Below are positions 1 to 64,000 of a stretch of DNA of 64,000 nt, in pieces. How positions within the stretch are numbered: position 1 is the stretch's first letter; each line of letters opens with the position of its first letter. Below the pieces are notes generated by a model. The model searched no databases. It had not been told where the DNA came from and saw only the letters and a list, made by a program, of their open reading frames with translations. The stretch is from Liquorilactobacillus hordei DSM 19519 (GTDB lineage Bacteria > Bacillota > Bacilli > Lactobacillales > Lactobacillaceae), in the NCBI RefSeq assembly GCF_019443985.1, contig NZ_CP049303.1:248001-312000 (forward strand). The letters run 5' to 3'. A program made the position numbers and the translations under genes.

Positions 1-1342
1 TTTGCTCAATAATCTTTTCATGTATATACTCAATAGCTCCAATGTCAACACCACGAGTTGGATTAGCTGCAATCAAAAGATCTGGATTAGCAGAAATTTC
101 TCTTGCAACAATTACTTTTTGTTGATTTCCTCCCGAGAGATCCCCCGCAAGTTCCTTTTCACTTTGCGAACGAATATCAAATGACTTAATAAGCTGTCTA
201 CCAATTTCATTGATTTTCTTATAATTTAACAAACCATGCTGACTAGCGGGTTTTTTATGATAGCTTTTTAAAACAAGATTTTCGGCAATGGTAAAAGGAA
301 GTATTAAGCCCACATTTTGCCGATCTTCTGGAATACAACCTATCCCCGCCTCTGAGATCTTGCGAGCGCCCAAATTTTGCAAGAATTTGCCTTTTAATTC
401 TACAGTTCCCTTTTTTATTTTGCGTAGTCCTGTAATTGCTTCAATCAGTTCACTTTGACCATTCCCATCAACACCGGCGACACCAACAATTTCTCCGCTG
501 TGGACTGTTAGATTCAAATCTTTGACCTTAGGTAATCCATGAGCCTCAACATTCAAATCATTGACTGCTAAAACAGTCTTTGACTTATCAGTTTCTTCTT
601 TTTCTACTGCAAAGTTAACCTTACGACCAACCATCATTTCGGCAAGTGTTTCTTCTTTTGTTTCTGCAACTTGAACGGTTTCAATAACTTTTCCCATTCT
701 GATTACTACACAACGGTCCGCAACTTCTTTAATTTCTTTGAGTTTGTGTGTGATAAAAATAACTGAATTACCTTCTGCTGCGAGGGCGCGTAAAATCTTG
801 ATCAACTGGTCAATTTCTTGTGGTGTTAAAGCCGCCGTTGGTTCATCAAAAATAAAAATATTTGCTTTCCTGTATAATGCCTTCATTATTTCGACTCTTT
901 GTTGCATACCGACAGTAATGTCTCGAACTTTTGCATGCACATCAATATCTAAATGATACTTTTCAGCCAATTCTTCGATATCACTAGCTGCTTTTTTATA
1001 ATCTATCCTTGTTGCTTTTGTAGGTTCATCACCAAGAATAATATTTTCTAGTACTGAAAATGCCGGAATTAACATAAAATGCTGATGAACCATCCCAATG
1101 CCTAGTCGTTTTGCATCTCTAGGGTTGTCCATTCTAACAACTTTGTTATTAATTAATATCTCACCCTCAGTCGGCTCCAATAAACCTGAAAGCATTCCCA
1201 TCAAAGTTGATTTACCAGCACCATTTTCACCCAAAAGTGCTAGAATTTCACCTTTTCTCAATTGTAATGAAATATCATTATTTGCCTTATAGCTACCAAA
1301 CTGCTTGGTGATGTGTCTCATCTCAACGACATAATCTTCCAT
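1..1342 (-). CDS. Nucleoside/sugar ABC transporter ATPase, NupA/YufO-like (3' end outside window)
   Basis: This is the cytoplasmic ATPase of a BMP-type (purine nucleoside) ABC importer. It starts at ATG 1342 behind AGGAGGGG and runs off the window after 447 codons. The first nucleotide-binding domain has Walker A GENGAGKST near residues 39-47, a QQRVEIMKAL signature segment and Walker B IFIFDEPTAAL. The second domain has a degenerate Walker A (GVDGNGQSE) and the signature LSGGNQQK, as in the double-domain sugar/nucleoside ATPases. The lipoprotein gene lies just upstream on the same strand, and the permease genes would be expected beyond the window edge. Nucleoside rather than sugar specificity is inferred from the BMP lipoprotein and the divergent nucleoside hydrolase. 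Confidence 0.93.
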   Translation of the reverse strand, partial: MEDYVVEMRHITKQFGSYKANNDISLQLRKGEILALLGENGAGKSTLMGMLSGLLEPTEGEILINNKVVRMDNPRDAKRLGIGMVHQHFMLIPAFSVLENIILGDEPTKATRIDYKKAASDIEELAEKYHLDIDVHAKVRDITVGMQQRVEIMKALYRKANIFIFDEPTAALTPQEIDQLIKILRALAAEGNSVIFITHKLKEIKEVADRCVVIRMGKVIETVQVAETKEETLAEMMVGRKVNFAVEKEETDKSKTVLAVNDLNVEAHGLPKVKDLNLTVHSGEIVGVAGVDGNGQSELIEAITGLRKIKKGTVELKGKFLQNLGARKISEAGIGCIPEDRQNVGLILPFTIAENLVLKSYHKKPASQHGLLNYKKINEIGRQLIKSFDIRSQSEKELAGDLSGGNQQKVIVAREISANPDLLIAANPTRGVDIGAIEYIHEKIIEQ

Positions 1343-1388
1343 GTGCCCCTCCTTAAAGTTCACCATCTGACCACCTTACCTATGCACT

Positions 1389-1432
1389 AAAATGGTGAAG
1401 AATTGGTAATCTCCCCAATGCTTCACCATTTT
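1389..1432 (-). terminator. Hairpin between lipoprotein and ATPase genes
   Basis: AAAATGGTGAAG (1389-1400) pairs perfectly with CTTCACCATTTT (1421-1432), and both strands carry a short T run after the stem. Its place between a binding-protein gene and its ATPase fits a partial terminator or mRNA stabiliser that lets the lipoprotein be made in excess. That role is an inference. Confidence 0.6.
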
Positions 1433-1497
1433 TGTCCGAACAATTACTAATTATAGTAACAAACTATTTCTATTAATTGCAACCGTTCCTTAATTCA

Positions 1498-2520
1498 TTA
1501 TTTAGGGCTAACTTTAATTGTCCCATTTTCAATTTTTTCTTGATATGATTGAACTGCTTTCAATGCACTTGCTGACATATTATCGTTCACAAGTCCAACA
1601 CCATTGCTCTTAAGATCGTATGTTACAGTTTTTCCACCGGGGAATTTGTTCTTCATTGCATCATTTGAGAGATCCTTAACAGCTGTACCAACCTTCTTAA
1701 CAGCCGAAGCTAAAGTAACATTTCCACCTTTGTACTTACCATCAGCTTTTTGATCTTGATCAACACCGATAACCCATACTTTTTTACCATTTTTGGCTAC
1801 ATTCTTCGCTGCCGTGAAAACACCTGCACCAGTTCCACCTGCTGCTTGGTAAACAACATCTTCATTATTGTTATACATAGCTGTTGCTAAAGATTGACCA
1901 ACATCCGCTTTTGTAAATGAACCCGCGTACTTAACGTCAACTTTAATATCAGGATTTACAGCTTTAACACCTTGTTCAAATCCTTTTTCGAATGTTGTAA
2001 TAACATCACTTTGAATCCCACCAATAAATCCAACTTTATTTGTCTTTGTTGTCTTGGCTGCAGCAACCCCTGCAAGAAATGAAGATTGTTCTGTCTTAAA
2101 TGTTACAGAAGCAACATTCTTACGATTGCTTACAACTGAATCAATAATTGCAAAATTAACATCAGGATTTGCCTTTGAAGCCTTTGTAATAGCATTATCA
2201 AGTTTATAACCAATTCCAAAAATCGTTGCATATTTTGCTTTGACTAACTTGTTAATGTTTGGTAAGAAATCTGAATCATCAGTAGATTGAGCATAATTGT
2301 AACCATTAATACCTTTTTGGAGATTGTGGCTTTTCCCCCAGCTCTTTAGTCCTTCCCACGCTGACTGATTAAATGATTTATCATCAATTCCGCCACCATC
2401 AGTTACTAAAGCTGCTGAATGTTTTGTTCCCTTGCTAGATGAAGAATTATTTCCACACCCCACAAGAATTGCTCCCGCCATCATTGTTGCTGCTAATACT
2501 GCTAAGACTCTTTTTTTCAC
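1498..2520 (-). CDS. BMP family nucleoside-binding lipoprotein
   Basis: This is a substrate-binding lipoprotein of the Bmp/Med family, which delivers nucleosides to a NupABC-type transporter. The chosen start is GTG 2520, giving VKKRVLAVLAATMMAG followed by lipobox LVGC, so the mature N-terminal Cys is lipidated and membrane-anchored. An in-frame ATG at 2568 would put a charged extension before the signal peptide and overlaps the -10 box, so it is less likely. The mature protein opens with the family motif LVTDGGGIDDKSFNQSAWEG. The length of 340 aa is normal. It is the first gene of the minus-strand operon, with a hairpin and then the ATPase gene downstream. Confidence 0.93.
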   Translation of the reverse strand: MKKRVLAVLAATMMAGAILVGCGNNSSSSKGTKHSAALVTDGGGIDDKSFNQSAWEGLKSWGKSHNLQKGINGYNYAQSTDDSDFLPNINKLVKAKYATIFGIGYKLDNAITKASKANPDVNFAIIDSVVSNRKNVASVTFKTEQSSFLAGVAAAKTTKTNKVGFIGGIQSDVITTFEKGFEQGVKAVNPDIKVDVKYAGSFTKADVGQSLATAMYNNNEDVVYQAAGGTGAGVFTAAKNVAKNGKKVWVIGVDQDQKADGKYKGGNVTLASAVKKVGTAVKDLSNDAMKNKFPGGKTVTYDLKSNGVGLVNDNMSASALKAVQSYQEKIENGTIKVSPK

Positions 2521-2559
2521 TGAAATACAGCCCCCAAATTTAATTTTCTTAATAAATAG

Positions 2560-2588
2560 AGTATACACATTAAGTTATTCAAAATCAA
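2560..2588 (-). promoter_or_regulatory. Promoter of the BMP lipoprotein operon
   Basis: On the minus strand, -35 TTGATT (2583-2588), a 17-bp spacer and -10 TATACT (2560-2565) lie about 40 bp upstream of the GTG start. The spacing and hexamers fit a sigma-A promoter well. Confidence 0.7.
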
Positions 2589-2676
2589 TATGTTTCCCTG
2601 TTTTTTTTTTCAAACGTTCGTTTTTTGCAAAACATTTTCTAACATAAGATGTTAGCTTATGAATAATCATCTATTT

Positions 2677-2705
2677 TGACGAACGCTATCATTTTATGTA
2701 TAATT
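2677..2705 (+). promoter_or_regulatory. Promoter of the nucleoside hydrolase gene
   Basis: -35 TTGACG (2677-2682), a 17-bp spacer and a perfect -10 TATAAT (2700-2705) lie 45 bp before the hydrolase start. The -35 overlaps ACGAACG. A second ACGAACG lies on the minus strand near 2615-2621. Both resemble the CGAAC core of purine-repressor boxes. Confidence 0.75.
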
Positions 2706-2750
2706 CGCTTTGCATTGGATTAAAACATTTTATGGAGGTTTAAATAATAC

Positions 2751-3692
2751 ATGTCAGAAAAAGTATATTTCAATCATGATGGTGGCGTCGATGACTTAAT
2801 TTCTTTGTTCTTACTTCTACAAATGGACAATACTGAACTAATTGGGGTTGGAGCCGTTGATGCGGACAGTTATGTTGGTCCCTCTGTTCAAGCAAGTCGT
2901 AAAATTATAGATCGCTTTGGTCATGGTGTTAACCTAGCTGTAGCAACCTCAAACTCTCGCGGTGTTCATCCCTTTCCCAAGGAATGGCGTATTTCGACAT
3001 ATTCCGAGAACGCACTACCTATTCTCAACGAGAGCGGTAAAATAGTAACTCCCGAAGCTAGTGAACCCGCTCATTTGGACTTACTGCATAAATTACAATC
3101 TTCTTCAGATAAAGTAACTTTAGTATTTACTGGTCCATTAACGGATCTAGCTCGAGCATTAGAACTCGACTCAAGTATTACAAAAAAAATCAAACGTCTC
3201 GTCTGGATGGGTGGAACATTTTTAGAAAAAGGAAATGTTGAGGAACCTGATTCTGACAATACGCAGGAATGGAATGCTTTCTGGGATCCTGAAGCCGTAA
3301 AAACCGTTTTTGATTCAGATATCCAAATTGATTTGGTTAGTCTTGAAAGTACAAATAATGTCCCGTTAACTCAAGCAGTTCGCTTACATTGGGCCGCTCA
3401 GCGCCGTTATCCAGGACTTGACTTTATTGGTAACAGTTATGCTTTTGTTCCTGAACTAGGTCTCTTTGAAACTTATTCTACCTATTATCTTTGGGATGTT
3501 TTAACAACTTGCTATTTCTATGATTCAAGTCTTGTTAAAACTAAAGAAGTCAAATGTGATGTCAGCACCAAGACTCCTAGTGATGGTCGGACTTTCTTAA
3601 CAGAAAATGGCCGCAAGGCAAACCTTGTATATGATGTAGACAACACAAAATTCTTTGCACTAATTGATGAATTAGCAAAAAAAGTTGATTAG
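2751..3692 (+). CDS. Nucleoside hydrolase (inosine/uridine-preferring family)
   Basis: This cytoplasmic enzyme would hydrolyse ribonucleosides to free base and ribose. The N-terminal NHDGGVDD at residues 8-15 is the Ca-binding, nucleophile-activating signature (usually DxDxxxDD; the first Asp is Asn here). VFTGPLTDLARAL, KRLVWMGGTF and a WDPEAVK segment also match the family. The 313-aa length is typical and TGGAGG precedes the ATG. Being divergent from a nucleoside-binding lipoprotein and its transporter ATPase, it probably completes a salvage unit of uptake followed by cleavage. The exact base preference cannot be read from the sequence. Confidence 0.9.
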   Translation: MSEKVYFNHDGGVDDLISLFLLLQMDNTELIGVGAVDADSYVGPSVQASRKIIDRFGHGVNLAVATSNSRGVHPFPKEWRISTYSENALPILNESGKIVTPEASEPAHLDLLHKLQSSSDKVTLVFTGPLTDLARALELDSSITKKIKRLVWMGGTFLEKGNVEEPDSDNTQEWNAFWDPEAVKTVFDSDIQIDLVSLESTNNVPLTQAVRLHWAAQRRYPGLDFIGNSYAFVPELGLFETYSTYYLWDVLTTCYFYDSSLVKTKEVKCDVSTKTPSDGRTFLTENGRKANLVYDVDNTKFFALIDELAKKVD

Positions 3693-3811
3693 AAACATTT
3701 TAAATGCTTATGTTGTTCTTTTTAATGTCATTCATTTTGCGGTATAATAAGCTGATATTACTTCAAATCAAGCTTTTCTATAAAACTTATTCTTACCTAA
3801 AGGTGAACTAA

Positions 3812-4129
3812 ATGACAAAATCTTCTGAACATAATTTACCAAGTACCCTTGAATTAGAACGCAGTGTACAATTGTTTAAAGCATTCGGGGATCAAACACG
3901 CTATAAAATTCTTTCATTACTATCTAACAAGAAGTTGACAGTTAATGAAATTGCTGACGAAATTGGAATAACTCAATCAGCTATCTCACATCAGCTAAAA
4001 CTTCTACGCCAAACTGGGCTAGTAAAAGGGATTCGTGACGGTCAAAAGATTAATTATGAATTATCTGATCAACATATCACTACCATCTTTGAACAGGTTC
4101 GTGAACATGTACGTGAAGGAAATTTATAG
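3812..4129 (+). CDS. ArsR/SmtB family metal-sensing repressor (CzrA-like)
   Basis: This is a 105-aa winged-helix repressor. The helix-turn-helix is at about residues 43-66 (TVNEIADEIGITQSAISHQL). The C-terminal helix carries D86, H88, H99 and E102, exactly the D-x-H-x10-H-x2-E/H spacing of the alpha-5 Zn/Co site of SmtB and CzrA. No CVC-type alpha-3 site is present. It is therefore predicted to sense Zn(II)/Co(II) and to derepress an efflux gene. No metal transporter is adjacent, so its target must lie elsewhere or it regulates only itself. A structured repeat follows immediately downstream. Confidence 0.88.
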   Translation: MTKSSEHNLPSTLELERSVQLFKAFGDQTRYKILSLLSNKKLTVNEIADEIGITQSAISHQLKLLRQTGLVKGIRDGQKINYELSDQHITTIFEQVREHVREGNL

Positions 4130-4194
4130 GTTACTATAAAAACTTCTGTACCTTCTTCTATTTTCTAAAAGGATAATAATTTTACTTTCTCTAT

Positions 4195-4380
4195 ACATGT
4201 CCAACTTTTTTAAGGCAGTACAAAGTCGAGAAAATTTGAGTACTAACTCGAAATTACGAATATAGCGGGTAATTCGCTATGAGTAATTCGAAGTTAGACG
4301 GAGAATTTTGACTTATGGAACACGTTTATATGGAATAATTAGCGAGGCTAAATCAAAATTTAACTTTTGGCACAGCCCCT
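4195..4380 (+). repeat. Structured intergenic repeat, copy A, with an IS end at its left
   Basis: This fills most of the gap between the ArsR gene and the next small ORF. The first 23 bases (4195-4217) are identical to the right terminal repeat of the IS at 38310-39772. From 4218 the sequence follows the repeat family: an imperfect long hairpin centred near 4270, then GACTTATGGAACACG and a terminal stem GAGGCT...CAGCCCC. Related copies are at 6075, 25278, 27596, 27784, 39773, 51562 and 58828. Confidence 0.85.
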
Positions 4381-4406
4381 AATTAACAGATAACATTCTT
4401 CAAGCT

Positions 4407-4439
4407 GGGACTGGGTCAAAATAATTTTGACTTAGTCCC
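4407..4439 (+). terminator. Intrinsic terminator-like hairpin
   Basis: GGGACT (4407-4412) pairs with AGTCCC (4434-4439), and inside it GTCAAAAT pairs with ATTTTGAC. Only a weak T-rich tract follows. It lies directly after repeat copy A and resembles the terminal stem of that family. Confidence 0.5.
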
Positions 4440-4554
4440 TCTATTTATCACAAATAAACATGTTTCACAAGTAAAAGCTCTAATGTACTCAATTCAAAGT
4501 AAGGGGAAAATATTGAAGAAAGACTTATTTCATAGCACTTTAGGAGGACAAATA

Positions 4555-4797
4555 TTGACTGACGAAAAAAAGAAAAAGCTGCTATTTTACTTAAAAAGTT
4601 TCTTTGAGCCCTTAAATATTTTAAATGAAAGTTATTCTAACGAGGTTTACATTAAAGAAAATGAATTTTCAAAAGTTACAAGTATTTTGAACTTTCTTGG
4701 TAGTATCGGTGCTTATTTTGAATATTCACCTATTACTGATGAACACGACAATCTTATAGAATTTGATATCATCATACATGACTACTCAAAACTTTAA
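4555..4797 (+). CDS. Hypothetical small protein
   Basis: This 80-aa protein is not recognised. TTG 4555 is preferred because a perfect AGGAGG (4542-4547) sits 7 bases upstream. An in-frame ATG at 4483 has no ribosome site, and a TTG at 4513 has AAGGGG. The protein begins TDEKKKKLLFYLKSFFEPLN, is acidic toward the C-terminus and has no membrane segment. It stands alone between repeat copy A and a convergent membrane-protein gene. Confidence 0.5.
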   Translation: MTDEKKKKLLFYLKSFFEPLNILNESYSNEVYIKENEFSKVTSILNFLGSIGAYFEYSPITDEHDNLIEFDIIIHDYSKL

Positions 4798-4901
4798 TTA
4801 TGTAAGAAGATAATAATTAAATAGGCCTTATTTTCTGTATATCATTTTTATAACTTCATAAAATACCAACATTACACATTCACTTCACATGACCATTTCT
4901 G

Positions 4902-5432
4902 TCAATCAATATCGATTCTTCTTCCTATTTTTCTAATTAACTTGAAGAATGGCACTAAAATACTCAGGACTATGGCATATAAAATTAGATATTCAAAAAA
5001 ACGAAAAATAATGACCTCAACGATTAGTATATGCTTAACAACATGACCGGAAGCATTGATAATATTAAAATAGTAATTAGTACCTGTAGTTCCATTGATA
5101 GTCGTGGACTGGGTCAAAACTTCAAATTTACCTAGATCTCGATAAAATAATCTGATAGGTTCATTGTATATTTGGTTCCCGCGCATATCAGCCATCGAAC
5201 CAAAAAAAGCCGTTATTACTAAAATAATTATTCCACCGTGTTTCCAATCAACACGCCATTTTAGAAACCAAGTTACGATGATAAAAACAAAAAGTATGAT
5301 AGAACTCCAAATCCATTGATTTGAAATACCTGCAACAAACAAGTAGATAACCGCAGCACTTAGTAATGAAATCAAAGCAATTGCCACTATACAGAGTAGT
5401 AATATCTTTAAATTGCGAAAAAGTGTCTTCAT
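4902..5432 (-). CDS. Hypothetical membrane protein (about four TM segments)
   Basis: This 176-aa protein has hydrophobic spans at about residues 8-34, 40-58, 66-80 and 136-162, with a 50-residue extracytoplasmic-looking loop (DMRGNQIYNEPIRLFYRDLG) between the third and fourth. It ends in a basic tail (KLIRKIGRRIDID). GGAGAAAAAGCACA precedes the ATG. No family is recognised and no neighbour suggests a role; about 280 bp with nothing evident separate it from the next gene. Confidence 0.65.
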   Translation of the reverse strand: MKTLFRNLKILLLCIVAIALISLLSAAVIYLFVAGISNQWIWSSIILFVFIIVTWFLKWRVDWKHGGIIILVITAFFGSMADMRGNQIYNEPIRLFYRDLGKFEVLTQSTTINGTTGTNYYFNIINASGHVVKHILIVEVIIFRFFEYLILYAIVLSILVPFFKLIRKIGRRIDID

Positions 5433-5715
5433 TGTGCTTTTTCTCCTATTTTTAGCCTTAACATATAATTTTCAATTCTGAATTCTATTGGTCAATCCAT
5501 TATACCTGATTTTAGACATAAAGCTAAAAAACATTGCCAAGCTTATCGCAAATATTTCATGGAATCTTATTTTTGTTAGATAATTAACGCTACTCTCCGA
5601 CATATAGCTATTTTGTTGTCATATAGGATTACTTTTATTGACTTATTATAGGATATTTGCAGTAATCTCTGAAAAATACTAGAATATATCTGTATCGAAG
5701 AAAGGCGGAATTATT

Positions 5716-6009
5716 GTGGTTATTATTAATGTTCTTTTAAAAGTTATCCCTGAAAAACGCGAAGAATATCTTACGTATGTAGAGAATCTAGTTAACAAGT
5801 CTCTTCAAGATGAGGGAAATGTTTTTTATTCCCATTTTGAGGATGTATATCAAAAAAACCAGTTCATGATTGTTGAAAATTGGGCTAATCAAGCTGCAGT
5901 TGAAGCTCATAATAAAACAGATCATCTGCAAGATTTTCTCAAGAATATTGGAACATATTTAGTTGAAGATTGTAAAATTAATGTTGCTGTAACTGATACA
6001 GAGGGTTAA
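5716..6009 (+). CDS. ABM-domain protein (putative quinol monooxygenase, YgiN-like)
   Basis: This 97-aa ferredoxin-like protein has the antibiotic-biosynthesis-monooxygenase pattern: VIINVLLKVIPEKREEYL, then QDEGNVFYSHFEDVYQKNQFMIVENW and AAVEAHNKTDHLQDF, the His-rich helix of the family. The start is GTG 5716 behind AAGGCGG. Members oxidise quinols or handle haem; substrate cannot be assigned. A single-domain size is normal. It is the last gene before repeat copy B and the IS-flanked island. Confidence 0.75.
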   Translation: MVIINVLLKVIPEKREEYLTYVENLVNKSLQDEGNVFYSHFEDVYQKNQFMIVENWANQAAVEAHNKTDHLQDFLKNIGTYLVEDCKINVAVTDTEG

Positions 6010-6074
6010 AACTTGGAAAGTATTTAAATCCAAGAAGAGATAAAGGCTTACTTACAAGTGACATGCTGAGTTAT

Positions 6075-6238
6075 TAAGGTAGTACAAAGTCAAAAAAATT
6101 TGAGTATTAACTTGAAATTACAAACATAGCAGTTGCTTCGCTATGAGTAATTCAAAGTTAGTACTCAAATTTTGGCTTATGGACAATGTTTATAAGAAAT
6201 AAATAGAGAGCTGGAATCAAATTCCACTCCCAAAAGTA
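6075..6238 (+). repeat. Structured intergenic repeat, copy B
   Basis: AAGGTAGTACAAAGTC, AATTTGAGTATTAACTTGAA, a CATAGCAG...TTCGCTATG dyad, then GGCTTATGGACAATG follow the family consensus. The distal terminator stem is decayed (GAGAGCTGGAATC...CCACTCCC). It ends about 25 bp before the first island IS. Confidence 0.75.
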
Positions 6239-6385
6239 ACATCTTTACAGTCAATACTAATTTTGGATTGAAGTCAATATTTGAGACAGATTTTAAGAGA
6301 CATTTAGAACCGCGTTTACCTTCCACAGCTCAAATAAATCATTAATCGCGATTAATAACTTATTTGAACCCTGGAAGGCATTAAA

Positions 6386-7228
6386 TCAGGCGGCCATTTG
6401 GCTCGTAAGTGTTGCAATTTCAACTTGTAAGGGGGGCTGGTAGCCCAGTGAACTATGAATTCTCTTCCTATTGTAGAAAGCGTGCACATATTCAAAAAGG
6501 ACGGCAGCGGCAGTTTCATAATCTTCAAAGACCGGCACTGGATAAACACATTCCTTTTTGAGGGAAGCGTGAAAGGATTCCATTGGCGCATTATCATACG
6601 GACAACCCTTACGGCTGTATGAGTGGCGGATATGTAGTTCAGTTAAACGTTGGTTGTAATCATCGCTGGTATACTGTGATCCTAAATCCGTATGGATAAT
6701 CAGGCCCCCAGTAATGGTTCAATTTTTAACCACGCTTTCAAGGGTCTTTAAGACTAAATCAGTATCCATCTTTTTTGAGAACGAATAGCCGATAATCCGT
6801 CGTGAGTGCAGATCCATGATGGTTGATAAGTAACACCAGCCATTACGCTTCGTTTGAATATAGGTCATATCAGCGGTCCATTTTTAATTTAAACCAGTGG
6901 TCGAGAAATCCTGCTTAAGCAAGTTGGGACGCTGTTCAACCTTGGTTTTGGAAGCCGAAGCCGCTTTCCACTTATTGACGGTAACGGAGTGGATATCCAG
7001 TTCCTTCATGAGCCGGGAAATCCGTCGTGGACTGCACCGAAGCTGCAGTGGTTGAAGTTCCAGATTCAATTCATGGTGGATCTTCATAACACCGTATCGC
7101 TGCTTAAATTCCGCAAAGATCCGCAGAATCCGTTGTTTCAAGCCCGCATCTTCGGCCCGGCGTTTTGAAGGTTTGGGGGATCGATAACGATAATACTGAG
7201 CTCTGGAAACACCGAGGATTCGGCACAT
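6386..7228 (-). pseudogene. IS3-family transposase orfB with two nonsense codons (copy 1)
   Basis: The reading frame encodes an IS3-group OrfB: MCRILGVSRAQYYRYRSPKP, then KWTADMTYIQTKRNGW with the first catalytic Asp, LIIHTDLGSQYTS with the second, and a DNAPMESFHASLKKE segment with the Glu. It is interrupted by in-frame TAA at 6884-6886, after TTGLN, and TGA at 6719-6721, after VVKN. Without suppression only a 114-aa N-terminal fragment would be made. The frame extends upstream past 7228 toward orfA, consistent with a frameshift-made fusion in the parent element. Confidence 0.85.
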
Positions 7229-7281
7229 CTTGGTTACCTGGTGGTGATGGCTTTCTTGGTGAATGTAATCAAAGATATTGG

Positions 7282-7533
7282 TTACTTCTGCGCAAGGAAG
7301 CCCAGGGCTTTTTTTAGGCTTTCGTTCTCCTCAGACAGCGAAGCCAGTCGCTTTTCCATCGCTTTGATTTCGTCTGGCAATTTACCGGATTGAGTTTTGG
7401 CCTGGCCCTGGATCCACTTATGAACTGTTGAATAGCCAATGCCATATTCTCTGGCCAGTTGGGCAGCTGATTCGCCTTGCTTATATAGGTTGATAATGTT
7501 TTGTTTGAATTCTTTGTCGTAACGAGTTGGCAT
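7282..7533 (-). CDS. IS3-family transposase OrfA (copy 1)
   Basis: This 83-aa DNA-binding subunit has a helix-turn-helix (YKQGESAAQLAREYGIGYST, then VHKWIQG) at about residues 17-43 and a C-terminal leucine-zipper-like helix (EEMEKRL-type heptads to LAQK), as in IS3-family OrfA. It appears intact, so a DNA-binding but non-catalytic product could still be made. Confidence 0.88.
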   Translation of the reverse strand: MPTRYDKEFKQNIINLYKQGESAAQLAREYGIGYSTVHKWIQGQAKTQSGKLPDEIKAMEKRLASLSEENESLKKALGFLAQK

Positions 7534-7605
7534 GTAAAAATTCCTTCCTTTTGAGAGACGATTTATTCATTATACCCTCTTTTAAAAGTTGTCTCAGGAA
7601 TCAGC

Positions 7606-7740
7606 TTACATCCAATTCATTAAAATGTCATTTTCGTTAATATTTATTGCAATATTATTATTTCTAAGATAGTTCAATATTTCTAACGTAAATTTATCCT
7701 CTATCAAAATTTCTATTGAACTTCCCATTTCGTCTTTCAT
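7606..7740 (-). pseudogene. Third gene of the recombinase operon, truncated by IS copy 1
   Basis: A good ribosome site (GGAGG) precedes ATG 7740, 18 bp beyond the stop of the upstream recombinase gene. The 44-aa product MKDEMGSSIEILIEDKFTLE... is acidic. Its last codons, TGG ATG TAA, are the inverted repeat of the IS, so the real gene was longer and lost its 3' end. A two-recombinase-plus-small-protein layout recalls Tn554 tnpABC, but no similarity to TnpC can be claimed. Confidence 0.6.
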
Positions 7741-7758
7741 TCCCTAATCCTCCAAAAA

Positions 7759-8997
7759 TTAACTGTTATTTTTACTCTTACTATAAGTTTTCCTAATCTT
7801 ATAAGCCATGTAATACTCTTTATCAGTTTTCTTTCTTTGGAGTACATTTGTGCTTGATTCTATATCGCCAAATCGTTCCAAACTAAGGTATGCCGCCTCT
7901 TCTACTGTATATCCAACCTTCACTAATCCATCCATGAACCTAATTCTCCCAGCAGTTCTAATAGATGAATTAGTAAACTTTCGATCACAAATATAATCAC
8001 TAAATTTGTCTGCAACAATGTCTATTCTTCTTTGAATGCCAACCTCAGTAAGATTACCTGTTGTCTTATTCTCCCCATAAGGTCTTAAAAGATATCCAGT
8101 TCTTGGAATAGTGCTAAGCCAATTACGTTTAGTATCGTAATATTCTTCCTCGATTGCGTCTTTTATTAAAGAAAATTCCCTAGGTGTTAATTTAATATCT
8201 CTAGGATATTTACCTTTAACATGAATTACGCCATTTCCAATATCACTTTCTTTGAGAAACCTAATTTCGTCATTCTCATCGATCCTAGACAGTTTTAAAC
8301 CATTTAACAATAGAATTAAAACAATACCATTCTGTGCTACGTCAGAACGCATTGCCATTGTTACGATCTCGCTGCCCTCCAAAAATGGAGAAGGCTTTTC
8401 ACTATCTGGAACAACTTTTATTAATTTCTTATAATTCCATTCAACTTTATATTCCATACCAACACTTTTATATTCCTTCGCTACAAATTTTATAAAATTA
8501 TTAAGTTCAAGTAATGCTGTTCTATATGTCATAAAATTAATGAATTTATGTCTGTAAAAGTCTACAACATTAATCATATCATTAAGATTAAATTCCAAAA
8601 TTGACTTACTATTTTTCACTTCAAGTTCTTCAATGTCTGTAAACATTTTGTTGATATTTTTTAATGTACTCTTACTTAAATATTCTCTTGAATAATTAGA
8701 CAGATATAAGCATTTGATATTATTGTCATACAAGAAATTTTTGTTAGAAAATAACTCCCCTTTGCCATTTTTCAATTTATATACGACTAAACTATTAAAT
8801 TTACTACTATTCTCATTTAATAATACTGTTACTTTTTTTATCTTTGTAAAAGGCATTTTAGCAGTATCAATCTCTTTAGCATTAAATAATCTGTCAATAA
8901 ATTTACTATCGAGCTTTGCTTGCAAAAGCTTGTTCTTATGAAGATCTTTTGATTCATGAAACTCATATGATAAAGGTTCACTAATTACGTCTAACAT
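7759..8997 (-). CDS. Tyrosine-recombinase-fold protein, apparently catalytically degenerate
   Basis: This 412-aa protein starts at ATG 8997 behind AGGAGG. The N-terminal half is not recognised. The C-terminal half follows the phage-integrase layout: LLLNGLKLSRIDENDEI where GLRxSE is usual (Arg replaced by Lys), a beta-hairpin with VKGKYPRDIKLTP, then SSIRTAGRIRF where HxLRHT is usual (His lost, Arg kept), and ERFGDIESSTNVLQRK where LGHxxxxTTxxY is usual (His and Tyr missing). It is the second gene after an intact-looking recombinase, so an accessory or DNA-binding role is plausible. Fold assignment is by eye. Confidence 0.65.
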   Translation of the reverse strand: MLDVISEPLSYEFHESKDLHKNKLLQAKLDSKFIDRLFNAKEIDTAKMPFTKIKKVTVLLNENSSKFNSLVVYKLKNGKGELFSNKNFLYDNNIKCLYLSNYSREYLSKSTLKNINKMFTDIEELEVKNSKSILEFNLNDMINVVDFYRHKFINFMTYRTALLELNNFIKFVAKEYKSVGMEYKVEWNYKKLIKVVPDSEKPSPFLEGSEIVTMAMRSDVAQNGIVLILLLNGLKLSRIDENDEIRFLKESDIGNGVIHVKGKYPRDIKLTPREFSLIKDAIEEEYYDTKRNWLSTIPRTGYLLRPYGENKTTGNLTEVGIQRRIDIVADKFSDYICDRKFTNSSIRTAGRIRFMDGLVKVGYTVEEAAYLSLERFGDIESSTNVLQRKKTDKEYYMAYKIRKTYSKSKNNS

Positions 8998-9082
8998 AAA
9001 ACTACCTCCTAGTTAATACAAACAGTATAAACAATTGACACTACCAAATCAACAATTTGATATTTAGATGACCATTTTTTAA

Positions 9083-10132
9083 CTATTCCTTAATATAACC
9101 AAGCTGTATTACTTCTGTATAAATAATATTTTTTAATTCATCTCGTCTGCTAATAATCGAAAGCAATTGTTCATTTGATAAATCTTTTAATTTCTCATAA
9201 TCATTATTACGACTTGCTATTACGCTCCCAGATTCATTTGGATTTCCATTGTCACGAATGTACTTCATTGTTGTCTCAACACTCTCATGATCAAGAAACC
9301 TTGATGTCTTTACGATATCTTTTGTAATTGAGTAAACATAAGTACCCGCACCAACCTTTAATGAATGAGGTGTAATCTTCTTGTCGAACTCTACACTAAA
9401 CTGATCCATATAATGAACTAAGTTATTTTTATTCAAGTCGCTAAAAATATATTCATTATCATCGCCCTTATATAAAACATCAACCATTCTCTGATAGTAT
9501 TGATATGGCAAGAATTTAGTATTCTTTTTTACCCCTTTATCTGTTACTATTAATTTCGCAAATTTAGCCCCACTCCATTCTATGACTTGAAATTGATCCC
9601 ACTTGATTTTGAATGTAGCTGTGCTACGAATTGCAGTCACAAACATAAAATCAACTAACATGGCATATTTTTCACCAATTCTATTATCATTGGACTTGTA
9701 TTGTTTATCAACCAACCATTTTTCAAGATTATCTAAGTCCTTTTTACTCATAGGATTAATATGTTCTATGTCGTCTATTAATACATTAGTGTTCAAATAG
9801 TCTCTTTTAATCTTAACAATGTTGATATCAGGATAAACATTTTCTTTCCCCAAATGATCAAAGAACGATGAAACAATATGGAGGTTTGTGGCAATGGTTG
9901 AATCTTTAACTCCTTTTGCTCTCTCCACTTTGATAAAGTCTCTGAAAACTAAGCCATAATTTATTTTGAGAATAAGTTCTTTTGTAATATGGTTTGTATC
10001 TACTCCAAACAAATTAATAAAAAACTTATCAACACAAAACCTGTATTTTCTTTTCGTGCTTAATGTTCTTCGAGTATCAATAAAACTATCAAAAGCATTG
10101 GATATTTTTGATTTTTCCATTGTGTTTTCCAT
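9083..10132 (-). CDS. Tyrosine recombinase / phage-type integrase
   Basis: This 349-aa site-specific recombinase starts at ATG 10132 behind AGGAGG. The N-terminal SAM-like core-binding domain is about residues 10-125. Catalytic residues appear in order: Arg in FVTAIRSTATFKIKW, Lys in VTDKGVKKNTKFLP, His in TPHSLKVGAGTYVY, His in SRFLDHESVETTMKYI, with Tyr in MKYI. The second Arg of the usual HxxR is Lys here, an uncommon change. It is followed after 85 bp by the degenerate paralogue and preceded by the triple-repeat protein, all on one strand. Confidence 0.85.
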   Translation of the reverse strand: MENTMEKSKISNAFDSFIDTRRTLSTKRKYRFCVDKFFINLFGVDTNHITKELILKINYGLVFRDFIKVERAKGVKDSTIATNLHIVSSFFDHLGKENVYPDINIVKIKRDYLNTNVLIDDIEHINPMSKKDLDNLEKWLVDKQYKSNDNRIGEKYAMLVDFMFVTAIRSTATFKIKWDQFQVIEWSGAKFAKLIVTDKGVKKNTKFLPYQYYQRMVDVLYKGDDNEYIFSDLNKNNLVHYMDQFSVEFDKKITPHSLKVGAGTYVYSITKDIVKTSRFLDHESVETTMKYIRDNGNPNESGSVIASRNNDYEKLKDLSNEQLLSIISRRDELKNIIYTEVIQLGYIKE

Positions 10133-10228
10133 TTCAATTCCTCCTGAAATTAATTTAACTCTCTAACATAAAAATGTCAATATGTTTATTTTAAAGTATC
10201 ACGTTTTTAGTATTAACGTGACCATATA

Positions 10229-10861
10229 TCATTTATACATCATATCTTTAATATCTTTTAAGGTGACTTTATTATGATATAACGTAGCGATAGAGGGCAA
10301 ATTATTTTGTTTCTTCAATATCTTTCCTAAATCTGATTGGTTAATTGATTCTACATCATATTTTTCTTTTGTTAAAAAAGATACTACTTCTTCCAACATT
10401 TTGGTTTTCTTATCCTCTTCACCAATTTTCAATATGTTCTTTTTTATGTAGCCCCAACTGTACCCATAATTGTAAATCTTACCAAATGAAGGCATGTTCT
10501 TATCTTGTTTCAGCAACTCCTTAAATTCCTTTTGAGTCTTAACATTTCTGTTTACCTTAAAAAACTCTTCCAACTGTTGCCTAACAACATTTTTCTCAAC
10601 GTCATACACCTTTTCTGGTCTTCCCATGTTGCTAGTATCTCTAACCTTAACCCTCTTGAAGTCTTTGATTCCTATTAGCTCTAGTATCTCTTTCCATGTC
10701 TTGCCTGTTCTGTTCAACAAGGTAGTTGGAGAAGGAGCTGCTCCTCTCGTATACTTTTCTTGATACAATGTTTTTGATGGTGTTTTTTCTAAGCCTAGCT
10801 TGTAAATTTCTTTTTTAAATTCAATCAGTAATTCTAACGTATCGCTTTTATCAGAACTCAT
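10229..10861 (-). CDS. Triple-repeat protein, putative DNA-binding (homing-endonuclease-associated-repeat-like)
   Basis: This 210-aa protein contains three tandem units of about 55-65 residues. Each ends with a P-S-x-x-T/K-L/I-Y/L core and an aromatic/hydrophobic helix: APSPTTLLNRTGKTWKEIL (about 41-59), MPSFGKIYNYGYSWGYIKK (about 127-145) and LPSIATLYHNKVTLKDIKD (about 188-206). The pattern resembles the small helical repeats attached to homing endonucleases, which bind DNA; that match is from memory. No nuclease motif is seen. The start ATG 10861 follows GAGGT. It is the first gene of the recombinase operon, 25 bp downstream of a long inverted repeat. Confidence 0.55.
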   Translation of the reverse strand: MSSDKSDTLELLIEFKKEIYKLGLEKTPSKTLYQEKYTRGAAPSPTTLLNRTGKTWKEILELIGIKDFKRVKVRDTSNMGRPEKVYDVEKNVVRQQLEEFFKVNRNVKTQKEFKELLKQDKNMPSFGKIYNYGYSWGYIKKNILKIGEEDKKTKMLEEVVSFLTKEKYDVESINQSDLGKILKKQNNLPSIATLYHNKVTLKDIKDMMYK

Positions 10862-10883
10862 ATTTTATACCTCATTCCCTTAA

Positions 10884-10951
10884 TTTATTTTAATTATAAT
10901 TCAATTTAGTATTATAGTCAAATATTAAATTGAATTATAATTAAAATAAAA
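10884..10951. repeat. 25-bp perfect inverted repeat with 18-bp spacer
   Basis: Bases 10884-10908 are the exact reverse complement of 10927-10951; the arms are AT-rich with the core ATTATAATTCAATTT and its complement. The dyad separates the cargo operon (ending at 10977) from the recombinase operon (starting at 10861). It could be a recombination or binding site for the neighbouring recombinases, an operator, or the upstream boundary of the module. The length of the perfect match makes chance unlikely even at this AT content. Confidence 0.85.
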
Positions 10952-10971
10952 AACCACTATAAAGTGGTTTA
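10952..10971 (-). terminator. Intrinsic terminator of the cargo operon
   Basis: AAACCACT (10952-10959), loop ATAA, AGTGGTTT (10964-10971). On the minus strand it is followed by TTTTATTTT and lies 6 bp after the stop of the 97-aa gene. Confidence 0.8.
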
Positions 10972-10976
10972 ATATA

Positions 10977-11270
10977 TTATTCTTTTGTACTTTCAACAAT
11001 AAAGGTAACTAATTGTGCTAATGTCATTCCAGTTTTAATAAAATTATCATTCTTATTGTCGTAAACATCATAGGAATATACGGCTTTACCATAGTTTGTT
11101 TCTACTTTCTTATTCTCATCTGTCATGTTTGGAATCTCACAGATTAACGCTGGTACATTATCAAAGTAATCACTAGGAATTTCTTTTAGAGATCGTAAAT
11201 CAACTCTCTCTTCAATGTTCTTTGTAACTTCTACTACCTCAAATCTTTCAGCAAAATCAATTGGAATCAT
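10977..11270 (-). CDS. Hypothetical island protein, 97 aa
   Basis: This gene is not recognised. The protein is soluble and acidic, opens MIPIDFAERFEVVEVTKNIE, has a tyrosine-rich middle (YGKAVYSYDVYDNKND) and ends in a hydrophobic helix (LAQLVTFIVESTKE). GGGG stands before the ATG. It is the last gene of the minus-strand cargo operon and is followed by a clear terminator. Confidence 0.6.
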   Translation of the reverse strand: MIPIDFAERFEVVEVTKNIEERVDLRSLKEIPSDYFDNVPALICEIPNMTDENKKVETNYGKAVYSYDVYDNKNDNFIKTGMTLAQLVTFIVESTKE

Positions 11271-11291
11271 ATTTTACCCCTAAAAATTCTT

Positions 11292-11663
11292 TTATAATTT
11301 TATCCTTAGCATTCTCTTACAATCCTTTCCGTCTTCTCCATCAAAGAAATTAAGATATATACCGTTTCTACCTCTAACAAATACAGAACACCAATACCAA
11401 CGTCCGTCATATTCATTTTTCATTCTAATCTGCAACGTTAGTAACTGTTCGATTGTTAAGGTTTTGTAATCATCTTCGTCACTCAATCTTATCCTTAGAG
11501 GGCAATACTCGTCACAATTGTCTTTCTCATCAAAGAATTGTGCGCAAACTCCATTACCGAATAACTTTGTAAAAACTGGAAACCAATCATCAGGTTCTCC
11601 TGTATCAAGAAGAATATTTATTGAAAGTAATTCTTTCTGTCCAAGTTTTCTATATTCACTCAA
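11292..11663 (-). CDS. Hypothetical island protein, 123 aa
   Basis: This gene is not recognised. The start is TTG 11663 with AAGGAG upstream. The protein is acidic, with a cysteine group NGVCAQFFDEKDNCDEYCPL at about residues 37-56 and a late Cys (DCKRM), which could bind a metal. Tightly packed between two other small genes (2 and 21 bp gaps), it belongs to the cargo operon. The style recalls small phage accessory proteins, but no family is claimed. Confidence 0.6.
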   Translation of the reverse strand: MSEYRKLGQKELLSINILLDTGEPDDWFPVFTKLFGNGVCAQFFDEKDNCDEYCPLRIRLSDEDDYKTLTIEQLLTLQIRMKNEYDGRWYWCSVFVRGRNGIYLNFFDGEDGKDCKRMLRIKL

Positions 11664-11665
11664 AA

Positions 11666-11935
11666 TTATCGCTCCTTTATATTGTCAGCCAACCATATAT
11701 ACATTTCTTCGAGCGTATTAAATGATGCTTGATAAGATTCCAAGTAAGAATCTCCATATGGACTCATTTCTGGTGACCTCACATAAGATGATACCGTGTA
11801 ATTAACGCCTGTGACATCTTTAGTCCCATTCTCTTCTTGATCAATTATTTCATAGGTTATATTCCAGCCTTTCTCTATGAGCAAATCTATCTTGCGCATA
11901 GCTCTTATATAATCAATAAATCTTTTTATTCCCAT
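11666..11935 (-). CDS. Hypothetical island protein, 89 aa
   Basis: This gene is not recognised. ATG 11935 is chosen because GGAGG lies 10 bases upstream and the gene then overlaps the preceding stop by only 10 bp; an ATG at 11989 would overlap by 64 bp without a ribosome site. The product begins MGIKRFIDYIRAMRKIDLLI and ends FNTLEEMYIWLADNIKER, two amphipathic helices around a Tyr/Ser-rich stretch. It is part of the cargo operon. Confidence 0.6.
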   Translation of the reverse strand: MGIKRFIDYIRAMRKIDLLIEKGWNITYEIIDQEENGTKDVTGVNYTVSSYVRSPEMSPYGDSYLESYQASFNTLEEMYIWLADNIKER

Positions 11936-12603
11936 ACGTTTCCAACCTCCGATGAACCATGTTTCAACGCTGCATTCCGTACGTCCCAATCTTTAACTTT
12001 CTGTCCAAGACTTTCTTTTCCATATTGGTCTGTAATAAGATTAAGATCATGCTTAAATTGTGTCTCTGCACTATTTAAAACATCATTAGCTTCTTCTCTT
12101 AAATTCTGCTTAATATATGGAATTGTGGAAGATAGAAAATTATCAAAGTCAGCATATAACGCTCCTAGTTTTTCTCTATCTGCCTTTCCGATACTTTTCT
12201 TTTCAAAAATTTCTTTTATAACTTCTTGTTTTTCAGAAAAGTCTTTCAATTTTTCATTTAAAACATGGTTAATAGTATGCTCACTTCGCTCTACTGAATT
12301 AGGTGTAACATATTTATTTTTGATATTACGACCAGTAGCACTTCTAATTGTGCAAGTAGTACCAACGCCAACACCAAAAGAACTCACAAATTCTCCCCAC
12401 TGTCTCGGAGAAAGCTCTAACTCTACTATTCTGTCCGATAAATTGTTAAAGATTTCATCACGACCTAGAACTCCGTCTTTAACAACGTTTCCACCATAAA
12501 GTGTGATAGATACAAAAGAGTTAGCATCGAACTCTTCTCCTACTAAACGCTCTCGTCCTGTTGCTCTATTTACAACTATCTTACCTACATTGTCATATCT
12601 CAT
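11926..12603 (-). CDS. Hypothetical island protein, 225 aa, coiled-coil C-terminus
   Basis: AGGAGG precedes ATG 12603. The N-terminal third is beta-rich and includes LELSPRQWGEFVSSFGVGVG, followed by TTCTIRSATGRN, a pattern I associate with phage-borne proteins of unknown function (weak memory-based link). Residues about 115-205 form long charged helices likely to make a coiled coil (VLNEKLKDFSEKQEVIKEIF). A 220-aa frame exists on the opposite strand across this gene but lacks a ribosome site. It belongs to the cargo operon with the zinc-finger gene upstream. Confidence 0.6.
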   Translation of the reverse strand: MRYDNVGKIVVNRATGRERLVGEEFDANSFVSITLYGGNVVKDGVLGRDEIFNNLSDRIVELELSPRQWGEFVSSFGVGVGTTCTIRSATGRNIKNKYVTPNSVERSEHTINHVLNEKLKDFSEKQEVIKEIFEKKSIGKADREKLGALYADFDNFLSSTIPYIKQNLREEANDVLNSAETQFKHDLNLITDQYGKESLGQKVKDWDVRNAALKHGSSEVGNVWE

Positions 12604-12635
12604 AATTTTCCTCCTAAAAATTCTTTTTCGTGTTA

Positions 12636-12908
12636 CTAATGTTGTGTAATACCATGATGATCTTTTAGATGATTAATATATTGGAAATCTGACCAAGCAT
12701 ATAAATTATCATGATAAAATTCTTTATCACATAACTTACATACACAAGCATGATTACTCCGTTTGAAATAACTTTTATACCATTGATTGCAATTTCTACC
12801 TATCGGATTATTGTGGGTTGATAAGTGACGATTAAATACTGCAAACCCATTAGTAGTATTGATTTCTTTGCCACACACTTTGCATTTCATAAAATATTTT
12901 GTTGTCAT
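12636..12908 (-). CDS. Double zinc-finger-like small protein
   Basis: This 90-aa protein is read from ATG 12908, behind AGGAAGGG, rather than from an upstream ATG at 12998 that overlaps the previous gene. It has two matched C2H2-like units: CKVCGKEINTTNGFAVFNRH followed by LSTH, and CKLCDKEFYHDNLYAWSDFQ followed by a HxxxHH group. Each has CxxC, then about 13-20 residues, then paired His. Such modules occur in phage and mobile-element proteins linked to HNH nucleases, but no nuclease domain is present here. Nucleic-acid binding is the likely role. Confidence 0.65.
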   Translation of the reverse strand: MTTKYFMKCKVCGKEINTTNGFAVFNRHLSTHNNPIGRNCNQWYKSYFKRSNHACVCKLCDKEFYHDNLYAWSDFQYINHLKDHHGITQH

Positions 12909-12942
12909 CAATTTAGCCCTTCCTAAAATGTTGATATTACTA

Positions 12943-13662
12943 CTATAAAATATATTGATATTTATTTCGATCACTTTTACGCATTTTTCTTTCTTCACAA
13001 TTGAAAGAGTAATCTATTGAATGATAGAAGTTGTAAAATTTATCCCAATAATTATCTCCATACATCATATCTACCAACTTGTCTCCCTCTTCACTAGTTA
13101 TTCCATAAAAGAATAACTTCATGTCGGGACTTGCATTCTTTTCTATTTTGATACCAACTTCCGAAGCCCCGACACACTTCTTTGCTTCAATAATACTGTC
13201 AATAATTTTATTGAAATTATTAATATCTTCTGTACTACGGCCAAGAATTTCTTTTTTATCTTCCAGATAATGAAGCAACATATAGTCCTTGATAGTTGCA
13301 ATATCATATTTGAGATGGTTTGGTTTAAAAACGCCCTCAATAGTCAACAGGCTCTCATCATATCTTGTAAAATCTGCTGCATCAAGAGTGTCCAAATAGA
13401 GTCGATACGTGATATTGTTTCGTTCATCTCTTCCAACAAACAAACCAATCTTATATACGTCATTAAAATTTCTTGGCTTAATAGTACAAGAAACCTGTCT
13501 TATATACATATTGACCCTGAACAATTTTTCATAATTGTGTGTTCGCCAAACTGGATTGTCAAAGTAATGTGTGAGTGCAATGTCTCCTAATTCATGTATG
13601 AAATTCAGATAATCATTTTTCTTTTCTACTGAATACTTTTTCTTAGCAATTCTTTTTTTCAC
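12943..13662 (-). CDS. Hypothetical island protein, 239 aa
   Basis: This gene is not recognised. The start is GTG 13662 with AGGAG upstream. The N-terminus is strongly basic (KKRIAKKKYSVEKK); the rest is a mixed alpha/beta soluble protein (YKIGLFVGRDERNNITYRLY; IIDSIIEAKKCVGASEVGIK). It is the first gene of the cargo operon, separated from higA by a terminator. A 13-base motif found again before the zinc-finger gene lies just upstream at 13690-13702. Confidence 0.6.
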   Translation of the reverse strand: MKKRIAKKKYSVEKKNDYLNFIHELGDIALTHYFDNPVWRTHNYEKLFRVNMYIRQVSCTIKPRNFNDVYKIGLFVGRDERNNITYRLYLDTLDAADFTRYDESLLTIEGVFKPNHLKYDIATIKDYMLLHYLEDKKEILGRSTEDINNFNKIIDSIIEAKKCVGASEVGIKIEKNASPDMKLFFYGITSEEGDKLVDMMYGDNYWDKFYNFYHSIDYSFNCEERKMRKSDRNKYQYIL

Positions 13663-13707
13663 TCTACTTCACTCCTAAACTTTATATCAATATTACTACT
13701 ATTACGA

Positions 13708-13740
13708 TAAAAAAATAAGGTTCTGGTAACCCTATTTTTT
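13708..13740 (-). terminator. Terminator after higBA
   Basis: AAAAAATAAGGTT, a 5-base loop (ctggt) and AACCCTATTTTTT form a stem with T runs on both strands. It lies 6 bp after the higA stop and separates the toxin-antitoxin unit from the cargo operon. Confidence 0.75.
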
Positions 13741-13746
13741 AAATTA

Positions 13747-14043
13747 CTAGCACGAGGATTGAAAGACTTTTATACTATCATAATCTTCACTATTATCATT
13801 TTTTGCATTCCTTATATCAATATCGTTCTGTATATTCAAGAAATATTGATCGGACATACCAAAGAATCTTCCCAACCTTACCGATGTATCTACCGTAATT
13901 TTTCTACGATCATGTAATATAGCTTGAATTCTAGATATAGGAACATTTATATTTTTCGCTAAGGAATATGCAGTTAGATTCAATGGTTGCATAAATTCTT
14001 CTTTTAAAATTTCGCTCATTTTTGGTGTTGGAATTTTCTCCAT
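13747..14043 (-). CDS. higA: HigA-type antitoxin, XRE family
   Basis: This 98-aa helix-turn-helix protein of the HigA family starts MEKIPTPKMSEILKEEFMQP; the helix-turn-helix is at about residues 24-52 (TAYSLAKNINVPISRIQAIL), followed by RRKITVDTSVRLGRFFGMSD, the usual HigA signature. It should bind and neutralise the upstream-encoded toxin and repress the shared promoter. AAAGGAG precedes the ATG, 14 bp after the toxin stop. Toxin-first order is normal for higBA. Confidence 0.92.
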   Translation of the reverse strand: MEKIPTPKMSEILKEEFMQPLNLTAYSLAKNINVPISRIQAILHDRRKITVDTSVRLGRFFGMSDQYFLNIQNDIDIRNAKNDNSEDYDSIKVFQSSC

Positions 14044-14057
14044 AATACATCTCTCCT

Positions 14058-14342
14058 TTAATGATAGTCTACTATCTCTACATCACAGAAATTATTTACA
14101 TCTTCAAGTGTAAAACAAATTCTATATTGATCATTAATTGCTATGCTGTATTGCCCCTCTCTATTTCCCACCAATTTTTCTAAGTGGTTCGATGGTGGCA
14201 CACGTAAATCATTAATGTTCATTGAGCTTTCCATCATCATGAGTTTGATTAAAGCTCTCTTCTGAATATTTTCTGGCAGCTTTTTTGAAAATTTACCAGT
14301 GTATATTTTTTCTGTTTCCTTGTCGGCAAAATTCTTTATCAT
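14058..14342 (-). CDS. higB: HigB-type toxin, RelE/ParE superfamily
   Basis: This 94-aa protein is predicted to be a ribosome-dependent mRNA endonuclease. Family features are MIKNFADKETEKIYTGKFSK, LPENIQKRALIKLMMMESSM, LRVPPSNHLEKLVGNREGQY and SIAINDQYRICFTLEDV, with the conserved Arg of QYRICF. The length is normal. It is co-transcribed with higA from a promoter that has a palindrome in its spacer. Confidence 0.92.
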   Translation of the reverse strand: MIKNFADKETEKIYTGKFSKKLPENIQKRALIKLMMMESSMNINDLRVPPSNHLEKLVGNREGQYSIAINDQYRICFTLEDVNNFCDVEIVDYH

Positions 14343-14374
14343 AGTCTTACTTACCTTACCTTATCTTAATATGT

Positions 14375-14402
14375 ATTATACACGTAGTGCGTGTATAGTC
14401 AA
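14375..14402 (-). promoter_or_regulatory. higBA promoter with embedded operator palindrome
   Basis: On the minus strand, -35 TTGACT (14397-14402), a 16-bp spacer and -10 TATAAT (14375-14380). The dyad TATACACG-TAGTG-CGTGTATA (14377-14397) covers the spacer and touches both hexamers, so a bound HigA dimer would block polymerase. This is the expected autoregulatory arrangement. Confidence 0.8.
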
Positions 14403-14479
14403 CTATTATATTCTTCAATGATAAAATAGTTATTTTATCGTCCATATCATACTAGGCAATCTGTAAAATTTCTTTCTTG

Positions 14480-14494
14480 CGTGTATCGTACACG
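14480..14494. promoter_or_regulatory. Second HigA-operator-like dyad
   Basis: CGTGTA-TCG-TACACG repeats the half-site of the higBA promoter operator about 85 bp further upstream. It may be a second HigA site. The remaining gap up to IS copy 2 shows only an imperfect version of the ACTATTACTAT motif at 14531-14549. Confidence 0.5.
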
Positions 14495-14701
14495 TACATA
14501 TCATTGATTAATCTTTCAATTTGAATGTTAATATTCATACTATTACTATAACCCAATTTGTTACAAAGAACAATCATTCTGGATTGAAGTCAATATTTGA
14601 GACAGATTTTAAGAGACATTTAGAACCGCGTTTACCTTCCACAGCTCAAATAAATCATTAATCGCGATTAATAACTTATTTGAACCCTGGAAGGCATTAA
14701 A

Positions 14702-15544
14702 TCAGGCGGCCATTTGGCTCGTAAGTGTTGCAATTTCAACTTGTAAGGGGGGCTGGTAGCCCAGTGAACTATGAATTCTCTTCCTATTGTAGAAAGCGTG
14801 CACATATTCAAAAAGGACGGCAGCGGCAGTTTCATAATCTTCAAAGACCGGCACTGGATAAACACATTCCTTTTTGAGGGAAGCGTGAAAGGATTCCATT
14901 GGCGCATTATCATACGGACAACCCTTACGGCTGTATGAGTGGCGGATATGTAGTTCAGTTAAACGTTGGTTGTAATCATCGCTGGTATACTGTGATCCTA
15001 AATCCGTATGGATAATCAGGCCCCCAGTAATGGTTCAATTTTTAACCACGCTTTCAAGGGTCTTTAAGACTAAATCAGTATCCATCTTTTTTGAGAACGA
15101 ATAGCCGATAATCCGTCGTGAGTGCAGATCCATGATGGTTGATAAGTAACACCAGCCATTACGCTTCGTTTGAATATAGGTCATATCAGCGGTCCATTTT
15201 TAATTTAAACCAGTGGTCGAGAAATCCTGCTTAAGCAAGTTGGGACGCTGTTCAACCTTGGTTTTGGAAGCCGAAGCCGCTTTCCACTTATTGACGGTAA
15301 CGGAGTGGATATCCAGTTCCTTCATGAGCCGGGAAATCCGTCGTGGACTGCACCGAAGCTGCAGTGGTTGAAGTTCCAGATTCAATTCATGGTGGATCTT
15401 CATAACACCGTATCGCTGCTTAAATTCCGCAAAGATCCGCAGAATCCGTTGTTTCAAGCCCGCATCTTCGGCCCGGCGTTTTGAAGGTTTGGGGGATCGA
15501 TAACGATAATACTGAGCTCTGGAAACACCGAGGATTCGGCACAT
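14702..15544 (-). pseudogene. IS3-family transposase orfB with two nonsense codons (copy 2)
   Basis: The DDE-type OrfB frame is interrupted by the same TAA (15200-15202) and TGA (15035-15037) as in copy 1. Sharing both defects shows that the copies descend from an already mutated element, moved in trans, by read-through, or by segmental duplication. Confidence 0.85.
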
Positions 15545-15597
15545 CTTGGTTACCTGGTGGTGATGGCTTTCTTGGTGAATGTAATCAAAGATATTGG

Positions 15598-15849
15598 TTA
15601 CTTCTGCGCAAGGAAGCCCAGGGCTTTTTTTAGGCTTTCGTTCTCCTCAGACAGCGAAGCCAGTCGCTTTTCCATCGCTTTGATTTCGTCTGGCAATTTA
15701 CCGGATTGAGTTTTGGCCTGGCCCTGGATCCACTTATGAACTGTTGAATAGCCAATGCCATATTCTCTGGCCAGTTGGGCAGCTGATTCGCCTTGCTTAT
15801 ATAGGTTGATAATGTTTTGTTTGAATTCTTTGTCGTAACGAGTTGGCAT
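15598..15849 (-). CDS. IS3-family transposase OrfA (copy 2)
   Basis: This 83-aa protein is identical to the copy 1 OrfA, with helix-turn-helix and C-terminal coiled-coil helix. Its start ATG 15849 is about 80 bp inside the right inverted repeat. Confidence 0.88.
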   Translation of the reverse strand: MPTRYDKEFKQNIINLYKQGESAAQLAREYGIGYSTVHKWIQGQAKTQSGKLPDEIKAMEKRLASLSEENESLKKALGFLAQK

Positions 15850-16021
15850 GTAAAAATTCCTTCCTTTTGAGAGACGATTTATTCATTATACCCTCTCTTA
15901 AAAGTTGTCTCAGGAATCAGCTTACATCCAGCAAATTTACATGATATTTTCTAAACACTTTATACGTAATTATGATTCTTTTCTGATCTGATACCTTGCT
16001 AAAAATATCATGTGATAATGC

Positions 16022-16086
16022 AAAAACTTCCTTTCGCTCTAATAGTTTTAAGCTACTAACCAAAACTATTATGAAAGGAAGTTTTT
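16022..16086 (-). terminator. Terminator of the menB-menE operon
   Basis: AAAAACTTCCTTTC (16022-16035) pairs perfectly with GAAAGGAAGTTTTT (16073-16086), and an inner arm (AATAGTTTT with AAAACTATT) lengthens the stem. It lies about 35 bp after the menE stop. Between it and IS copy 2 there are only about 90 bp without features. Confidence 0.85.
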
Positions 16087-16121
16087 CTCGCTAAATTTCG
16101 TTTTTGCTTCAACCAATTCAA

Positions 16122-17564
16122 TTATTTAGCTTCATTAATCAGCTCATACCGTTTTACCTTACCACTAGCTGTTCGCGGAAGTTTCGCTACCCTTACAAAC
16201 TGTTTGGGAATCTTAAAATGAGCCAATTTTTTCTTACCATACGCAATTAATTCATTATTGGGAATTTCATGCAGAGCAACATAAAAGCCAACCGGTACTT
16301 CACCCCATTGATCATCAGAAATTCCGCAGACCGCAAATTCAGTAATTGCTGAAAAACCTGCATAGGCGTTTTCAATCTCATCTGGAAAAATATTCTCTCC
16401 TCCAGAAATTAACATTTCACCTTTTCTTCCTTCAACAAATAAAAAATTTTCTTTATTAAAATGCCCAATATCACCAGTCTTAAACCAACCATCTCCTGTT
16501 AACTTTTTATTAAAATCAGATGATTTACCTAAATATCCAGGTGTAATATTAGGTGCTTTAATTTCAATTTCCTTCGTTTCTTCATCAATTCTAAGTTGTA
16601 CTGGGAAGAGTGGTTTTCCAACAGAACCCACAGCATTCAAGGCATCATTAAAACTCAAAGCCACAACTTGCGAACAAGTTTCCGTCATTCCATAAGATTG
16701 AATAACAGGTAGTTTCAGTGCAATGCACTTCCCCAGCGTCTGCTCATCAATTGCAGCTCCGCCTAAAAGAAAACATCTGAATTTACTATTGTAGCCCACT
16801 GTCGGAAATAATTCTAATAATCGCTTTAACATCTGAGGTACCACAGACATTACCGTGACTGGCAGTTTTTGAAGTAGCTGTGTTATCTGTTTCTCTTCAA
16901 AACGCTCAACTAACAATACTGGCATACCATATATTAAGCTGCGCATCATTATTGAAAGTCCACTAATATGAAAGATTGGAACCGCACATAACCACAGATC
17001 ATCTGCTTGCAGTCCCAAATTAATAGCTGAACCCATAGCCGAAAAGAAATGATTCTTAAATGTTTGCAATACCCCGTGTGGATTTCCAGTTGTTCCTGAG
17101 GTAAACATAATCGTCGTTACCTGATTATCCTCATATTCTTCTATCACATTAGATTTATTTTCACTAAGCTTTTTTATTTGTGATAATTTCCAACAACTAA
17201 TATTTGTAACTTTCGCTAATTTTGTCAGCTCTTTATTTCTTGTTTGTAAGGAATCATCAATCAAAACTCGATCTACATCCGCAATTTCAATCTGCTTTGA
17301 CAATTCAAATAAACTCAACCTAAAGTTAAGCAAAACTATCTGTATACCCATTTCTTGTAATGCCAAGATAGTTAAGTAGCTAGCCGGCGTATTAGCAGCC
17401 AAAAGTCCAATCTTGCAATGTGAGTTATTGATAATATTCTGCAATTTCCCATTAAGTACCAATACTTCATCATTCAATTGTTGAAAAGTCCAGAGTCGCC
17501 CTTCAAAGATCAATGCTGTTTTATTAGGGACAAGTCCTGCTTGTTTATTTAACCAATTTTCCAA
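16122..17564 (-). CDS. menE: o-succinylbenzoate--CoA ligase (MenE)
   Basis: This adenylate-forming enzyme would activate o-succinylbenzoate to its CoA thioester in menaquinone synthesis. The 480-aa protein has the P-loop TIMFTSGTTGNPHG, the motif QSYGMTETCSQ, GWFKTGDIGHF, and the C-terminal hinge/lysine segment RTASGKVKRYEL. The start is TTG 17564 with GAGGAG about ten bases upstream. It follows menB by 27 bp. MenE is hard to tell from other small acyl-CoA ligases by motif alone; the menB neighbour decides the call. Confidence 0.9.
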   Translation of the reverse strand: MENWLNKQAGLVPNKTALIFEGRLWTFQQLNDEVLVLNGKLQNIINNSHCKIGLLAANTPASYLTILALQEMGIQIVLLNFRLSLFELSKQIEIADVDRVLIDDSLQTRNKELTKLAKVTNISCWKLSQIKKLSENKSNVIEEYEDNQVTTIMFTSGTTGNPHGVLQTFKNHFFSAMGSAINLGLQADDLWLCAVPIFHISGLSIMMRSLIYGMPVLLVERFEEKQITQLLQKLPVTVMSVVPQMLKRLLELFPTVGYNSKFRCFLLGGAAIDEQTLGKCIALKLPVIQSYGMTETCSQVVALSFNDALNAVGSVGKPLFPVQLRIDEETKEIEIKAPNITPGYLGKSSDFNKKLTGDGWFKTGDIGHFNKENFLFVEGRKGEMLISGGENIFPDEIENAYAGFSAITEFAVCGISDDQWGEVPVGFYVALHEIPNNELIAYGKKKLAHFKIPKQFVRVAKLPRTASGKVKRYELINEAK

Positions 17565-17591
17565 AGTTTAATTACTCCTCTTCAATAATTA

Positions 17592-18413
17592 TTAAGGGAA
17601 TTTAGGAAACTGATCAAAATCTGGTTTTCGCTTTTCATTAAAAGCATCTCGTCCTTCTTTTCCTTCATCAGTAGTATAAAAGAGCATTGTAGCATCTCCA
17701 GCTAATTGCTGAATACCAGCCAATCCATCTGTATCAGCATTCATTGCAGCTTTTATAAAGCGTAAAGCAGTAGGTGACTTTGTAAGTATCTCATCACACC
17801 ATTCAAGAGTTACTTCTTCTACCTGTTCTAAAGGTACAACTTTATTAATCCAGTTCATTGCATACGCTTCATCAGCCGTATACCAATGGTTCATAAACCA
17901 AACTTCTTTGGCACGTTTATGACCAATTACTCGTGCAAGATATCCTGAACCATAGCCAGCATCAAAACTGCCCACCTTTGGACCCGTTTGTCCAAACATT
18001 GCGTTATCCGCAGCAATCGTCAAGTCACAGACTAGTTGTAAGATATTTCCACCACCAACTGACCATCCTTTAACCATTGCAATAACGGGTTTAGGAATTA
18101 TTCTAATAAGATGCTGCAAATCAAGCACATTTAATCTAGCAATCTTATCAGAACCAACATACCCACCATTTCCGCGGATGCTTTGATCCCCACCAGAACT
18201 AAAGGCCTTATCCCCAGCACCTGTCAAAATAATTACGCCAATTGTACTGTCATCACGGCAAATCGTAAATGCATCAATCAGCTCTTCAATTGTTAAAGGT
18301 GTGAATGCATTATGTTTCTCTGGTCTATTCATTGTCAACTTAGCAATTTTTCCTGTTCTCTCAAAAATCACTTCTTGGTAGTCCTTAACCTTAGTCCATT
18401 CTCTTGTTGTCAT
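17592..18413 (-). CDS. menB: 1,4-dihydroxy-2-naphthoyl-CoA synthase (MenB)
   Basis: This crotonase-fold enzyme closes the naphthoate ring from o-succinylbenzoyl-CoA. The 273-aa protein has [10 protein letters not shown], the oxyanion-hole segment [47 protein letters not shown] and the typical tail [13 protein letters not shown] 18413 is preferred because AAAGGA lies a proper distance upstream; ATGs at 18419 and 18461 are possible, but the last would abut the divergent thioesterase gene. It is the first gene of a two-gene operon with menE. Confidence 0.93.
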
Positions 18414-18466
18414 TTCCATAGTCCTTTCTGTTACAATAGAATAAATTAACCTTGGAGGCATTCTAA

Positions 18467-18835
18467 ATGAATCTTCTTGAATACTTAAATATTAAGACTG
18501 TTAAAACATCCAAGCATCAAGTCATACTTTCTCTAGAAGTTGAAGAAAGACATAAGCAGCCCTATGGTTTATTACACGGGGGGATTAACGCCGTTCTTGC
18601 TGAAACAGCAGCTAGTATATTGGCTAATCTTAACGCACCTGCAGATTTTGTTGCAGTTGGTGTTAGTATCAACACAAATCATCTCTCAGCTGTAAAAACT
18701 GGGAAAATCGAAGCCATTGCTGAGCCTATAAAAATTGGTGCAAAAATACAGGTCCTTGCAGTCACAACTATCAGCTACCCGCAACAAACCAAAACAAGCT
18801 ATAGTACGGTCACAACAACATTCCAGAAAAAGTAA
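18467..18835 (+). CDS. Hotdog-fold thioesterase, probable DHNA-CoA thioesterase
   Basis: This 122-aa PaaI/YbgC-type hotdog enzyme starts at ATG 18467 behind TTGGAGG. The segment [20 protein letters not shown] holds the active-site Gly-His region and catalytic acid of this class, followed by [15 protein letters not shown]. Its divergent position beside menB suggests it releases 1,4-dihydroxy-2-naphthoate from its CoA ester (a MenI role), an inference from context. About 50 bp separate the two genes, so their promoters must be very close. Confidence 0.82.
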
Positions 18836-18923
18836 TATTTTCGTACATCCGTAATTTTAGCATAAAGGTGCACCAAAAGTTAAAATTATCTCTTGGCTAG
18901 ATTAATATTCTTCGTATTTGCTA

Positions 18924-19529
18924 CTATTTCATTGCCCAAATATTTGGCATTTCTTCCGTCATTTGAAGTCGACTTTTATTGATCATTGCAAGTATACTTT
19001 TTTCAATTACACTGGTATCTGGATTCATGCCCTTTTCAACCCAAAGTATCAAAATCCCTGAAATTCCAGTCGTAATATATGCATAGAGATAATCAAAGTC
19101 ATCATTTGTTATCATCTTTATTTCTCTCATCACAGTTGGCCTAATAGCCTCTTTAAGACTTGCGAATATTCTCCCCACACATTGACTGCCATTTTTCTTG
19201 TTCAATGCTACTCTAACAACCTCTGGATCACTTTTTTTAAGTACCTCAAATATTACTGGTAGAATATTCCAATCAGCATTATCGAATCGTTTCTTAATTA
19301 AAGCTATTATTTCTTTTGCCAAATTATTCCTAAGCTGATCCATCAATGCAAATGTACTTTGATAGTATCGGTAAAATGTTCCTCTAGTAATTTTGGCATC
19401 CTTACAAATATCAGTTACAGTAACCTCTTCAAATTTTCTTTTTTTCAATAACTTTAGAAAAGTATGTCTAATTGTTAATTTTGTCTGCATTACTCTCTGA
19501 TTGTTTTTTACCCCTACCACTTTTTTCAC
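18924..19529 (-). CDS. TetR family transcriptional regulator
   Basis: This 201-aa protein has an N-terminal TetR helix-turn-helix: FLKLLKKRKFEEVTVTDICK, then DAKITRGTFYRYYQS, at about residues 24-60. The ligand-binding C-terminal half is not diagnostic. The start is uncertain: GTG 19529 or ATG 19490; neither has a strong ribosome site. It is the third gene of a minus-strand MerR-VOC-TetR group with gaps of about 20 bp. Confidence 0.85.
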   Translation of the reverse strand: MKKVVGVKNNQRVMQTKLTIRHTFLKLLKKRKFEEVTVTDICKDAKITRGTFYRYYQSTFALMDQLRNNLAKEIIALIKKRFDNADWNILPVIFEVLKKSDPEVVRVALNKKNGSQCVGRIFASLKEAIRPTVMREIKMITNDDFDYLYAYITTGISGILILWVEKGMNPDTSVIEKSILAMINKSRLQMTEEMPNIWAMK

Positions 19530-19549
19530 CTTTCATTTCCCAGGAAATA

Positions 19550-19936
19550 TTATTCATGAAGTTCTAGTGGTAACCCATCAGGATCGAAGAAAAAAGTCAT
19601 CTTCTCACCTGTAAAGTCATCTCTTCTTATTTTCTCAACCATTATTTCTTTTGCTTTCAATTCTTCAACAATTTCTTCAATATTGCTGACTTTAAATGCT
19701 AGATGTCTTAATCCCGTTCCTTCACCAATCGGATATGATAACCGCTCGGGTGCATTCGGTTTAATAAATAATTCTAGGCGTAAATTTTGCTTCTCAAGAT
19801 CTATTTTTTCATCATTTTTCTCAACTCTTTTGTAATCTGAAATAATTGCAAAACCTAATTTCTTAACATAAAAGTCAAGTGCCTCCTCTCTATTATGACA
19901 AATTATCGCTATATGATGAATACTTTCGAAAATCAT
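19550..19936 (-). CDS. VOC family protein (glyoxalase I-like)
   Basis: This 128-aa vicinal-oxygen-chelate protein has IHHIAIICHNREEALDFYVK at the N-terminus and GTGLRHLAFKVSN plus FFFDPDGLPLELHE at the C-terminus. His in IHHIA, the second-half His in LRHLAF and the terminal Glu in PLELHE are the expected metal ligands. It resembles the small SMU.1112c-type VOC proteins of lactic acid bacteria. Substrate is unknown. It lies between MerR and TetR regulators. Confidence 0.88.
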   Translation of the reverse strand: MIFESIHHIAIICHNREEALDFYVKKLGFAIISDYKRVEKNDEKIDLEKQNLRLELFIKPNAPERLSYPIGEGTGLRHLAFKVSNIEEIVEELKAKEIMVEKIRRDDFTGEKMTFFFDPDGLPLELHE

Positions 19937-19955
19937 TTAAAATCACCCTCTAAAT

Positions 19956-20402
19956 TTATTCCTTAACTATTTCAAAATGGCTCCCAGTCTCATCTACTAT
20001 CCCGTATAAATGTTGAATCTTTTCCACATCAACATAACCCATATCAATCCTTCCAAATAATTTTTCACCATCCTCGATAGAAACATCAATAAACATCTCA
20101 TTAACGAATTTTTTACAAATCACAACTTGCTTTTTTTGTTTATCGGCTTGTTCAGCGGCTTTAGGAAGAGTAAACCCCTCATCCAAATATTTCTTGATAG
20201 CTCTTACCTTATAAAAAGCTTCAAATTCATACTTTCTTGTAACATTTTTTTCGGTCACTGGAGCTTCCAAGTATCCTCGCTTTTCCCAATAACGCAACTG
20301 GCGTGTTGAAACTCCGGTTAGTTTACTCAGATCCCCTATTCCTATGACTAGATCTGCTTTTAGTGAAAATTGTTTCTTCATCATCTCTACTTCATCCTTC
20401 AT
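19956..20402 (-). CDS. MerR family transcriptional regulator
   Basis: This 148-aa protein has a central MerR DNA-binding domain at about residues 18-88 (LVIGIGDLSKLTGVSTRQLR, then YWEKRGYLEAP) and a short C-terminal region with no Cys pair, so it does not look like a mercury-type metal sensor. It is paralogous to the MerR protein at 24778-25251. It is the first gene of an operon with VOC and TetR genes, under a promoter whose -10 lies within a dyad. Confidence 0.87.
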   Translation of the reverse strand: MKDEVEMMKKQFSLKADLVIGIGDLSKLTGVSTRQLRYWEKRGYLEAPVTEKNVTRKYEFEAFYKVRAIKKYLDEGFTLPKAAEQADKQKKQVVICKKFVNEMFIDVSIEDGEKLFGRIDMGYVDVEKIQHLYGIVDETGSHFEIVKE

Positions 20403-20427
20403 AAATCGTACCGTTATAGTTAGATTA

Positions 20428-20455
20428 ATTCTATCTAATTTACTTAAATTGTCAA
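20428..20455 (-). promoter_or_regulatory. Promoter and dyad upstream of the MerR-VOC-TetR operon
   Basis: Minus-strand -35 TTGACA (20450-20455), 16-bp spacer, -10 TAGAAT (20428-20433). The dyad TTAGAT-N7-ATCTAA (20420-20438) covers the -10 and is a candidate autoregulatory operator. Confidence 0.65.
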
Positions 20456-20549
20456 TCGATTATATAATTTTGATAACTAATAGATTAAATTATTTCCGTA
20501 TGTTAAAATCACCTTATAATATCATCTTTTTATGAAGGGAGTCCGCTTA

Positions 20550-22274
20550 ATGTTTACCTTATTTATCCTATTACTCCAACGGCTTGGAATAATACTTGTT
20601 TTAGCATTTTTATTAGTCAACGTTCCCTTCTTTCGCAAACTCATTGATAAAAAAACGCGAAAAGCAAAATTCTTTCTAATTATAATCTTTACTATTTTTG
20701 CTATAATATCCAATTTAACTGGGGTCGAAATAACTAAAGACAATACTTTGATTCAAGCTCCCTTTTTAACTGGTCTACCTCAATCTGATTCTATAGCCAA
20801 CACTCGTACACTAGTCATTACAGTTGCTGGAATAGTAGGTGGACCTTTTGTCGGAGGTTTCGTTGGCCTTTTAGGTGGTATTCATCGTGTAATTCAAGGT
20901 AACTTTTCTGACTTTTTCTACATTATTAGCTCTACATTAGTTGGTCTTTGTATTGGATTTTTGTCAAAAAAATTTCGCCAAAACAATTTCTATCCTTCAT
21001 TTTTCAGCGCTGCACTTCTTGGATTATTTGCTGAACTCATACAGATGGCCTTTGTTGTAGTTTTTAGTGGCCTAGACCTTGTTAGGTTAATTATAATTCC
21101 AATGTGCTTACTCAATAGTATTGGTGTTTCGGTATTTATTTCAATATTGAACGCCTATCTTTCAAACGAACAACAATTAATGGCCGTACAAACTCACAAT
21201 GTATTGAATCTAACAAACGAAACACTTCCTTATTTTAGACAAGGACTTAACATCAACTCTGCTCAACAGGCCTGCAAAATAATTAAAGAATTTACTAACT
21301 TTGATGCTGTTGGCATTACAGACATGGTCAATGTTCTTGCCCATATTGGCTCTGGGGAGGACCATCATCTTGCAGGTCAAGCAGTTTTAACAGATTTATC
21401 GAAACACGTGATATCTAGCGGTGAAACTAAATACGCTTACCATCGTGATGAGATTGGATGTCCCCATAAAAGCTGTCCCCTTTCATCCGCAATCGTACTC
21501 CCCTTAAAAGTAAACAATAAGACTATTGGTGCACTTAAGATGTATTTTAATAAAGCTGAAAGTCTGACACCTGTTGAGGAAAATCTTGCTATTGGCCTTG
21601 CATCAATATTTTCGGGACAATTAGCTCTAGGAATGGCCGAGGAACAATCAAAGTTAATTAGTGATGCAGAAATAAAAGCATTGCAAGCTCAAATAAACCC
21701 TCATTTCTTCTTCAATGCAATCAACACCGTAAGTGCACTCATGCGGACAAATGTTGAACAGGCTCGCAGTTCCTTAATGCAGTTAAGCACATTCTTTCGT
21801 TCAAGTTTGCAAGGAATCTCTGAAACCGAAATTCCCTTAGAACAGGAGCAAAAGCATGTAAATTCATACCTATCTCTTGAACAAACTAGATTTCCTGAAA
21901 AATATATAATTGATTATAAAATTTCTGCAAGTCTACAAACCAAAGTTCCACCGTTTTGTATTCAGGTTTTAGTTGAAAATTCAATTAGACATGCTTTTTC
22001 CACTAGAAAGAAAGACAATAAAATCACAATAATCGTCCGCCAAACACAACAAAATACAGTCATTATTGTTGAAGATAACGGTGTTGGAATTGACCCGAAA
22101 TTACTTTCTCGCTTGGGTCAAGAAACCATTGCATCAAGTACAGGAACAGGAACTGCATTAGTTAATCTAAACCGACGTCTTATTGGCCTATATGGAAATG
22201 AGAGTCATCTACAGATTACAAGTTCTGAAAGAGGAACAACAATCCAAATTAATATTCCAAGAACAATTTATTAA
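20550..22274 (+). CDS. lytS: LytS-type sensor histidine kinase
   Basis: This membrane sensor kinase works with a LytTR regulator to control LrgAB-type membrane proteins. ATG 20550 is chosen because GGGAG lies 8 bases upstream; the ATG at 20532 precedes that site. The 574-aa protein has an N-terminal 5TMR-LYT membrane domain (six or so hydrophobic spans to about residue 200, with GGPFVGGFVGLLGGIHR), a GAF-like domain, the His-kinase motif AQINPHFFFNAINTVSALMR with phospho-acceptor His385, and an ATPase domain (VEDNGVGID, GTGTALVNLNRRL). The partner lytR lies 3.3 kb downstream instead of adjacent. Confidence 0.93.
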   Translation: MFTLFILLLQRLGIILVLAFLLVNVPFFRKLIDKKTRKAKFFLIIIFTIFAIISNLTGVEITKDNTLIQAPFLTGLPQSDSIANTRTLVITVAGIVGGPFVGGFVGLLGGIHRVIQGNFSDFFYIISSTLVGLCIGFLSKKFRQNNFYPSFFSAALLGLFAELIQMAFVVVFSGLDLVRLIIIPMCLLNSIGVSVFISILNAYLSNEQQLMAVQTHNVLNLTNETLPYFRQGLNINSAQQACKIIKEFTNFDAVGITDMVNVLAHIGSGEDHHLAGQAVLTDLSKHVISSGETKYAYHRDEIGCPHKSCPLSSAIVLPLKVNNKTIGALKMYFNKAESLTPVEENLAIGLASIFSGQLALGMAEEQSKLISDAEIKALQAQINPHFFFNAINTVSALMRTNVEQARSSLMQLSTFFRSSLQGISETEIPLEQEQKHVNSYLSLEQTRFPEKYIIDYKISASLQTKVPPFCIQVLVENSIRHAFSTRKKDNKITIIVRQTQQNTVIIVEDNGVGIDPKLLSRLGQETIASSTGTGTALVNLNRRLIGLYGNESHLQITSSERGTTIQINIPRTIY

Positions 22275-22299
22275 CTTATCTTTTTTTACTCCACTAAAA

Positions 22300-22347
22300 A
22301 ACAGTTCTATCACTGTTAATTTTACCTAACTGTGTTAGAACTGTTTA
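22300..22347. terminator. Bidirectional terminator between lytS and the DUF4811 gene
   Basis: AAACAGTTCTA (22300-22310) pairs with TAGAACTGTTT (22337-22347) between two convergent genes. An A-rich tract before and a T-rich tract after the stem suit both directions. Confidence 0.75.
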
Positions 22348-22369
22348 ATTCACTACCAATCTAGTATAT

Positions 22370-23116
22370 CTATTCTTTTGCTTTCTTAATTAACTCCTGC
22401 AAAGCCTGCTTCTTAAAATCTTTTTGCGCTTGTGCACTTGCCTTAGCAGTTAAAGATTGTTGTTCTTGGGTTGACATGGTTGGATTCTTCGTTAAAGCTG
22501 CAGTTAACTTTTCTTTGACTTGTGCTTCAACATATGCTTTAGCTTGTTTTTGGACCGTAGCTTGGTCCTCACTTTTAGCTAATTTTTGTAATTTCTTAGC
22601 TTGCTGAGTGCTAAGAACAGCCCAATTATCATTTATTTTAAATGTATTGTAATGTCGAATTAATTTATGACCATTTCCCGAGATTCCAAACCAAAACTTA
22701 TAAAAGTCATTTTTGTATTCCCATCTGAATGTTCTCGTAACGAGTTTTGCATTTTCAGCTATCTTCTTCACCTTATTTTGAGTCTTTGAAGGATCTGGGT
22801 TAGTTGTGGTTGCTTTTTTCTGACTTGTTTTGGATTTATAGATGTACACTTTTTCTTTACCCGAAGTACCAACTGCTTGGTATAATAACAAATTAATTTG
22901 TTTTGAAGCAGCTGCCGAAACTAATTTGCTGGTTTTAACAGTTTCTACCTTATGCATTCCAAAATGACGTTTATCATTTTCAATCATAAAAATCATCGAA
23001 ACCACTAAACCTAAAGCAAAAATAATACTTAAGACATTTCTTAAAACAGCCTTATCAATACTAATCATCGAAACAAATAACAGTATGGCACAAATAATTA
23101 CACTAAAAATTATCAT
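22370..23116 (-). CDS. DUF4811 membrane-anchored protein
   Basis: This 248-aa protein has two N-terminal TM segments (about residues 2-21 and 26-46), a beta-rich extracytoplasmic domain (LLLYQAVGTSGKEKVYIYKS; WEYKNDFYKFWFGISGNGH) and a long charged, Ala/Gln/Lys-rich C-terminal helix that may form a coiled coil. It matches my memory of DUF4811 proteins, which in lactobacilli lie downstream of MDR-type MFS transporters. The start overlaps the stop of the MFS gene by 4 bp, so the two are translationally coupled and may act together. Confidence 0.85.
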   Translation of the reverse strand: MIIFSVIICAILLFVSMISIDKAVLRNVLSIIFALGLVVSMIFMIENDKRHFGMHKVETVKTSKLVSAAASKQINLLLYQAVGTSGKEKVYIYKSKTSQKKATTTNPDPSKTQNKVKKIAENAKLVTRTFRWEYKNDFYKFWFGISGNGHKLIRHYNTFKINDNWAVLSTQQAKKLQKLAKSEDQATVQKQAKAYVEAQVKEKLTAALTKNPTMSTQEQQSLTAKASAQAQKDFKKQALQELIKKAKE

Positions 23117-24597
23117 TTCTTGTCACCCCCAACTGGTTGCTTTTTGTGCAACATCTCATTTGGAGTACTGCTACTTACAAAGAAAGCTACAAGAAGACCA
23201 AACGCACTAAATCCTAAAGCCACAATAAAGGCTGCATGATAACCGCCTAAAGTTGCCGAAAAAGCAGCATTTTTGTAAGCTAATGGATCAGATTTAAGCA
23301 TTGCCTTAGCTGGCATATCATTCTTAGTAATATTTGTTAAAATACTAATTAGAATAGCCGTACCTACTGATGATGCTACCTGCCGAATAGTATTATTTAC
23401 GGCTGTTCCATTACTCATCATCTTAACAGGTAATGAGTTCATCCCAGATGTCGTCACTGTCATCATCGACATTGCTATCCCTGCCATACGAAGTGCATAG
23501 AGTGTAACTATATAGACAAAAGGTGTCGTTGTTGTCACAAACATAAATGGAATTGTACCGGCTGTTAATAAGAACAAGCCCGTAATTGCTAAACGTTTTG
23601 CCCCAATTCGATCAAAAGCACGACCTGCAATTGGGCTCAGTATCCCCATCATCAGTGCCCCTGGCAGTAGAGTAAGACCTGAATGAAAGGCACTCTCTCC
23701 TCTAACAGTCTGTAAATACAATGGTAAAACCATTTCAACACCAATCATTGCCATCATCGAAACAGAACTTAACAGTGCGGCAATTGAAAATTCGGGATTT
23801 TTTAATACCCGTAAATCCAAGAATGGTTTTTCTAGATGCAATTGACGAACACCGAAGGTTATGACAAAAAGCACACCAACTATGATACCAATTATAACTA
23901 CCGGACTTCCCCAACCTTTTTCGCCAACTTCAGAAAATCCATAAAGTAAACTACCAAAGCCAACTGTAGAAAGCATTGCTGAAACCCAGTCTAATTTAAT
24001 TTTGTGTGTTGGTAAAACACTCTTCATCAGCCAAAAACCTGCAATGAACACAATTGCAGAAATTGGAATTAAAATCCCAAATAATGCTCTCCAATTGTAA
24101 TTATCAATAACCCAACCAGAAAGTGTTGGTCCAATAGCAGGGGCCACACCAATCACCAGTCCCGCCATCCCCATTGCAGCTCCACGTTTATTAGCAGGAA
24201 AGATTGTTAACATTAACGTCTGTAATAATGGCATTGTTACACCAACACCCAGAGCCTGCACCAATCTACCAATTAACAAGAAGCTAAAATTAGACGCTGT
24301 ATAACAAATTAATGTTCCTATCAAAAAAATAAACATTGCACTTTGATACAATATTTTAGAATTCACCCTTGTTGTAAGCCATGCACTTATTGGTATCATT
24401 ACCCCACTGACCATCATAAATCCTGATGACAACCACTGTACAGTAGATGTATTGATATCAAAGGTTTTCATAAGAGTTGGAAATGCTGTTGTTAAGATTG
24501 TTTGATTCAATACCGTACAAAACGAACCAACTAATAATAAAGTCACAAGAAGTGCTCTATTATATGGTTTTCCGTTTTGATCAATTGATTTATCCAA
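23113..24597 (-). CDS. MDR family MFS transporter, DHA2/EmrB type
   Basis: This 494-aa polytopic protein with about 14 hydrophobic spans is a proton-driven drug exporter. Family motifs include the opening TTAFPTLMKTFDINTSTVQW, LIGRLVQALGVGVTMPLLQT (motif C-like region with AMGMAGLVIGVAPAIGPTLS) and RAFDRIGAKR. It is divergent from a MerR regulator with which it shares a palindromic promoter region, so MerR control is likely. A DUF4811 partner follows with a 4-bp overlap. Substrate cannot be predicted. Confidence 0.92.
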   Translation of the reverse strand: MDKSIDQNGKPYNRALLVTLLLVGSFCTVLNQTILTTAFPTLMKTFDINTSTVQWLSSGFMMVSGVMIPISAWLTTRVNSKILYQSAMFIFLIGTLICYTASNFSFLLIGRLVQALGVGVTMPLLQTLMLTIFPANKRGAAMGMAGLVIGVAPAIGPTLSGWVIDNYNWRALFGILIPISAIVFIAGFWLMKSVLPTHKIKLDWVSAMLSTVGFGSLLYGFSEVGEKGWGSPVVIIGIIVGVLFVITFGVRQLHLEKPFLDLRVLKNPEFSIAALLSSVSMMAMIGVEMVLPLYLQTVRGESAFHSGLTLLPGALMMGILSPIAGRAFDRIGAKRLAITGLFLLTAGTIPFMFVTTTTPFVYIVTLYALRMAGIAMSMMTVTTSGMNSLPVKMMSNGTAVNNTIRQVASSVGTAILISILTNITKNDMPAKAMLKSDPLAYKNAAFSATLGGYHAAFIVALGFSAFGLLVAFFVSSSTPNEMLHKKQPVGGDKK

Positions 24598-24684
24598 TTT
24601 ACGTTCTCTCCCTTTTGCAAAGTACTATTAATATTAAGTATTAGTTTTCTTTATATGAAAAAAATACAAATCTTACTTTTTTAA

Positions 24685-24746
24685 ATCATATACTCATCTT
24701 TTTTCTTTGTCAAATTAATTGACAAATAAGTAATAAAAGTTACAAT
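24685..24746. promoter_or_regulatory. Divergent promoters sharing a 21-bp palindrome
   Basis: TTTGTCAA-ATTAA-TTGACAAA (24706-24726) supplies both -35 boxes. Forward: TTGACA (24719-24724), 16 bp, TACAAT (24741-24746) for the MerR gene. Reverse: TTGACA (24708-24713 on the minus strand), 17 bp, TATGAT (24685-24690) for the MFS gene. One bound regulator would control both. Confidence 0.8.
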
Positions 24747-24777
24747 TATTGAATATAAACTTACAAAGGAGATTATT

Positions 24778-25251
24778 ATGGATAGTGCACAAACTAATAT
24801 TTACGTTGATAGATTCAAAGATATTCTAAAAAATGAACATTTTCTTTTAGGCATTGGCGAAATATCAAAAGCAACTGGTGTCTCACAACGTCAACTGCGC
24901 TACTGGGAAGAAAGGGGCTATATAAAACCTGAAGAAACTACAGATGATTCAAACAAATGTGACCGCCGCCATCGAAAATATAGCCATTTTACTTTTTTAA
25001 AAGTATCAATGATTCAATCTTTCATCAATGACGGCTATACTTTAAGTGCTGCTGTGCAAAAAACCAATGAACACAGCCTTTTGAGTAAAGCCGTAAAACA
25101 ATTTCTAAAAGAAAGAATCTTAGATGTAAAAGTTATCCAAGATGGCTACGAATTAGATTTAGGAGCACTAGAGGATATGCCAGACAAACATGTTTATGCG
25201 CTTATTCGAAAGAATGCAAAAACAAAACTTATTTTAAAAGACTTGGCATAA
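24778..25251 (+). CDS. MerR family transcriptional regulator of the MFS unit
   Basis: This 157-aa protein has the MerR DNA-binding domain at about residues 21-90 (LGIGEISKATGVSQRQLRYW, EERGYIKPEE). The C-terminal effector part is short and not diagnostic. It is paralogous to the MerR at 19956-20402, so both may regulate multidrug or stress units. AAAGGAG precedes the ATG. Divergent transcription from the EmrB-type transporter over a shared palindrome makes that transporter its probable target. Confidence 0.87.
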   Translation: MDSAQTNIYVDRFKDILKNEHFLLGIGEISKATGVSQRQLRYWEERGYIKPEETTDDSNKCDRRHRKYSHFTFLKVSMIQSFINDGYTLSAAVQKTNEHSLLSKAVKQFLKERILDVKVIQDGYELDLGALEDMPDKHVYALIRKNAKTKLILKDLA

Positions 25252-25277
25252 GGTAGTACCGTAATTTGCAAAGTACT

Positions 25278-25410
25278 CGAGGCTGTGCCAAAAGTTGAGT
25301 TTTGACCCACCCTCGTTAATTATTCCGGATAAGCGTGTAACATAAGTCAAAGTTCTCCGTCTAACTTCGAGTTAGTACTCAAATTTTCTTGATTTATGTC
25401 ACACTCCCAT
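25278..25410 (-). repeat. Structured intergenic repeat, copy C
   Basis: Read on the minus strand it has GGGAGTGTGACATAAATC, AAATTTGAGTACTAACTCG, GAAGTTAGACGGAGA, CTTTGACTTATG and the terminal stem ending GAGG. The central CTATG dyad is missing compared with copies A and E. It lies downstream of the MerR gene in the 280-bp gap before lytR. Confidence 0.8.
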
Positions 25411-25464
25411 TTGCTTACAATTATAAGTTACTATCTTTGTTTAATAGATTTCTATTACCCATCT

Positions 25465-25493
25465 TTCACCATAGATTCTCTTTGCGGTATAAT
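25465..25493 (+). promoter_or_regulatory. Probable lytR promoter
   Basis: -35 TTCACC (25465-25470), 17-bp spacer, -10 TATAAT (25488-25493), 40 bp before the lytR start. A separate promoter fits the separation of lytR from lytS. Confidence 0.5.
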
Positions 25494-25532
25494 TAATTTG
25501 TATTTACATAATCATTATTTGGAGGAAGATAA

Positions 25533-26261
25533 ATGAATGTTCTTATTATTGACGATGAACCTCTTGCCCGCAATGAATTAGAGTTTCTTTTAAAACAAAA
25601 CATTGCTGTTACAACTACATATCAAGCAGAAAGTATTCAAGAAGCACTTGATGTCATCTTGAATAAAAAAGTTGATTTATTGTTTCTAGATATTTCTTTA
25701 AATAATGAAAACGGCTTTAAACTAGCTAATGAACTCAACCAGTTGGCTGTCTCTCCCTTTGTAATTTTTGCAACCGCATATTCAAATTATGCTGTCCAAG
25801 CTTTTGACATCAATGCAATTGATTATGTCCTAAAACCTTTTGAACAAGGACGGATTAACCAAGCAATTAAAAAAGCTCAATTAGCTATCCTCAATCGTGA
25901 TAAACAAAAAAAAGAACAACACTTATCAGAAAAAAATCGATTTATTTCAATTCCGACAGAGGATCGTACAGTTGTAATAAAAAGTAATGAGGTTGTTGCA
26001 GCTGTTACGGAAAATGGACTCTTATCAATTTATACAATGGACAACACTTACGTTTCACATGAAACTCTTTCTTGGCTGCGCGAATATCTAGATCAACAAA
26101 ACTTCGTTCAAGTTCATCGCAGTTCAATTGTTAACATTAATACCATTGTTGAAGTTCAACCTTGGTTCAACCACACCTTCGTACTAATATTAACTAATAA
26201 ACAACGTATTCCGGTAGGACGTTCGTATCTAAAAAACTTAAAATCCATCCTGAACATGTAG
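25533..26261 (+). CDS. lytR: LytR-type response regulator (receiver + LytTR)
   Basis: This 242-aa regulator has a receiver domain with acidic pair DDE at 7-9, phospho-acceptor Asp53 (DLLFLDISL) and the ATAYSNYAVQAFDINAIDYV switch region, then a LytTR DNA-binding domain from about residue 135 (RFISIPTEDRTVVIKSNEVV to QVHRSSIVNIN and RIPVGRSYLK). TTGGAGG precedes the ATG. lrgA follows after about 120 bp, so it most likely activates lrgAB in response to LytS. Confidence 0.93.
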   Translation: MNVLIIDDEPLARNELEFLLKQNIAVTTTYQAESIQEALDVILNKKVDLLFLDISLNNENGFKLANELNQLAVSPFVIFATAYSNYAVQAFDINAIDYVLKPFEQGRINQAIKKAQLAILNRDKQKKEQHLSEKNRFISIPTEDRTVVIKSNEVVAAVTENGLLSIYTMDNTYVSHETLSWLREYLDQQNFVQVHRSSIVNINTIVEVQPWFNHTFVLILTNKQRIPVGRSYLKNLKSILNM

Positions 26262-26384
26262 TTATTCAACCCATCAAATATGCAACTCACACCTTTCTTT
26301 TTACAATTAACCCCGTAAACCACTTTTTTTACTCTATTTTAAGTTATCCTTACTTTGAAAATAATTAAAGGAGGATGATTTATA

Positions 26385-26858
26385 ATGAATTCAAAAAAAA
26401 ATGAAGCTCCTATTCTATTACAGATGGGCATCTACTCAGGTATTCTCTTTATCTCAAATATTATTTCTAGCTTATTCCCGGCATCAATGCCTGTTCCTAC
26501 CCCAGTTATTGGGCTAATAATCTTATATTCCCTATTGACCTTTAAAATCATTAAAATTGAGTGGGTTGAATCTTTAGGTGCTTTTCTTATCAGTATTATC
26601 GGTTTTCTCTTTGTCCCCTCTGGAATTTCGCTTGCAGCTAACCTAGATATTATGAAAGCTGCAGGCGTGCAACTAGTGATGGTTGTACTGTTCTCAACAA
26701 TCATTTTGTTGGTCGTGACTGCATATACAACACGCCTCTTTATCTTCTTGCACACACATCAAGAAAAAACTAAACAACGCAAAGTACTTACAAATAAAAT
26801 ATATGCTAACAAAGCTCAGGTAACGAATGGAGATGATCATAATGGCAATCTTTACTAA
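26385..26858 (+). CDS. lrgA: LrgA, holin-like membrane protein
   Basis: This 157-aa CidA/LrgA-family membrane protein has four hydrophobic spans (about residues 14-30, 36-52, 66-84, 92-114) with the family segment FPASMPVPTPVIGLIILYSL. AAAGGAGG precedes the ATG. With LrgB it forms a membrane complex tied to murein hydrolase control and, in Bacillus and Streptococcus mutans, to pyruvate transport. The charged C-terminal tail (HTHQEKTKQRKVLTNKI) is longer than in many homologues. It overlaps lrgB by 17 bp. Confidence 0.92.
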   Translation: MNSKKNEAPILLQMGIYSGILFISNIISSLFPASMPVPTPVIGLIILYSLLTFKIIKIEWVESLGAFLISIIGFLFVPSGISLAANLDIMKAAGVQLVMVVLFSTIILLVVTAYTTRLFIFLHTHQEKTKQRKVLTNKIYANKAQVTNGDDHNGNLY

Positions 26859-27564
26859 CATCTTTTTTGGAATTTTTCTTTCATTATTTGTGTATCTGAT
26901 AGGTCAGAAATTATTCAAACAATTTAAAGGCTTCTTCTTATTCCAACCTTTGTTTGTTGCAATGGTACTAGGTATCTTTATATTATTCATACTTTCAAAA
27001 TTACTTAACACAGATATTTCCAGTTTTTATCAAAAAGCCTATAAACCTGGTGGAGACATTCTTTTCTGGTTTTTAAGTCCTGCAACTATTGCTTTTGCAA
27101 TTCCTCTATACAAAAGAAATGATATTGTAAAAAAATATTGGAAAGATATCTTGGCTGGTTTATTGATTGGAACAACCCTATCTTTAGTGTTAATCATCGC
27201 TTTTTCAAAACTCATGGGGCTTAATCACACCAGCATTGCTTCAATGCTTCCTCAAGCAGCAACGACAGCGATTGCTTTACCTATCTCTACTGCAATTGGC
27301 GGCAATGCATCAATTACCGCAATGGCTTGTATTCTAAATGCCGTCATTATCTATGCTCTCGGAAAATATCTCTTCAAGATTTTCCACTTAGGTTCTGATC
27401 CAATTGGTGCGGGCCTTGGATTAGGAACTTCAGGTCACACAATTGGTGCTGCATTTGCGCTTGAAATAGGTTCTGTCGAAGGTTCGATGGCAGCAATTGC
27501 GGTTGTTGTGATTGGTGCAGTTGTTGATTTATTAGTACCTATAATTTCACATATCTTCTTATGA
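26842..27564 (+). CDS. lrgB: LrgB, partner membrane protein of LrgA
   Basis: This 240-aa LrgB-family protein has about seven hydrophobic spans and the conserved segments PATIAFAIPLYK, LPQAATTAIALPISTAIGG and GTSGHTIGAAFALEIGSVEG. ATG 26842 is preferred, with GGAG nine bases upstream; an ATG at 26827 precedes that site. The 17-bp overlap with lrgA shows translational coupling. Likely activated by the LytS-LytR pair. Confidence 0.93.
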   Translation: MAIFTNIFFGIFLSLFVYLIGQKLFKQFKGFFLFQPLFVAMVLGIFILFILSKLLNTDISSFYQKAYKPGGDILFWFLSPATIAFAIPLYKRNDIVKKYWKDILAGLLIGTTLSLVLIIAFSKLMGLNHTSIASMLPQAATTAIALPISTAIGGNASITAMACILNAVIIYALGKYLFKIFHLGSDPIGAGLGLGTSGHTIGAAFALEIGSVEGSMAAIAVVVIGAVVDLLVPIISHIFL

Positions 27565-27595
27565 TTTAGAGAAGATCATAATATAAAAATACTAA

Positions 27596-27715
27596 AAAAA
27601 GTGTGCCATAAGTATGCTGTTAAAAAAGCTAGACAGATAATTTAACTTATGGAACACATTTACTCCAAATAAACACGGCGAGGCTAGGTCAAAAAATAAA
27701 ATTTGACTTAGCCTC
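27596..27715 (+). repeat. Structured intergenic repeat, partial copy D1
   Basis: AGTGTGCCATAAGT, AACTTATGGAACACATTTACTC, then the terminal stem GAGGCTAGGTCAAA ... TTTGACTTAGCCTC followed by TTTG. The central hairpin is shortened. It lies just after lrgB, where its last stem would terminate the lrgAB transcript. Confidence 0.75.
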
Positions 27716-27783
27716 TTTGTATATAAATATTCTATGCGGATCTGCTCACATATTTCACTTTACTAGAAAAGTGATTGCTTATC

Positions 27784-27880
27784 CAAGGCGGTGCCAAAAG
27801 TTAAATTTTGCCCCAATTTCGCTAATTATTCCGTATAAACGTGTTCCATAAGTCAAAAATCTCCGTCTAACTTTCTGGAT
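27784..27880 (-). repeat. Structured intergenic repeat, partial copy D2, entering the OhrR gene
   Basis: Minus-strand reading gives AAGTTAGACGGAGA, TTTTGACTTATGGAACACG, TTTATACGGAATAATTAGCG and then CTTTTGGCACCGCCTT. The outer half of the unit is absent. Its first bases (GAAAGTTAG) are the last two codons and stop of the upstream-encoded OhrR protein. Confidence 0.8.
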
Positions 27881-28313
27881 CCAGTCTTCTTCCAATACTT
27901 TTTATCAAAGACACATCGTCTTTATATTCTTGTGACGTCATGTCAACATTTGCAAAACATGATGTCAATTTACCTTTAATCTCATACTTCTTATTCTTAC
28001 CCTTTTTGGACAAAATAATATAAACGCGGCGTCCATCTTCTTCGCTGTGTTTACGTTCTATCCAACCATCCTTTTCCATCCTCTTTAGCAGTGGTGTTAA
28101 GGTCCCATTATCAAGACTTAATTTTGCCCCAATTTCCTTAATCATCATAGGCTCGCCATTTTCCCACAATGTTAACAAGGTAATGTACTGCGGGTAGGTC
28201 AACTTATATTCCTTTAGTGCACTCGCATAAAACTTATTGTAAATTTTTTGTGCCGTATAAATAGCAAAACAAAGCTCATCATCCAATTTATCTGGCTTGT
28301 GATCTAATCCCAT
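27867..28313 (-). CDS. MarR family peroxide-sensing regulator, OhrR-like
   Basis: This 148-aa winged-helix repressor starts at ATG 28313 (AAGGAG upstream). That start puts Cys at position 15 (DELCFAIY) and Tyr at 29 and 40, exactly the redox Cys15 and its Tyr29/Tyr40 partners of Bacillus OhrR. The wing helix region is KRMEKDGWIERKHSEEDGRR. It should sense organic peroxides or hypochlorite. No ohr gene is adjacent; an aldo/keto reductase is divergent. The last codons come from repeat copy D2, so the natural C-terminus may have been replaced. Confidence 0.85.
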   Translation of the reverse strand: MGLDHKPDKLDDELCFAIYTAQKIYNKFYASALKEYKLTYPQYITLLTLWENGEPMMIKEIGAKLSLDNGTLTPLLKRMEKDGWIERKHSEEDGRRVYIILSKKGKNKKYEIKGKLTSCFANVDMTSQEYKDDVSLIKSIGRRLDPES

Positions 28314-28438
28314 GTTATTCTCCTTCTTCCGCAAGATATCGTTATTCATTATACAATTAAACACGTGTAATTCCGATATATTTTTAGTAAAGAATTAAAA
28401 CACTGTTATAAGCTTATATATCTTTTTATAAAAAATAT

Positions 28439-28454
28439 TGAAGATATCTTCAAA
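28439..28454. promoter_or_regulatory. 16-bp perfect palindrome between OhrR-like and reductase genes
   Basis: TTGAAGATATCTTCAA is self-complementary and lies in the AT-rich 315-bp gap between the divergent genes. It is a candidate operator for the OhrR-like protein, although it does not closely match the TACAATT-type OhrR box I know. Nothing else certain is seen in this gap. Confidence 0.4.
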
Positions 28455-28628
28455 AAATATATTCGCTAATACCTTTTTTATTATAGCATTTTTTTTCATA
28501 ATACTTGTACAATATTATTCTTTATTTCTTCGTTTTATTTTGAAACTGTACAGCATTTTACCACAATATCTGTTAATGTAGTAAAATAGTACCAAAGGTT
28601 CATAATTACTTGGAAGCGAGGTTTTTCG

Positions 28629-29483
28629 ATGAAAAGTTTGATAGATACTTATACCCTAAATAATGGTATAAAGATACCAATTGTTGGCTTCGGTACTTGG
28701 CAAACACCTGATGGAGCAATTGCAAAAGTAGCTGTAAAATCAGCATTATCTTCAGGTTATCGCCATATTGATACTGCTGAAATGTATGGGAACGAAAAAA
28801 GCATTGGAGCAGCTATTAAGGAAAGTGGAGTTTCTCGTAATAGTCTTTTTATAACAAGTAAATTATCTAATTCTGCACACAGTTATGAAAAGGCAACCGC
28901 AGCTATTGAAAAATCATTGAGTGATCTTCAAGTCTCTACGTTAGATCTTTTTTTGATTCATTGGCCAAATCCTAAGATGTTTCGCGACACCGATTGGGAA
29001 AGGCATCTACAAGATACTTGGCGTGCATTAGAAGATGCTTACACTGCCGGAAAATTAAAAGCTATTGGCGTTTCCAATTTTAGAGAACATCATTTTAATA
29101 TTTTAAAAGAAACACAAACAATCAAACCAATGATTAACCAGATTCGAATCTGTCCTGGAGATTACAATGAAGAGCTCATAAACTATTGTCGAAACGAAGA
29201 AATTTTGTTAGAAGCATATAGTCCTCTTGGTACGGGTAAGATTTTTACAGATAAAACAATGAATGAAATTGCTGAAAAAAATAATAAAACAGTTGCCCAA
29301 GTCTGCCTTCGTTGGTCCTTACAACACGGATTCTTGCCTCTTCCTAAATCAATTCATGAAGATCGAATTGAAGAAAATTCGCATTTATTTGATTTTGAAT
29401 TATCTGAATCAGATATGGATACAATTGATAGTCTAGAGGGAATTGTCGGCTATGTTGTCGATCCCGATAAAGCTGAATTCTAA
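28629..29483 (+). CDS. Aldo/keto reductase
   Basis: This 284-aa NADPH-dependent oxidoreductase of the AKR fold has the tetrad Asp and Tyr in GYRHIDTAEMYGNE, Lys in FITSKLSN and His in LFLIHWPNP. The C-terminal PLPKSIHEDRIEEN is the cofactor-binding segment. GCGAGG precedes the ATG. It faces the OhrR-like gene, suggesting a role in aldehyde or peroxide-product detoxification (inference). pepO follows after about 57 bp. A second AKR occurs at 59064-59903. Confidence 0.92.
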   Translation: MKSLIDTYTLNNGIKIPIVGFGTWQTPDGAIAKVAVKSALSSGYRHIDTAEMYGNEKSIGAAIKESGVSRNSLFITSKLSNSAHSYEKATAAIEKSLSDLQVSTLDLFLIHWPNPKMFRDTDWERHLQDTWRALEDAYTAGKLKAIGVSNFREHHFNILKETQTIKPMINQIRICPGDYNEELINYCRNEEILLEAYSPLGTGKIFTDKTMNEIAEKNNKTVAQVCLRWSLQHGFLPLPKSIHEDRIEENSHLFDFELSESDMDTIDSLEGIVGYVVDPDKAEF

Positions 29484-29540
29484 TCTAATTTATCTTTAGG
29501 TTTAGTTATTCTGTTTATTTTGAAAAAAGGAAGCGTGTTT

Positions 29541-31448
29541 ATGACAAAAACGATAAATAAAGATTTAATAAAAGAGAATTTATATCAGGCAGTAAATGGT
29601 GAATGGTTAAAAACCGCCAAAATTCCTGCAGATAAATCCTCTACTGGCGGATTTGCAGATTTAGCTGATAACATTGAAAAATTACTAATGTCAGACTTTG
29701 AAAAGATGTTAACAAATCCTGATAGTGTAACAGACCCTTATCTGAAAGAATTCATAAAGTTCTACGCGTTAACTTCGGACTTTAAAAAGAGAGATGCTGC
29801 TGGTTTTGAGCCTGTCAAAAGTTATTTATCTGTAATTGAACAGCTAGATTCTTTTGAAACTTGGGAAAAACAGCTCGGTTCATTGACGCTCGCAGATTAT
29901 CCAATGCCATTTTCAATTTATCTTGAACCTGATATGAAGAATACAACTGCTTACGCGCTAACTGCAGATGTTCCTAGTCTGATTCTCCCAGATAAAACCT
30001 ATTATGAAGAAGATAATGAATCTTCAAAGGCCCTTCTCGATATTTATACCAAGATGTTGACCAAGCTTTTTAAACTTGCTGGATATTCTGCCGATGCTAC
30101 TGATAAAATAATTACCGGCACACTTGCTTTCGATAGGTCAATTGTTCCCTATGTAAAAGACAGTACCGAATTAGCAGATTACGTAAAGAGTTACAACAAA
30201 TATACTTTTACTGACTTCCTTAAATTCAGTGATAATATCAATTTGAAGAATTATATTGAAACACTAATTCATGATGATCCTGACCAAGTTATTGTCGCGG
30301 AACCAAAATTCTATGAAGCTTTTGATAAAATTATTAATCCTGAAGCTTTTGATAATATGCGTAGCTGGCTCCTCTCAAAAACCTTATTATCAGTGAGTTC
30401 TTCTCTTTCTGATGAAGCGAGAATTATCTCAGGTGAATATTCTAGAGCAATCTCGGGAAGCAAGGAACCAATGTCACCACAAAAAAGTGCTTTTTATCAG
30501 GCGGTTAATGTTTATAGTCAAGTAGTCGGCTTATATTATGCACATAAGTATTTCGGAGCAGAAGCAAAAGCAGATGTAACTGAGATGGTCAAAAAAATGA
30601 TTAATATCTACAAAGAACGCCTGCAAAACAATGAGTGGCTGGGAGAAGAGACACGTAAGAAGGCTATCCTAAAATTAGAGAAACTTGGAATTCAAGTTGG
30701 CTATCCCGATAAACTAAAAGAAATTTACAAGAAACTTATTGTTGAAGGAACTGACCTCTTCAGCAATACTCTCAAATTTACCCGTTTATCCATTATTGAA
30801 CATTACAATAAATGGAAAAAACCTGTTGACCGAACAGAGTGGGAAATGAGTGCATCTACTGTCAATGCTTATTATCATCCTTCTTATAATATTATTGTCT
30901 TTCCTGCTGCAATTTTACAAGCACCCTTTTATAGCTTAAATCAATCATCAAGTGAGAATTTTGGTGGAATTGGAGCTGTTATTGCTCATGAAATCTCTCA
31001 TGCTTTTGATAACAACGGTTCTCATTTTGATGAATTTGGGAATTTAAATAATTGGTGGAGCGATTCAGATTTAGAACATTTCCAAAAACTTGCTGATGCA
31101 ATGATCGCTGAATTCGATGGACTTGAAACCCCTGCAGGCAAAGTAAATGGTAAATTAGTTGTTTCAGAAAACATCGCTGATGTTGGTGGCCTAAATTGTG
31201 CGCTTGAAGCTGCCAAGAAAGAAGAAGATGTAAATCTCAAAGATTTCTTCTTCAACTGGGCTCGTGTGTGGTGCCTCAAATCCTCATTAGAAAGACAGAA
31301 GTTACTGCTCAATATCGATGTCCATGCACCTCATGAATTAAGAGCAAATATCCAACCACAAAACTTGGCTGATTTTTACTCAACATTCAATATTTCGTCT
31401 GGAGATGGAATGTATCTACCAGAAGAAAAACGAGTTGTAATCTGGTAG
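29541..31448 (+). CDS. pepO: M13 family neutral endopeptidase PepO
   Basis: This 635-aa zinc endopeptidase cleaves oligopeptides, probably in the cytoplasm since no signal peptide is seen. The zinc site HEISH is at residues 483-487 (VIAHEISHAFDNNG) and the third ligand Glu is in ENIADVGGL. Substrate-binding NAYY (VNAYYHPSYN) and the C-terminal YLPEEKRVVIW are typical. ATG 29541 is chosen because AAGGAAG stands before it; a TTG at 29520 precedes that site. Confidence 0.95.
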   Translation: MTKTINKDLIKENLYQAVNGEWLKTAKIPADKSSTGGFADLADNIEKLLMSDFEKMLTNPDSVTDPYLKEFIKFYALTSDFKKRDAAGFEPVKSYLSVIEQLDSFETWEKQLGSLTLADYPMPFSIYLEPDMKNTTAYALTADVPSLILPDKTYYEEDNESSKALLDIYTKMLTKLFKLAGYSADATDKIITGTLAFDRSIVPYVKDSTELADYVKSYNKYTFTDFLKFSDNINLKNYIETLIHDDPDQVIVAEPKFYEAFDKIINPEAFDNMRSWLLSKTLLSVSSSLSDEARIISGEYSRAISGSKEPMSPQKSAFYQAVNVYSQVVGLYYAHKYFGAEAKADVTEMVKKMINIYKERLQNNEWLGEETRKKAILKLEKLGIQVGYPDKLKEIYKKLIVEGTDLFSNTLKFTRLSIIEHYNKWKKPVDRTEWEMSASTVNAYYHPSYNIIVFPAAILQAPFYSLNQSSSENFGGIGAVIAHEISHAFDNNGSHFDEFGNLNNWWSDSDLEHFQKLADAMIAEFDGLETPAGKVNGKLVVSENIADVGGLNCALEAAKKEEDVNLKDFFFNWARVWCLKSSLERQKLLLNIDVHAPHELRANIQPQNLADFYSTFNISSGDGMYLPEEKRVVIW

Positions 31449-31573
31449 AATTGCTGATATTTCCAAAAAGAGATAAGCTTTTGACTTTAGAAACACAGCT
31501 ATTCATAGTAATCAAAAAAGGTACTAGATCGAAATTTTGATCTGAAGTGAACCCACAAGTTTGGACAACTAAA

Positions 31574-32461
31574 TTAAGCTGCTAACTGATTGGCAAGTTC
31601 TCGGTATTGTACCGGTGACTTGCCTTTTAGTTTGGTCCTGATTCTACGGTTATTATAAAATTCAATCCATTCAGTCATCGCTTGCGCGAGACTCTCTGAA
31701 TTTTCGAAGTGTTCATCCATCATCTCTGCTTTCATGAGATGAAAAAATGATTCCATGGCGGCGTTATCTAAGCAGGTAGCCTTACGGGACATACTCTGAA
31801 AGGTATGATGAGTTTTAAGCGTTTTTTGCCACTGTTTATGTTGATACTGAAATCCTTGATCTGTGTGTACCGTTGTTCTATAAGGAAGCTCAGGTAATCC
31901 ATCTAATGCTTCTTTTAGTGGTTTCAACGCAAATTCAAGAGTTGGGTGTGCACTAATGTTAAATGCCAAAATTTCACCCGAAAATAAATCCATGATGGGT
32001 TCTAAATAGATTCGCTCACTTTGACTCATCTGACCGTATCGAAATTCACTAACGTCGGCGACGAGTTTTTGATATGGTCGATCTGTCTTGAATCGACGGT
32101 GTAACTTATTTTTGGCTATTCTACCAACAGTTCCTTTGTATGAGTTATATTTGCGAGTTTGCTTATTAAAGGCCTGACATGTCCAGCCTTGCTCCTTCAT
32201 AATTCGGAGGACGCGTTTATGATTAACTTTAAATCCCTGTTCATGCATAACTAACGTTATGCGACGGTAACCGTATTTTTGAGTATACTTGGCATCTGTT
32301 TGCCGAATTTCATCAATGGCTTGGATAACCTGGTCATTCTCATATTCTCGTCCCTGACTGTGCTTAGTGTAATAGTACGTGCTACGTGGTACCTTAACGG
32401 CTTTAAGGATAAAACTAATCGACGTTTTGAAGACCCGCCTCAGATCATCAATTAAGGTCAC
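31574..32461 (-). CDS. IS3-family transposase OrfB
   Basis: This 295-aa DDE recombinase shows the catalytic Asp in KLVADVSEFRYG, the second Asp in TTVHTDQGFQYQHKQW and Glu in NAAMESFFHLMKAEM. The start GTG 32461 overlaps the orfA stop as GTGA, implying translational coupling rather than a classical slippery frameshift. The protein appears intact, with the N-terminal HTH_21-type segment KAVKVPRSTYYYTKHSQ. Confidence 0.9.
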   Translation of the reverse strand: MTLIDDLRRVFKTSISFILKAVKVPRSTYYYTKHSQGREYENDQVIQAIDEIRQTDAKYTQKYGYRRITLVMHEQGFKVNHKRVLRIMKEQGWTCQAFNKQTRKYNSYKGTVGRIAKNKLHRRFKTDRPYQKLVADVSEFRYGQMSQSERIYLEPIMDLFSGEILAFNISAHPTLEFALKPLKEALDGLPELPYRTTVHTDQGFQYQHKQWQKTLKTHHTFQSMSRKATCLDNAAMESFFHLMKAEMMDEHFENSESLAQAMTEWIEFYNNRRIRTKLKGKSPVQYRELANQLAA

Positions 32462-32988
32462 GGTTTCTCGTGAGCTGATTTTTCGTGATCTAAGGCATCG
32501 AGTTTTTTTAAAAATTCGTTCTCGATTCTTAACATCTTATTTTCTTGCTTGAGTTGCTTTAACTCATTTTTATCGTGGCGTGCTTGGATTTGTGCCGTTG
32601 TGGGTTTGGTCACTTTTTTATGTTTAGACATAGTCTTTGGATTTCCTCTCACTCTATTTAGTCCACTGAGCCCCTCTAAATCAAACTTTCTTTGCCATTG
32701 CCAGATAGTACTTGGTGAAGAGAGGTTGAAATGTAGTGCTGTTTCTGGAAGCGAAGCTTTGTGCTGTTGTTTCCAGTTTAATACTTCTATCTTGAATTCA
32801 CTAGAGTATTCCAAATTCATAGATTTCGGTTTTAATCCTGCAATGCCAAAACGATTAAAGCGATGAACCCATAGGAGAATCGTTTCATTGTTGGCAATAT
32901 GGTATTTTCTGGCCAATTGAATGGAACTAATACCCGTTAAATATTCTGTCACAATAGAAATCCGTAACTCTAAATTAAATTTAGTCAT
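32458..32988 (-). CDS. IS3-family transposase OrfA
   Basis: This 176-aa protein starts at ATG 32988. It carries two helix-turn-helix units (SSIQLARKYHIANNETILLW at about residues 20-40, and SLPETALHFNLSSPSTIWQW at about 80-100) and a C-terminal leucine-rich coiled coil (ELKQLKQENKMLRIENEFLK) for multimerisation. An ATG at 33090 lies outside the inverted repeat and is rejected as the start. Confidence 0.85.
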   Translation of the reverse strand: MTKFNLELRISIVTEYLTGISSIQLARKYHIANNETILLWVHRFNRFGIAGLKPKSMNLEYSSEFKIEVLNWKQQHKASLPETALHFNLSSPSTIWQWQRKFDLEGLSGLNRVRGNPKTMSKHKKVTKPTTAQIQARHDKNELKQLKQENKMLRIENEFLKKLDALDHEKSAHEKP

Positions 32989-33119
32989 AGTAAACCCCGA
33001 GATTGTTGTCCAATCTCGGGGGTTCACTTCAGATAAGCATTCACACTTCATCTCTTTTTTATTTAAAATCCAAGATATTAACCTGTTCATCAGCCAATAT
33101 AATTGAAGGATTTTGTAGA

Positions 33120-33464
33120 CTAAGCCTCGTTAAGCAACCATAATTCATTCTTTGTTGCTTTAGTTCCTGCTGGAAGCTTTCTTTTTTCCCCATATACATA
33201 CATCCTGGTACTTGTATCATTTCTACCATCTACAATCGGTACACTAAAAACCTTAATGGCTGAGATCTTATGTTTTTTCGTATAACTATCAATTGCTTTA
33301 TTGAACTTAGTAGAGTTGAGACCATTTTTCATCCCATTAATTTCATAAGATGTATGGCTTGATTCAATATAAGTTGTTCCTAGTGAACGTATAAATGCAA
33401 AAAGCACAAGTAAACAAATTATACTCACAAAACTTACTACAACATGTCTCGTTCTCTTCAACAC
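33120..33464 (-). CDS. Hypothetical membrane-anchored protein, 114 aa
   Basis: This gene is not recognised. One N-terminal TM segment (about residues 8-27, VVVSFVSIICLLVLFAFI) is followed by an extracytoplasmic domain with SYEINGMKNGLNSTKFNKAI and a KHKISAIKVFSVPIVDG strand. The start is TTG 33464 (GTG 33467 also possible) with AGGAGG nine bases upstream. It lies between the IS and yidC. Confidence 0.6.
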   Translation of the reverse strand: MLKRTRHVVVSFVSIICLLVLFAFIRSLGTTYIESSHTSYEINGMKNGLNSTKFNKAIDSYTKKHKISAIKVFSVPIVDGRNDTSTRMYVYGEKRKLPAGTKATKNELWLLNEA

Positions 33465-33584
33465 AAACTCCTCCTGAACTACTATGTAATAACTATCTTA
33501 GTATACTCTCTTAAAAAATATTTTTTGTTAATTAATCATATAATTAAAATTATTATTAATTAATTTAAAAAATAATTATTGTAC

Positions 33585-33637
33585 AAAAAAGCCAATAACT
33601 GTTGGATTTAATTAAAATCAACAATTATTGGCTTTTT
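33585..33637. terminator. Strong bidirectional-looking terminator
   Basis: AAAAAAGCCAATAA...GTTG pairs with CAAC...TTATTGGCTTTTT around an AT loop, giving a long stem with T runs on both strands. It lies downstream of yidC on the minus strand and upstream of the 114-aa gene. Confidence 0.8.
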
Positions 33638-33688
33638 CTAGTTCCAAGATTGATACTAATTTTTACTGTTACTCAAAAACCGATATCT

Positions 33689-34522
33689 CTATTTTCTTTT
33701 ACTTTTATAAGCTCTTCGCTTTGCTTTTTCTATGGCTCTCTTTTTATCTTTTTCAACTTTTTTCTTTTCTTCACGTTCACGATTAATTTTAAATGGATTA
33801 CTTATTAATAGTGTTTGTCCTGCTGAAAAGGCATTTCCTATCACCCAATAAAGCGATAGTGCTGAAGGCAAAGAGACAGCAGTTATTAAGATAAATATCG
33901 GCATCCCATATGTCATTGCAGTAGTCATTCCATTTTTTTCTGGTTGTGACATCATGCTCAGCTTAGAAGTTAAATACGTAAATATCGCAGCTAAGATTGG
34001 CAAAATAAAATATGGATCCTTATCTCCAAGTTTCATCCATAAAAATGTTCCACTTTTCAAAACCTCAGATCTCAAAATAGCTTGATACAACGCAATTAGG
34101 ATTGGCATTTGTATCACCATTGGCAGACAACCTGCAACTGGATTAACTCCAGCTTCAGCATACAGCTTTTGTTGTTCCGCACGTAATTTATTCTGTGTTT
34201 CCATATCCTTTGTAGAATATTTACTTTGTAATGCTTTCAACTGCGGCTGCAATTCTGTCGTTTTTCTCATGCTCTTCATTTGATAAACCATAAGTGGCAA
34301 AAGAATGACACGAATAATGATTGTAAACAAAATTATGCCTAACCCATAACTATTACCAAAAATCTTACTTAAAAAGACGATTGCTTGGATAAAACTCCAG
34401 ATTATGTAATGATCCCATATACCAGAGCTATTTTGAGTTACTGTTGACGTACTACAACCACTTAAAATAAAAACCAGTCCCACAACACATAACAGCGTGA
34501 GAATCCGTTTTGTTTTTTTCAC
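33689..34522 (-). CDS. yidC: Membrane protein insertase YidC/Oxa1 (lipoprotein form)
   Basis: This 277-aa insertase helps the Sec system fold membrane proteins. The signal peptide ends in lipobox LSGC (residues about 20-23), typical of Gram-positive SpoIIIJ-type proteins. Five hydrophobic spans follow, with the conserved QMKSMRKTTELQPQLKALQS cytoplasmic loop and GCLPMVIQMPILIALYQAI. The tail is highly basic (RAIEKAKRRAYKSKRK) and may contact the ribosome. GTG start with GAGGGG; rnpA lies 23 bp upstream. Confidence 0.96.
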   Translation of the reverse strand: MKKTKRILTLLCVVGLVFILSGCSTSTVTQNSSGIWDHYIIWSFIQAIVFLSKIFGNSYGLGIILFTIIIRVILLPLMVYQMKSMRKTTELQPQLKALQSKYSTKDMETQNKLRAEQQKLYAEAGVNPVAGCLPMVIQMPILIALYQAILRSEVLKSGTFLWMKLGDKDPYFILPILAAIFTYLTSKLSMMSQPEKNGMTTAMTYGMPIFILITAVSLPSALSLYWVIGNAFSAGQTLLISNPFKINREREEKKKVEKDKKRAIEKAKRRAYKSKRK

Positions 34523-34545
34523 TACATTCCCCTCACTTCACAAGC

Positions 34546-34887
34546 TTATTTCAGCAAAACATGAGCTAGACGTAGGACATGTATCAAGTTTTTCTTGGTA
34601 TCAGTCATTGACACACCCGAAATCGGTGGACGCGCAATTATTATAAAATCACAATCCTGCCGTAAATCAGGTTTTAGTTCCGTTAAGCTCTGTCTAATTC
34701 TTCGCTTAACCCAATTACGTGCTACTGAATTTCCAATTCTCTTCCCTACAGATATCCCAACTCTAAAATGTAATTGACCTGGTTTATCAATTACATAAAC
34801 AACAAATTGTCGATTCGCACAAGACTTCCCTTGCATGAATACCTTTTGAAAATCCGCTTCTTTTTTGACACGGTATGATTTTCGCAT
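34546..34887 (-). CDS. rnpA: Ribonuclease P protein component
   Basis: This 113-aa basic protein partners RNase P RNA in tRNA 5' maturation. The RNP motif is [20 protein letters not shown], with FRVGIS before it. It is the second gene of the conserved rpmH-rnpA-yidC operon. Size is normal. Confidence 0.96.
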
Positions 34888-34933
34888 AATCCATCTCCAT
34901 GTGTCGTATAAAAATCTACATCAAAATAAAAGA

Positions 34934-34950
34934 CCACTGACGGTCAGTGG
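34934..34950 (-). terminator. Hairpin between rpmH and rnpA
   Basis: CCACTGA-CGG-TCAGTGG; on the minus strand the stem is followed by TCTTTTATTTTG. It probably attenuates rnpA expression relative to rpmH. Confidence 0.75.
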
Positions 34951-34951
34951 C

Positions 34952-35086
34952 CTATGCAGACAATACTTTTCTACCTTTACGACGTCTACGTGCTAAAACA
35001 GCGCGACCGTTACTTGTACTCATACGTTTGCGGAAGCCATGCACTCTTTGACGATGACGTTTCTTAGGTTGATATGTTCTCTTCAT
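34952..35086 (-). CDS. rpmH: Ribosomal protein bL34
   Basis: This 44-aa protein [20 protein letters not shown]...ends in [12 protein letters not shown] and is an unmistakable L34. AAGGAGG stands before the ATG at 35086. It is the first gene leftward from the origin. Confidence 0.97.
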
Positions 35087-35131
35087 TAGATTTTCCACCT
35101 CCTTGCTAGACACTTAACAATGATACTGAAA

Positions 35132-35160
35132 ATCCTACTAAAAAAAACAGCTTTTGTCAA
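35132..35160 (-). promoter_or_regulatory. rpmH promoter
   Basis: Minus-strand -35 TTGACA (35155-35160), 17-bp spacer, -10 TAGGAT (35132-35137), about 45 bp before the rpmH start. Confidence 0.75.
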
Positions 35161-35597
35161 GTCCCTATCTACTCAAGACATCTTATCATAAATTGTCTGT
35201 GGGTTAAAGTTATTTTAAATCTCCATTCTTCAAAGTTATCCACAAAAATATTTAAAGATGCTTATTCTCTGTGGATTTCTTTTTTAATCATTTTTTATTT
35301 CCACAACACATTTAACAACCTTTTACCCTAATACACAGCTTGTTTATAGTTTATCCACAAAAGAACATCTAGCTGTGCAAAACTGCAAAAAACATTGCTA
35401 TATCAGCCTCAATTCTCAATTAGTTCTTTGTGGATAACCCGAACAAAGCTGGCCTTTTTTTATTAGCTTTTTCTTCTTGTGGATAATTAATTGACACCCT
35501 GTGTCCTTTGTTTCTTTCTTTTATACATACCTGTGGAAAACTTTTCAAAAAAATGCTAGACTGTTATAGTGAACATTACATCAAAGGAGGTATCTAT
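35161..35597. other. Chromosomal replication origin (oriC) upstream of dnaA
   Basis: Perfect DnaA boxes TTATCCACA occur at 35236-35244 and 35351-35359, and in reverse (TGTGGATAA) at 35429-35437 and 35478-35486. Relaxed boxes (TGTGGATTT near 35269, TGTGGAAAA at 35532) lie between. The sequence is AT-rich and gene-free between divergent rpmH and dnaA. A further relaxed box TTTTCCACA (37043-37051) and a TA-rich tract near 37088-37105 lie between dnaA and dnaN, fitting a two-part origin. A possible dnaA promoter is TTTTCA (35542), 17 bp, TATAGT (35565). Confidence 0.88.
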
Positions 35598-36953
35598 GTG
35601 CCTGATCTTGAAACCTTATGGCAGTACATTTGTGATGAATTTAAAACAAAATTATCTACGATTAGCTATAATACTTGGCTTAAAGCCGTTAAACCAATCG
35701 CATTTTCATCGCAAACACTTATTATTGAAGTCCCGACTGCCCTACATAAAGATTATTGGAAAGCTAATTTAAGTAAACAAGTTGTCTCTCTTGTTGCTGA
35801 TTCCATTGGCCAAACCATCACGGTTATTGCAAAATTACCAGATGAACCAAACCCACTTACGTCAGGTCTTTCCAATAATAGAATTCAAAAAAACACTAAA
35901 TTAGCTGATTCACGACCAACTTTTATGCGCGAGACAAAATTAAATGAAAAATATACTTTTGACACGTTCGTTATTGGAAAAGGAAATCAGATGGCTCACG
36001 CCGCAGCTTTAGTCGTTGCAGAAGAACCTGGCGCACTATATAATCCCCTGTTCTTCTTTGGTGGTGTTGGTTTAGGAAAAACCCATTTAATGCATGCAAT
36101 TGGTCATCAGATGTTGACTAATAATCCGCAGGCAAAGGTTAAATATGTTACTAGCGAAGCCTTCGCTAATGATTTTATTAATTCTATCCAAACAAAACGT
36201 CAGGAAGAATTTCGTAAAGAATATCGCAGTGTTGACTTGCTTTTAGTGGATGATATTCAATTTTTTGCTGATAAAGAAGGAACACAGGAAGAATTCTTCC
36301 ATACTTTCAATGCACTATATGACGATAAAAAGCAAATCGTTCTTTCATCAGATCGCTTGCCGAATGAAATTCCTAAACTGCAAAAAAGACTTGTCTCACG
36401 CTTTAAATGGGGATTATCCGTTGATATAACACCACCTGACCTTGAAACTAGAATTGCAATTCTTCGTAACAAGGCTGACGCTGATGACTTGGATATTCCA
36501 GATGACACGTTAAGCTATATTGCCGGACAAATTGACTCAAATATTCGTGAATTAGAAGGTGCCTTAGTTCGAGTACAAGCCTATTCTTCAATGACTCACT
36601 TACCAATTTCTACAAGTTTAGCAGCTGATGCCTTAAAGAACTTAAAATTAAACGGAAAATCAAATGAGATTTCTATTTCAGTTATCCAAGATAAAGTAGC
36701 CAAGTATTATCACATCTCCATCGGTGATTTAAAAGGAAAGAAAAGGGTCAAGAATATTGTAATTCCGCGGCAAATAGCGATGTATCTTGCACGTGAACTT
36801 ACAGATGCTTCACTACCTAAAATTGGTCATGAATTTGGCGGAAAAGATCATACGACAGTTATTCATGCCCATGAGAAAATTTCAGGCGCATTAAATACCG
36901 ATTCTGAATTACAACGAGAAGTTAACGACCTAAAGAGCAAATTAAAAAAATAA
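35598..36953 (+). CDS. dnaA: Chromosomal replication initiator DnaA
   Basis: This AAA+ protein binds the DnaA boxes upstream and opens the origin. GTG 35598 is chosen because AAAGGAGG sits just before it; upstream in-frame codons lie among origin elements. The 451-aa protein has domain I ([17 protein letters not shown]), Walker [15 protein letters not shown], Walker [10 protein letters not shown] and the domain IV signature [20 protein letters not shown]. Confidence 0.98.
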
Positions 36954-37120
36954 TTGGGTTGTGAATTACTGTGAACAAAAAACGTACTTATACACAAGAT
37001 ATACACATGTGCATATCTTTTAAATTCCAAGCTATTATTTAGTTTTCCACAGAATCAACAGGCCCTACTACTATTACTATCTCTTTTATAATTAATATAT
37101 ATACACTTAGGAGGCACTTC

Positions 37121-38260
37121 ATGAAATTTACAGTAAATAGACTCGAATTCATTAAAAGTCTGACCGACGTTCAAAGAGCAATCTCAACAAAAACAACTAT
37201 TCCGATACTTACAGGTCTTAAACTAAAATTAGAAGCAAAAGGCTTAACACTTACAGGTAGTGATGCTGATATTTCAATTGAGACTTTTATTCCTGCTGAA
37301 GATGATAAAGCACAATTACAAGTTGAAGAACCCGGGCAAGTAGTTTTAACTGCCAGAATATTTAGTGAAATCATCAAGAAACTTCCCGAAGATACACTAA
37401 CTTTAGAAGTAACAGAGAATTACCAAACAGAAATCTTATCAGGAACAGCGTCATTTTCAATTAAGGGACTAAATGCAGAAAATTATCCTCATTTACCAGA
37501 AATCAATGCAGAAGATACATTGAATCTTGAGAGTGATATTCTAAAACAAATTATTGGGCAAACTGTTATTGCAGTCTCAACACAAGAAAGTCGCCCAATT
37601 CTTACGGGTGTACATCTAGCCATTAAAAATGGACAATTATCTGCAGTTGCAACAGATAGCCATCGTTTAAGTCAACGTAAAATTGCAATAAATGTAGCTG
37701 ATAGTGTAACTTATGATATTATTATTCCGGGAAAATCTCTTAGTGAGTTATCAAAAATGATTGGTGAGGATGTCGCCCAAGTTGAGGTCAGAATATCAGA
37801 AAATCAAGTTTTATTTGAATTTAATAATACGACCTTCTATTCTCGTTTACTTGAAGGAAATTATCCGGACACAGATCGTTTAATTCCAAAAGATTCAGAT
37901 ACTGAAATTGACTTTAATGCGAGTGAATTTCTTGCCTCCATTGAAAGAGCCTCTTTGCTATCACATGCAGGTCAGAATAATGTTGTAAAATTAGCTTTGA
38001 ATACTGAAAATCAAAAAGCAACAATTTATAGTAATTCACCTGAGATAGGAAATGTTGAAGAGGAATTAAAATTCCAAAAACTAGCAGGAAATGATATTGA
38101 AATTTCATTTAATCCAGATTACATGAAAGATGCACTCAGATCTTTTGGACAAAGTACAATTACAATTTCGTTTAATGCTCCGTTGCGTCCATTCACACTG
38201 GTACCTAGTGAAGATCAAGAACACTTTATCCAGTTGATCACACCGGTTAGAACTTACTAA
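37121..38260 (+). CDS. dnaN: DNA polymerase III beta clamp
   Basis: This 379-aa sliding clamp has the three-domain layout: MKFTVNRLEFIKSLTDVQRA, STQESRPILTGVHL and ATDSHRLSQRK, and the C-terminal LRPFTLVP...QLITPVRTY. AGGAGG precedes the ATG, 167 bp after dnaA. Unusually, its usual downstream neighbour yaaA is displaced by an IS and the malolactic genes. Confidence 0.98.
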   Translation: MKFTVNRLEFIKSLTDVQRAISTKTTIPILTGLKLKLEAKGLTLTGSDADISIETFIPAEDDKAQLQVEEPGQVVLTARIFSEIIKKLPEDTLTLEVTENYQTEILSGTASFSIKGLNAENYPHLPEINAEDTLNLESDILKQIIGQTVIAVSTQESRPILTGVHLAIKNGQLSAVATDSHRLSQRKIAINVADSVTYDIIIPGKSLSELSKMIGEDVAQVEVRISENQVLFEFNNTTFYSRLLEGNYPDTDRLIPKDSDTEIDFNASEFLASIERASLLSHAGQNNVVKLALNTENQKATIYSNSPEIGNVEEELKFQKLAGNDIEISFNPDYMKDALRSFGQSTITISFNAPLRPFTLVPSEDQEHFIQLITPVRTY

Positions 38261-38356
38261 AATTGCTAAATAAAAAACCTAAAAACAAGGGAGTGTGACA
38301 TAAGTGAAGTGCCTTACAAAACTTGGACATGTAAATCAAGTTTTGGAGGTGCTTTT

Positions 38357-38881
38357 TTGACACGTAATTATACCTACAGCTTTAAGTTGAAAGTAGTTAA
38401 AGAATATTTAAATGGTGAAAATTCACTCCACACACTGTGTCTGAAATATAAGATGCCGAGTGATACTCCATTAGTAATTTGGGTGTCGCGTTATAAAGCT
38501 TTTGGTCCTACCGGACTTAAACAGCTTAAACGCCGGCACTATTCTAATGATTTCAAGGTAGCGGTTATTACATATTACTTGAACCATTCTACCAGTATTC
38601 AAAAAACAGCCATCCACTTTAATATCAGCCACACAGTCGTTTATAATTGGCTTAAATTAATGCGGCAATTTGGAATTAAAGCCGTAATTTCATCTAAGAT
38701 AGGACGACCCAAGATGGTTAAGAAAAAGAAAGAAACATCCAAGAAAAAGACCGAACAACAGTTAATAGAGAGACAACAAAAACAAATCAGACATTTAGAA
38801 CAGGAACTTTCCTATACTAAAATTGAGAATGTTTATCTAAAAAAATTGGATGCCGTAATTCGAAACAAAAAACAGCACTAA
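38357..38881 (+). CDS. IS3-family transposase OrfA
   Basis: This 174-aa protein starts at TTG 38357 with GGAGG upstream. It has two helix-turn-helix motifs (YLNGENSLHTLCLKYKMPSD; STSIQKTAIHFNISHTVVYN) and a C-terminal coiled coil (RQQKQIRHLEQELSYTKIEN). Near its 3' end the heptamer A-AAA-AAA would allow -1 slippage into the orfB frame, which is open through this stretch. Confidence 0.85.
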   Translation: MTRNYTYSFKLKVVKEYLNGENSLHTLCLKYKMPSDTPLVIWVSRYKAFGPTGLKQLKRRHYSNDFKVAVITYYLNHSTSIQKTAIHFNISHTVVYNWLKLMRQFGIKAVISSKIGRPKMVKKKKETSKKKTEQQLIERQQKQIRHLEQELSYTKIENVYLKKLDAVIRNKKQH

Positions 38882-38901
38882 AAGTTAAAACAATTAACGA
38901 A

Positions 38902-39744
38902 TTGCGGCGTGATTATCCCTTTATTACGCTCTTAAAAGTTGCGGGACTTGCGCGTTCGACGTATTACTATCATTTAGCTTGTCTAAACCGGCCTGATAAA
39001 TATCGTCAGGTTAAACAAATTATTCGGCAAGAATTTGCCCGCTCTCATCAAACTTATGGTTATCGTCGCATGAGATTTGTTTTAAAACAGCATCATGTTA
39101 AACTTTGTCTAGAAACTGTTCGTAAAATTATGTTTTCTATGGGTCTGAAAGTTACTCTTTTTTCAAAACATTCTGGTCGGTACAACTCATATCATGGTCA
39201 TGTTGGACAGGTGGTACCTAACTTGCTCAAGCAACAATTCAAGGCCCATAAACCATATACTGTTTTGCATACTGACGTCAGTCAGTTTAAACTTACGTGT
39301 GGAAAATGGGGTTATATTTCGACAGTTATTGATGAGGCTAGTAATGAAGTTTTAGCCGCTAAAGTTAGTTCAACACCCAATCGTGTTTTAATCGATCAAA
39401 CCCTTGAGACAGTCATTAAAAAGATTCCCGCAACAACTAAACCAATTCTACACTCTGATCAAGGATGGCAATATCAAATGACCAATTATCAAGCTAAACT
39501 AAGACATCATCATTTCATTCAAAGCATGTCCCGTAAGGGAAATTGTTTAGACAATGCTCCAGTTGAGAGCTTTTTCAGTATGCTTAAACGTGAGTGTTTA
39601 AGGCGCATTAAGGTTACTTCTCTCAATGAACTAAGTACGTTAGTGGAACATTATGTTGCTTGGTATAATACCCAGCGAATTTCACTTAAGCGGCATGGAT
39701 TAACTCCAGTTGAATATCGTAAACAGTATCTAACTAACAATTAA
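38902..39744 (+). CDS. IS3-family transposase OrfB
   Basis: This 280-aa DDE transposase has catalytic residues in VLHTDVSQFKL, ILHSDQGWQYQM and NAPVESFFSMLKREC. TTG 38902 could start a free OrfB, but the frame is open upstream to the slippery site, so the main product is probably an OrfAB fusion, as usual in this family. It appears intact and possibly active. Confidence 0.9.
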   Translation: MRRDYPFITLLKVAGLARSTYYYHLACLNRPDKYRQVKQIIRQEFARSHQTYGYRRMRFVLKQHHVKLCLETVRKIMFSMGLKVTLFSKHSGRYNSYHGHVGQVVPNLLKQQFKAHKPYTVLHTDVSQFKLTCGKWGYISTVIDEASNEVLAAKVSSTPNRVLIDQTLETVIKKIPATTKPILHSDQGWQYQMTNYQAKLRHHHFIQSMSRKGNCLDNAPVESFFSMLKRECLRRIKVTSLNELSTLVEHYVAWYNTQRISLKRHGLTPVEYRKQYLTNN

Positions 39745-39772
39745 AACAAACATGTCCAACTTTTTTAAGGCA

Positions 39773-39935
39773 GTACAAAGTCGGGAAAATTTGAGTACTA
39801 ACCCGAAATTATGAACATAGCGAGTACTTTGCTATGAGTAATTCGAAGATAGACGAAGAATTTTGACTTATGGAACACGTTTATATGGAATAATTAGCGA
39901 GGCTGAGTCAAAATTTAACTTTTGGCACAGCCTTT
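39773..39935 (+). repeat. Structured intergenic repeat, copy E (distal part)
   Basis: Starts GTACAAAGTCGGG directly at the IS end and continues through the long hairpin (AAATTTGAGTACTAACCCG ... GAAGATAGACGAAGAATTTTG), CTTATGGAACACG and the terminal stem GAGGCTGAGTC...CACAGCCTTTTG with a T run. The proximal piece lies left of the IS at 38291-38309. The remaining 220 bp up to mleS hold only the probable promoter. Confidence 0.85.
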
Positions 39936-40074
39936 TGTTTTTTTGTTAATGAATATTTTCCAGCTATTTATCGCCACATATAAGATAAGTTCCAGTAATT
40001 ATAAATTTTAGATATTCAATGATACTGGTTAATACTACTTTACATATAATATTTATTTATAATAACTTCAATTT

Positions 40075-40104
40075 TTGACTATATCTGAAGTATACGTGTA
40101 TATT
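40075..40104 (+). promoter_or_regulatory. Probable mleS promoter
   Basis: -35 TTGACT (40075-40080), 18-bp spacer, -10 TATATT (40099-40104), 55 bp before the start. The spacer holds a small dyad (GTATACGTGTATA). No mleR-type LysR regulator gene is adjacent. Confidence 0.5.
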
Positions 40105-40158
40105 CCTTATGTGCAATAGTGAACAATGGAAATTTTAAAAAATAAGGAGAGTTAATTT

Positions 40159-41784
40159 ATGTTGAAAAGTTATGAAATATTACGTAATCCTTTTTTAAAT
40201 AAGGGAACTGCATTTACAAAAGAAGAACGTGAAAAATTAGGTTTAGTAGGAATCCTACCAAGCAAGATACAAACTCTTGAAGAACAAACAGAGCAAGTTT
40301 ACGCTCAATTTCAAAGTAAACCAAGTCTTCTTGAAAAAAGAATTTTCTTGATGAATCTTTTCAACGAAAATGTTACATTATTTTATCATCTGATGGACCA
40401 ACATGTTGTTGAATTTATGCCTGTTGTTTATGATCCAGTTGTTGCAGATTCAATTGAACAATATAACGAAATCTATACAAATCCTCAACAAGCAGCATTT
40501 TTGTCAATTGATCGTCCTGAAGATATTGAAACTACCTTAAAAAATGCTTCTGATGGTCGTGATATTCGCTTAATTGTTGTTACGGATGCAGAAGGTATTT
40601 TAGGTATGGGTGATTGGGGAGTAAACGGTGTCGATATTGCTGTTGGTAAACTAATGGTTTATACAGCTGCAGCTGGCATCAATCCAGCACAAGTATTACC
40701 AGTAAGTATTGATTCTGGTACAAACAATCAAAAATTAATTAGTGATCCGATGTACTTGGGAAATCGACATGCACGAGTTGCAGGTAAACCATTTCTAGAT
40801 TTTATTGATAAATTTGTAGAAGCACAACAAAGAGTTTTCCCTGAATCACTTCTTCACTTTGAAGACTTTGGACGTGCAAATGCACAAGTTATTTTGGATA
40901 GCTACAAAGACAAAATTGCAACATTCAATGATGATATTCAAGGAACTGGAATGATTGTTTTAGCTGCTGTAATTGGTGCAATGAAGATTTCAAAGCAGGG
41001 ACTAAAGGATCAAAAGTTCTTAACATTTGGTGCAGGTACAGCAGGTATGGGGATTGCTAATCAAATTCTTAACGAACTTGTCCAAGAAGGATTAACAAAA
41101 GAAGAAGCACGTAAGCATTTTTACTTGGTTGATAAGCAAGGTTTGTTATTTAACGATACTCCTGATTTAACACCCGCACAAAAAGCTTTTACACGAGATC
41201 GTTCTGAATTTGCAAATGCAGAGGAGTTAACAAATCTTGCAGCTGTTGTTAAAGCAGTACATCCTTCGGTTATGGTGGGAACTTCTACTCAACCAGGGAC
41301 ATTTACAGAAGAAATTGTTAAAGAAATGGCAGCACATACAGAGCGTCCACTTATTTTCCCACTTTCAAATCCTACAAAGTTGGCAGAGGCTAAGGCAGAA
41401 GATTTAATTAAATGGACCAATGGAAAGGCACTTATTTCAACCGGAATTCCAGCTGCAGATGTTGAATATAATGGGACTACTTATCATATTGGACAGGGAA
41501 ATAATGCCTTAATTTATCCGGGATTAGGTTTTGGATTAGTGGCTTCTACAGCTAAAAAATTGACACAAGAAACGATTTCGGCAGCAATTCATGCACTTGG
41601 TGGACTAGTTGATGCAAATGAAGCTGGCGCAGCAGTCTTACCACCAGTTTCACAACTTACAAAATTCTCACAAATTATTGCTGAAGCAACTGCTGAAAGT
41701 GTAGTTTCACAAGGCTTGAATCGTGAAGAAATTACTGATGCAAAAAAAGCCGTTGCTGATATGAAGTGGACTCCAGAATATTAA
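40159..41784 (+). CDS. mleS: Malolactic enzyme
   Basis: This 541-aa NAD/Mn-dependent enzyme decarboxylates L-malate to L-lactate and CO2; it is related to malic enzyme. Conserved segments are [55 protein letters not shown] and [14 protein letters not shown] (dinucleotide fold). AAGGAGAG precedes the ATG. The adjacent 2-hydroxycarboxylate permease favours malolactic over malic enzyme; with it, malate uptake, decarboxylation and lactate export generate proton motive force and raise internal pH. Confidence 0.94.
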
Positions 41785-41810
41785 AAGCGGGATAATTTGA
41801 GGATGAACAC

Positions 41811-43142
41811 ATGGAAGAAGTAAAGAAAATAGAACAGACAGAGGAAAAAGAAGTGAGTGAATCGGCTCTAAAAAAATTTTTTTCAATCAAAATTAGCGGT
41901 GTTGGAATGCCGCTTTATATAGTAATGCTGGTAATTCTTGCAGCAACAATCTTTTTGCACAGGCTGCCTAATACGATTTTAGGTGCAATTGTATTGCTAG
42001 TTGTTTTAGGTCATGTACTTTATTTTATTGGAGAGAAGATTCCTGTTTTTAATAGTTATTTGGGTGGAGGTTCCGTATTTTGTATTTTTGCTTCAGCAGC
42101 GATGGCTACTTTTGGAATTATTCCTGCTGATGCTGTTAAAGTTGCTTCTAATTTTGTCAGCAATGAGGGCTTTTTAGACTTTTACATTGCTGCGCTGATT
42201 AGTGGTAGTATTCTTGGGATGAATCGGAATCTTTTGATTAAAGCTTCCGTTCGCTTCATTCCTGTAGCTTTCCTTTCAATGATAATTACATTTTTTGCAG
42301 TGGGTCTAATGGGAATGCTAATTGGTAATGGTTTTGGACATTCAGTAATGTTTGTTTCACTACCAATTATGGCTGGTGGAATTGGTGCAGGCGTTGTACC
42401 ATTATCTAATATTTATGGTCATGTACTTGGACAACCTGCAGCTAATATGATTTCACAACTCATACCAGCTTCGGCAGCAGGAAATGTTTTGGCGATTATA
42501 GCTGCTGCATTAGTTGCCAAACTTGGTGAATCTTTCCCTAAGTATAACGGACAAGGTGTTTTGATGGAGATTGATCCAGAGTTTACTAAACCACGTAAAG
42601 TGAAGCTTGATATTATGCAATTTGGTGTTGGAATGATGATGGCATTATCATTTTTCATGCTTGCAACAATCTTTAATAGCTTTACACCAAAAGTACACAC
42701 ATATGCATTTATTATTATTATTGTTTTTATCTGCAAAGCAACTAATATCTTGCCAAAATATTACGAGGATGCTGCAATTATATTCAACCAATTAATTGTT
42801 AAGAACTTAACGCACGCTGTTCTTGCAGGAATAGGAATAGCTTTACTTAATCTAACACTTTTAGCACATGCATTAACATGGCAGTTCGTAGTGCTTGTAG
42901 TTACAAGTATCTTAACTATATCGATTGCTAGTGCATTGATTGGTAAATTATTTGGTTTGTATGAAGTAGAGTCAATTATAACAGCTGGTCTTTGCAATAA
43001 TAGTATGGGTGGTACAGGTAATGTTGCGGTTCTTTCAGCATCAAACCGTATGGAATTAATAGCTTTTGCACAAATGGGAAATCGTCTAGGTGGAGCAATC
43101 ATACTTGTTGTTGCTGGAATCTTGATACAATTTTTACACTAA
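41811..43142 (+). CDS. mleP: Malate permease, 2-hydroxycarboxylate transporter family (MleP/CitP type)
   Basis: This 443-aa membrane protein has a hydrophilic N-terminus and about 11 hydrophobic spans. The family loops appear as MAGGIGAGVVPLSNIYGHVL and CNNSMGGTGNVAVLSASNRM, both carrying a GG-x-G signature. It should exchange malate for lactate. It starts 26 bp after mleS with GAGG before the ATG, so the two are co-transcribed. Confidence 0.92.
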   Translation: MEEVKKIEQTEEKEVSESALKKFFSIKISGVGMPLYIVMLVILAATIFLHRLPNTILGAIVLLVVLGHVLYFIGEKIPVFNSYLGGGSVFCIFASAAMATFGIIPADAVKVASNFVSNEGFLDFYIAALISGSILGMNRNLLIKASVRFIPVAFLSMIITFFAVGLMGMLIGNGFGHSVMFVSLPIMAGGIGAGVVPLSNIYGHVLGQPAANMISQLIPASAAGNVLAIIAAALVAKLGESFPKYNGQGVLMEIDPEFTKPRKVKLDIMQFGVGMMMALSFFMLATIFNSFTPKVHTYAFIIIIVFICKATNILPKYYEDAAIIFNQLIVKNLTHAVLAGIGIALLNLTLLAHALTWQFVVLVVTSILTISIASALIGKLFGLYEVESIITAGLCNNSMGGTGNVAVLSASNRMELIAFAQMGNRLGGAIILVVAGILIQFLH

Positions 43143-43151
43143 TTGGAAAAT

Positions 43152-43186
43152 TAAGAAGGAATGAGTTAATAGCTTGTTCCTTTTTA
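43152..43186 (+). terminator. Terminator after mleSP
   Basis: AAGGAATGAG...CTTGTTCCTTTTT, about 10 bp after the mleP stop, with a T run. Confidence 0.8.
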
Positions 43187-43308
43187 GTTTGTTCAAAGTA
43201 GTCTTAGAAAGCCAAAAAATACAAATCTATGGGTTTTAAGCCATAGATAGTCTCTTTATATTAATGGACCTTAAAATAGCTTATAACGGATAATAGGCCC
43301 TTATATGA

Positions 43309-43337
43309 TTGTTATTTGTAAAAGAAAAGTTTATAAT
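43309..43337 (+). promoter_or_regulatory. Promoter of the yaaA-recF-gyrBA operon
   Basis: -35 TTGTTA (43309-43314), 17-bp spacer, -10 TATAAT (43332-43337). A separate promoter here is needed because the operon is cut off from dnaN. Confidence 0.65.
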
Positions 43338-43368
43338 TGAAGTTAAATGAGGAAGTTGGTGAAATCTG

Positions 43369-43596
43369 TTGGATAATGAAATTCTTCTGAAAACTGAGTA
43401 TATTACTTTGGGGCAAATGTTAAAAATAGCTTCAATAATTGATTCTGGTGGTCAGGCAAAATGGTTTTTGCAAGAAAATGAGGTTTGGGTCAACGGGGAA
43501 CAAGACAATCGAAGAGGTCGGAAACTTTATGCGGGTGATCAAGTCAGCATCCCGTCAGTAGGAAAATTTTTAATGCGTTCAAAACAGGCAAAGTAG
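43369..43596 (+). CDS. yaaA: S4-domain RNA-binding protein YaaA
   Basis: This 75-aa protein of the YlmH/YaaA S4 type has TLGQMLKIASIIDSGGQAKW, VWVNGEQDNRRGRKLYAGDQ. It conventionally lies between dnaN and recF. TTG start with GAGGAAG upstream; recF begins 3 bp after its stop. In Bacillus the homologue is linked to 50S ribosome assembly. Confidence 0.92.
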   Translation: MDNEILLKTEYITLGQMLKIASIIDSGGQAKWFLQENEVWVNGEQDNRRGRKLYAGDQVSIPSVGKFLMRSKQAK

Positions 43597-43599
43597 CCT

Positions 43600-44724
43600 A
43601 TGTATCTAAAAGAAATGACACTGAAAAATTTTCGTAACTATCGTGATGTAAATTTAGTATTCTCGCCACAAATTAATGTATTAATCGGCGAAAATGCACA
43701 AGGAAAAACAAATCTACTTGAAGCAATCTATGTTCTAGCAATGGCAAGAAGTCATCGTACTAATAATGAACGTGAGTTGGTAAATTTTGCAAAAGATGAG
43801 GCTTTAATTCAAGGAATATTGGAACGTAAGTTGAGCAAACTAAAACTTGAACTCTTTTTGGGTAAAAAAGGCAAAAAAGCAAAGGTAAATCATCTGGAAC
43901 AAGCAAAGTTGTCACAATATATTGGTCAAATGAACGTTATTTTATTTGCTCCAGAAGATCTGGCACTCGTTAAGGGATCACCAGCAGTTAGGCGAAAATT
44001 TATTGATATGGAATTTGGGCAAATAGACGCACATTATTTATATAATTTGAGCCAATATCGCGTACTTTTAAAACAAAGAAATCATTATTTAAAACAACTT
44101 CAGTTGAAAAAGGCGAAAGATTTAGTCTTGTTGGAAGTATTATCTGATCAAATCGCAGCTTTTGGGGCAGAAATTATAGCAAAGCGAATTATTTTTTTAG
44201 ATGAACTTGAGAAGTATGCTCAAGGTGTTCAAGCTCAAATAACAGGCCAAAAAGAAGAATTAAAGTTCAACTATGATACTAGTGTAGAAAATATTTATGA
44301 AAAAGATGTTAAGCAATTATACACTGATTTAAAAAAACTGTACGAAACTAATCAAAACAAAGAAATATTTCAAGGTTCAACGCTGTATGGACCGCATAGG
44401 GATGATGTTCAATTTTTAATTAATAAGAAAAATGTCCAAGTTTTTGGCTCACAGGGTCAGCAGAGGACGACTGCTTTAGCTGTAAAATTAGCTGAGATTG
44501 ATGTGATGAAAAACGAAACAGGCGAATATCCAATATTATTATTAGATGATGTCTTATCGGAACTTGATGGAGCTCGCCAAACACAGCTACTGCGTGCAAT
44601 TCAAGATAGAGTGCAGACGTTTTTAACAACGCCTAGTATGAGTGAGGTAACAAGGAAGTTAATAAAAGATCCTAAAGTATTCAGGATTGAAGCTGGAAAT
44701 ATAAAAAACGAGGAATTTAGATAA
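43600..44724 (+). CDS. recF: DNA replication/repair protein RecF
   Basis: This 374-aa SMC-like ATPase helps load RecA at gaps. It has Walker A GENAQGKTNLLEAIYV near residues 30-45, the signature GSQGQQRTTALAVKLAE, and Walker B LLLDDVLSELD. Size is normal and it is tightly coupled to yaaA. Confidence 0.96.
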   Translation: MYLKEMTLKNFRNYRDVNLVFSPQINVLIGENAQGKTNLLEAIYVLAMARSHRTNNERELVNFAKDEALIQGILERKLSKLKLELFLGKKGKKAKVNHLEQAKLSQYIGQMNVILFAPEDLALVKGSPAVRRKFIDMEFGQIDAHYLYNLSQYRVLLKQRNHYLKQLQLKKAKDLVLLEVLSDQIAAFGAEIIAKRIIFLDELEKYAQGVQAQITGQKEELKFNYDTSVENIYEKDVKQLYTDLKKLYETNQNKEIFQGSTLYGPHRDDVQFLINKKNVQVFGSQGQQRTTALAVKLAEIDVMKNETGEYPILLLDDVLSELDGARQTQLLRAIQDRVQTFLTTPSMSEVTRKLIKDPKVFRIEAGNIKNEEFR

Positions 44725-46710
<1,986 letters not shown>

Positions 46711-46752
46711 ATATTTCCCCGGAAATATTTAGAAAATTAGGAGGGATAGACG

Positions 46753-49221
46753 TTGGTGGATCTTCCAAATAGAATTAAAGATTCTGATTTATCAGGGATT
46801 ATGCGCAAATCTTTTATGGAATATGCAATGAGTGTAATTGTAGCTCGTGCATTACCTGACGTACGTGATGGATTGAAGCCAGTTCATCGGAGAATTTTAT
46901 ATGGCATGAACGAGTTGGGGGTAACTCCTGATAAGCCATATAAAAAATCTGCAAGAATTGTGGGGGATGTTATGGGGAAGTACCATCCCCACGGAGATTC
47001 TGCAATTTATGAATCAATGGTCAGAATGGCACAAGAATTTAGTTATAGGTACATGCTTGTTGACGGACATGGTAATTTTGGATCTGTTGATGGGGATGGT
47101 GCAGCTGCAATGCGTTACACAGAAGCACGAATGAGTAAGATTGCAACTGAAATGCTACGAGATATTAATAAAAATACAATTGATTTTACGGAAAATTATG
47201 ATGGATCAGAGAGAGAACCTGTTGTGCTTCCAGCAAGGTTTCCCAATCTGTTAGTTAATGGTGCGACCGGGATTGCGGTAGGGATGACCACTAATATTCC
47301 GCCCCATAACTTGGCAGAAGTAATTTCTGGACTACATATTTTAATGAAGAATCCAGATGCAACAACAGCTGATTTGATGGAAGCAATAAAGGGACCAGAC
47401 TTTCCTACAGGCGGGATTGTTTTAGGTAAATCTGGAATTCGTAAGGCTTATGAAACTGGTAAGGGAACTGTCACAATTAGAGCCAAGGTTGAAATAGAAG
47501 AGTCGGCAAATGGACGTGAACAAATTATTATTAATGAGCTGCCCTATATGGTTAATAAGGCGAAACTGATTGAAAGAATTGCCGAATTAGCTCGGAATAA
47601 AAAGATTGAGGGAATTACGGATATTCGTGATGAGTCAGATCGAGAAGGAATGCGTGTCTCAATCGATGTTAGACGAGACATGAGTGCCTCTGTAATTTTG
47701 AATAATTTATACAAATTAACATTGATGCAGACGACATTTGGCTTTAATATGCTCGCAATTGTCAAAGGAACACCTAAAATTCTTAGTTTGAAACAAATTC
47801 TGAAATACTATCTTGAACATCAGGAAATTGTTATTAGACGTAGGACAGAATTTGAGTTAAAGAAAGCTCAAGCAAGAGCTCATATTTTAGAGGGATTAAG
47901 AATTGCGCTTGACCACATTGATGAAATTATCAATATTATTCGTAGTTCTAAGAGTGGAGAAATTGCTAAGGTTAAGTTAATAGAGGGTTATCAGTTATCT
48001 GATAAGCAGGCTCAAGCCATTTTAGATATGCGTTTGGTTCGGTTAACAGGCTTGGAACGTGAGAAGATAGAAGATGAGTATAACAAGCTTCTTGAAGCTA
48101 TTGCGGATTATAAAGATATTCTTGCGCATAATGAAAGAATTGATGAGATCATCTATCAAGAATTGCTGGAAATTCAAGAAAAATATGGTGATGAGCGCAG
48201 AACTGAATTATTGGTGGGAGAAGTGCTTAGCATTGAAGATGAAGATCTAATTGAAGAAGAAGATGTTGTAATAGCACTTACACATAATGGCTATATTAAA
48301 CGATTGGCAACAAGTGAATTTAAGGCACAACGTAGAGGTGGCAGAGGTGTTCAAGGAATGGGAGTTCATGATGATGATTTTATTGAACATTTAGTTAATA
48401 CTTCTACACATGATGAGCTTTTGTTCTTTACAAATATGGGAAAAGTCTACCAGATGAAGGGCTATGAAATTCCTGAATATGGACGTACTGCAAAAGGGAT
48501 ACCTGTTATCAATTTATTGGGTATAGATTCGGGAGAAAAAGTTCAGGCAGTAATAAATATTTCTCGTGATATGAAGACGAAAGAGATGTATCTGTTCTTT
48601 ACTACACGTTTAGGAATTTCAAAACGAACATCAGTTAGTGAATTTTCAAATATTAGAAGTAATGGGTTAAAGGCAATTACTCTGAAAGAAAATGATGAAC
48701 TAATTAGTGTTTTAATTACCGATGGAGATAAAAATATTATAATCGGAACGCACTTAGGATATGCTGTTAGTTTCTCTGAAAGTGATGTTAGATCTATGGG
48801 AAGATTAGCAGCAGGTGTTAGAGGAATTCGTCTAAGACAAGATGATTATGTAGTTGGTGCAGATATTTTGTATCCAGATAGCCATGTCTTCGTAATTAGT
48901 GAGAATGGTTTTGGTAAACAAACGCTGGCTTCAGAATATCCAATAAAGGGTCGTGGAGGCAAGGGAATAAAAACCTCTAATGTGACTGAAAAGAATGGAC
49001 CAGTAGCAGGTTTAACGACAGTTATTGGTACTGAGGATATTATGCTAATTACAAATAAGGGTGTTATGATCAGATTTAATATTAATAGTGTTTCTGAAAC
49101 TGGAAGGGCCACATTAGGTGTTCATCTTATCAAAGTTGAGGAAGGTGCACTTGTTTCAACGATGGCAAAAGTTGCTCCTGAAGAAATTGCAGAAGAACAA
49201 GAGCAGAATGAACAAAATTAA
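46753..49221 (+). CDS. gyrA: DNA gyrase subunit A
   Basis: This 822-aa cleavage subunit has the catalytic Tyr122 in [13 protein letters not shown]. The quinolone region reads [19 protein letters not shown] with Ser83 and Glu87, the usual sensitive-type residues. The GyrA-box [12 protein letters not shown] marks the DNA-wrapping C-terminal domain. The start is TTG 46753 or GTG 46756 behind AGGAGG. Confidence 0.98.
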
Positions 49222-49285
49222 TATTTGTCAAAATTGATAATTTTGCGTATTTAAAAGTATCGACCATATTAAAGATTTGGAAGCC

Positions 49286-49314
49286 TTGTAATCTTACTTT
49301 ATAAATGATATAAT
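49286..49314 (+). promoter_or_regulatory. Promoter of rpsF-ssb-rpsR
   Basis: -35 TTGTAA (49286-49291), 17-bp spacer, -10 TATAAT (49309-49314), about 100 bp before rpsF. Confidence 0.75.
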
Positions 49315-49362
49315 GTTTGTTCGTTAGTATCTAACTAGAAATAGCATTAGATTACTTTCCTT

Positions 49363-49383
49363 GTTCTTAACAGAATTAAGAAC
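49363..49383 (+). promoter_or_regulatory. rpsF 5' leader hairpin (candidate S6:S18 autoregulatory site)
   Basis: GTTCTTAA-CAGAA-TTAAGAAC is a perfect 8-bp stem in the 100-nt leader, ending 15 bases before AAGGAGG. rpsF leaders in many bacteria hold a motif bound by the S6:S18 complex. This stem is in the right place, but I could not match the full consensus. Confidence 0.45.
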
Positions 49384-49412
49384 CAACAGTCCATAAGGAG
49401 GTGTATACAGTC

Positions 49413-49700
49413 ATGACATACGAAATTACTTATATTATCAGCCCAGCAATTGATGAAGCTGCTAAAGCTGCATTAGTTGAACGTTTCGACAGTATCTTAA
49501 AAGATAATGGTGCTGAAATCGTAAATTCAAAAGACTGGTCTAAGCGTCGTTTTGCATACGAAATCGGTGGTTTTACAGAAGGCACATACCATATTGTAAA
49601 TGCTAAAGCTGATGATGCCGTAGCAATCGACGAATTTGATCGTCTTGCAAAGATTAATGACGCAATCTTACGTCATATGATCGTTAAACGTGAAGCTTAA
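49413..49700 (+). CDS. rpsF: Ribosomal protein bS6
   Basis: This 95-aa protein begins [20 protein letters not shown] and includes [20 protein letters not shown], typical of S6. ATG 49413 follows AAGGAGG with correct spacing; the in-frame GTG at 49401 overlaps that site. It leads the conserved rpsF-ssb-rpsR operon. Confidence 0.97.
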
Positions 49701-49737
49701 TTTAGAAAATAAATAGTTATAGAGGGGGAGTAGAACT

Positions 49738-50256
49738 TTGATTAATAGAGCTATACTTGTAGGTCGATTAACGAGAGATCCTGATTTGCGTTATACCTCT
49801 AGTGGTGCTGCTGTTGCAACATTTACTATCGCTGTAAATCGCCAATTCACGAACCAACAAGGGGAACGTGAGGCTGATTTTATTAATTGTGTCATTTGGC
49901 GAAAAGCTGCAGAAAACTTTGCAAACTTTACGCACAAAGGATCTTTAGTAGGCGTAGAAGGGCGTATTCAAACAAGGTCTTATGAGAACCAACAGGGAAA
50001 TAGAGTCTATGTTACAGAAGTTATTGTTGATAGCTTCTCATTACTCGAATCACGTTCACAATCTGAACGTCAACAGGGTAGTAGTAATTCTCAAAGTTCT
50101 AGTCCTTCGCAAGGAACAAAGTCAAATTCAGGAGATAATCCATTTGGTAATGTGATGAACAATAACAATAATTCATCCAATAATACAAATGATGCCGATC
50201 CGTTTGCCAGCAATGGCCAACAGATTGATATCTCAGATGATGACTTGCCATTTTAG
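49738..50256 (+). CDS. ssb: Single-stranded DNA-binding protein
   Basis: This 172-aa protein has an N-terminal OB fold ([20 protein letters not shown] to [13 protein letters not shown]), a low-complexity Ser/Asn/Gln linker from about residue 110, and the acidic tip DDDLPF that recruits replication proteins. TTG start behind AGAGGGGG. Confidence 0.97.
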
Positions 50257-50276
50257 GATAGCAAGGAGGGAAAACA

Positions 50277-50513
50277 ATGGCACAACAACGTAGAGGTGGC
50301 CGTCGTCGCCGTAAAGTAGACTTTATTGCAGCGAACCATATTGAATATATTGACTATAAAGATACTGATCTTTTGAAACGTTTTGTTTCTGAACGTGGTA
50401 AGATTTTACCTCGTCGAGTAACTGGAACTAGCGCAAAAAACCAACGTCGTTTGACAATTGCAATCAAACGCGCACGTATTATGGGTCTTTTACCATTTGT
50501 AACAGAAGACTAA
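50277..50513 (+). CDS. rpsR: Ribosomal protein bS18
   Basis: This 78-aa basic protein has [20 protein letters not shown] and [27 protein letters not shown] precedes the ATG. It is the third gene of the rpsF operon. Confidence 0.97.
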
Positions 50514-50519
50514 AAAGCA

Positions 50520-50547
50520 AAGATGTGGCTAGTCCGCATCTTTTTTT
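50520..50547 (+). terminator. Terminator after rpsR
   Basis: AAGATGTGG-CTAGT-CCGCATCTTTTTTT (one bulge) directly after the rpsR stop, with a run of seven T residues. Confidence 0.85.
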
Positions 50548-50606
50548 GTGGCAAATTTATCTTAAATGAATATGTAAAGCAAATTAAAAAGTGTCTTCTG
50601 AGCTAA

Positions 50607-50686
50607 TTGCTTTTTTAATCAAAGGACCTATAATTTTATAAATAACAACATATAGTGACTATCTTCGAAAAAGTTCAATATGTTGT
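50607..50686 (+). promoter_or_regulatory. pnuC promoter and structured leader
   Basis: -35 TTGCTT (50607-50612), 16-bp spacer, -10 TATAAT (50629-50634). Just past the expected start, ACAACATAT (50645-50653) pairs perfectly with ATATGTTGT (50678-50686). The leader to the pnuC start is about 140 nt. pnuC leaders in lactobacilli and streptococci can hold an NAD-sensing (NAD-II) riboswitch, or a NiaR operator could be involved; neither consensus was confirmed. Confidence 0.5.
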
Positions 50687-50778
50687 ATGAATGGAACCGA
50701 GAATATGATAAAATGTTCTTGGCTCTTTTTTTGGTGAGAATGAAAAAGATGTTAAAATTATTGAAAAGGGATGGAAGC

Positions 50779-51546
50779 ATGTTTAATCGTTACGTGGATG
50801 TTTTATCAAATTTACCAGAATATTCTAAGAATGTTTTTAGGAATAATTATTTTAGTTGGTTGCTGAATCAGTGCAAAGGCTGGGGAAAGTTTAGCTATGG
50901 TTTACTTTTATTTAATTTTGTATTACAAGTGTTTTCATTACTGCAATCATTTAGTGTCGCCCCAACACAATCAATTTTATCATTTATTGGTGGAAATCTG
51001 TCAGTAGCTTGTGTTATAGGTATTTCTAACCGTTCGGGTATTCAGGGTTGGGCAGGGGCCTTAAGTGCAATTTGTATAGCGAGTGTTGGTTTCATGGCTG
51101 GTAACTATGCAACCGCTTGGGAACAAATTGGATACTTAATTTTCTTGGATATTTTTTGTATTCTTGACCCTAAGTGGAATGATAATATTCAAGCTGAAAA
51201 ATTTGAGAATATTAAAGATTGGATTTATTATATTCTATTCTTTATCGTGGCCTGGGTAGTTATCTATTATATTTTTAGCATGACGAATGATCCACGTGTC
51301 TTTTTAGATAGTTTGAACTTAGCAATGGCTATTACAGGCTCATTATTGGAATTAAATCGGAAACGTGAACAATATTTTGTGTGGACGATAAGTTCAATTT
51401 TTACGATTGCATTGTGGATGCAAACAATGCTGCAAGGTGATGGTAATTTCGCACTTATTTTTAGTTATGGTGTCTTTTTCTTGAATGATATGTATGCATT
51501 CTTTAGTAAACGTGGTTGGTTTCAGACTACGGAACAAACTAAGTAA
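50779..51546 (+). CDS. pnuC: Nicotinamide mononucleotide/riboside transporter PnuC
   Basis: This 255-aa membrane protein has about seven hydrophobic spans. The family features are the N-terminal FSWLLNQCKGWGKFSYGLLL, GILSVACVIGISNRSG-like region, LEQIGYLI..FLDIFCILDPKWN and the C-terminal SLLELNRKREQYFVWTISSI. ATG 50779 follows GGGATGG; an upstream in-frame ATG at 50680 lies within the leader dyad and is rejected. It imports a vitamin B3 precursor for NAD synthesis. Confidence 0.9.
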   Translation: MFNRYVDVLSNLPEYSKNVFRNNYFSWLLNQCKGWGKFSYGLLLFNFVLQVFSLLQSFSVAPTQSILSFIGGNLSVACVIGISNRSGIQGWAGALSAICIASVGFMAGNYATAWEQIGYLIFLDIFCILDPKWNDNIQAEKFENIKDWIYYILFFIVAWVVIYYIFSMTNDPRVFLDSLNLAMAITGSLLELNRKREQYFVWTISSIFTIALWMQTMLQGDGNFALIFSYGVFFLNDMYAFFSKRGWFQTTEQTK

Positions 51547-51561
51547 GTTTTTGATATAAGA

Positions 51562-51732
51562 AGAAAGTGACATGAGACGAAAAGATTTTAGCACTAACTC
51601 GAAAATACAAACATAGTGCGCGTGTTGCTATAGGTAATTCGGGGTTAGATGAAGAATTTTGACTTATGACATTTTAGTTGTAACAAGGAAGAGGCTGGAT
51701 CAAAATTTATTTTTTGATACGGCCTCTTTTTT
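51562..51732 (+). repeat. Structured intergenic repeat, copy F
   Basis: AAAGTGACATGAGAC, TTTTAGCACTAACTCG, a CATAGTGCG...GTTGCTATAGG dyad, GGGGTTAGATGAAGAATTTTG, CTTATGAC and the terminal stem GAGGCTGGATCAAAA...TTTTGATACGGCCTC followed by TTTTTT. It lies between pnuC and gdpP and should terminate the pnuC message. The next 175 bp to gdpP show nothing certain. Confidence 0.85.
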
Positions 51733-51910
51733 AGTGGAATCAATAAATAGCATGAAGATTTCATTTTTAGTGAAATGTGTATCTCAGTTGTGTTTGTGAT
51801 AAAATAAGGAACAAAGTCTATGGCGCAGTCCGTATCTTAGATGGACAAGATTTTTCTATAAGAAAAATCAATTTAATAATTAAAATATTTGAAGGAACGG
51901 GGAGAATATT

Positions 51911-53914
51911 TTGAAAAAGTTTTTTTCAAGGGATTTTTTACATTTCCCTTCATTCATGAAAAATGAAAAATTGCGTGTTATTGCAATATTTCTGTTAGTG
52001 ATATCTTTAGTGTGTGCGGTTATGTCCTTTGTAGTTAATTGGATTTTGGGCATTTTCATAGCTACGCTTGTTTTAATAACTATTATTGTTTCTTTTTTTG
52101 TTCTAAAAGCAATCACTGAGGATACTACTGAATATATTTCTGATTTGTCATACCGGATAAAAAGAGGGGAACAAGAATCTTTAATAAAAATGCCGGTGGG
52201 GATTATGTTTTTGAATGAAGCAAATGAAATTGAATGGGTTAACCCTTATCTGCAAAAGTATTTTGGTCAAGAAGAAATATTAGGCAAAGTTCTCTCTACT
52301 GTAGATAAAGAATTAGCTGCGGTAGTGGAGAAGTATGTTGCAGAAAAAAAACCCGTTGAAGTTTCATGGCGTGAGTATCGTTTTCAATTGTTAATTGAAA
52401 ATGATATCCATGCGGTATATTTAATGGATATTACGCGCTATGCAAGGATTGAACAACATGATAAGGATACTGATGTGGTAATTGGTCAGATTTTTATTGA
52501 TAATTATGATGAAGTCACCCAAACAATGAATGATAAAAATGTCTCGAACATTAGTAACTATGTGACAAATGAACTTTCTAATTGGGCAAAGAAGTACCAG
52601 ATGTATTTGAAGAGGATAGATGACGATCATTTCTTTATCCTAGCTTATGCAAATGTCTTAGAGAAGTTAGAAGAAGATAAATTTAAGATATTGGATAGAA
52701 TTCGCGAAAGAACATCTAAACAAAATCTTCCACTGACGTTGAGCATGGGAATTTCTTATGATGAAGATGATCTTGCTCTTCTCTCAAAAACTGCACAGAA
52801 TAATTTAGATCTTGCTTTAGGAAGAGGTGGAGATCAAGTTGTAGTAAAAACTCCAGAAGGACAAGCCCGGTTTTATGGCGGAAAAACAAATCCGATGGAA
52901 AAAAGAACTAGGGTTAGGGCGAGAATGATTGCGCAGGCTTTGCAAGAACTTATGAGTCAAACAGATCAGATTTTTGTTATGGGCCATAAATATCCAGACA
53001 TGGACTCAATTGGTGCTTGTTTAGGTTTACGAAGAATAGCTGCAATGAACAAGAAAAAATGTTGGATAGTCTTAGATAATGAGAAACTTCATTCAGATGT
53101 AACTAGGTTAATGGATGAATTATCACAATATCCCGAGATAAAAGGAACGGTTATTTCTGTTGAGGAGGCTCTCGAAAAAGCAACGAAACAAAGCTTGTTA
53201 ATAATGGTCGATCATTCTAAACCTTCAATCTCTACCAGTCAGGAATTGTACAAAAAATTGACTAATAGAATGATGGTAATTGATCATCATCGACGTGGTG
53301 AAGAATTTCCTGAGAATCCGATTTTAGTTTATATTGAACCTTACGCGTCTTCAACATGTGAGCTAATTACAGAGATGTTTGAATATCAGTCACGTGATAG
53401 TGAACCAATTAATAAGATAGAAGCCACAGCAATGTTGACCGGAATAATAATTGATACAAAGTCATTTACTTTGCGTACAGGGACAAGAACTTTTGATGCG
53501 GCTAGTTATTTGCGGTCGGTTGGTGCTGATTCAGCGATGGCACAACATTTTATGAAAGAAAATGTTGATAATTTCTTACAAAGGAACCATTTGATTGACC
53601 GTGTGGAATTTATTGGCAATCGGGTTGCACTTTGTGTTGGAGAAAAAGATAAGATATATGATTCAGTGATTGCTGCACAAGCAGCAGATGCGTTGCTGAA
53701 TGTAAGTGGTGTAGAAGCATCATACGTTGTTACAAGACGTTCAGACGAAAAAATTGGGATATCTGCAAGAAGTAATGGTAAAGCAAATGTACAAGTTGTG
53801 ATGGAAGAACTTGGCGGTGGGGGGCACCTTTCCAATGCTGCAACACAGCTAAAAGACATTACGATTGATGTTGCTAAAGAAGAGTTGTTAAGAGCAATTG
53901 AAGAAAACAGTTAA
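51911..53914 (+). CDS. gdpP: Cyclic-di-AMP phosphodiesterase GdpP
   Basis: This 667-aa protein degrades c-di-AMP, so it affects potassium, osmotic and cell-wall homeostasis. Two N-terminal TM segments (about residues 20-58) precede a PAS-like domain, a degenerate GGDEF domain (LALGRGGDQVVVKTPEGQAR), and a DHH/DHHA1 domain with GHKYPDMDSIGACLG, MVIDHHRRGEEFP and GGGGHLSNAATQL. TTG start behind GGGGAG. rplI follows after 24 bp. Confidence 0.95.
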   Translation: MKKFFSRDFLHFPSFMKNEKLRVIAIFLLVISLVCAVMSFVVNWILGIFIATLVLITIIVSFFVLKAITEDTTEYISDLSYRIKRGEQESLIKMPVGIMFLNEANEIEWVNPYLQKYFGQEEILGKVLSTVDKELAAVVEKYVAEKKPVEVSWREYRFQLLIENDIHAVYLMDITRYARIEQHDKDTDVVIGQIFIDNYDEVTQTMNDKNVSNISNYVTNELSNWAKKYQMYLKRIDDDHFFILAYANVLEKLEEDKFKILDRIRERTSKQNLPLTLSMGISYDEDDLALLSKTAQNNLDLALGRGGDQVVVKTPEGQARFYGGKTNPMEKRTRVRARMIAQALQELMSQTDQIFVMGHKYPDMDSIGACLGLRRIAAMNKKKCWIVLDNEKLHSDVTRLMDELSQYPEIKGTVISVEEALEKATKQSLLIMVDHSKPSISTSQELYKKLTNRMMVIDHHRRGEEFPENPILVYIEPYASSTCELITEMFEYQSRDSEPINKIEATAMLTGIIIDTKSFTLRTGTRTFDAASYLRSVGADSAMAQHFMKENVDNFLQRNHLIDRVEFIGNRVALCVGEKDKIYDSVIAAQAADALLNVSGVEASYVVTRRSDEKIGISARSNGKANVQVVMEELGGGGHLSNAATQLKDITIDVAKEELLRAIEENS

Positions 53915-53938
53915 TATAAATTTTTGGAGGGCTAAGTT

Positions 53939-54388
53939 ATGAAAGTTATTTTTTTACAGGATGTAAGAGGCAAAGGAAAACGTGGGGAGATTAAGGAAGT
54001 CCCTGATGGTTATGCAAATTTTTTGATTAAGGCTAATAAGGCAAAATCTGCAACTGCACAGGCAATGAGTCAACTTAAGGGACAGCAGAAAGCGGAGGAA
54101 AAGCGTGAAGCCGAAATTTTTGCAGAAGCAAAAGAATTAAAGCAAAAACTAGAATCAGGTGAGATGGTTGTTGAAATGAAAGCTAAGGCAGGAGAAGATG
54201 GACGATTATTTGGCTCTATTACAAGTAAGCAAGTTGCCCAAGCACTGACACAACAATATTCATTAAAAATTGATAAAAGAAAGATGGAGCTCAGTGAACC
54301 AATCAAGACATTAGGGTACTCAAATATTCCTGTTAAGCTGCATAATAAAGTTACAGCAAAAATTAGAGTGCACATTGCAGAACAATAA
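53939..54388 (+). CDS. rplI: Ribosomal protein bL9
   Basis: This 149-aa protein has the N-terminal signature [20 protein letters not shown] and [10 protein letters not shown], a long central helix and a C-terminal domain ([16 protein letters not shown]). GGAGG precedes the ATG. The gdpP-rplI-dnaB order is conserved in Firmicutes. Confidence 0.97.
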
Positions 54389-54420
54389 ATTAATTTTAGC
54401 AGGTGAAAGGTGAATGGATT

Positions 54421-55806
54421 ATGAGCAACGAAGAATTGATTGATCATTTGCCTCCTCAGAATGTCGGGGCTGAACAAGCTGTTTTGGGTGCGGTCTTTTT
54501 GCGTTCAGAGTCTCTTGTAGAAGCAATGGAGTATTTACAGCCAGAAGACTTCTACAAAAGAGCACATCAAATTATTTTTCAAGCAATGATTGATTTGAAT
54601 AATCAAGATGAGGTTATTGATGTTATTACAATCAATAACTATTTAACTGCTAATCAACAAGTTGATGATGTTGGCGGAGTTGCATATATTGCTGAACTTG
54701 CAGCAGCCGTTCCAACCGCTGCAAATGTAGCATATTATGCGAGAATTGTTGAAGAAAAAGCTTTGTTGAGAAGATTAATCGCAACCGCTACTAATATTGT
54801 TACACAAACTTATTCGCAAGATGATGATGTTCCATCACTATTAGATGATGCTGAACGCCAAATTATGGAGGTTTCAGAACGTAGAAATCGAACTGGGTTC
54901 AAGCCAATCAACGAAGTATTGAACAGCACCATGGAAGAGATTGATCGACTCTATCAACAAGATGAGGAAGTAACAGGATTGCCTACGGGTTATCCGGATC
55001 TTGATAAAATGACCGCTGGGTTACAACCAGATAATTTAATTATTTTGGCAGCACGACCTGCTGTTGGTAAAACAGCTTTTGCTCTAAACATTGCACAAAA
55101 TATCGGAACAAAGACGGATAGTACAGTGGCTATTTTTTCTTTGGAAATGAGTGCTGAGTCATTAGTCAATAGAATGTTATGTGCTGAGGGTAGCATAAAT
55201 GCTAATCATCTAAGAACTGGTCAACTTGAAGCTGATGAGTGGCAAAAATTAGTTGTAGCAATGGGGTCGCTCTCACAAGCATCTATCTATATTGACGACA
55301 CACCAGGTATTAAAATGGCTGAAATTAGAGCAAAGTGTCGTAGATTAGCAAAAGAAAAGGGAGAATTAGGATTAATTGTAGTGGATTATTTACAATTAAT
55401 TGAGGGTTCAAATAAAGAAAGTCGGCAGCAAGAAGTTTCAGAAATCTCAAGGCAGCTAAAAAAGCTGGCCAAAGAATTATCTGTACCAATTATTGCTTTA
55501 TCACAGTTATCACGTGGGGTCGAACAGCGACAAGATAAAAGACCTGTCTTATCTGATATACGAGAATCTGGTTCAATTGAACAGGATGCGGATATAGTAG
55601 CCTTTTTATACCGTGATGATTATTACGAACGTTCAGAGTCGGATGGTGATGAGGGTGAAAAACCAGATGAAGCTACTCAAGATGTTGGTGAAGTTGAAGT
55701 TATTATTGAAAAAAATCGTTCTGGAGCACGCGGAACAGTAAAGTTGTTATTTGTAAAATCTTATAATAAATTTTCCTCGGTCTCTTATATTCCAACTCAG
55801 GGATAG
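54421..55806 (+). CDS. dnaB: Replicative DNA helicase DnaB
   Basis: This 461-aa hexameric helicase (called DnaC in Bacillus) has an N-terminal primase-interacting domain (PPQNVGAEQAVLGAVFLRSE), Walker A AARPAVGKTAFALNIA and Walker B GLIVVDYLQLI, followed by SRGVEQRQDKRPVLSDIRES. ATG 54421 follows GGTGAAAGGTG; an in-frame upstream codon at 54403 overlaps that site. Confidence 0.97.
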   Translation: MSNEELIDHLPPQNVGAEQAVLGAVFLRSESLVEAMEYLQPEDFYKRAHQIIFQAMIDLNNQDEVIDVITINNYLTANQQVDDVGGVAYIAELAAAVPTAANVAYYARIVEEKALLRRLIATATNIVTQTYSQDDDVPSLLDDAERQIMEVSERRNRTGFKPINEVLNSTMEEIDRLYQQDEEVTGLPTGYPDLDKMTAGLQPDNLIILAARPAVGKTAFALNIAQNIGTKTDSTVAIFSLEMSAESLVNRMLCAEGSINANHLRTGQLEADEWQKLVVAMGSLSQASIYIDDTPGIKMAEIRAKCRRLAKEKGELGLIVVDYLQLIEGSNKESRQQEVSEISRQLKKLAKELSVPIIALSQLSRGVEQRQDKRPVLSDIRESGSIEQDADIVAFLYRDDYYERSESDGDEGEKPDEATQDVGEVEVIIEKNRSGARGTVKLLFVKSYNKFSSVSYIPTQG

Positions 55807-55840
55807 GGTAAGAGAAGAGAGTAAAAGTTTATATCTGTAT

Positions 55841-55883
55841 AAAGGAAGGGTGACTAATCATTTAAGATCATCTTTCCTTTTTA
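55841..55883 (+). terminator. Terminator after dnaB
   Basis: AAGGAAGGGTGA pairs with TCATCTTTCCTT (one mismatch region), followed by TTTTATTTT. Confidence 0.75.
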
Positions 55884-55979
55884 TTTTGTGTAAAGTACTG
55901 TTTTGAAGTATTTAATATGAAAAGAATCCTCTGCTCACAAATAAAGCGGTAAGCAAAAATTTTATATCATCATGTGTTT

Positions 55980-56065
55980 AAAGTTCGTTATTAATGTAGT
56001 CAGTAATGATTAATAATAATAATATTCGGAATTTACTTGAAAAATAGAACTGCTACTGATACAAT
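55980..56065 (+). promoter_or_regulatory. purA promoter with two PurBox-like sites
   Basis: -35 TTGAAA (56037-56042), 17-bp spacer, -10 TACAAT (56060-56065). Upstream, AAAGTTCGTTATT (55980-55992) and AATATTCGGAATT (56021-56033) each match the complement of the lactococcal PurBox (AWWGTTCGGWWWT) with one mismatch. The 55884-55979 stretch shows nothing else. Confidence 0.65.
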
Positions 56066-56125
56066 TATCGAGGTTGATGGTAATACAAAAGTAAGATATT
56101 CAAATCATTTTATGAGGTGAAAAAA

Positions 56126-57418
56126 ATGTCATCAGTAGTTGTTGTGGGTAGTCAATGGGGCGATGAAGGAAAAGGAAAGATTACAGATTTTCTGAGTCGT
56201 AATGCGGAAGTTATTGCAAGATATCAAGGTGGAGATAATGCAGGACATACGATTGTCTTTAATGGAGAAACGTATAAATTGCGTTTGATTCCGTCAGGGA
56301 TATTCTATGAATCAAAAATCAGTGTGATAGGTAATGGTGTTGTATTAAATCCCAAGTCATTAGTTGAAGAATTGGGTTATTTAAAAGAACGAGGAATTTC
56401 TACTTCTAATTTACGTATTTCTGATCGTGCACATGTCATTTTACCTTACCATATCCTTTTGGATGGATTACAAGAAAAGGCAAAGAAGGATCAAAAGATA
56501 GGGACAACGAATAAGGGAATTGGGCCAGCTTATATGGATAAAGCAGCACGAGTAGGTATTCGGGTTGCTGATCTCTTGGACAAAGAGATTTTTGAAGAAA
56601 AGTTACGCCAGAATCTTGAAGAAAAGAATCGAGAATTTGTTAAGTTTTATGAGGTTGAACCTTTGAAGTTTGAAGATATATTCGAACAATATTATGAATA
56701 TGGGCAACAATTTAAGGATAACGTTACTGATACTTCTGTAGTTTTAAATGACGCTTTGGACAGTGGAAAACGTGTATTATTTGAAGGTGCACAAGGTGTA
56801 ATGTTGGATATTGACCAGGGAACATACCCATTTGTGACATCTTCGAATCCTGTTGCTGGTGGTGTAACAATCGGCAGCGGAGTTGGACCTTCAAAAATTG
56901 ATAAGGTTGTTGGGGTATGCAAGGCATATACATCACGTGTAGGTGATGGGCCATTTCCTACAGAGCTAGCTAATGCTACTGGTGACTTTATCCGTGAAGC
57001 AGGTCATGAATATGGAACTGTTACGAAGAGGCCACGCAGAATTGGTTGGTTTGACAGTGTTGTAATGCGTCATGCTAAACGTGTGTCGGGATTAACTAAT
57101 CTTTGCTTAAACTGTGTTGATGTTTTGACGGGATTGGATGAGGTAAAGATTTGTACAGCATATGAATTAGATGGAAAACGGATTTATCATTATCCAGCAA
57201 GTTTGAAACAACTAGCACAGTGCAAACCTGTATATGAAACCTTGCCCGGTTGGAGTGAAGATATTACGCAATGTAAGCGACTCGAGGATTTACCTGAGAA
57301 TGTAAGAAAGTATATTCATCGAATTGAAGAACTTGTCGGAGTCAAAATTTCGACTTTTTCAGTTGGACCAGATCGTGAACAAACAAATGTATTAGATAAT
57401 ATTTGGGCAAAAATATAA
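56126..57418 (+). CDS. purA: Adenylosuccinate synthetase
   Basis: This 430-aa GTP-dependent enzyme makes adenylosuccinate from IMP and aspartate, the first step to AMP. P-loop [11 protein letters not shown] lies near the N-terminus; [31 protein letters not shown] and [11 protein letters not shown] are conserved. ATG 56126 is preferred with GAGGTG upstream; the GTG at 56117 overlaps that site. The length from 56126 equals the usual size. Confidence 0.97.
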
Positions 57419-57441
57419 TTTAAAGTAAATAGATGAAACAA

Positions 57442-57498
57442 TAAAAAGCAAAAGTCGCAAATACAAGTAAAACCTTGTCTTGGACGATTGCTTTTTAT
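57442..57498 (+). terminator. Terminator after purA
   Basis: AAAAAGCAA...GTCG pairs with CGATTGCTTTTTATT around an interrupted stem, about 25 bp after purA. Confidence 0.65.
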
Positions 57499-57581
57499 TA
57501 TATTATTGAAGCTTATAAGTTAAGATTCAAGGATTAATTACTAGCTGCTTATACTAGACAAAAATTAGTTAAAATTATTTA

Positions 57582-57611
57582 AAACGAGAATACTTTGTAC
57601 TCGTTTTTTTG
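57582..57611 (+). terminator. Second terminator-like hairpin downstream of purA
   Basis: AAAACGAG, an 11-base loop region (aatactttgta) and CTCGTTTTTTTG, with a T run. It may belong to an unrecognised short transcript between 57500 and 57580. Confidence 0.65.
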
Positions 57612-57671
57612 TTTTAAACGGTATAGAATATTAGGAGTGGCGAATATCAGGGTGATTGAGAGGTTGTAAAA

Positions 57672-57794
57672 ATGGTTCATAAAGTTGATACTGAGTCGGC
57701 AGTTAAGGAAGTAATGAAACAACGTGCATGTACATATGAAGAGGCTGTTGCCTTTCTAATACAGGTTGTCAAGAAACAAGAATTAGATATTTGA
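57672..57794 (+). CDS. Small ORF, 40 aa
   Basis: ATG 57672 is preceded by GAGAGG. The product opens MVHKVDTESAVKEVMKQRAC and ends with a helical AVAFLIQVVKKQELDI; it is soluble and amphipathic. No family is recognised. It stops 15 bp before the convergent thioesterase stop. The good ribosome site and helical composition argue for a real gene; the short length argues for caution. Confidence 0.45.
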   Translation: MVHKVDTESAVKEVMKQRACTYEEAVAFLIQVVKKQELDI

Positions 57795-57808
57795 TGCTTA
57801 TATTGCAG

Positions 57809-58309
57809 TTATTCAAGTGAAATGGAGTCAGCAATTGTTTTAAATGCAAGTGAACTCTTTTTATATTCAGCCCGTCGCTGAGAATATGAGTTACAAATTG
57901 TAACTTCCTCTGGCGATTGTGGTACAAGAGTAGGTAATTCTATTTTTTTGTCGGTTAGAACGAATGTTAAAAAAGAAGTAGCTGCTATGAAACGTTTACC
58001 AGAATTTAGGTGTTCACCAATAATTTTTGCAAAAACTTCAATTGAACTGTTACCAATGCCACTGACATAGCTCTTAATGATTAAGGAATCATCTAATTTT
58101 AATGGGGCAATAAAATCGAATTGGTTGACAGCTGCAGTCACCGTACTATTATGGGCAGTTCTTGCAGCTGATATTGATGCTGTACCATCAAGAAGCTCAA
58201 GAAGACGTCCTCCAAAAACGGTTTGATGCTCATTTAAATCATTTACTAAGATGCGATGTTCAGTTATTGTGATAGTTTGTGAACAGTATATAGAAGATTT
58301 ATTAGTCAA
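57809..58309 (-). CDS. Acyl-CoA thioesterase, YkhA-like hotdog protein
   Basis: This 166-aa enzyme hydrolyses acyl-CoA. The hotdog helix motif NDLNEHQTVFGGRLLELLDG carries the conserved Asn and Asp residues, followed by VNQFDFIAPLKLDDSLIIKS. TTG 58309 follows AAAGGAGG by 8 bases. No operon partner; the upstream 230 bp lead to the tRNA with nothing else evident. Confidence 0.85.
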   Translation of the reverse strand: MTNKSSIYCSQTITITEHRILVNDLNEHQTVFGGRLLELLDGTASISAARTAHNSTVTAAVNQFDFIAPLKLDDSLIIKSYVSGIGNSSIEVFAKIIGEHLNSGKRFIAATSFLTFVLTDKKIELPTLVPQSPEEVTICNSYSQRRAEYKKSSLAFKTIADSISLE

Positions 58310-58494
58310 TGAAATAACCTCCTTTGATTAGTATACTGATATCTTCACGCAATTTAGAAAATAATTCAAGTGGATATCCATGTAATTTTTGACTGATAAT
58401 TTTGAATAAAGATTTATTAAGTGTGTGACTTACTTTGCTTTTAAAAGATAGATAGTATTTATCTAACTAAAATATAATTTTTTGACAAAAAATG

Positions 58495-58523
58495 TTTACT
58501 TGTTAAGTAGAATATGGTATAAA
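58495..58523 (+). promoter_or_regulatory. tRNA-Asn promoter
   Basis: -35 TTTACT (58495-58500), 17-bp spacer, -10 TATAAA (58518-58523), about 20 bp before the tRNA. A TTGACA at 58482-58487 has no correctly spaced -10. Confidence 0.5.
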
Positions 58524-58543
58524 TATATACATGCTAATAATAT

Positions 58544-58615
58544 TGCTCAGTAGTTCAGTGGTAGAATAATTGACTGTTAATCAAGAGGTCGTAGGTTCGA
58601 ACCCTACCTGAGCAG
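58544..58615 (+). tRNA. tRNA-Asn (GTT)
   Basis: The acceptor stem TGCTCAG pairs with CTGAGCA. The D arm is GTTCAGTGGTAGAAT. The anticodon arm is TTGA-CTGTTAA-TCAA with anticodon GTT, and the T arm is GTAGG-TTCGAAC-CCTAC. CCA is not encoded after the discriminator G. A terminator follows. Confidence 0.95.
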
Positions 58616-58626
58616 CTAACTCATAA

Positions 58627-58660
58627 AGTATCCTACTGGTGTTTAGTAGGATGCTTTTTT
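58627..58660 (+). terminator. Terminator after tRNA-Asn
   Basis: AGTATCCTACT-GGTGTTT-AGTAGGATGCTTTTTT: a stem with one mismatch and six T residues. Confidence 0.85.
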
Positions 58661-58827
58661 ATTTTAACTTAGAGAATCAACGAATGAGAAAAGTTAAATT
58701 ATAATTATAAAAAGAACACGATAGTTATCAATTAGCCATTATATCTCAAAGAAAATTATAAATATAGTTAGTGTACGCCTGTGTAATTAATTAAAGGCTA
58801 AACAGCTAATCATGAAGTGCTGCCTAA

Positions 58828-59000
58828 TAAAAAGGGTGGGTCAAAAGTTAATTTTTGACTCACCCTCTCTATTTATTCCAGATAAACATATTCCATAAGC
58901 CAAAATATACCAGTTAACTTCGAATTACTTATAGCAAAGAACTCGTGATATTCACAATTTCGAGTTAATACTCAAATTTTCCTGACTAATGTCAAATACA
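58828..59000 (-). repeat. Structured intergenic repeat, copy G
   Basis: On the minus strand it reads AAAATTTGAGTATTAACTCG, CACGAGTTCTTTGCTATAAG, TAATTCGAAGTTAAC, GGCTTATGGAATATG and the terminal stem GGGTGAGTCAAAA...TTTTGACCCACCC (58834-58866 region). It occupies most of the 450-bp gap between the tRNA terminator and the reductase gene, downstream of that gene, where its stem would end the transcript. Confidence 0.85.
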
Positions 59001-59063
59001 TACTTATTACAAAAACACTTTTTTAATTTTTGACTCTTTTTTCACTGTTACCTTCTGATAAGA

Positions 59064-59903
59064 TTACTCAAATTCTTCATATTCATTTGGATCTTGATTG
59101 TCTATTCTTCCGTCACTGCGAGATAAATTATTAATTGTAGTAATTTCTTTTGACGATAGTTCAAAATCAAAAATATCTGCATTTTCTCGTTGATGCAATA
59201 AGTTGCTAGATTTTGGAATTGGAATAATACCACGTTGCACGTGCCATCTTAAGATGATCTGTCCAGCATTTTTTTGATACTTTTCAGCTAGATCTTTAAT
59301 CACATTCTCTTGTAATGTACTATTTCCACGTCCTAAAGGGCTCCATGCTTCAGTAATAATCTTACGTTTAGTATTTTCAGCTAGCATTCTTTCTTGGACC
59401 CAATAGGGATGAATTTCAATTTGATTGACAGCAGGTGTAACTCCCGTGGCAGCAATAATTTTGTCTAAATGCTCGGGTTCAAAATTAGAAACCCCGATTG
59501 AATGGCAAAATCCCAGTTTTTTAGCCATCACTAGGGCACGCCAAGCTTCAGTATACAGGTCTCTTTTTGGAAGCGGCCAGTGAATCAAGTAAAGATCAAA
59601 ATAGTCTAACCCCATGCGACAGAGGGATTCTTGAATCATCATTAAGGCGTCTTCATAATGATGATATTTCCCGGGCAATTTACTGGTAACAAAGAAATCA
59701 GCTCTAGGGATTCCAGAACGACGAATTGCTTCACCAACTATTCCCTCACTATCATAGTTGGTAGATGTATCAAGTAAACGATAACCATCTTGAATAGCAG
59801 ATAAAATTTGATCAATACCTTGACCACCTCGAATTTGATAAGTACCGAGTCCAATTTTGGGAATTAGGTGTCCATCATTCAACAATCTATTTGGAATTTT
59901 CAT
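59064..59903 (-). CDS. Aldo/keto reductase
   Basis: This 279-aa AKR-fold NADPH oxidoreductase has Asp and Tyr in GYRLLDTSTNYDSE, Lys in FVTSKLPG and His in LYLIHWPLP; IIPIPKSSNLLHQREN binds cofactor. ATG 59903 follows GGGAGG. It is a distant paralogue of the AKR at 28629-29483. Substrate is unknown; it is followed by repeat copy G. Confidence 0.9.
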   Translation of the reverse strand: MKIPNRLLNDGHLIPKIGLGTYQIRGGQGIDQILSAIQDGYRLLDTSTNYDSEGIVGEAIRRSGIPRADFFVTSKLPGKYHHYEDALMMIQESLCRMGLDYFDLYLIHWPLPKRDLYTEAWRALVMAKKLGFCHSIGVSNFEPEHLDKIIAATGVTPAVNQIEIHPYWVQERMLAENTKRKIITEAWSPLGRGNSTLQENVIKDLAEKYQKNAGQIILRWHVQRGIIPIPKSSNLLHQRENADIFDFELSSKEITTINNLSRSDGRIDNQDPNEYEEFE

Positions 59904-59991
59904 AAATTTTTCCTCCCGCAAATATATTTGAGTCCACTTTTACTTTATTACAAAACAGGGTTGGTGGTTAAATAATCTGCTTGTGTGTAAA

Positions 59992-61740
59992 TTATAATTG
60001 TTCTGACTGCATTTGATACATCTGATGGTATATGCCGTTTTTTTGGATCAAGGATTCATGTGAACCTCGTTCTACTATTTTACCTTTTTCCAATACTAGG
60101 ATTTGGTTGGAATCTTTAATCGTTGATAGTCGATGGGCAATAATAAAAGTAGTTCTCCCTTTTTTTAGGATACCCATTGCTTTTTGAATCAACGTTTCTG
60201 TTTCAGTATCAACATGGCTAGTTGCTTCATCCAATATTAATATTTTAGGGTTAGAAACAAGTGCTCGTGCGAAACTTATCAATTGTCTTTCACCGCTAGA
60301 AAATTCGGTCCCTTTCTCAACAACAGGATGATTAATCCCATCTGGATAACGATTTAATAAATATTCTGCTCCAACTTGTTTGAGCGCATTAATGCACATT
60401 GCATCTGAAATTCCTTGGCGGTTCATACTTATATTACTTGCAATTGTTCCTGTAAATAAATAAGGATCTTGCATTACGATGGCCATTGATTTGCGAACAC
60501 TATAACGATTATAGTCAGAGATTACTTGATTATCGACAGTAATATTTCCTTTTTGCGGGTCATAGAAGCGAAAAAGAAGATTCAGAATACTTGATTTACC
60601 TGATCCAGTGTGTCCGACAAGAGCAAGCGTTTCTCCAGGGTCAACATGAAAATTAATCGAATTTAGAATTTGTTGATCGGGGAGATACCCAAAAGAGACA
60701 TTATTAAAACTAATAGCACCTTTTTTTATCGAAATATTTTTCGTCTGTACAGATTCGGTTTTTTCATCAGTAAATTCGAAAATTCTTTGACCTGCGGCTA
60801 GTGATTGTTGAATATTTGCAATCGTTTGAACGAATCCATCAATAGGATCGAAAAGACGGTTAATATAATCGATAAGTACGTATAAGAGGCCTGCTGAGAT
60901 AGCCAAGGTATTGTCTAAGAATAACCAAGATAGAGTAACTAGCATTAGTAGAATTGTTAAATTACGCAATAAGGTAGCAAATCCCCAAGCTATACCAGTA
61001 TCTAAAAGTAAGGCTTTACGGCCAACCTTAACCCATTTGTCGACTGTTTTTTTGAATTCTTCAAGGAGTTGTTTTTCCTTTTGAAAGGCTTGAATAATCG
61101 CAATACCTTGGACAAATTCATTAAGTTGTCCACTAATTTGTGAGATATATTCACGCATAGCTAAGTTATATTTTGAAGCATACTTTGTGTAGAATTTCTG
61201 CCAAAAAAACATAATAGGAACTAGTAAAAGAAGATACAGGCTCAATGTTTTATTTAAGTAGACTAATGCGATATAGGCTCCCACAACTTGAATAATGTTA
61301 CTTAGCAAGTTACTAATAACATTGACATAAAAATTGCTCCGAAGTACTTCAGTATCATTTGTAATACGAGCAACGACTTTACCAGAAGGAATATTGTCAA
61401 AGTATGAAATCGGTAATTTATGCATATGGTTGAAGAGCTGGTGGCGCATAATTTGTACGATTTTATTTGACATTTTACGTAATAACAATAAGCTGATGTA
61501 TCTAAATAATGCTCCAAATATATTCAAACCCAGGTAAATGGAAAGGAGGATAAGTAACAGTTCTATTTTTAAATTCCCGTTCTTGGCGGCTGGTGTCATG
61601 ACTTGATCAATTAATTGCTTTGCAATCATTGGTGAATATAACTCGAGACTTGAAGCAAGTAATAATAATCCAGTCCCAATAATAAATTGTTTTTTATAAT
61701 ATTTAAGATAATATAAGAGATGTCTAATGGGAACTAACAA
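59992..61740 (-). CDS. Heterodimeric ABC multidrug exporter, second subunit (canonical Walker B)
   Basis: This 582-aa half-transporter has six TM segments (to about residue 310) and a nucleotide-binding domain with Walker A LVGHTGSGKSSIL, signature FSSGERQLISFA (altered from LSGGQ) and Walker B ILILDEATSHVD with catalytic Glu. TTG 61740 is preceded by AAGGAGG and starts 1 bp after the stop of its partner. The pair resembles LmrCD/BmrCD drug exporters. Confidence 0.92.
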   Translation of the reverse strand: MLVPIRHLLYYLKYYKKQFIIGTGLLLLASSLELYSPMIAKQLIDQVMTPAAKNGNLKIELLLILLSIYLGLNIFGALFRYISLLLLRKMSNKIVQIMRHQLFNHMHKLPISYFDNIPSGKVVARITNDTEVLRSNFYVNVISNLLSNIIQVVGAYIALVYLNKTLSLYLLLLVPIMFFWQKFYTKYASKYNLAMREYISQISGQLNEFVQGIAIIQAFQKEKQLLEEFKKTVDKWVKVGRKALLLDTGIAWGFATLLRNLTILLMLVTLSWLFLDNTLAISAGLLYVLIDYINRLFDPIDGFVQTIANIQQSLAAGQRIFEFTDEKTESVQTKNISIKKGAISFNNVSFGYLPDQQILNSINFHVDPGETLALVGHTGSGKSSILNLLFRFYDPQKGNITVDNQVISDYNRYSVRKSMAIVMQDPYLFTGTIASNISMNRQGISDAMCINALKQVGAEYLLNRYPDGINHPVVEKGTEFSSGERQLISFARALVSNPKILILDEATSHVDTETETLIQKAMGILKKGRTTFIIAHRLSTIKDSNQILVLEKGKIVERGSHESLIQKNGIYHQMYQMQSEQL

Positions 61741-61741
61741 A

Positions 61742-63481
61742 TTATTTTTCCTCCTTAATTTGTTGATGATGATATTGTTCTTGATACCATCCAGATTCTT
61801 TTATTAGCGACTGATGAGTTCCCGATTGAATAATTTTTCCATCATCTAATACGATAATCCAGTCAGCATCAGTAATTGTTGATAGTCGATGACTGATAAT
61901 AAATGAGATTTTATTTGAAACTTGATTTTTTAGATTGTTAATAATTACTTGTTCAGTTTTTGCATCGACTGCAGAAAGGGCATCATCTAGTAAAAGGATC
62001 TCACTAGTATTTCGTAGAAAAGCTCGAGCAAGGGATAATCGCTGTTTTTGTCCACCAAACAGAGAAATTCCTTTCTCGCCTACCAGTGTTTCTAAACCAT
62101 CTTTCATTCTTTTGATATCGTCGGCGAGACATGCTTTTTCCAGTGCTTGCCAAAGTGTTTTTTCACTTGCTTCTGAATTACCAAAGAGAAGATTTTCGCG
62201 AATAGTTCTTGAGAACAGTGTATGTTCTTGTGGAACTTCAGCAATTTTTTTTCGAAGATCTGTCGTAGAATATGAAGTCAAAGGTTGACCATTAATTAAA
62301 GGAACTTCACTAGAATAGGGATAACGATGACCAAGTTGGCGTAAAAGTGTGGTTTTACCACTTCCGGTTTTTCCGACAATCCCAATTACTTGACCACTTT
62401 TTACCGTGAGATTAAGGCCATTGAGTACAGCACGATCATTACAATCATATTTAAAATGAAAGTTGATAAAGGCAATAGTGCTAATTTTTTGAAGACTTAA
62501 GTTACCAGAAAGTTCCAGATTGTCATCGGTTTTTAGTACTTCATTAATTCTTCGCCAAGATGCAGCACCTTGTTGCATAGTATTAACTAAATCCCCAGCT
62601 GAAATCATTGGCCAGACAATCATTGTTAAATAGACTTGAAAAGAAACCATTGCACCAATAGAAATTTGATGATGTGCTACAAAGAAAGCCCCAAGCCCAA
62701 AACTGAAAACATAACTAATAGCTAAAATAATAGTTATTAACGGCATAAAGCGAGAGTCAATTTCAGCCACAATATCATTTTGTTTTCGAGATTCTAAGAC
62801 TTTTTCATCGAATTTTTGAGAAACTGAGTCTTCTAGCCCAAATGCACGGACAACGCGTAGTCCATCAATAATTTCAAGAACTTCGTTATTCATTTCTGAG
62901 ACAGAATTCTGTGCTTCAGTAAATTTTGCATCAACTTCTGAACCCCATTTAAAGATGAAGTAAACAAGAATTGGCATTGGTATCAAAGCAAAGAGGGTTA
63001 ATTGCCAAGATACTGTGACCATCATCATTAAGACAATGAATGTTAGATAAAGGCTGGTATTTAGGAAAACCATTAGGCCATAACCAACAGTCATTCCCAT
63101 AACACGTACATCATCACTTGAACGTGTTATTAAATCACCCGTCCGGAAGCGATGATAAAAAGGGGCACCCATTTTTAGAAAATGTGTCATTAAATCATTA
63201 CGTAATTCTTTTTGAATATCATAGGAACCGATGAATAGGAAAAATGTCCAAATTGCTTCGGTAAGATACGCTAAAATAATGATTAAAGCAAAAAATGTTA
63301 TATAAGTTATTAATATCCGAGTGGTAAGATTTTTTTGAACAATTGCATCAATTATTAGACGAATGATATAAGTTGGTGCAACAGCGAGGATGCTCGCGAT
63401 TACCATGAAGATGAAGACAGTAGTATAACGAGCTTTGTGTTGACCAAAGTAAATTATTAAATGTTTTATAACGTAATTCAT
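61742..63481 (-). CDS. Heterodimeric ABC multidrug exporter, first subunit (degenerate Walker B)
   Basis: This 579-aa half-transporter has six TM segments and a nucleotide-binding domain with Walker A IVGKTGSGKTTLL, signature SLFGGQKQRLSLAR and Walker B ILLLDDALSAVD, where Asp replaces the catalytic Glu. One such non-canonical site is the rule in LmrC/BmrC-type heterodimers. ATG 63481 follows AAGGAG. A leader peptide and terminator hairpin precede it on the same strand, implying attenuation control. Confidence 0.93.
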   Translation of the reverse strand: MNYVIKHLIIYFGQHKARYTTVFIFMVIASILAVAPTYIIRLIIDAIVQKNLTTRILITYITFFALIIILAYLTEAIWTFFLFIGSYDIQKELRNDLMTHFLKMGAPFYHRFRTGDLITRSSDDVRVMGMTVGYGLMVFLNTSLYLTFIVLMMMVTVSWQLTLFALIPMPILVYFIFKWGSEVDAKFTEAQNSVSEMNNEVLEIIDGLRVVRAFGLEDSVSQKFDEKVLESRKQNDIVAEIDSRFMPLITIILAISYVFSFGLGAFFVAHHQISIGAMVSFQVYLTMIVWPMISAGDLVNTMQQGAASWRRINEVLKTDDNLELSGNLSLQKISTIAFINFHFKYDCNDRAVLNGLNLTVKSGQVIGIVGKTGSGKTTLLRQLGHRYPYSSEVPLINGQPLTSYSTTDLRKKIAEVPQEHTLFSRTIRENLLFGNSEASEKTLWQALEKACLADDIKRMKDGLETLVGEKGISLFGGQKQRLSLARAFLRNTSEILLLDDALSAVDAKTEQVIINNLKNQVSNKISFIISHRLSTITDADWIIVLDDGKIIQSGTHQSLIKESGWYQEQYHHQQIKEEK

Positions 63482-63512
63482 TGTGTTCTCCTTTAAGTAT
63501 AAATTGCACAAA

Positions 63513-63544
63513 AAGACTCTGCCCCTTAAACCTAGGACAGAGTC
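63513..63544 (-). terminator. Attenuator hairpin upstream of the ABC exporter genes
   Basis: AGACTCTG (63513-63520) and CAGAGTCT (63537-63544) form a perfect 8-bp stem. On the minus strand it is followed by TTTTTGTG, an intrinsic terminator shape, about 30 bp before the exporter start and 40 bp after the leader peptide stop. Confidence 0.8.
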
Positions 63545-63583
63545 TAATTAAAATATACAAGTTAAAATTTTTATTGTATGCTA

Positions 63584-63664
63584 ACTAAACAAAACCTGTG
63601 AAGGAATCGGTAAATTAAAATATTTTGATGGTCGGCGTGATATTAAACTAAATAATATAATCAT
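63584..63664 (-). CDS. Leader peptide of the ABC exporter operon, 26 aa
   Basis: ATG 63664 stands 9 bases after AAAGGAGG, the strongest ribosome site in the area. The peptide opens MIILFSLISRRPSKYFNLPI and ends PFTGFV. Its position before a terminator hairpin and a LmrCD/BmrCD-like exporter matches the logic of Bacillus bmrB-bmrCD, where ribosome stalling on a leader ORF by translation inhibitors allows read-through. The alternative RNA fold has not been worked out. Confidence 0.7.
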
Positions 63665-63785
63665 AATACGATTCCTCCTTTGGTAGTTTTGTGTTTCAAT
63701 AAACTTAAGGTAACACAGGGATATTAAAAAAAACAAGTCTTTTTTTAATTTATTTTTAAATAACTTATGAAAAAATAAAAAATGT

Positions 63786-63941
63786 GCCTCTACTAAATCT
63801 ACGCAAAGTGTACTTGCAACAAGAGATACAGGGATCGTGGTTAGAAGTATACAGGGGAAATTTTTTCAAAAAAATCGATTAGCACCTATGTATGAAAGCT
63901 TATTTCAAAAAGCAGCTTTAAATAATGTAATTTTTGAATAA
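63786..63941 (+). pseudogene. Possible gene remnant without a start codon
   Basis: An open stretch of 51 codons has protein-like composition (TRDTGIVVRSIQGKFFQKNR; APMYESLFQKAALNNVIFE) and ends in TAA 63939-63941, but the frame has TGA about 20 bases upstream and no start. It may be the 3' fragment of a lost gene. The rest of 63665-64000 is AT-rich, with an A-run/T-run dyad at about 63725-63750. Confidence 0.25.
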
Positions 63942-64000
63942 TTATTTATTATAAGCTAATAATTCTTCGAATAAATTAGTAGCTAATTTTGAAAAGTCAG

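Follow-up and report, generated by a model that had tools for sequence, protein, structure and literature searches.

We suggest, with considerable confidence, that a four-gene operon in the window, the 64,000-nucleotide stretch of Liquorilactobacillus hordei DSM 19519 DNA analyzed here, comes from an SPbeta-related phage-plasmid, whose lysogeny it would control, and was captured together with 7 kb of phage DNA, and that its 412-amino-acid product is a repressor of the MrpR type. The operon lies on the minus strand and consists of three intact genes, encoding proteins of 210, 349 and 412 amino acids, followed by a fourth that is interrupted by an insertion sequence (IS). The preliminary description had reported this layout, along with a 25-bp perfect inverted repeat, and both are confirmed. 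It went on to propose an undescribed mobile or DNA-rearrangement system. The kinship of the 412-aa protein with MrpR, YopR and SroF, the phage-plasmid setting, the IS copies that bound the region and the decay of the recombinase outside phages all speak against that proposal, and what stands of it is a real and recurring module in which a leader protein accompanies one catalytic-type and one degenerate recombinase.

Recombinase-like proteins and their operon partners

Judged from its sequence, the 412-aa protein (7759..8997, minus strand) is a degenerate tyrosine-recombinase homologue, as had been seen by eye, and it groups with MrpR, YopR and SroF, which are repressors of SPbeta-type phages. 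The Pfam family PF22822 (MrpR_N_CB) matches it at E 2.6e-4 and 22 bits, below the family cut-off of 27, and a relative on a B. velezensis plasmid clears that cut-off with 74.9 bits. When a profile of eight Lactobacillaceae relatives (A6) was compared with the PDB, the three sequences found at E<=1 were all MrpR/YopR (E 7.6e-10), and hhalign of profile A3 with a profile of YopR and 10 class-level relatives (A8) gave 98.6% and E 1.4e-15. Foldseek placed MrpR/YopR (PDB 8a0a, 8bj6, 8bjv) first and the phi3T repressor SroF next, with TM-scores of 0.20-0.28 from a low-confidence model; the SroF entries (9rd5, and 9rgl with the antirepressor Sar) carry titles that name a DNA-bound protein, a repressor and an antirepressor. 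Because our model of the 412-aa protein (mean pLDDT 58.8) cannot support a fold claim by itself, the fold assignment rests on homology. By eye, the catalytic His is replaced by Ser (S344), some basic positions keep a Lys or Arg, and neither a second His nor a Tyr is consistent among 18 aligned relatives. The protein would then be a recombinase relative that has lost catalysis, and this "dead recombinase" is most likely a repressor that keeps the virus dormant. The MrpR-family profile is selective, finding no match in 385 of 398 genomes of the class. A tblastn search of phages and plasmids with the 412- and 413-aa proteins returned only two weak Thermoanaerobacterium records, and scans of viral contigs confirmed no relative.

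The 349-aa protein (9083..10132, minus strand) is a tyrosine recombinase of the YopP kind, matching PF00589 at E 1.8e-8 and SPbeta YopP at E 9e-11 (blastp, in a comparison of 16 proteins). The Arg, Lys, His, His and Tyr attributed to it earlier are present as R169, K199, H256, H282 and Y291, and the usual second Arg (HxxR) is a Lys, K259. This catalytic set is kept in the aligned phage copies, except for an Asn in place of the second His in one (W08).

The leader gene (10229..10861, minus strand) occupies the position of yopO in SPbeta, and its 210-aa product, which has repeat-like segments, is a predicted DNA-binding regulator. Three tandem repeats had been described in it, which is supported only in part: the score of repeat 2 against repeat 3 was reached by 3 of 500 shuffles, that of repeat 1 against repeat 2 by 29 and that of repeat 1 against repeat 3 by 84. 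The Pfam family HNH_repeat (PF18780) gave no match above its gathering cut-off for the window protein, and hhalign gives the 210-aa family only a distant link (61.7%, E 7.7e-5) to an HNH_repeat protein of another MrpR locus. Relatives occur in contig C1 of the same genome, in three further genomes (G107, G362 and G181) and in L. mucosae pLM1.

The fourth gene survives as a 5' remnant (7614..7740, minus strand), its frame opening at 7740 and being cut off by an IS3-family element. It is intact in Liquorilactobacillus mali (161 aa), and its product in C1 has 166 aa; the two products are 23% identical (E 1e-3, in the same 16-protein comparison). The other three frames of the window are fully open, and their products are 78-90% identical to their L. 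mali counterparts. The L. mali 210-aa gene has an early frameshift, possibly a draft error.

The IS-flanked fragment and its phage-plasmid relatives

The operon lies at one end of a 6,967-bp fragment of an SPbeta-type phage genome (7614..14580) that looks to have been captured in the host chromosome between two direct IS3-family copies, the family name being taken from plasmid annotations. Window positions 7615-14581 align with positions 2402-9385 of a 126,646-bp L. mali contig (L001) at 86.8% identity over 7,001 columns, and the IS edges were read off the same alignment. The left copy (6265..7613, minus strand) abuts the fragment at 7613, and the right copy (14581..15929) has the same orientation; the two differ at 2 positions over 1,355 bp (99.85% identity), and one of these differences falls beyond the element. 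No target-site duplication was seen in the alignment at the outer flanks of the pair or around either copy, and a composite transposon was rejected on that ground. The fragment carries a HigB toxin/HigA antitoxin pair as cargo (13747..14342, minus strand; PF05015 E 2.6e-18, TIGR02607 E 3.7e-24), and no Rfam RNA reached its gathering threshold between positions 6000 and 16500.

A diverged copy of the operon lies on contig C1 of the same genome, a phage-plasmid of 123.5 kb that appears to be circular. Its termini overlap by 21.6 kb with 0 mismatches and 14 gaps, and it has SPbeta-type terminase (TerL), polymerase and replication genes, with relatives of YonF (42%), YorI, YorJ and YorL, as well as ParA. 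The fragment's closer relative, the L. mali contig, has these SPbeta-type phage genes in common with C1. We take the source of the fragment to be an SPbeta-type phage-plasmid, given the replicon and partition features found in C1; the circularity of the L. mali contig is putative. A shared terminase also marks large phage-like plasmids of Limosilactobacillus, Ligilactobacillus, Vagococcus, Bacillus velezensis and Clostridioides. Of 26 related plasmids found, eight were tested and all have an MrpR-like gene, one of them (W04) weakly at 15.4 bits. In seven of these eight, which were chosen by TerL, a YopP-like recombinase gene lies directly upstream, as it also does in L. mali and C1; among the eight, only L. 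mucosae pLM1 has the repeat protein in full. Tested on 10 records outside its building set, a further profile (A9) detected an MrpR-like gene in 9. The relatives are not just ordinary prophage integrases, and partner genes recur with them. The partnership is not universal, however, because no YopP-like recombinase was found at any of 10 class-level loci (L039-L048).

SPbeta (NC_001884) provides the closest known system, its lysogeny-control region yopK-yopR encoding a degenerate recombinase-like protein, the master regulator MrpR (YopR), downstream of a YopP-type recombinase, as in the window. The likeness extends to dispersed promoter-proximal elements and, in the parent phages, to relatives of the SPbeta-type terminase and polymerase. 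However, the SPbeta order is yopP-yopQ-yopR and the window has no YopQ/DndB-like gene between recombinase and repressor, the window repressor has about 90 extra N-terminal residues, and the parent of the fragment was apparently a plasmid prophage, unlike SPbeta. Nor was an arbitrium (AimR/AimP) system recognized: blastp at E 1e-4 gave no homologue of AimR (yopK) in either L. mali or C1, a threshold that a distant AimR could escape.

The operon promoter and the dispersed elements

The inverted repeat (10884..10950) has 30-nt arms at 10884-10913 and 10921-10950 that are 97% complementary, the outer 25 bp perfectly so, and when the 270-nt region was shuffled 60 times its score was never reached. 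L. mali has the same sequence in both 25-bp arms. The repeat overlaps a minus-strand sigma70-type promoter that can be read as TTGACT (10916-10921), 17 nt and TATAAT (10893-10898), and it is a probable operator of the operon. This promoter was absent from the preliminary description. Among seven upstream regions tested, the inverted repeat exceeded shuffles in two, those of the window and L. mali, and it was rejected as a general hallmark of the 210-aa family. It was also rejected as the dispersed operator, because every other match to its 25-nt half-site has at least 6 mismatches in L. mali and at least 4 in C1.

Short elements are repeated through several of the MrpR-bearing genomes. The most frequent 12-mer occurs 22 times in C1, 17 in L. 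mali, 19 in the B. velezensis plasmid and 15 in the Vagococcus plasmid, against at most 6 in 12 Markov simulations of each. Comparison DNA gave counts of 5 (phage LC76P1, which has no MrpR match) and 4 (48 kb of host DNA). SPbeta is barely above chance (7 against 6 in simulation), L. mucosae pLM1 has the full trio yet no repeated 12-mer above chance, and Thermoanaerobacterium W10 has low-complexity words only. Strong promoter-proximal elements are seen in four of the seven MrpR-bearing genomes examined, weaker ones in SPbeta and none in two. Between 7 of 10 and 19 of 27 instances are non-coding, in genomes that are 8-12% non-coding, and many copies are followed by a start codon about 10-30 nt further on. 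In the two of the eight plasmids that have strong elements, their sequences are unlike those of L. mali and C1. The pairing of MrpR-like protein and element is a candidate link, drawn solely from co-occurrence, and the element could instead serve as a signal of phage promoters or leaders.

All four element matches in the window that score at least 18 lie within the fragment, with none in the other 57 kb. Elements of the L. mali type are found, all on the minus strand, at 12913..12952 (PWM score 25.6), just before a ribosome-binding site; at 13669..13708 (26.6), upstream of a 239-aa gene; and, less surely, at 14510..14549 (27.4), where the match by eye overlaps the end of a remnant coding frame. 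The matrices behind these scores derive from an earlier PWM search that gave 73 sites in L. mali and 84 in C1, with a threshold set from one random sequence and with the redundant 21.6 kb of C1 still included; we relied on the exact-word counts instead. The element AAATAAACATATTGACA (10175..10191, minus strand) lies upstream of the recombinase gene, where related sequences also stand in L. mali and C1; it matches the C1 type of element and not that of L. mali.

In the mechanism that we propose, the 412-aa protein would bind the short elements dispersed at phage promoters and leaders and so silence the plasmid prophage, and the 210-aa protein would probably control the operon through the promoter inverted repeat. 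The YopP-like recombinase, the usual neighbor in phage-plasmids, may serve in resolution of plasmid multimers or in modulation of the repressor. MrpR-type control has so far been named in solved structures from SPbeta and phi3T. If our reading is correct, it would act generally as the switch of the SPbeta-type phage-plasmids found in Lactobacillaceae, Vagococcus, Bacillus and Clostridioides. Operators and immunity groups could then be predicted from the dispersed elements for large plasmid prophages in food and gut bacteria, the role of the YopP-like recombinase that often adjoins the repressor would become testable, and some genes annotated as "integrase", "recombinase" or "hypothetical" in such records would become repressor candidates.

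Operon copies outside phages and other readings

One further reading, compatible with an MrpR-type 412-aa protein, is that the recombinase is a plasmid multimer resolvase and its position beside the repressor a convenience of the operon. We regard this as a possibility of some weight, though short of an even one. Several related records are circular replicons and C1 is apparently another, a search at E 1e-4 gave no homologue of the SPbeta yokA integrase in either C1 or L. mali, and the phage copies keep the catalytic set almost throughout. However, SPbeta has annotated att sites and an integrase and also keeps yopP beside yopQ-yopR.

Seven loci outside intact phages, the window included, bear on the remaining alternatives. 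The MrpR-like frame is open at all seven, a count that may be raised by the use of protein profiles to find the loci, and the recombinase has its catalytic set only in the window. The other six look chromosomal, with no phage genes recognizable around them by eye. In G181 the recombinase lacks its first Arg and also its first active-site His, in G362 it is split across three frames, and the stretches fetched from G107, G225, G374 and G473 yielded none. We infer that operon copies outside phages are most likely retained as immunity against related phages. That the window copy is instead a decaying, functionless phage remnant, moved by chance between two IS copies, seems rather unlikely to us. 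The fourth gene is cut, target duplications are lacking and only 7 kb of phage DNA is left, but the other frames are open and close to those of L. mali, the promoter inverted repeat is preserved, and elsewhere the MrpR-like frame stays open while the recombinase decays.

A broader scheme would make the catalytic recombinase and its dead paralogue one regulatory machine of phage-plasmids, in which the repressor would assemble in the manner of a recombinase on dozens of elements specific to each phage, and the live partner would tune or relieve the repressor or couple it to plasmid resolution. The element codes of the lineages would mark immunity groups, and hosts would have captured the operon repeatedly and lost the recombinase, leaving stand-alone immunity; taken as a whole, we consider this scheme improbable.

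Very unlikely, in our view, is a mobile or rearrangement system in which the recombinase, its dead paralogue and the leader protein excise and insert the module at its own ends, even though the recombinase of the window keeps its R/K/H/H/Y set and a stretch of about 3.5 kb holding only the trio lies between ordinary genes in G181 and is missing from the sister genome G134. That stretch is AT-richer (34.5% GC against 44.8% and 47.2% in its flanks), but no repeats were seen by eye at its ends in this one comparison. A search of the genus around the G107 copy yielded no usable empty site. The window copy is itself bounded by IS copies, and recombinase decay at the six other loci is the opposite of what a mobile element needs, which leaves the mobile reading unsupported; a self-mobile element was rejected. 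Tn554-type and recombinase-in-trio elements have two or three catalytic recombinases that act on the element ends. The window resembles Tn554 tnpABC and the trios in having recombinase-like genes in series, but no ends of its own were seen, and membership was rejected since the catalytic set is present in only one of its two recombinase-like proteins, the other being a relative of repressors.

The operon and its proteins

We read the module as a probable phage-plasmid variant of MrpR-type lysogeny control that IS elements captured. Its trio of minus-strand open frames encodes a 210-aa leader (repeat) protein (10229-10861), a 349-aa YopP-like recombinase (9083-10132) and a 412-aa relative of MrpR, also called YopR, the SPbeta master repressor (7759-8997); only the first part of a fourth minus-strand frame lies in the window, running into an IS3-family element. 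These frames and the long inverted repeat, with its perfect 25 bp, were confirmed as placed by the preliminary description, which was right except that the three tandem repeats of the leader protein are only partly supported.

That inverted repeat lies 5' of the 210-aa gene and has 30-nt arms that are 97% complementary, perfect over the outer 25 bp; none of 60 shuffles matched its score, and both 25-bp arms are kept in Liquorilactobacillus mali, on a contig of 126,646 bp. A sigma70-type promoter, TTGACT-17-TATAAT, can be read within the repeat on the operon strand, its -35 falling at the loop and its -10 within an arm, and we predict that the repeat is an operator. A separate promoter-like sequence serves the MrpR-like gene as read (8998-9082), with TCAA-N4-TTGA over the -35 region, as read also in L. 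mali and in C1, another contig of the window's own genome.

We take the 412-aa protein to be a predicted DNA-binding protein of the MrpR type. Its match to Pfam MrpR_N_CB (E 2.6e-4) was below the cut-off, and direct blastp to YopR was weak (E 5e-4 for the C1 protein and 0.08 for the window protein, in a set of 16). A profile built from eight relatives, those of the window, L. mali and C1 plus five from further Lactobacillaceae genomes, found three PDB sequences at E<=1; each of them is SPbeta MrpR/YopR (lowest E 7.6e-10), and one PDB molecule name calls MrpR the SPbeta master regulator. When the proteins of the window, L. mali and C1 were aligned by hhalign with YopR and ten class-level matches, the probability was 98.6% (E 1.4e-15), YopR being the only independent member because the ten matches came from the eight-protein profile. 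Foldseek ranked MrpR/YopR first and the related phi3T repressor SroF next, with TM-scores below 0.3 from a poor query model (pLDDT 58.8). By eye, Ser replaces His at a catalytic position of the window protein, and across 18 relatives neither the second His nor Tyr is consistent, while Lys/Arg persists at some basic positions. A gene of the Thermoanaerobacterium plasmid pMU3262 annotated as a tyrosine recombinase (L049 / NC_017998 91546-92487) is an MrpR-type relative (E 1.6e-56) and adjoins a ParM gene.

The 349-aa protein belongs to PF00589 and matches SPbeta YopP at E 9e-11 (C1 copy 1e-15, among 16 proteins). Among 12 relatives, aligned with the split copy of plasmid record W06 left out, Lys and Tyr are conserved in all, and the first Arg, first His and second His in 11 each; at the position where a second Arg is usual, nine have Lys and three Arg. 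In the stand-alone G181 recombinase the first Arg and the first His are both missing. The recombinase may act in multimer resolution or in modulation of the repressor. On the L. reuteri YLR001 plasmid its gene (L096 4044-5113) is in two frames and the MrpR-like gene is open.

Phage-plasmid relatives and spread of the module

The window's genome has three contigs, one of which, C1 (L004-L006, L057-L062; 145,096 bp), is apparently an SPbeta-type phage-plasmid. It appears to be circular at about 123.5 kb because its first 21.6 kb recurs at its end (0 mismatches, 14 gaps), as expected of an over-assembled circle. Its terminase is 42% identical to SPbeta YonF, and it carries relatives of YonD, YonG, YonJ, YonN, YorI, YorJ and YorL together with a ParA ATPase; in a comparison with 32 SPbeta proteins, yokA (annotated integrase) and yopK (AimR) had no match at E 1e-4. 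The L. mali contig has the same SPbeta-type gene set; C1 is matched by 109 L. mali ORF calls of at least 60 aa, spurious overlapping frames included. Compared with SPbeta MrpR-type control, the window-type module has a different leader protein, lacks a detectable AimR and occurs in a phage-plasmid setting.

The module recurs elsewhere. Profile searches found relatives of the 412-aa protein in seven of 397 Lactobacillaceae genomes and 13 of 398 class genomes; both counts include the genome of the window. A 17-row profile matched 12 of 13 searched sequences, including nine of ten records absent from the profile; phage LC76P1 gave no match. The terminase search matched 104 phage records and 26 plasmid records (15 listed), from which eight plasmids were picked by terminase. 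All eight have an MrpR-like match, weak in W04 (15.4 bits), and seven have a YopP-like recombinase immediately upstream of it (in two frames in W06); W08 has a more diverged recombinase there, beyond the reach of the recombinase profile. No recombinase adjoins the MrpR-like gene of W10, a Thermoanaerobacterium plasmid not picked by terminase. None of ten fetched class-level loci (L039-L048) had a YopP-like recombinase at E 1e-3, so the pairing characterizes the phage-plasmids and not MrpR-like genes in general.

L. mucosae pLM1 has a complete repeat protein, and C1, G107, G362 and G181 also carry one; in W04, a 127-aa frame about 4 kb before the recombinase matches its profile. At the class-level locus of G618, an HNH_repeat protein (PF18780, E 4.3e-10), weakly linked to the 210-aa family by profile comparison, precedes YopQ- and YopR-like genes. 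Pfam DndB, a DNA-sulfur modification-associated family, matches both SPbeta YopQ and a relative (E 7e-16 and 2.6e-9), and these two genes sit just before the repressor gene (L047 (G618) 7369-8679; L010 19875-21257).

Dispersed elements

MrpR binds dispersed elements in SPbeta. We surveyed seven MrpR-bearing genomes, with 12 Markov simulations per genome, and dispersed elements are present in some of them. The word AATATTACTACT occurs 17 times in L. mali, with distinct flanks, TAAACATAATGA 22 times in C1, AACAAAACCATT 19 times in a B. velezensis plasmid and AACAATAAAGTT 15 times in a Vagococcus plasmid, against simulated maxima of 6 or less. SPbeta was weaker (top 12-mer, an AT-rich word, 7 against up to 6), with AAAWAATATGTAT found 12 times. 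L. mucosae pLM1 (top count 4) and W10, with only low-complexity words (13 against up to 9), were counted negative; the controls, phage LC76P1 and 48 kb of host chromosome, gave 5 and 4.

The elements have a direction, and most copies lie in non-coding DNA (19/27 in L. mali, 14/24 and 7/10 for two C1 forms, 8/13 in Vagococcus, 13/16 in B. velezensis and 10/12 in SPbeta, against 8-12% of each genome by an ORF set made for this analysis). A -35-like TTGAMA closes many of them, or a start codon follows some 10-30 nt later. L. mali- and C1-trained matrices gave three and one matches of score at least 18 in the 64-kb window, all four inside the phage-derived fragment that holds the operon; since the fragment and L. 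mali are homologous here, the three L. mali-type matches, one overlapping coding sequence, count as conserved and not as independent sites. We infer that the 412-aa protein acts as a repressor and binds such elements.

The IS-flanked fragment and copies outside phages

The fragment lies between two directly oriented IS3-family copies, 99.85% identical over 1,355 bp, at which no target duplications were seen. Its 6,967 bp align end to end with the L. mali contig at 86.8%. In two genomes of the genus, the left-flank homology stops 2 bp from the IS edge with the right flank about 23 kb beyond (G122), or both flanks are present 3.6 kb apart (G096). The stretches read in both, which cover a minor part of G122's 23 kb, had no match to the fragment, nor did G122 match the 412-aa profile. 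A dispersed repeat of about 185 bp at about 4195-4380 recurs dozens of times among genomes of the genus and is MITE-like.

At six further loci, judged chromosomal by their neighbours only, an MrpR-like gene lies by eye among non-phage genes; one of them (G374), on a contig of 14.5 kb, may belong to a plasmid. G181 has the full trio, G362 the repeat protein, a recombinase in three frames and the MrpR-like gene, G107 the repeat protein and MrpR-like gene adjoining, by eye, a type I restriction system, and G225, G374 and G473 the MrpR-like gene alone. In the sister genome G134 the equivalent site is without the trio found in G181, whose ends showed no repeats. With the window included, the MrpR-like frame is open at all seven loci and a catalytic-type recombinase is left only at the window, which favours retention of DNA binding rather than recombination; we infer a role in immunity.

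The fragment also carries a HigB/HigA toxin-antitoxin pair (13747-14342). Toxin-antitoxin genes lie near recombinase/MrpR-like genes at several other loci (L092, L093, L096, L094; L039:8015-8584); by eye, those of L. reuteri and L. salivarius plasmids are MazF-like or HigB/RelE-like, and in G473 the lone MrpR-like gene adjoins a MazEF-like pair.
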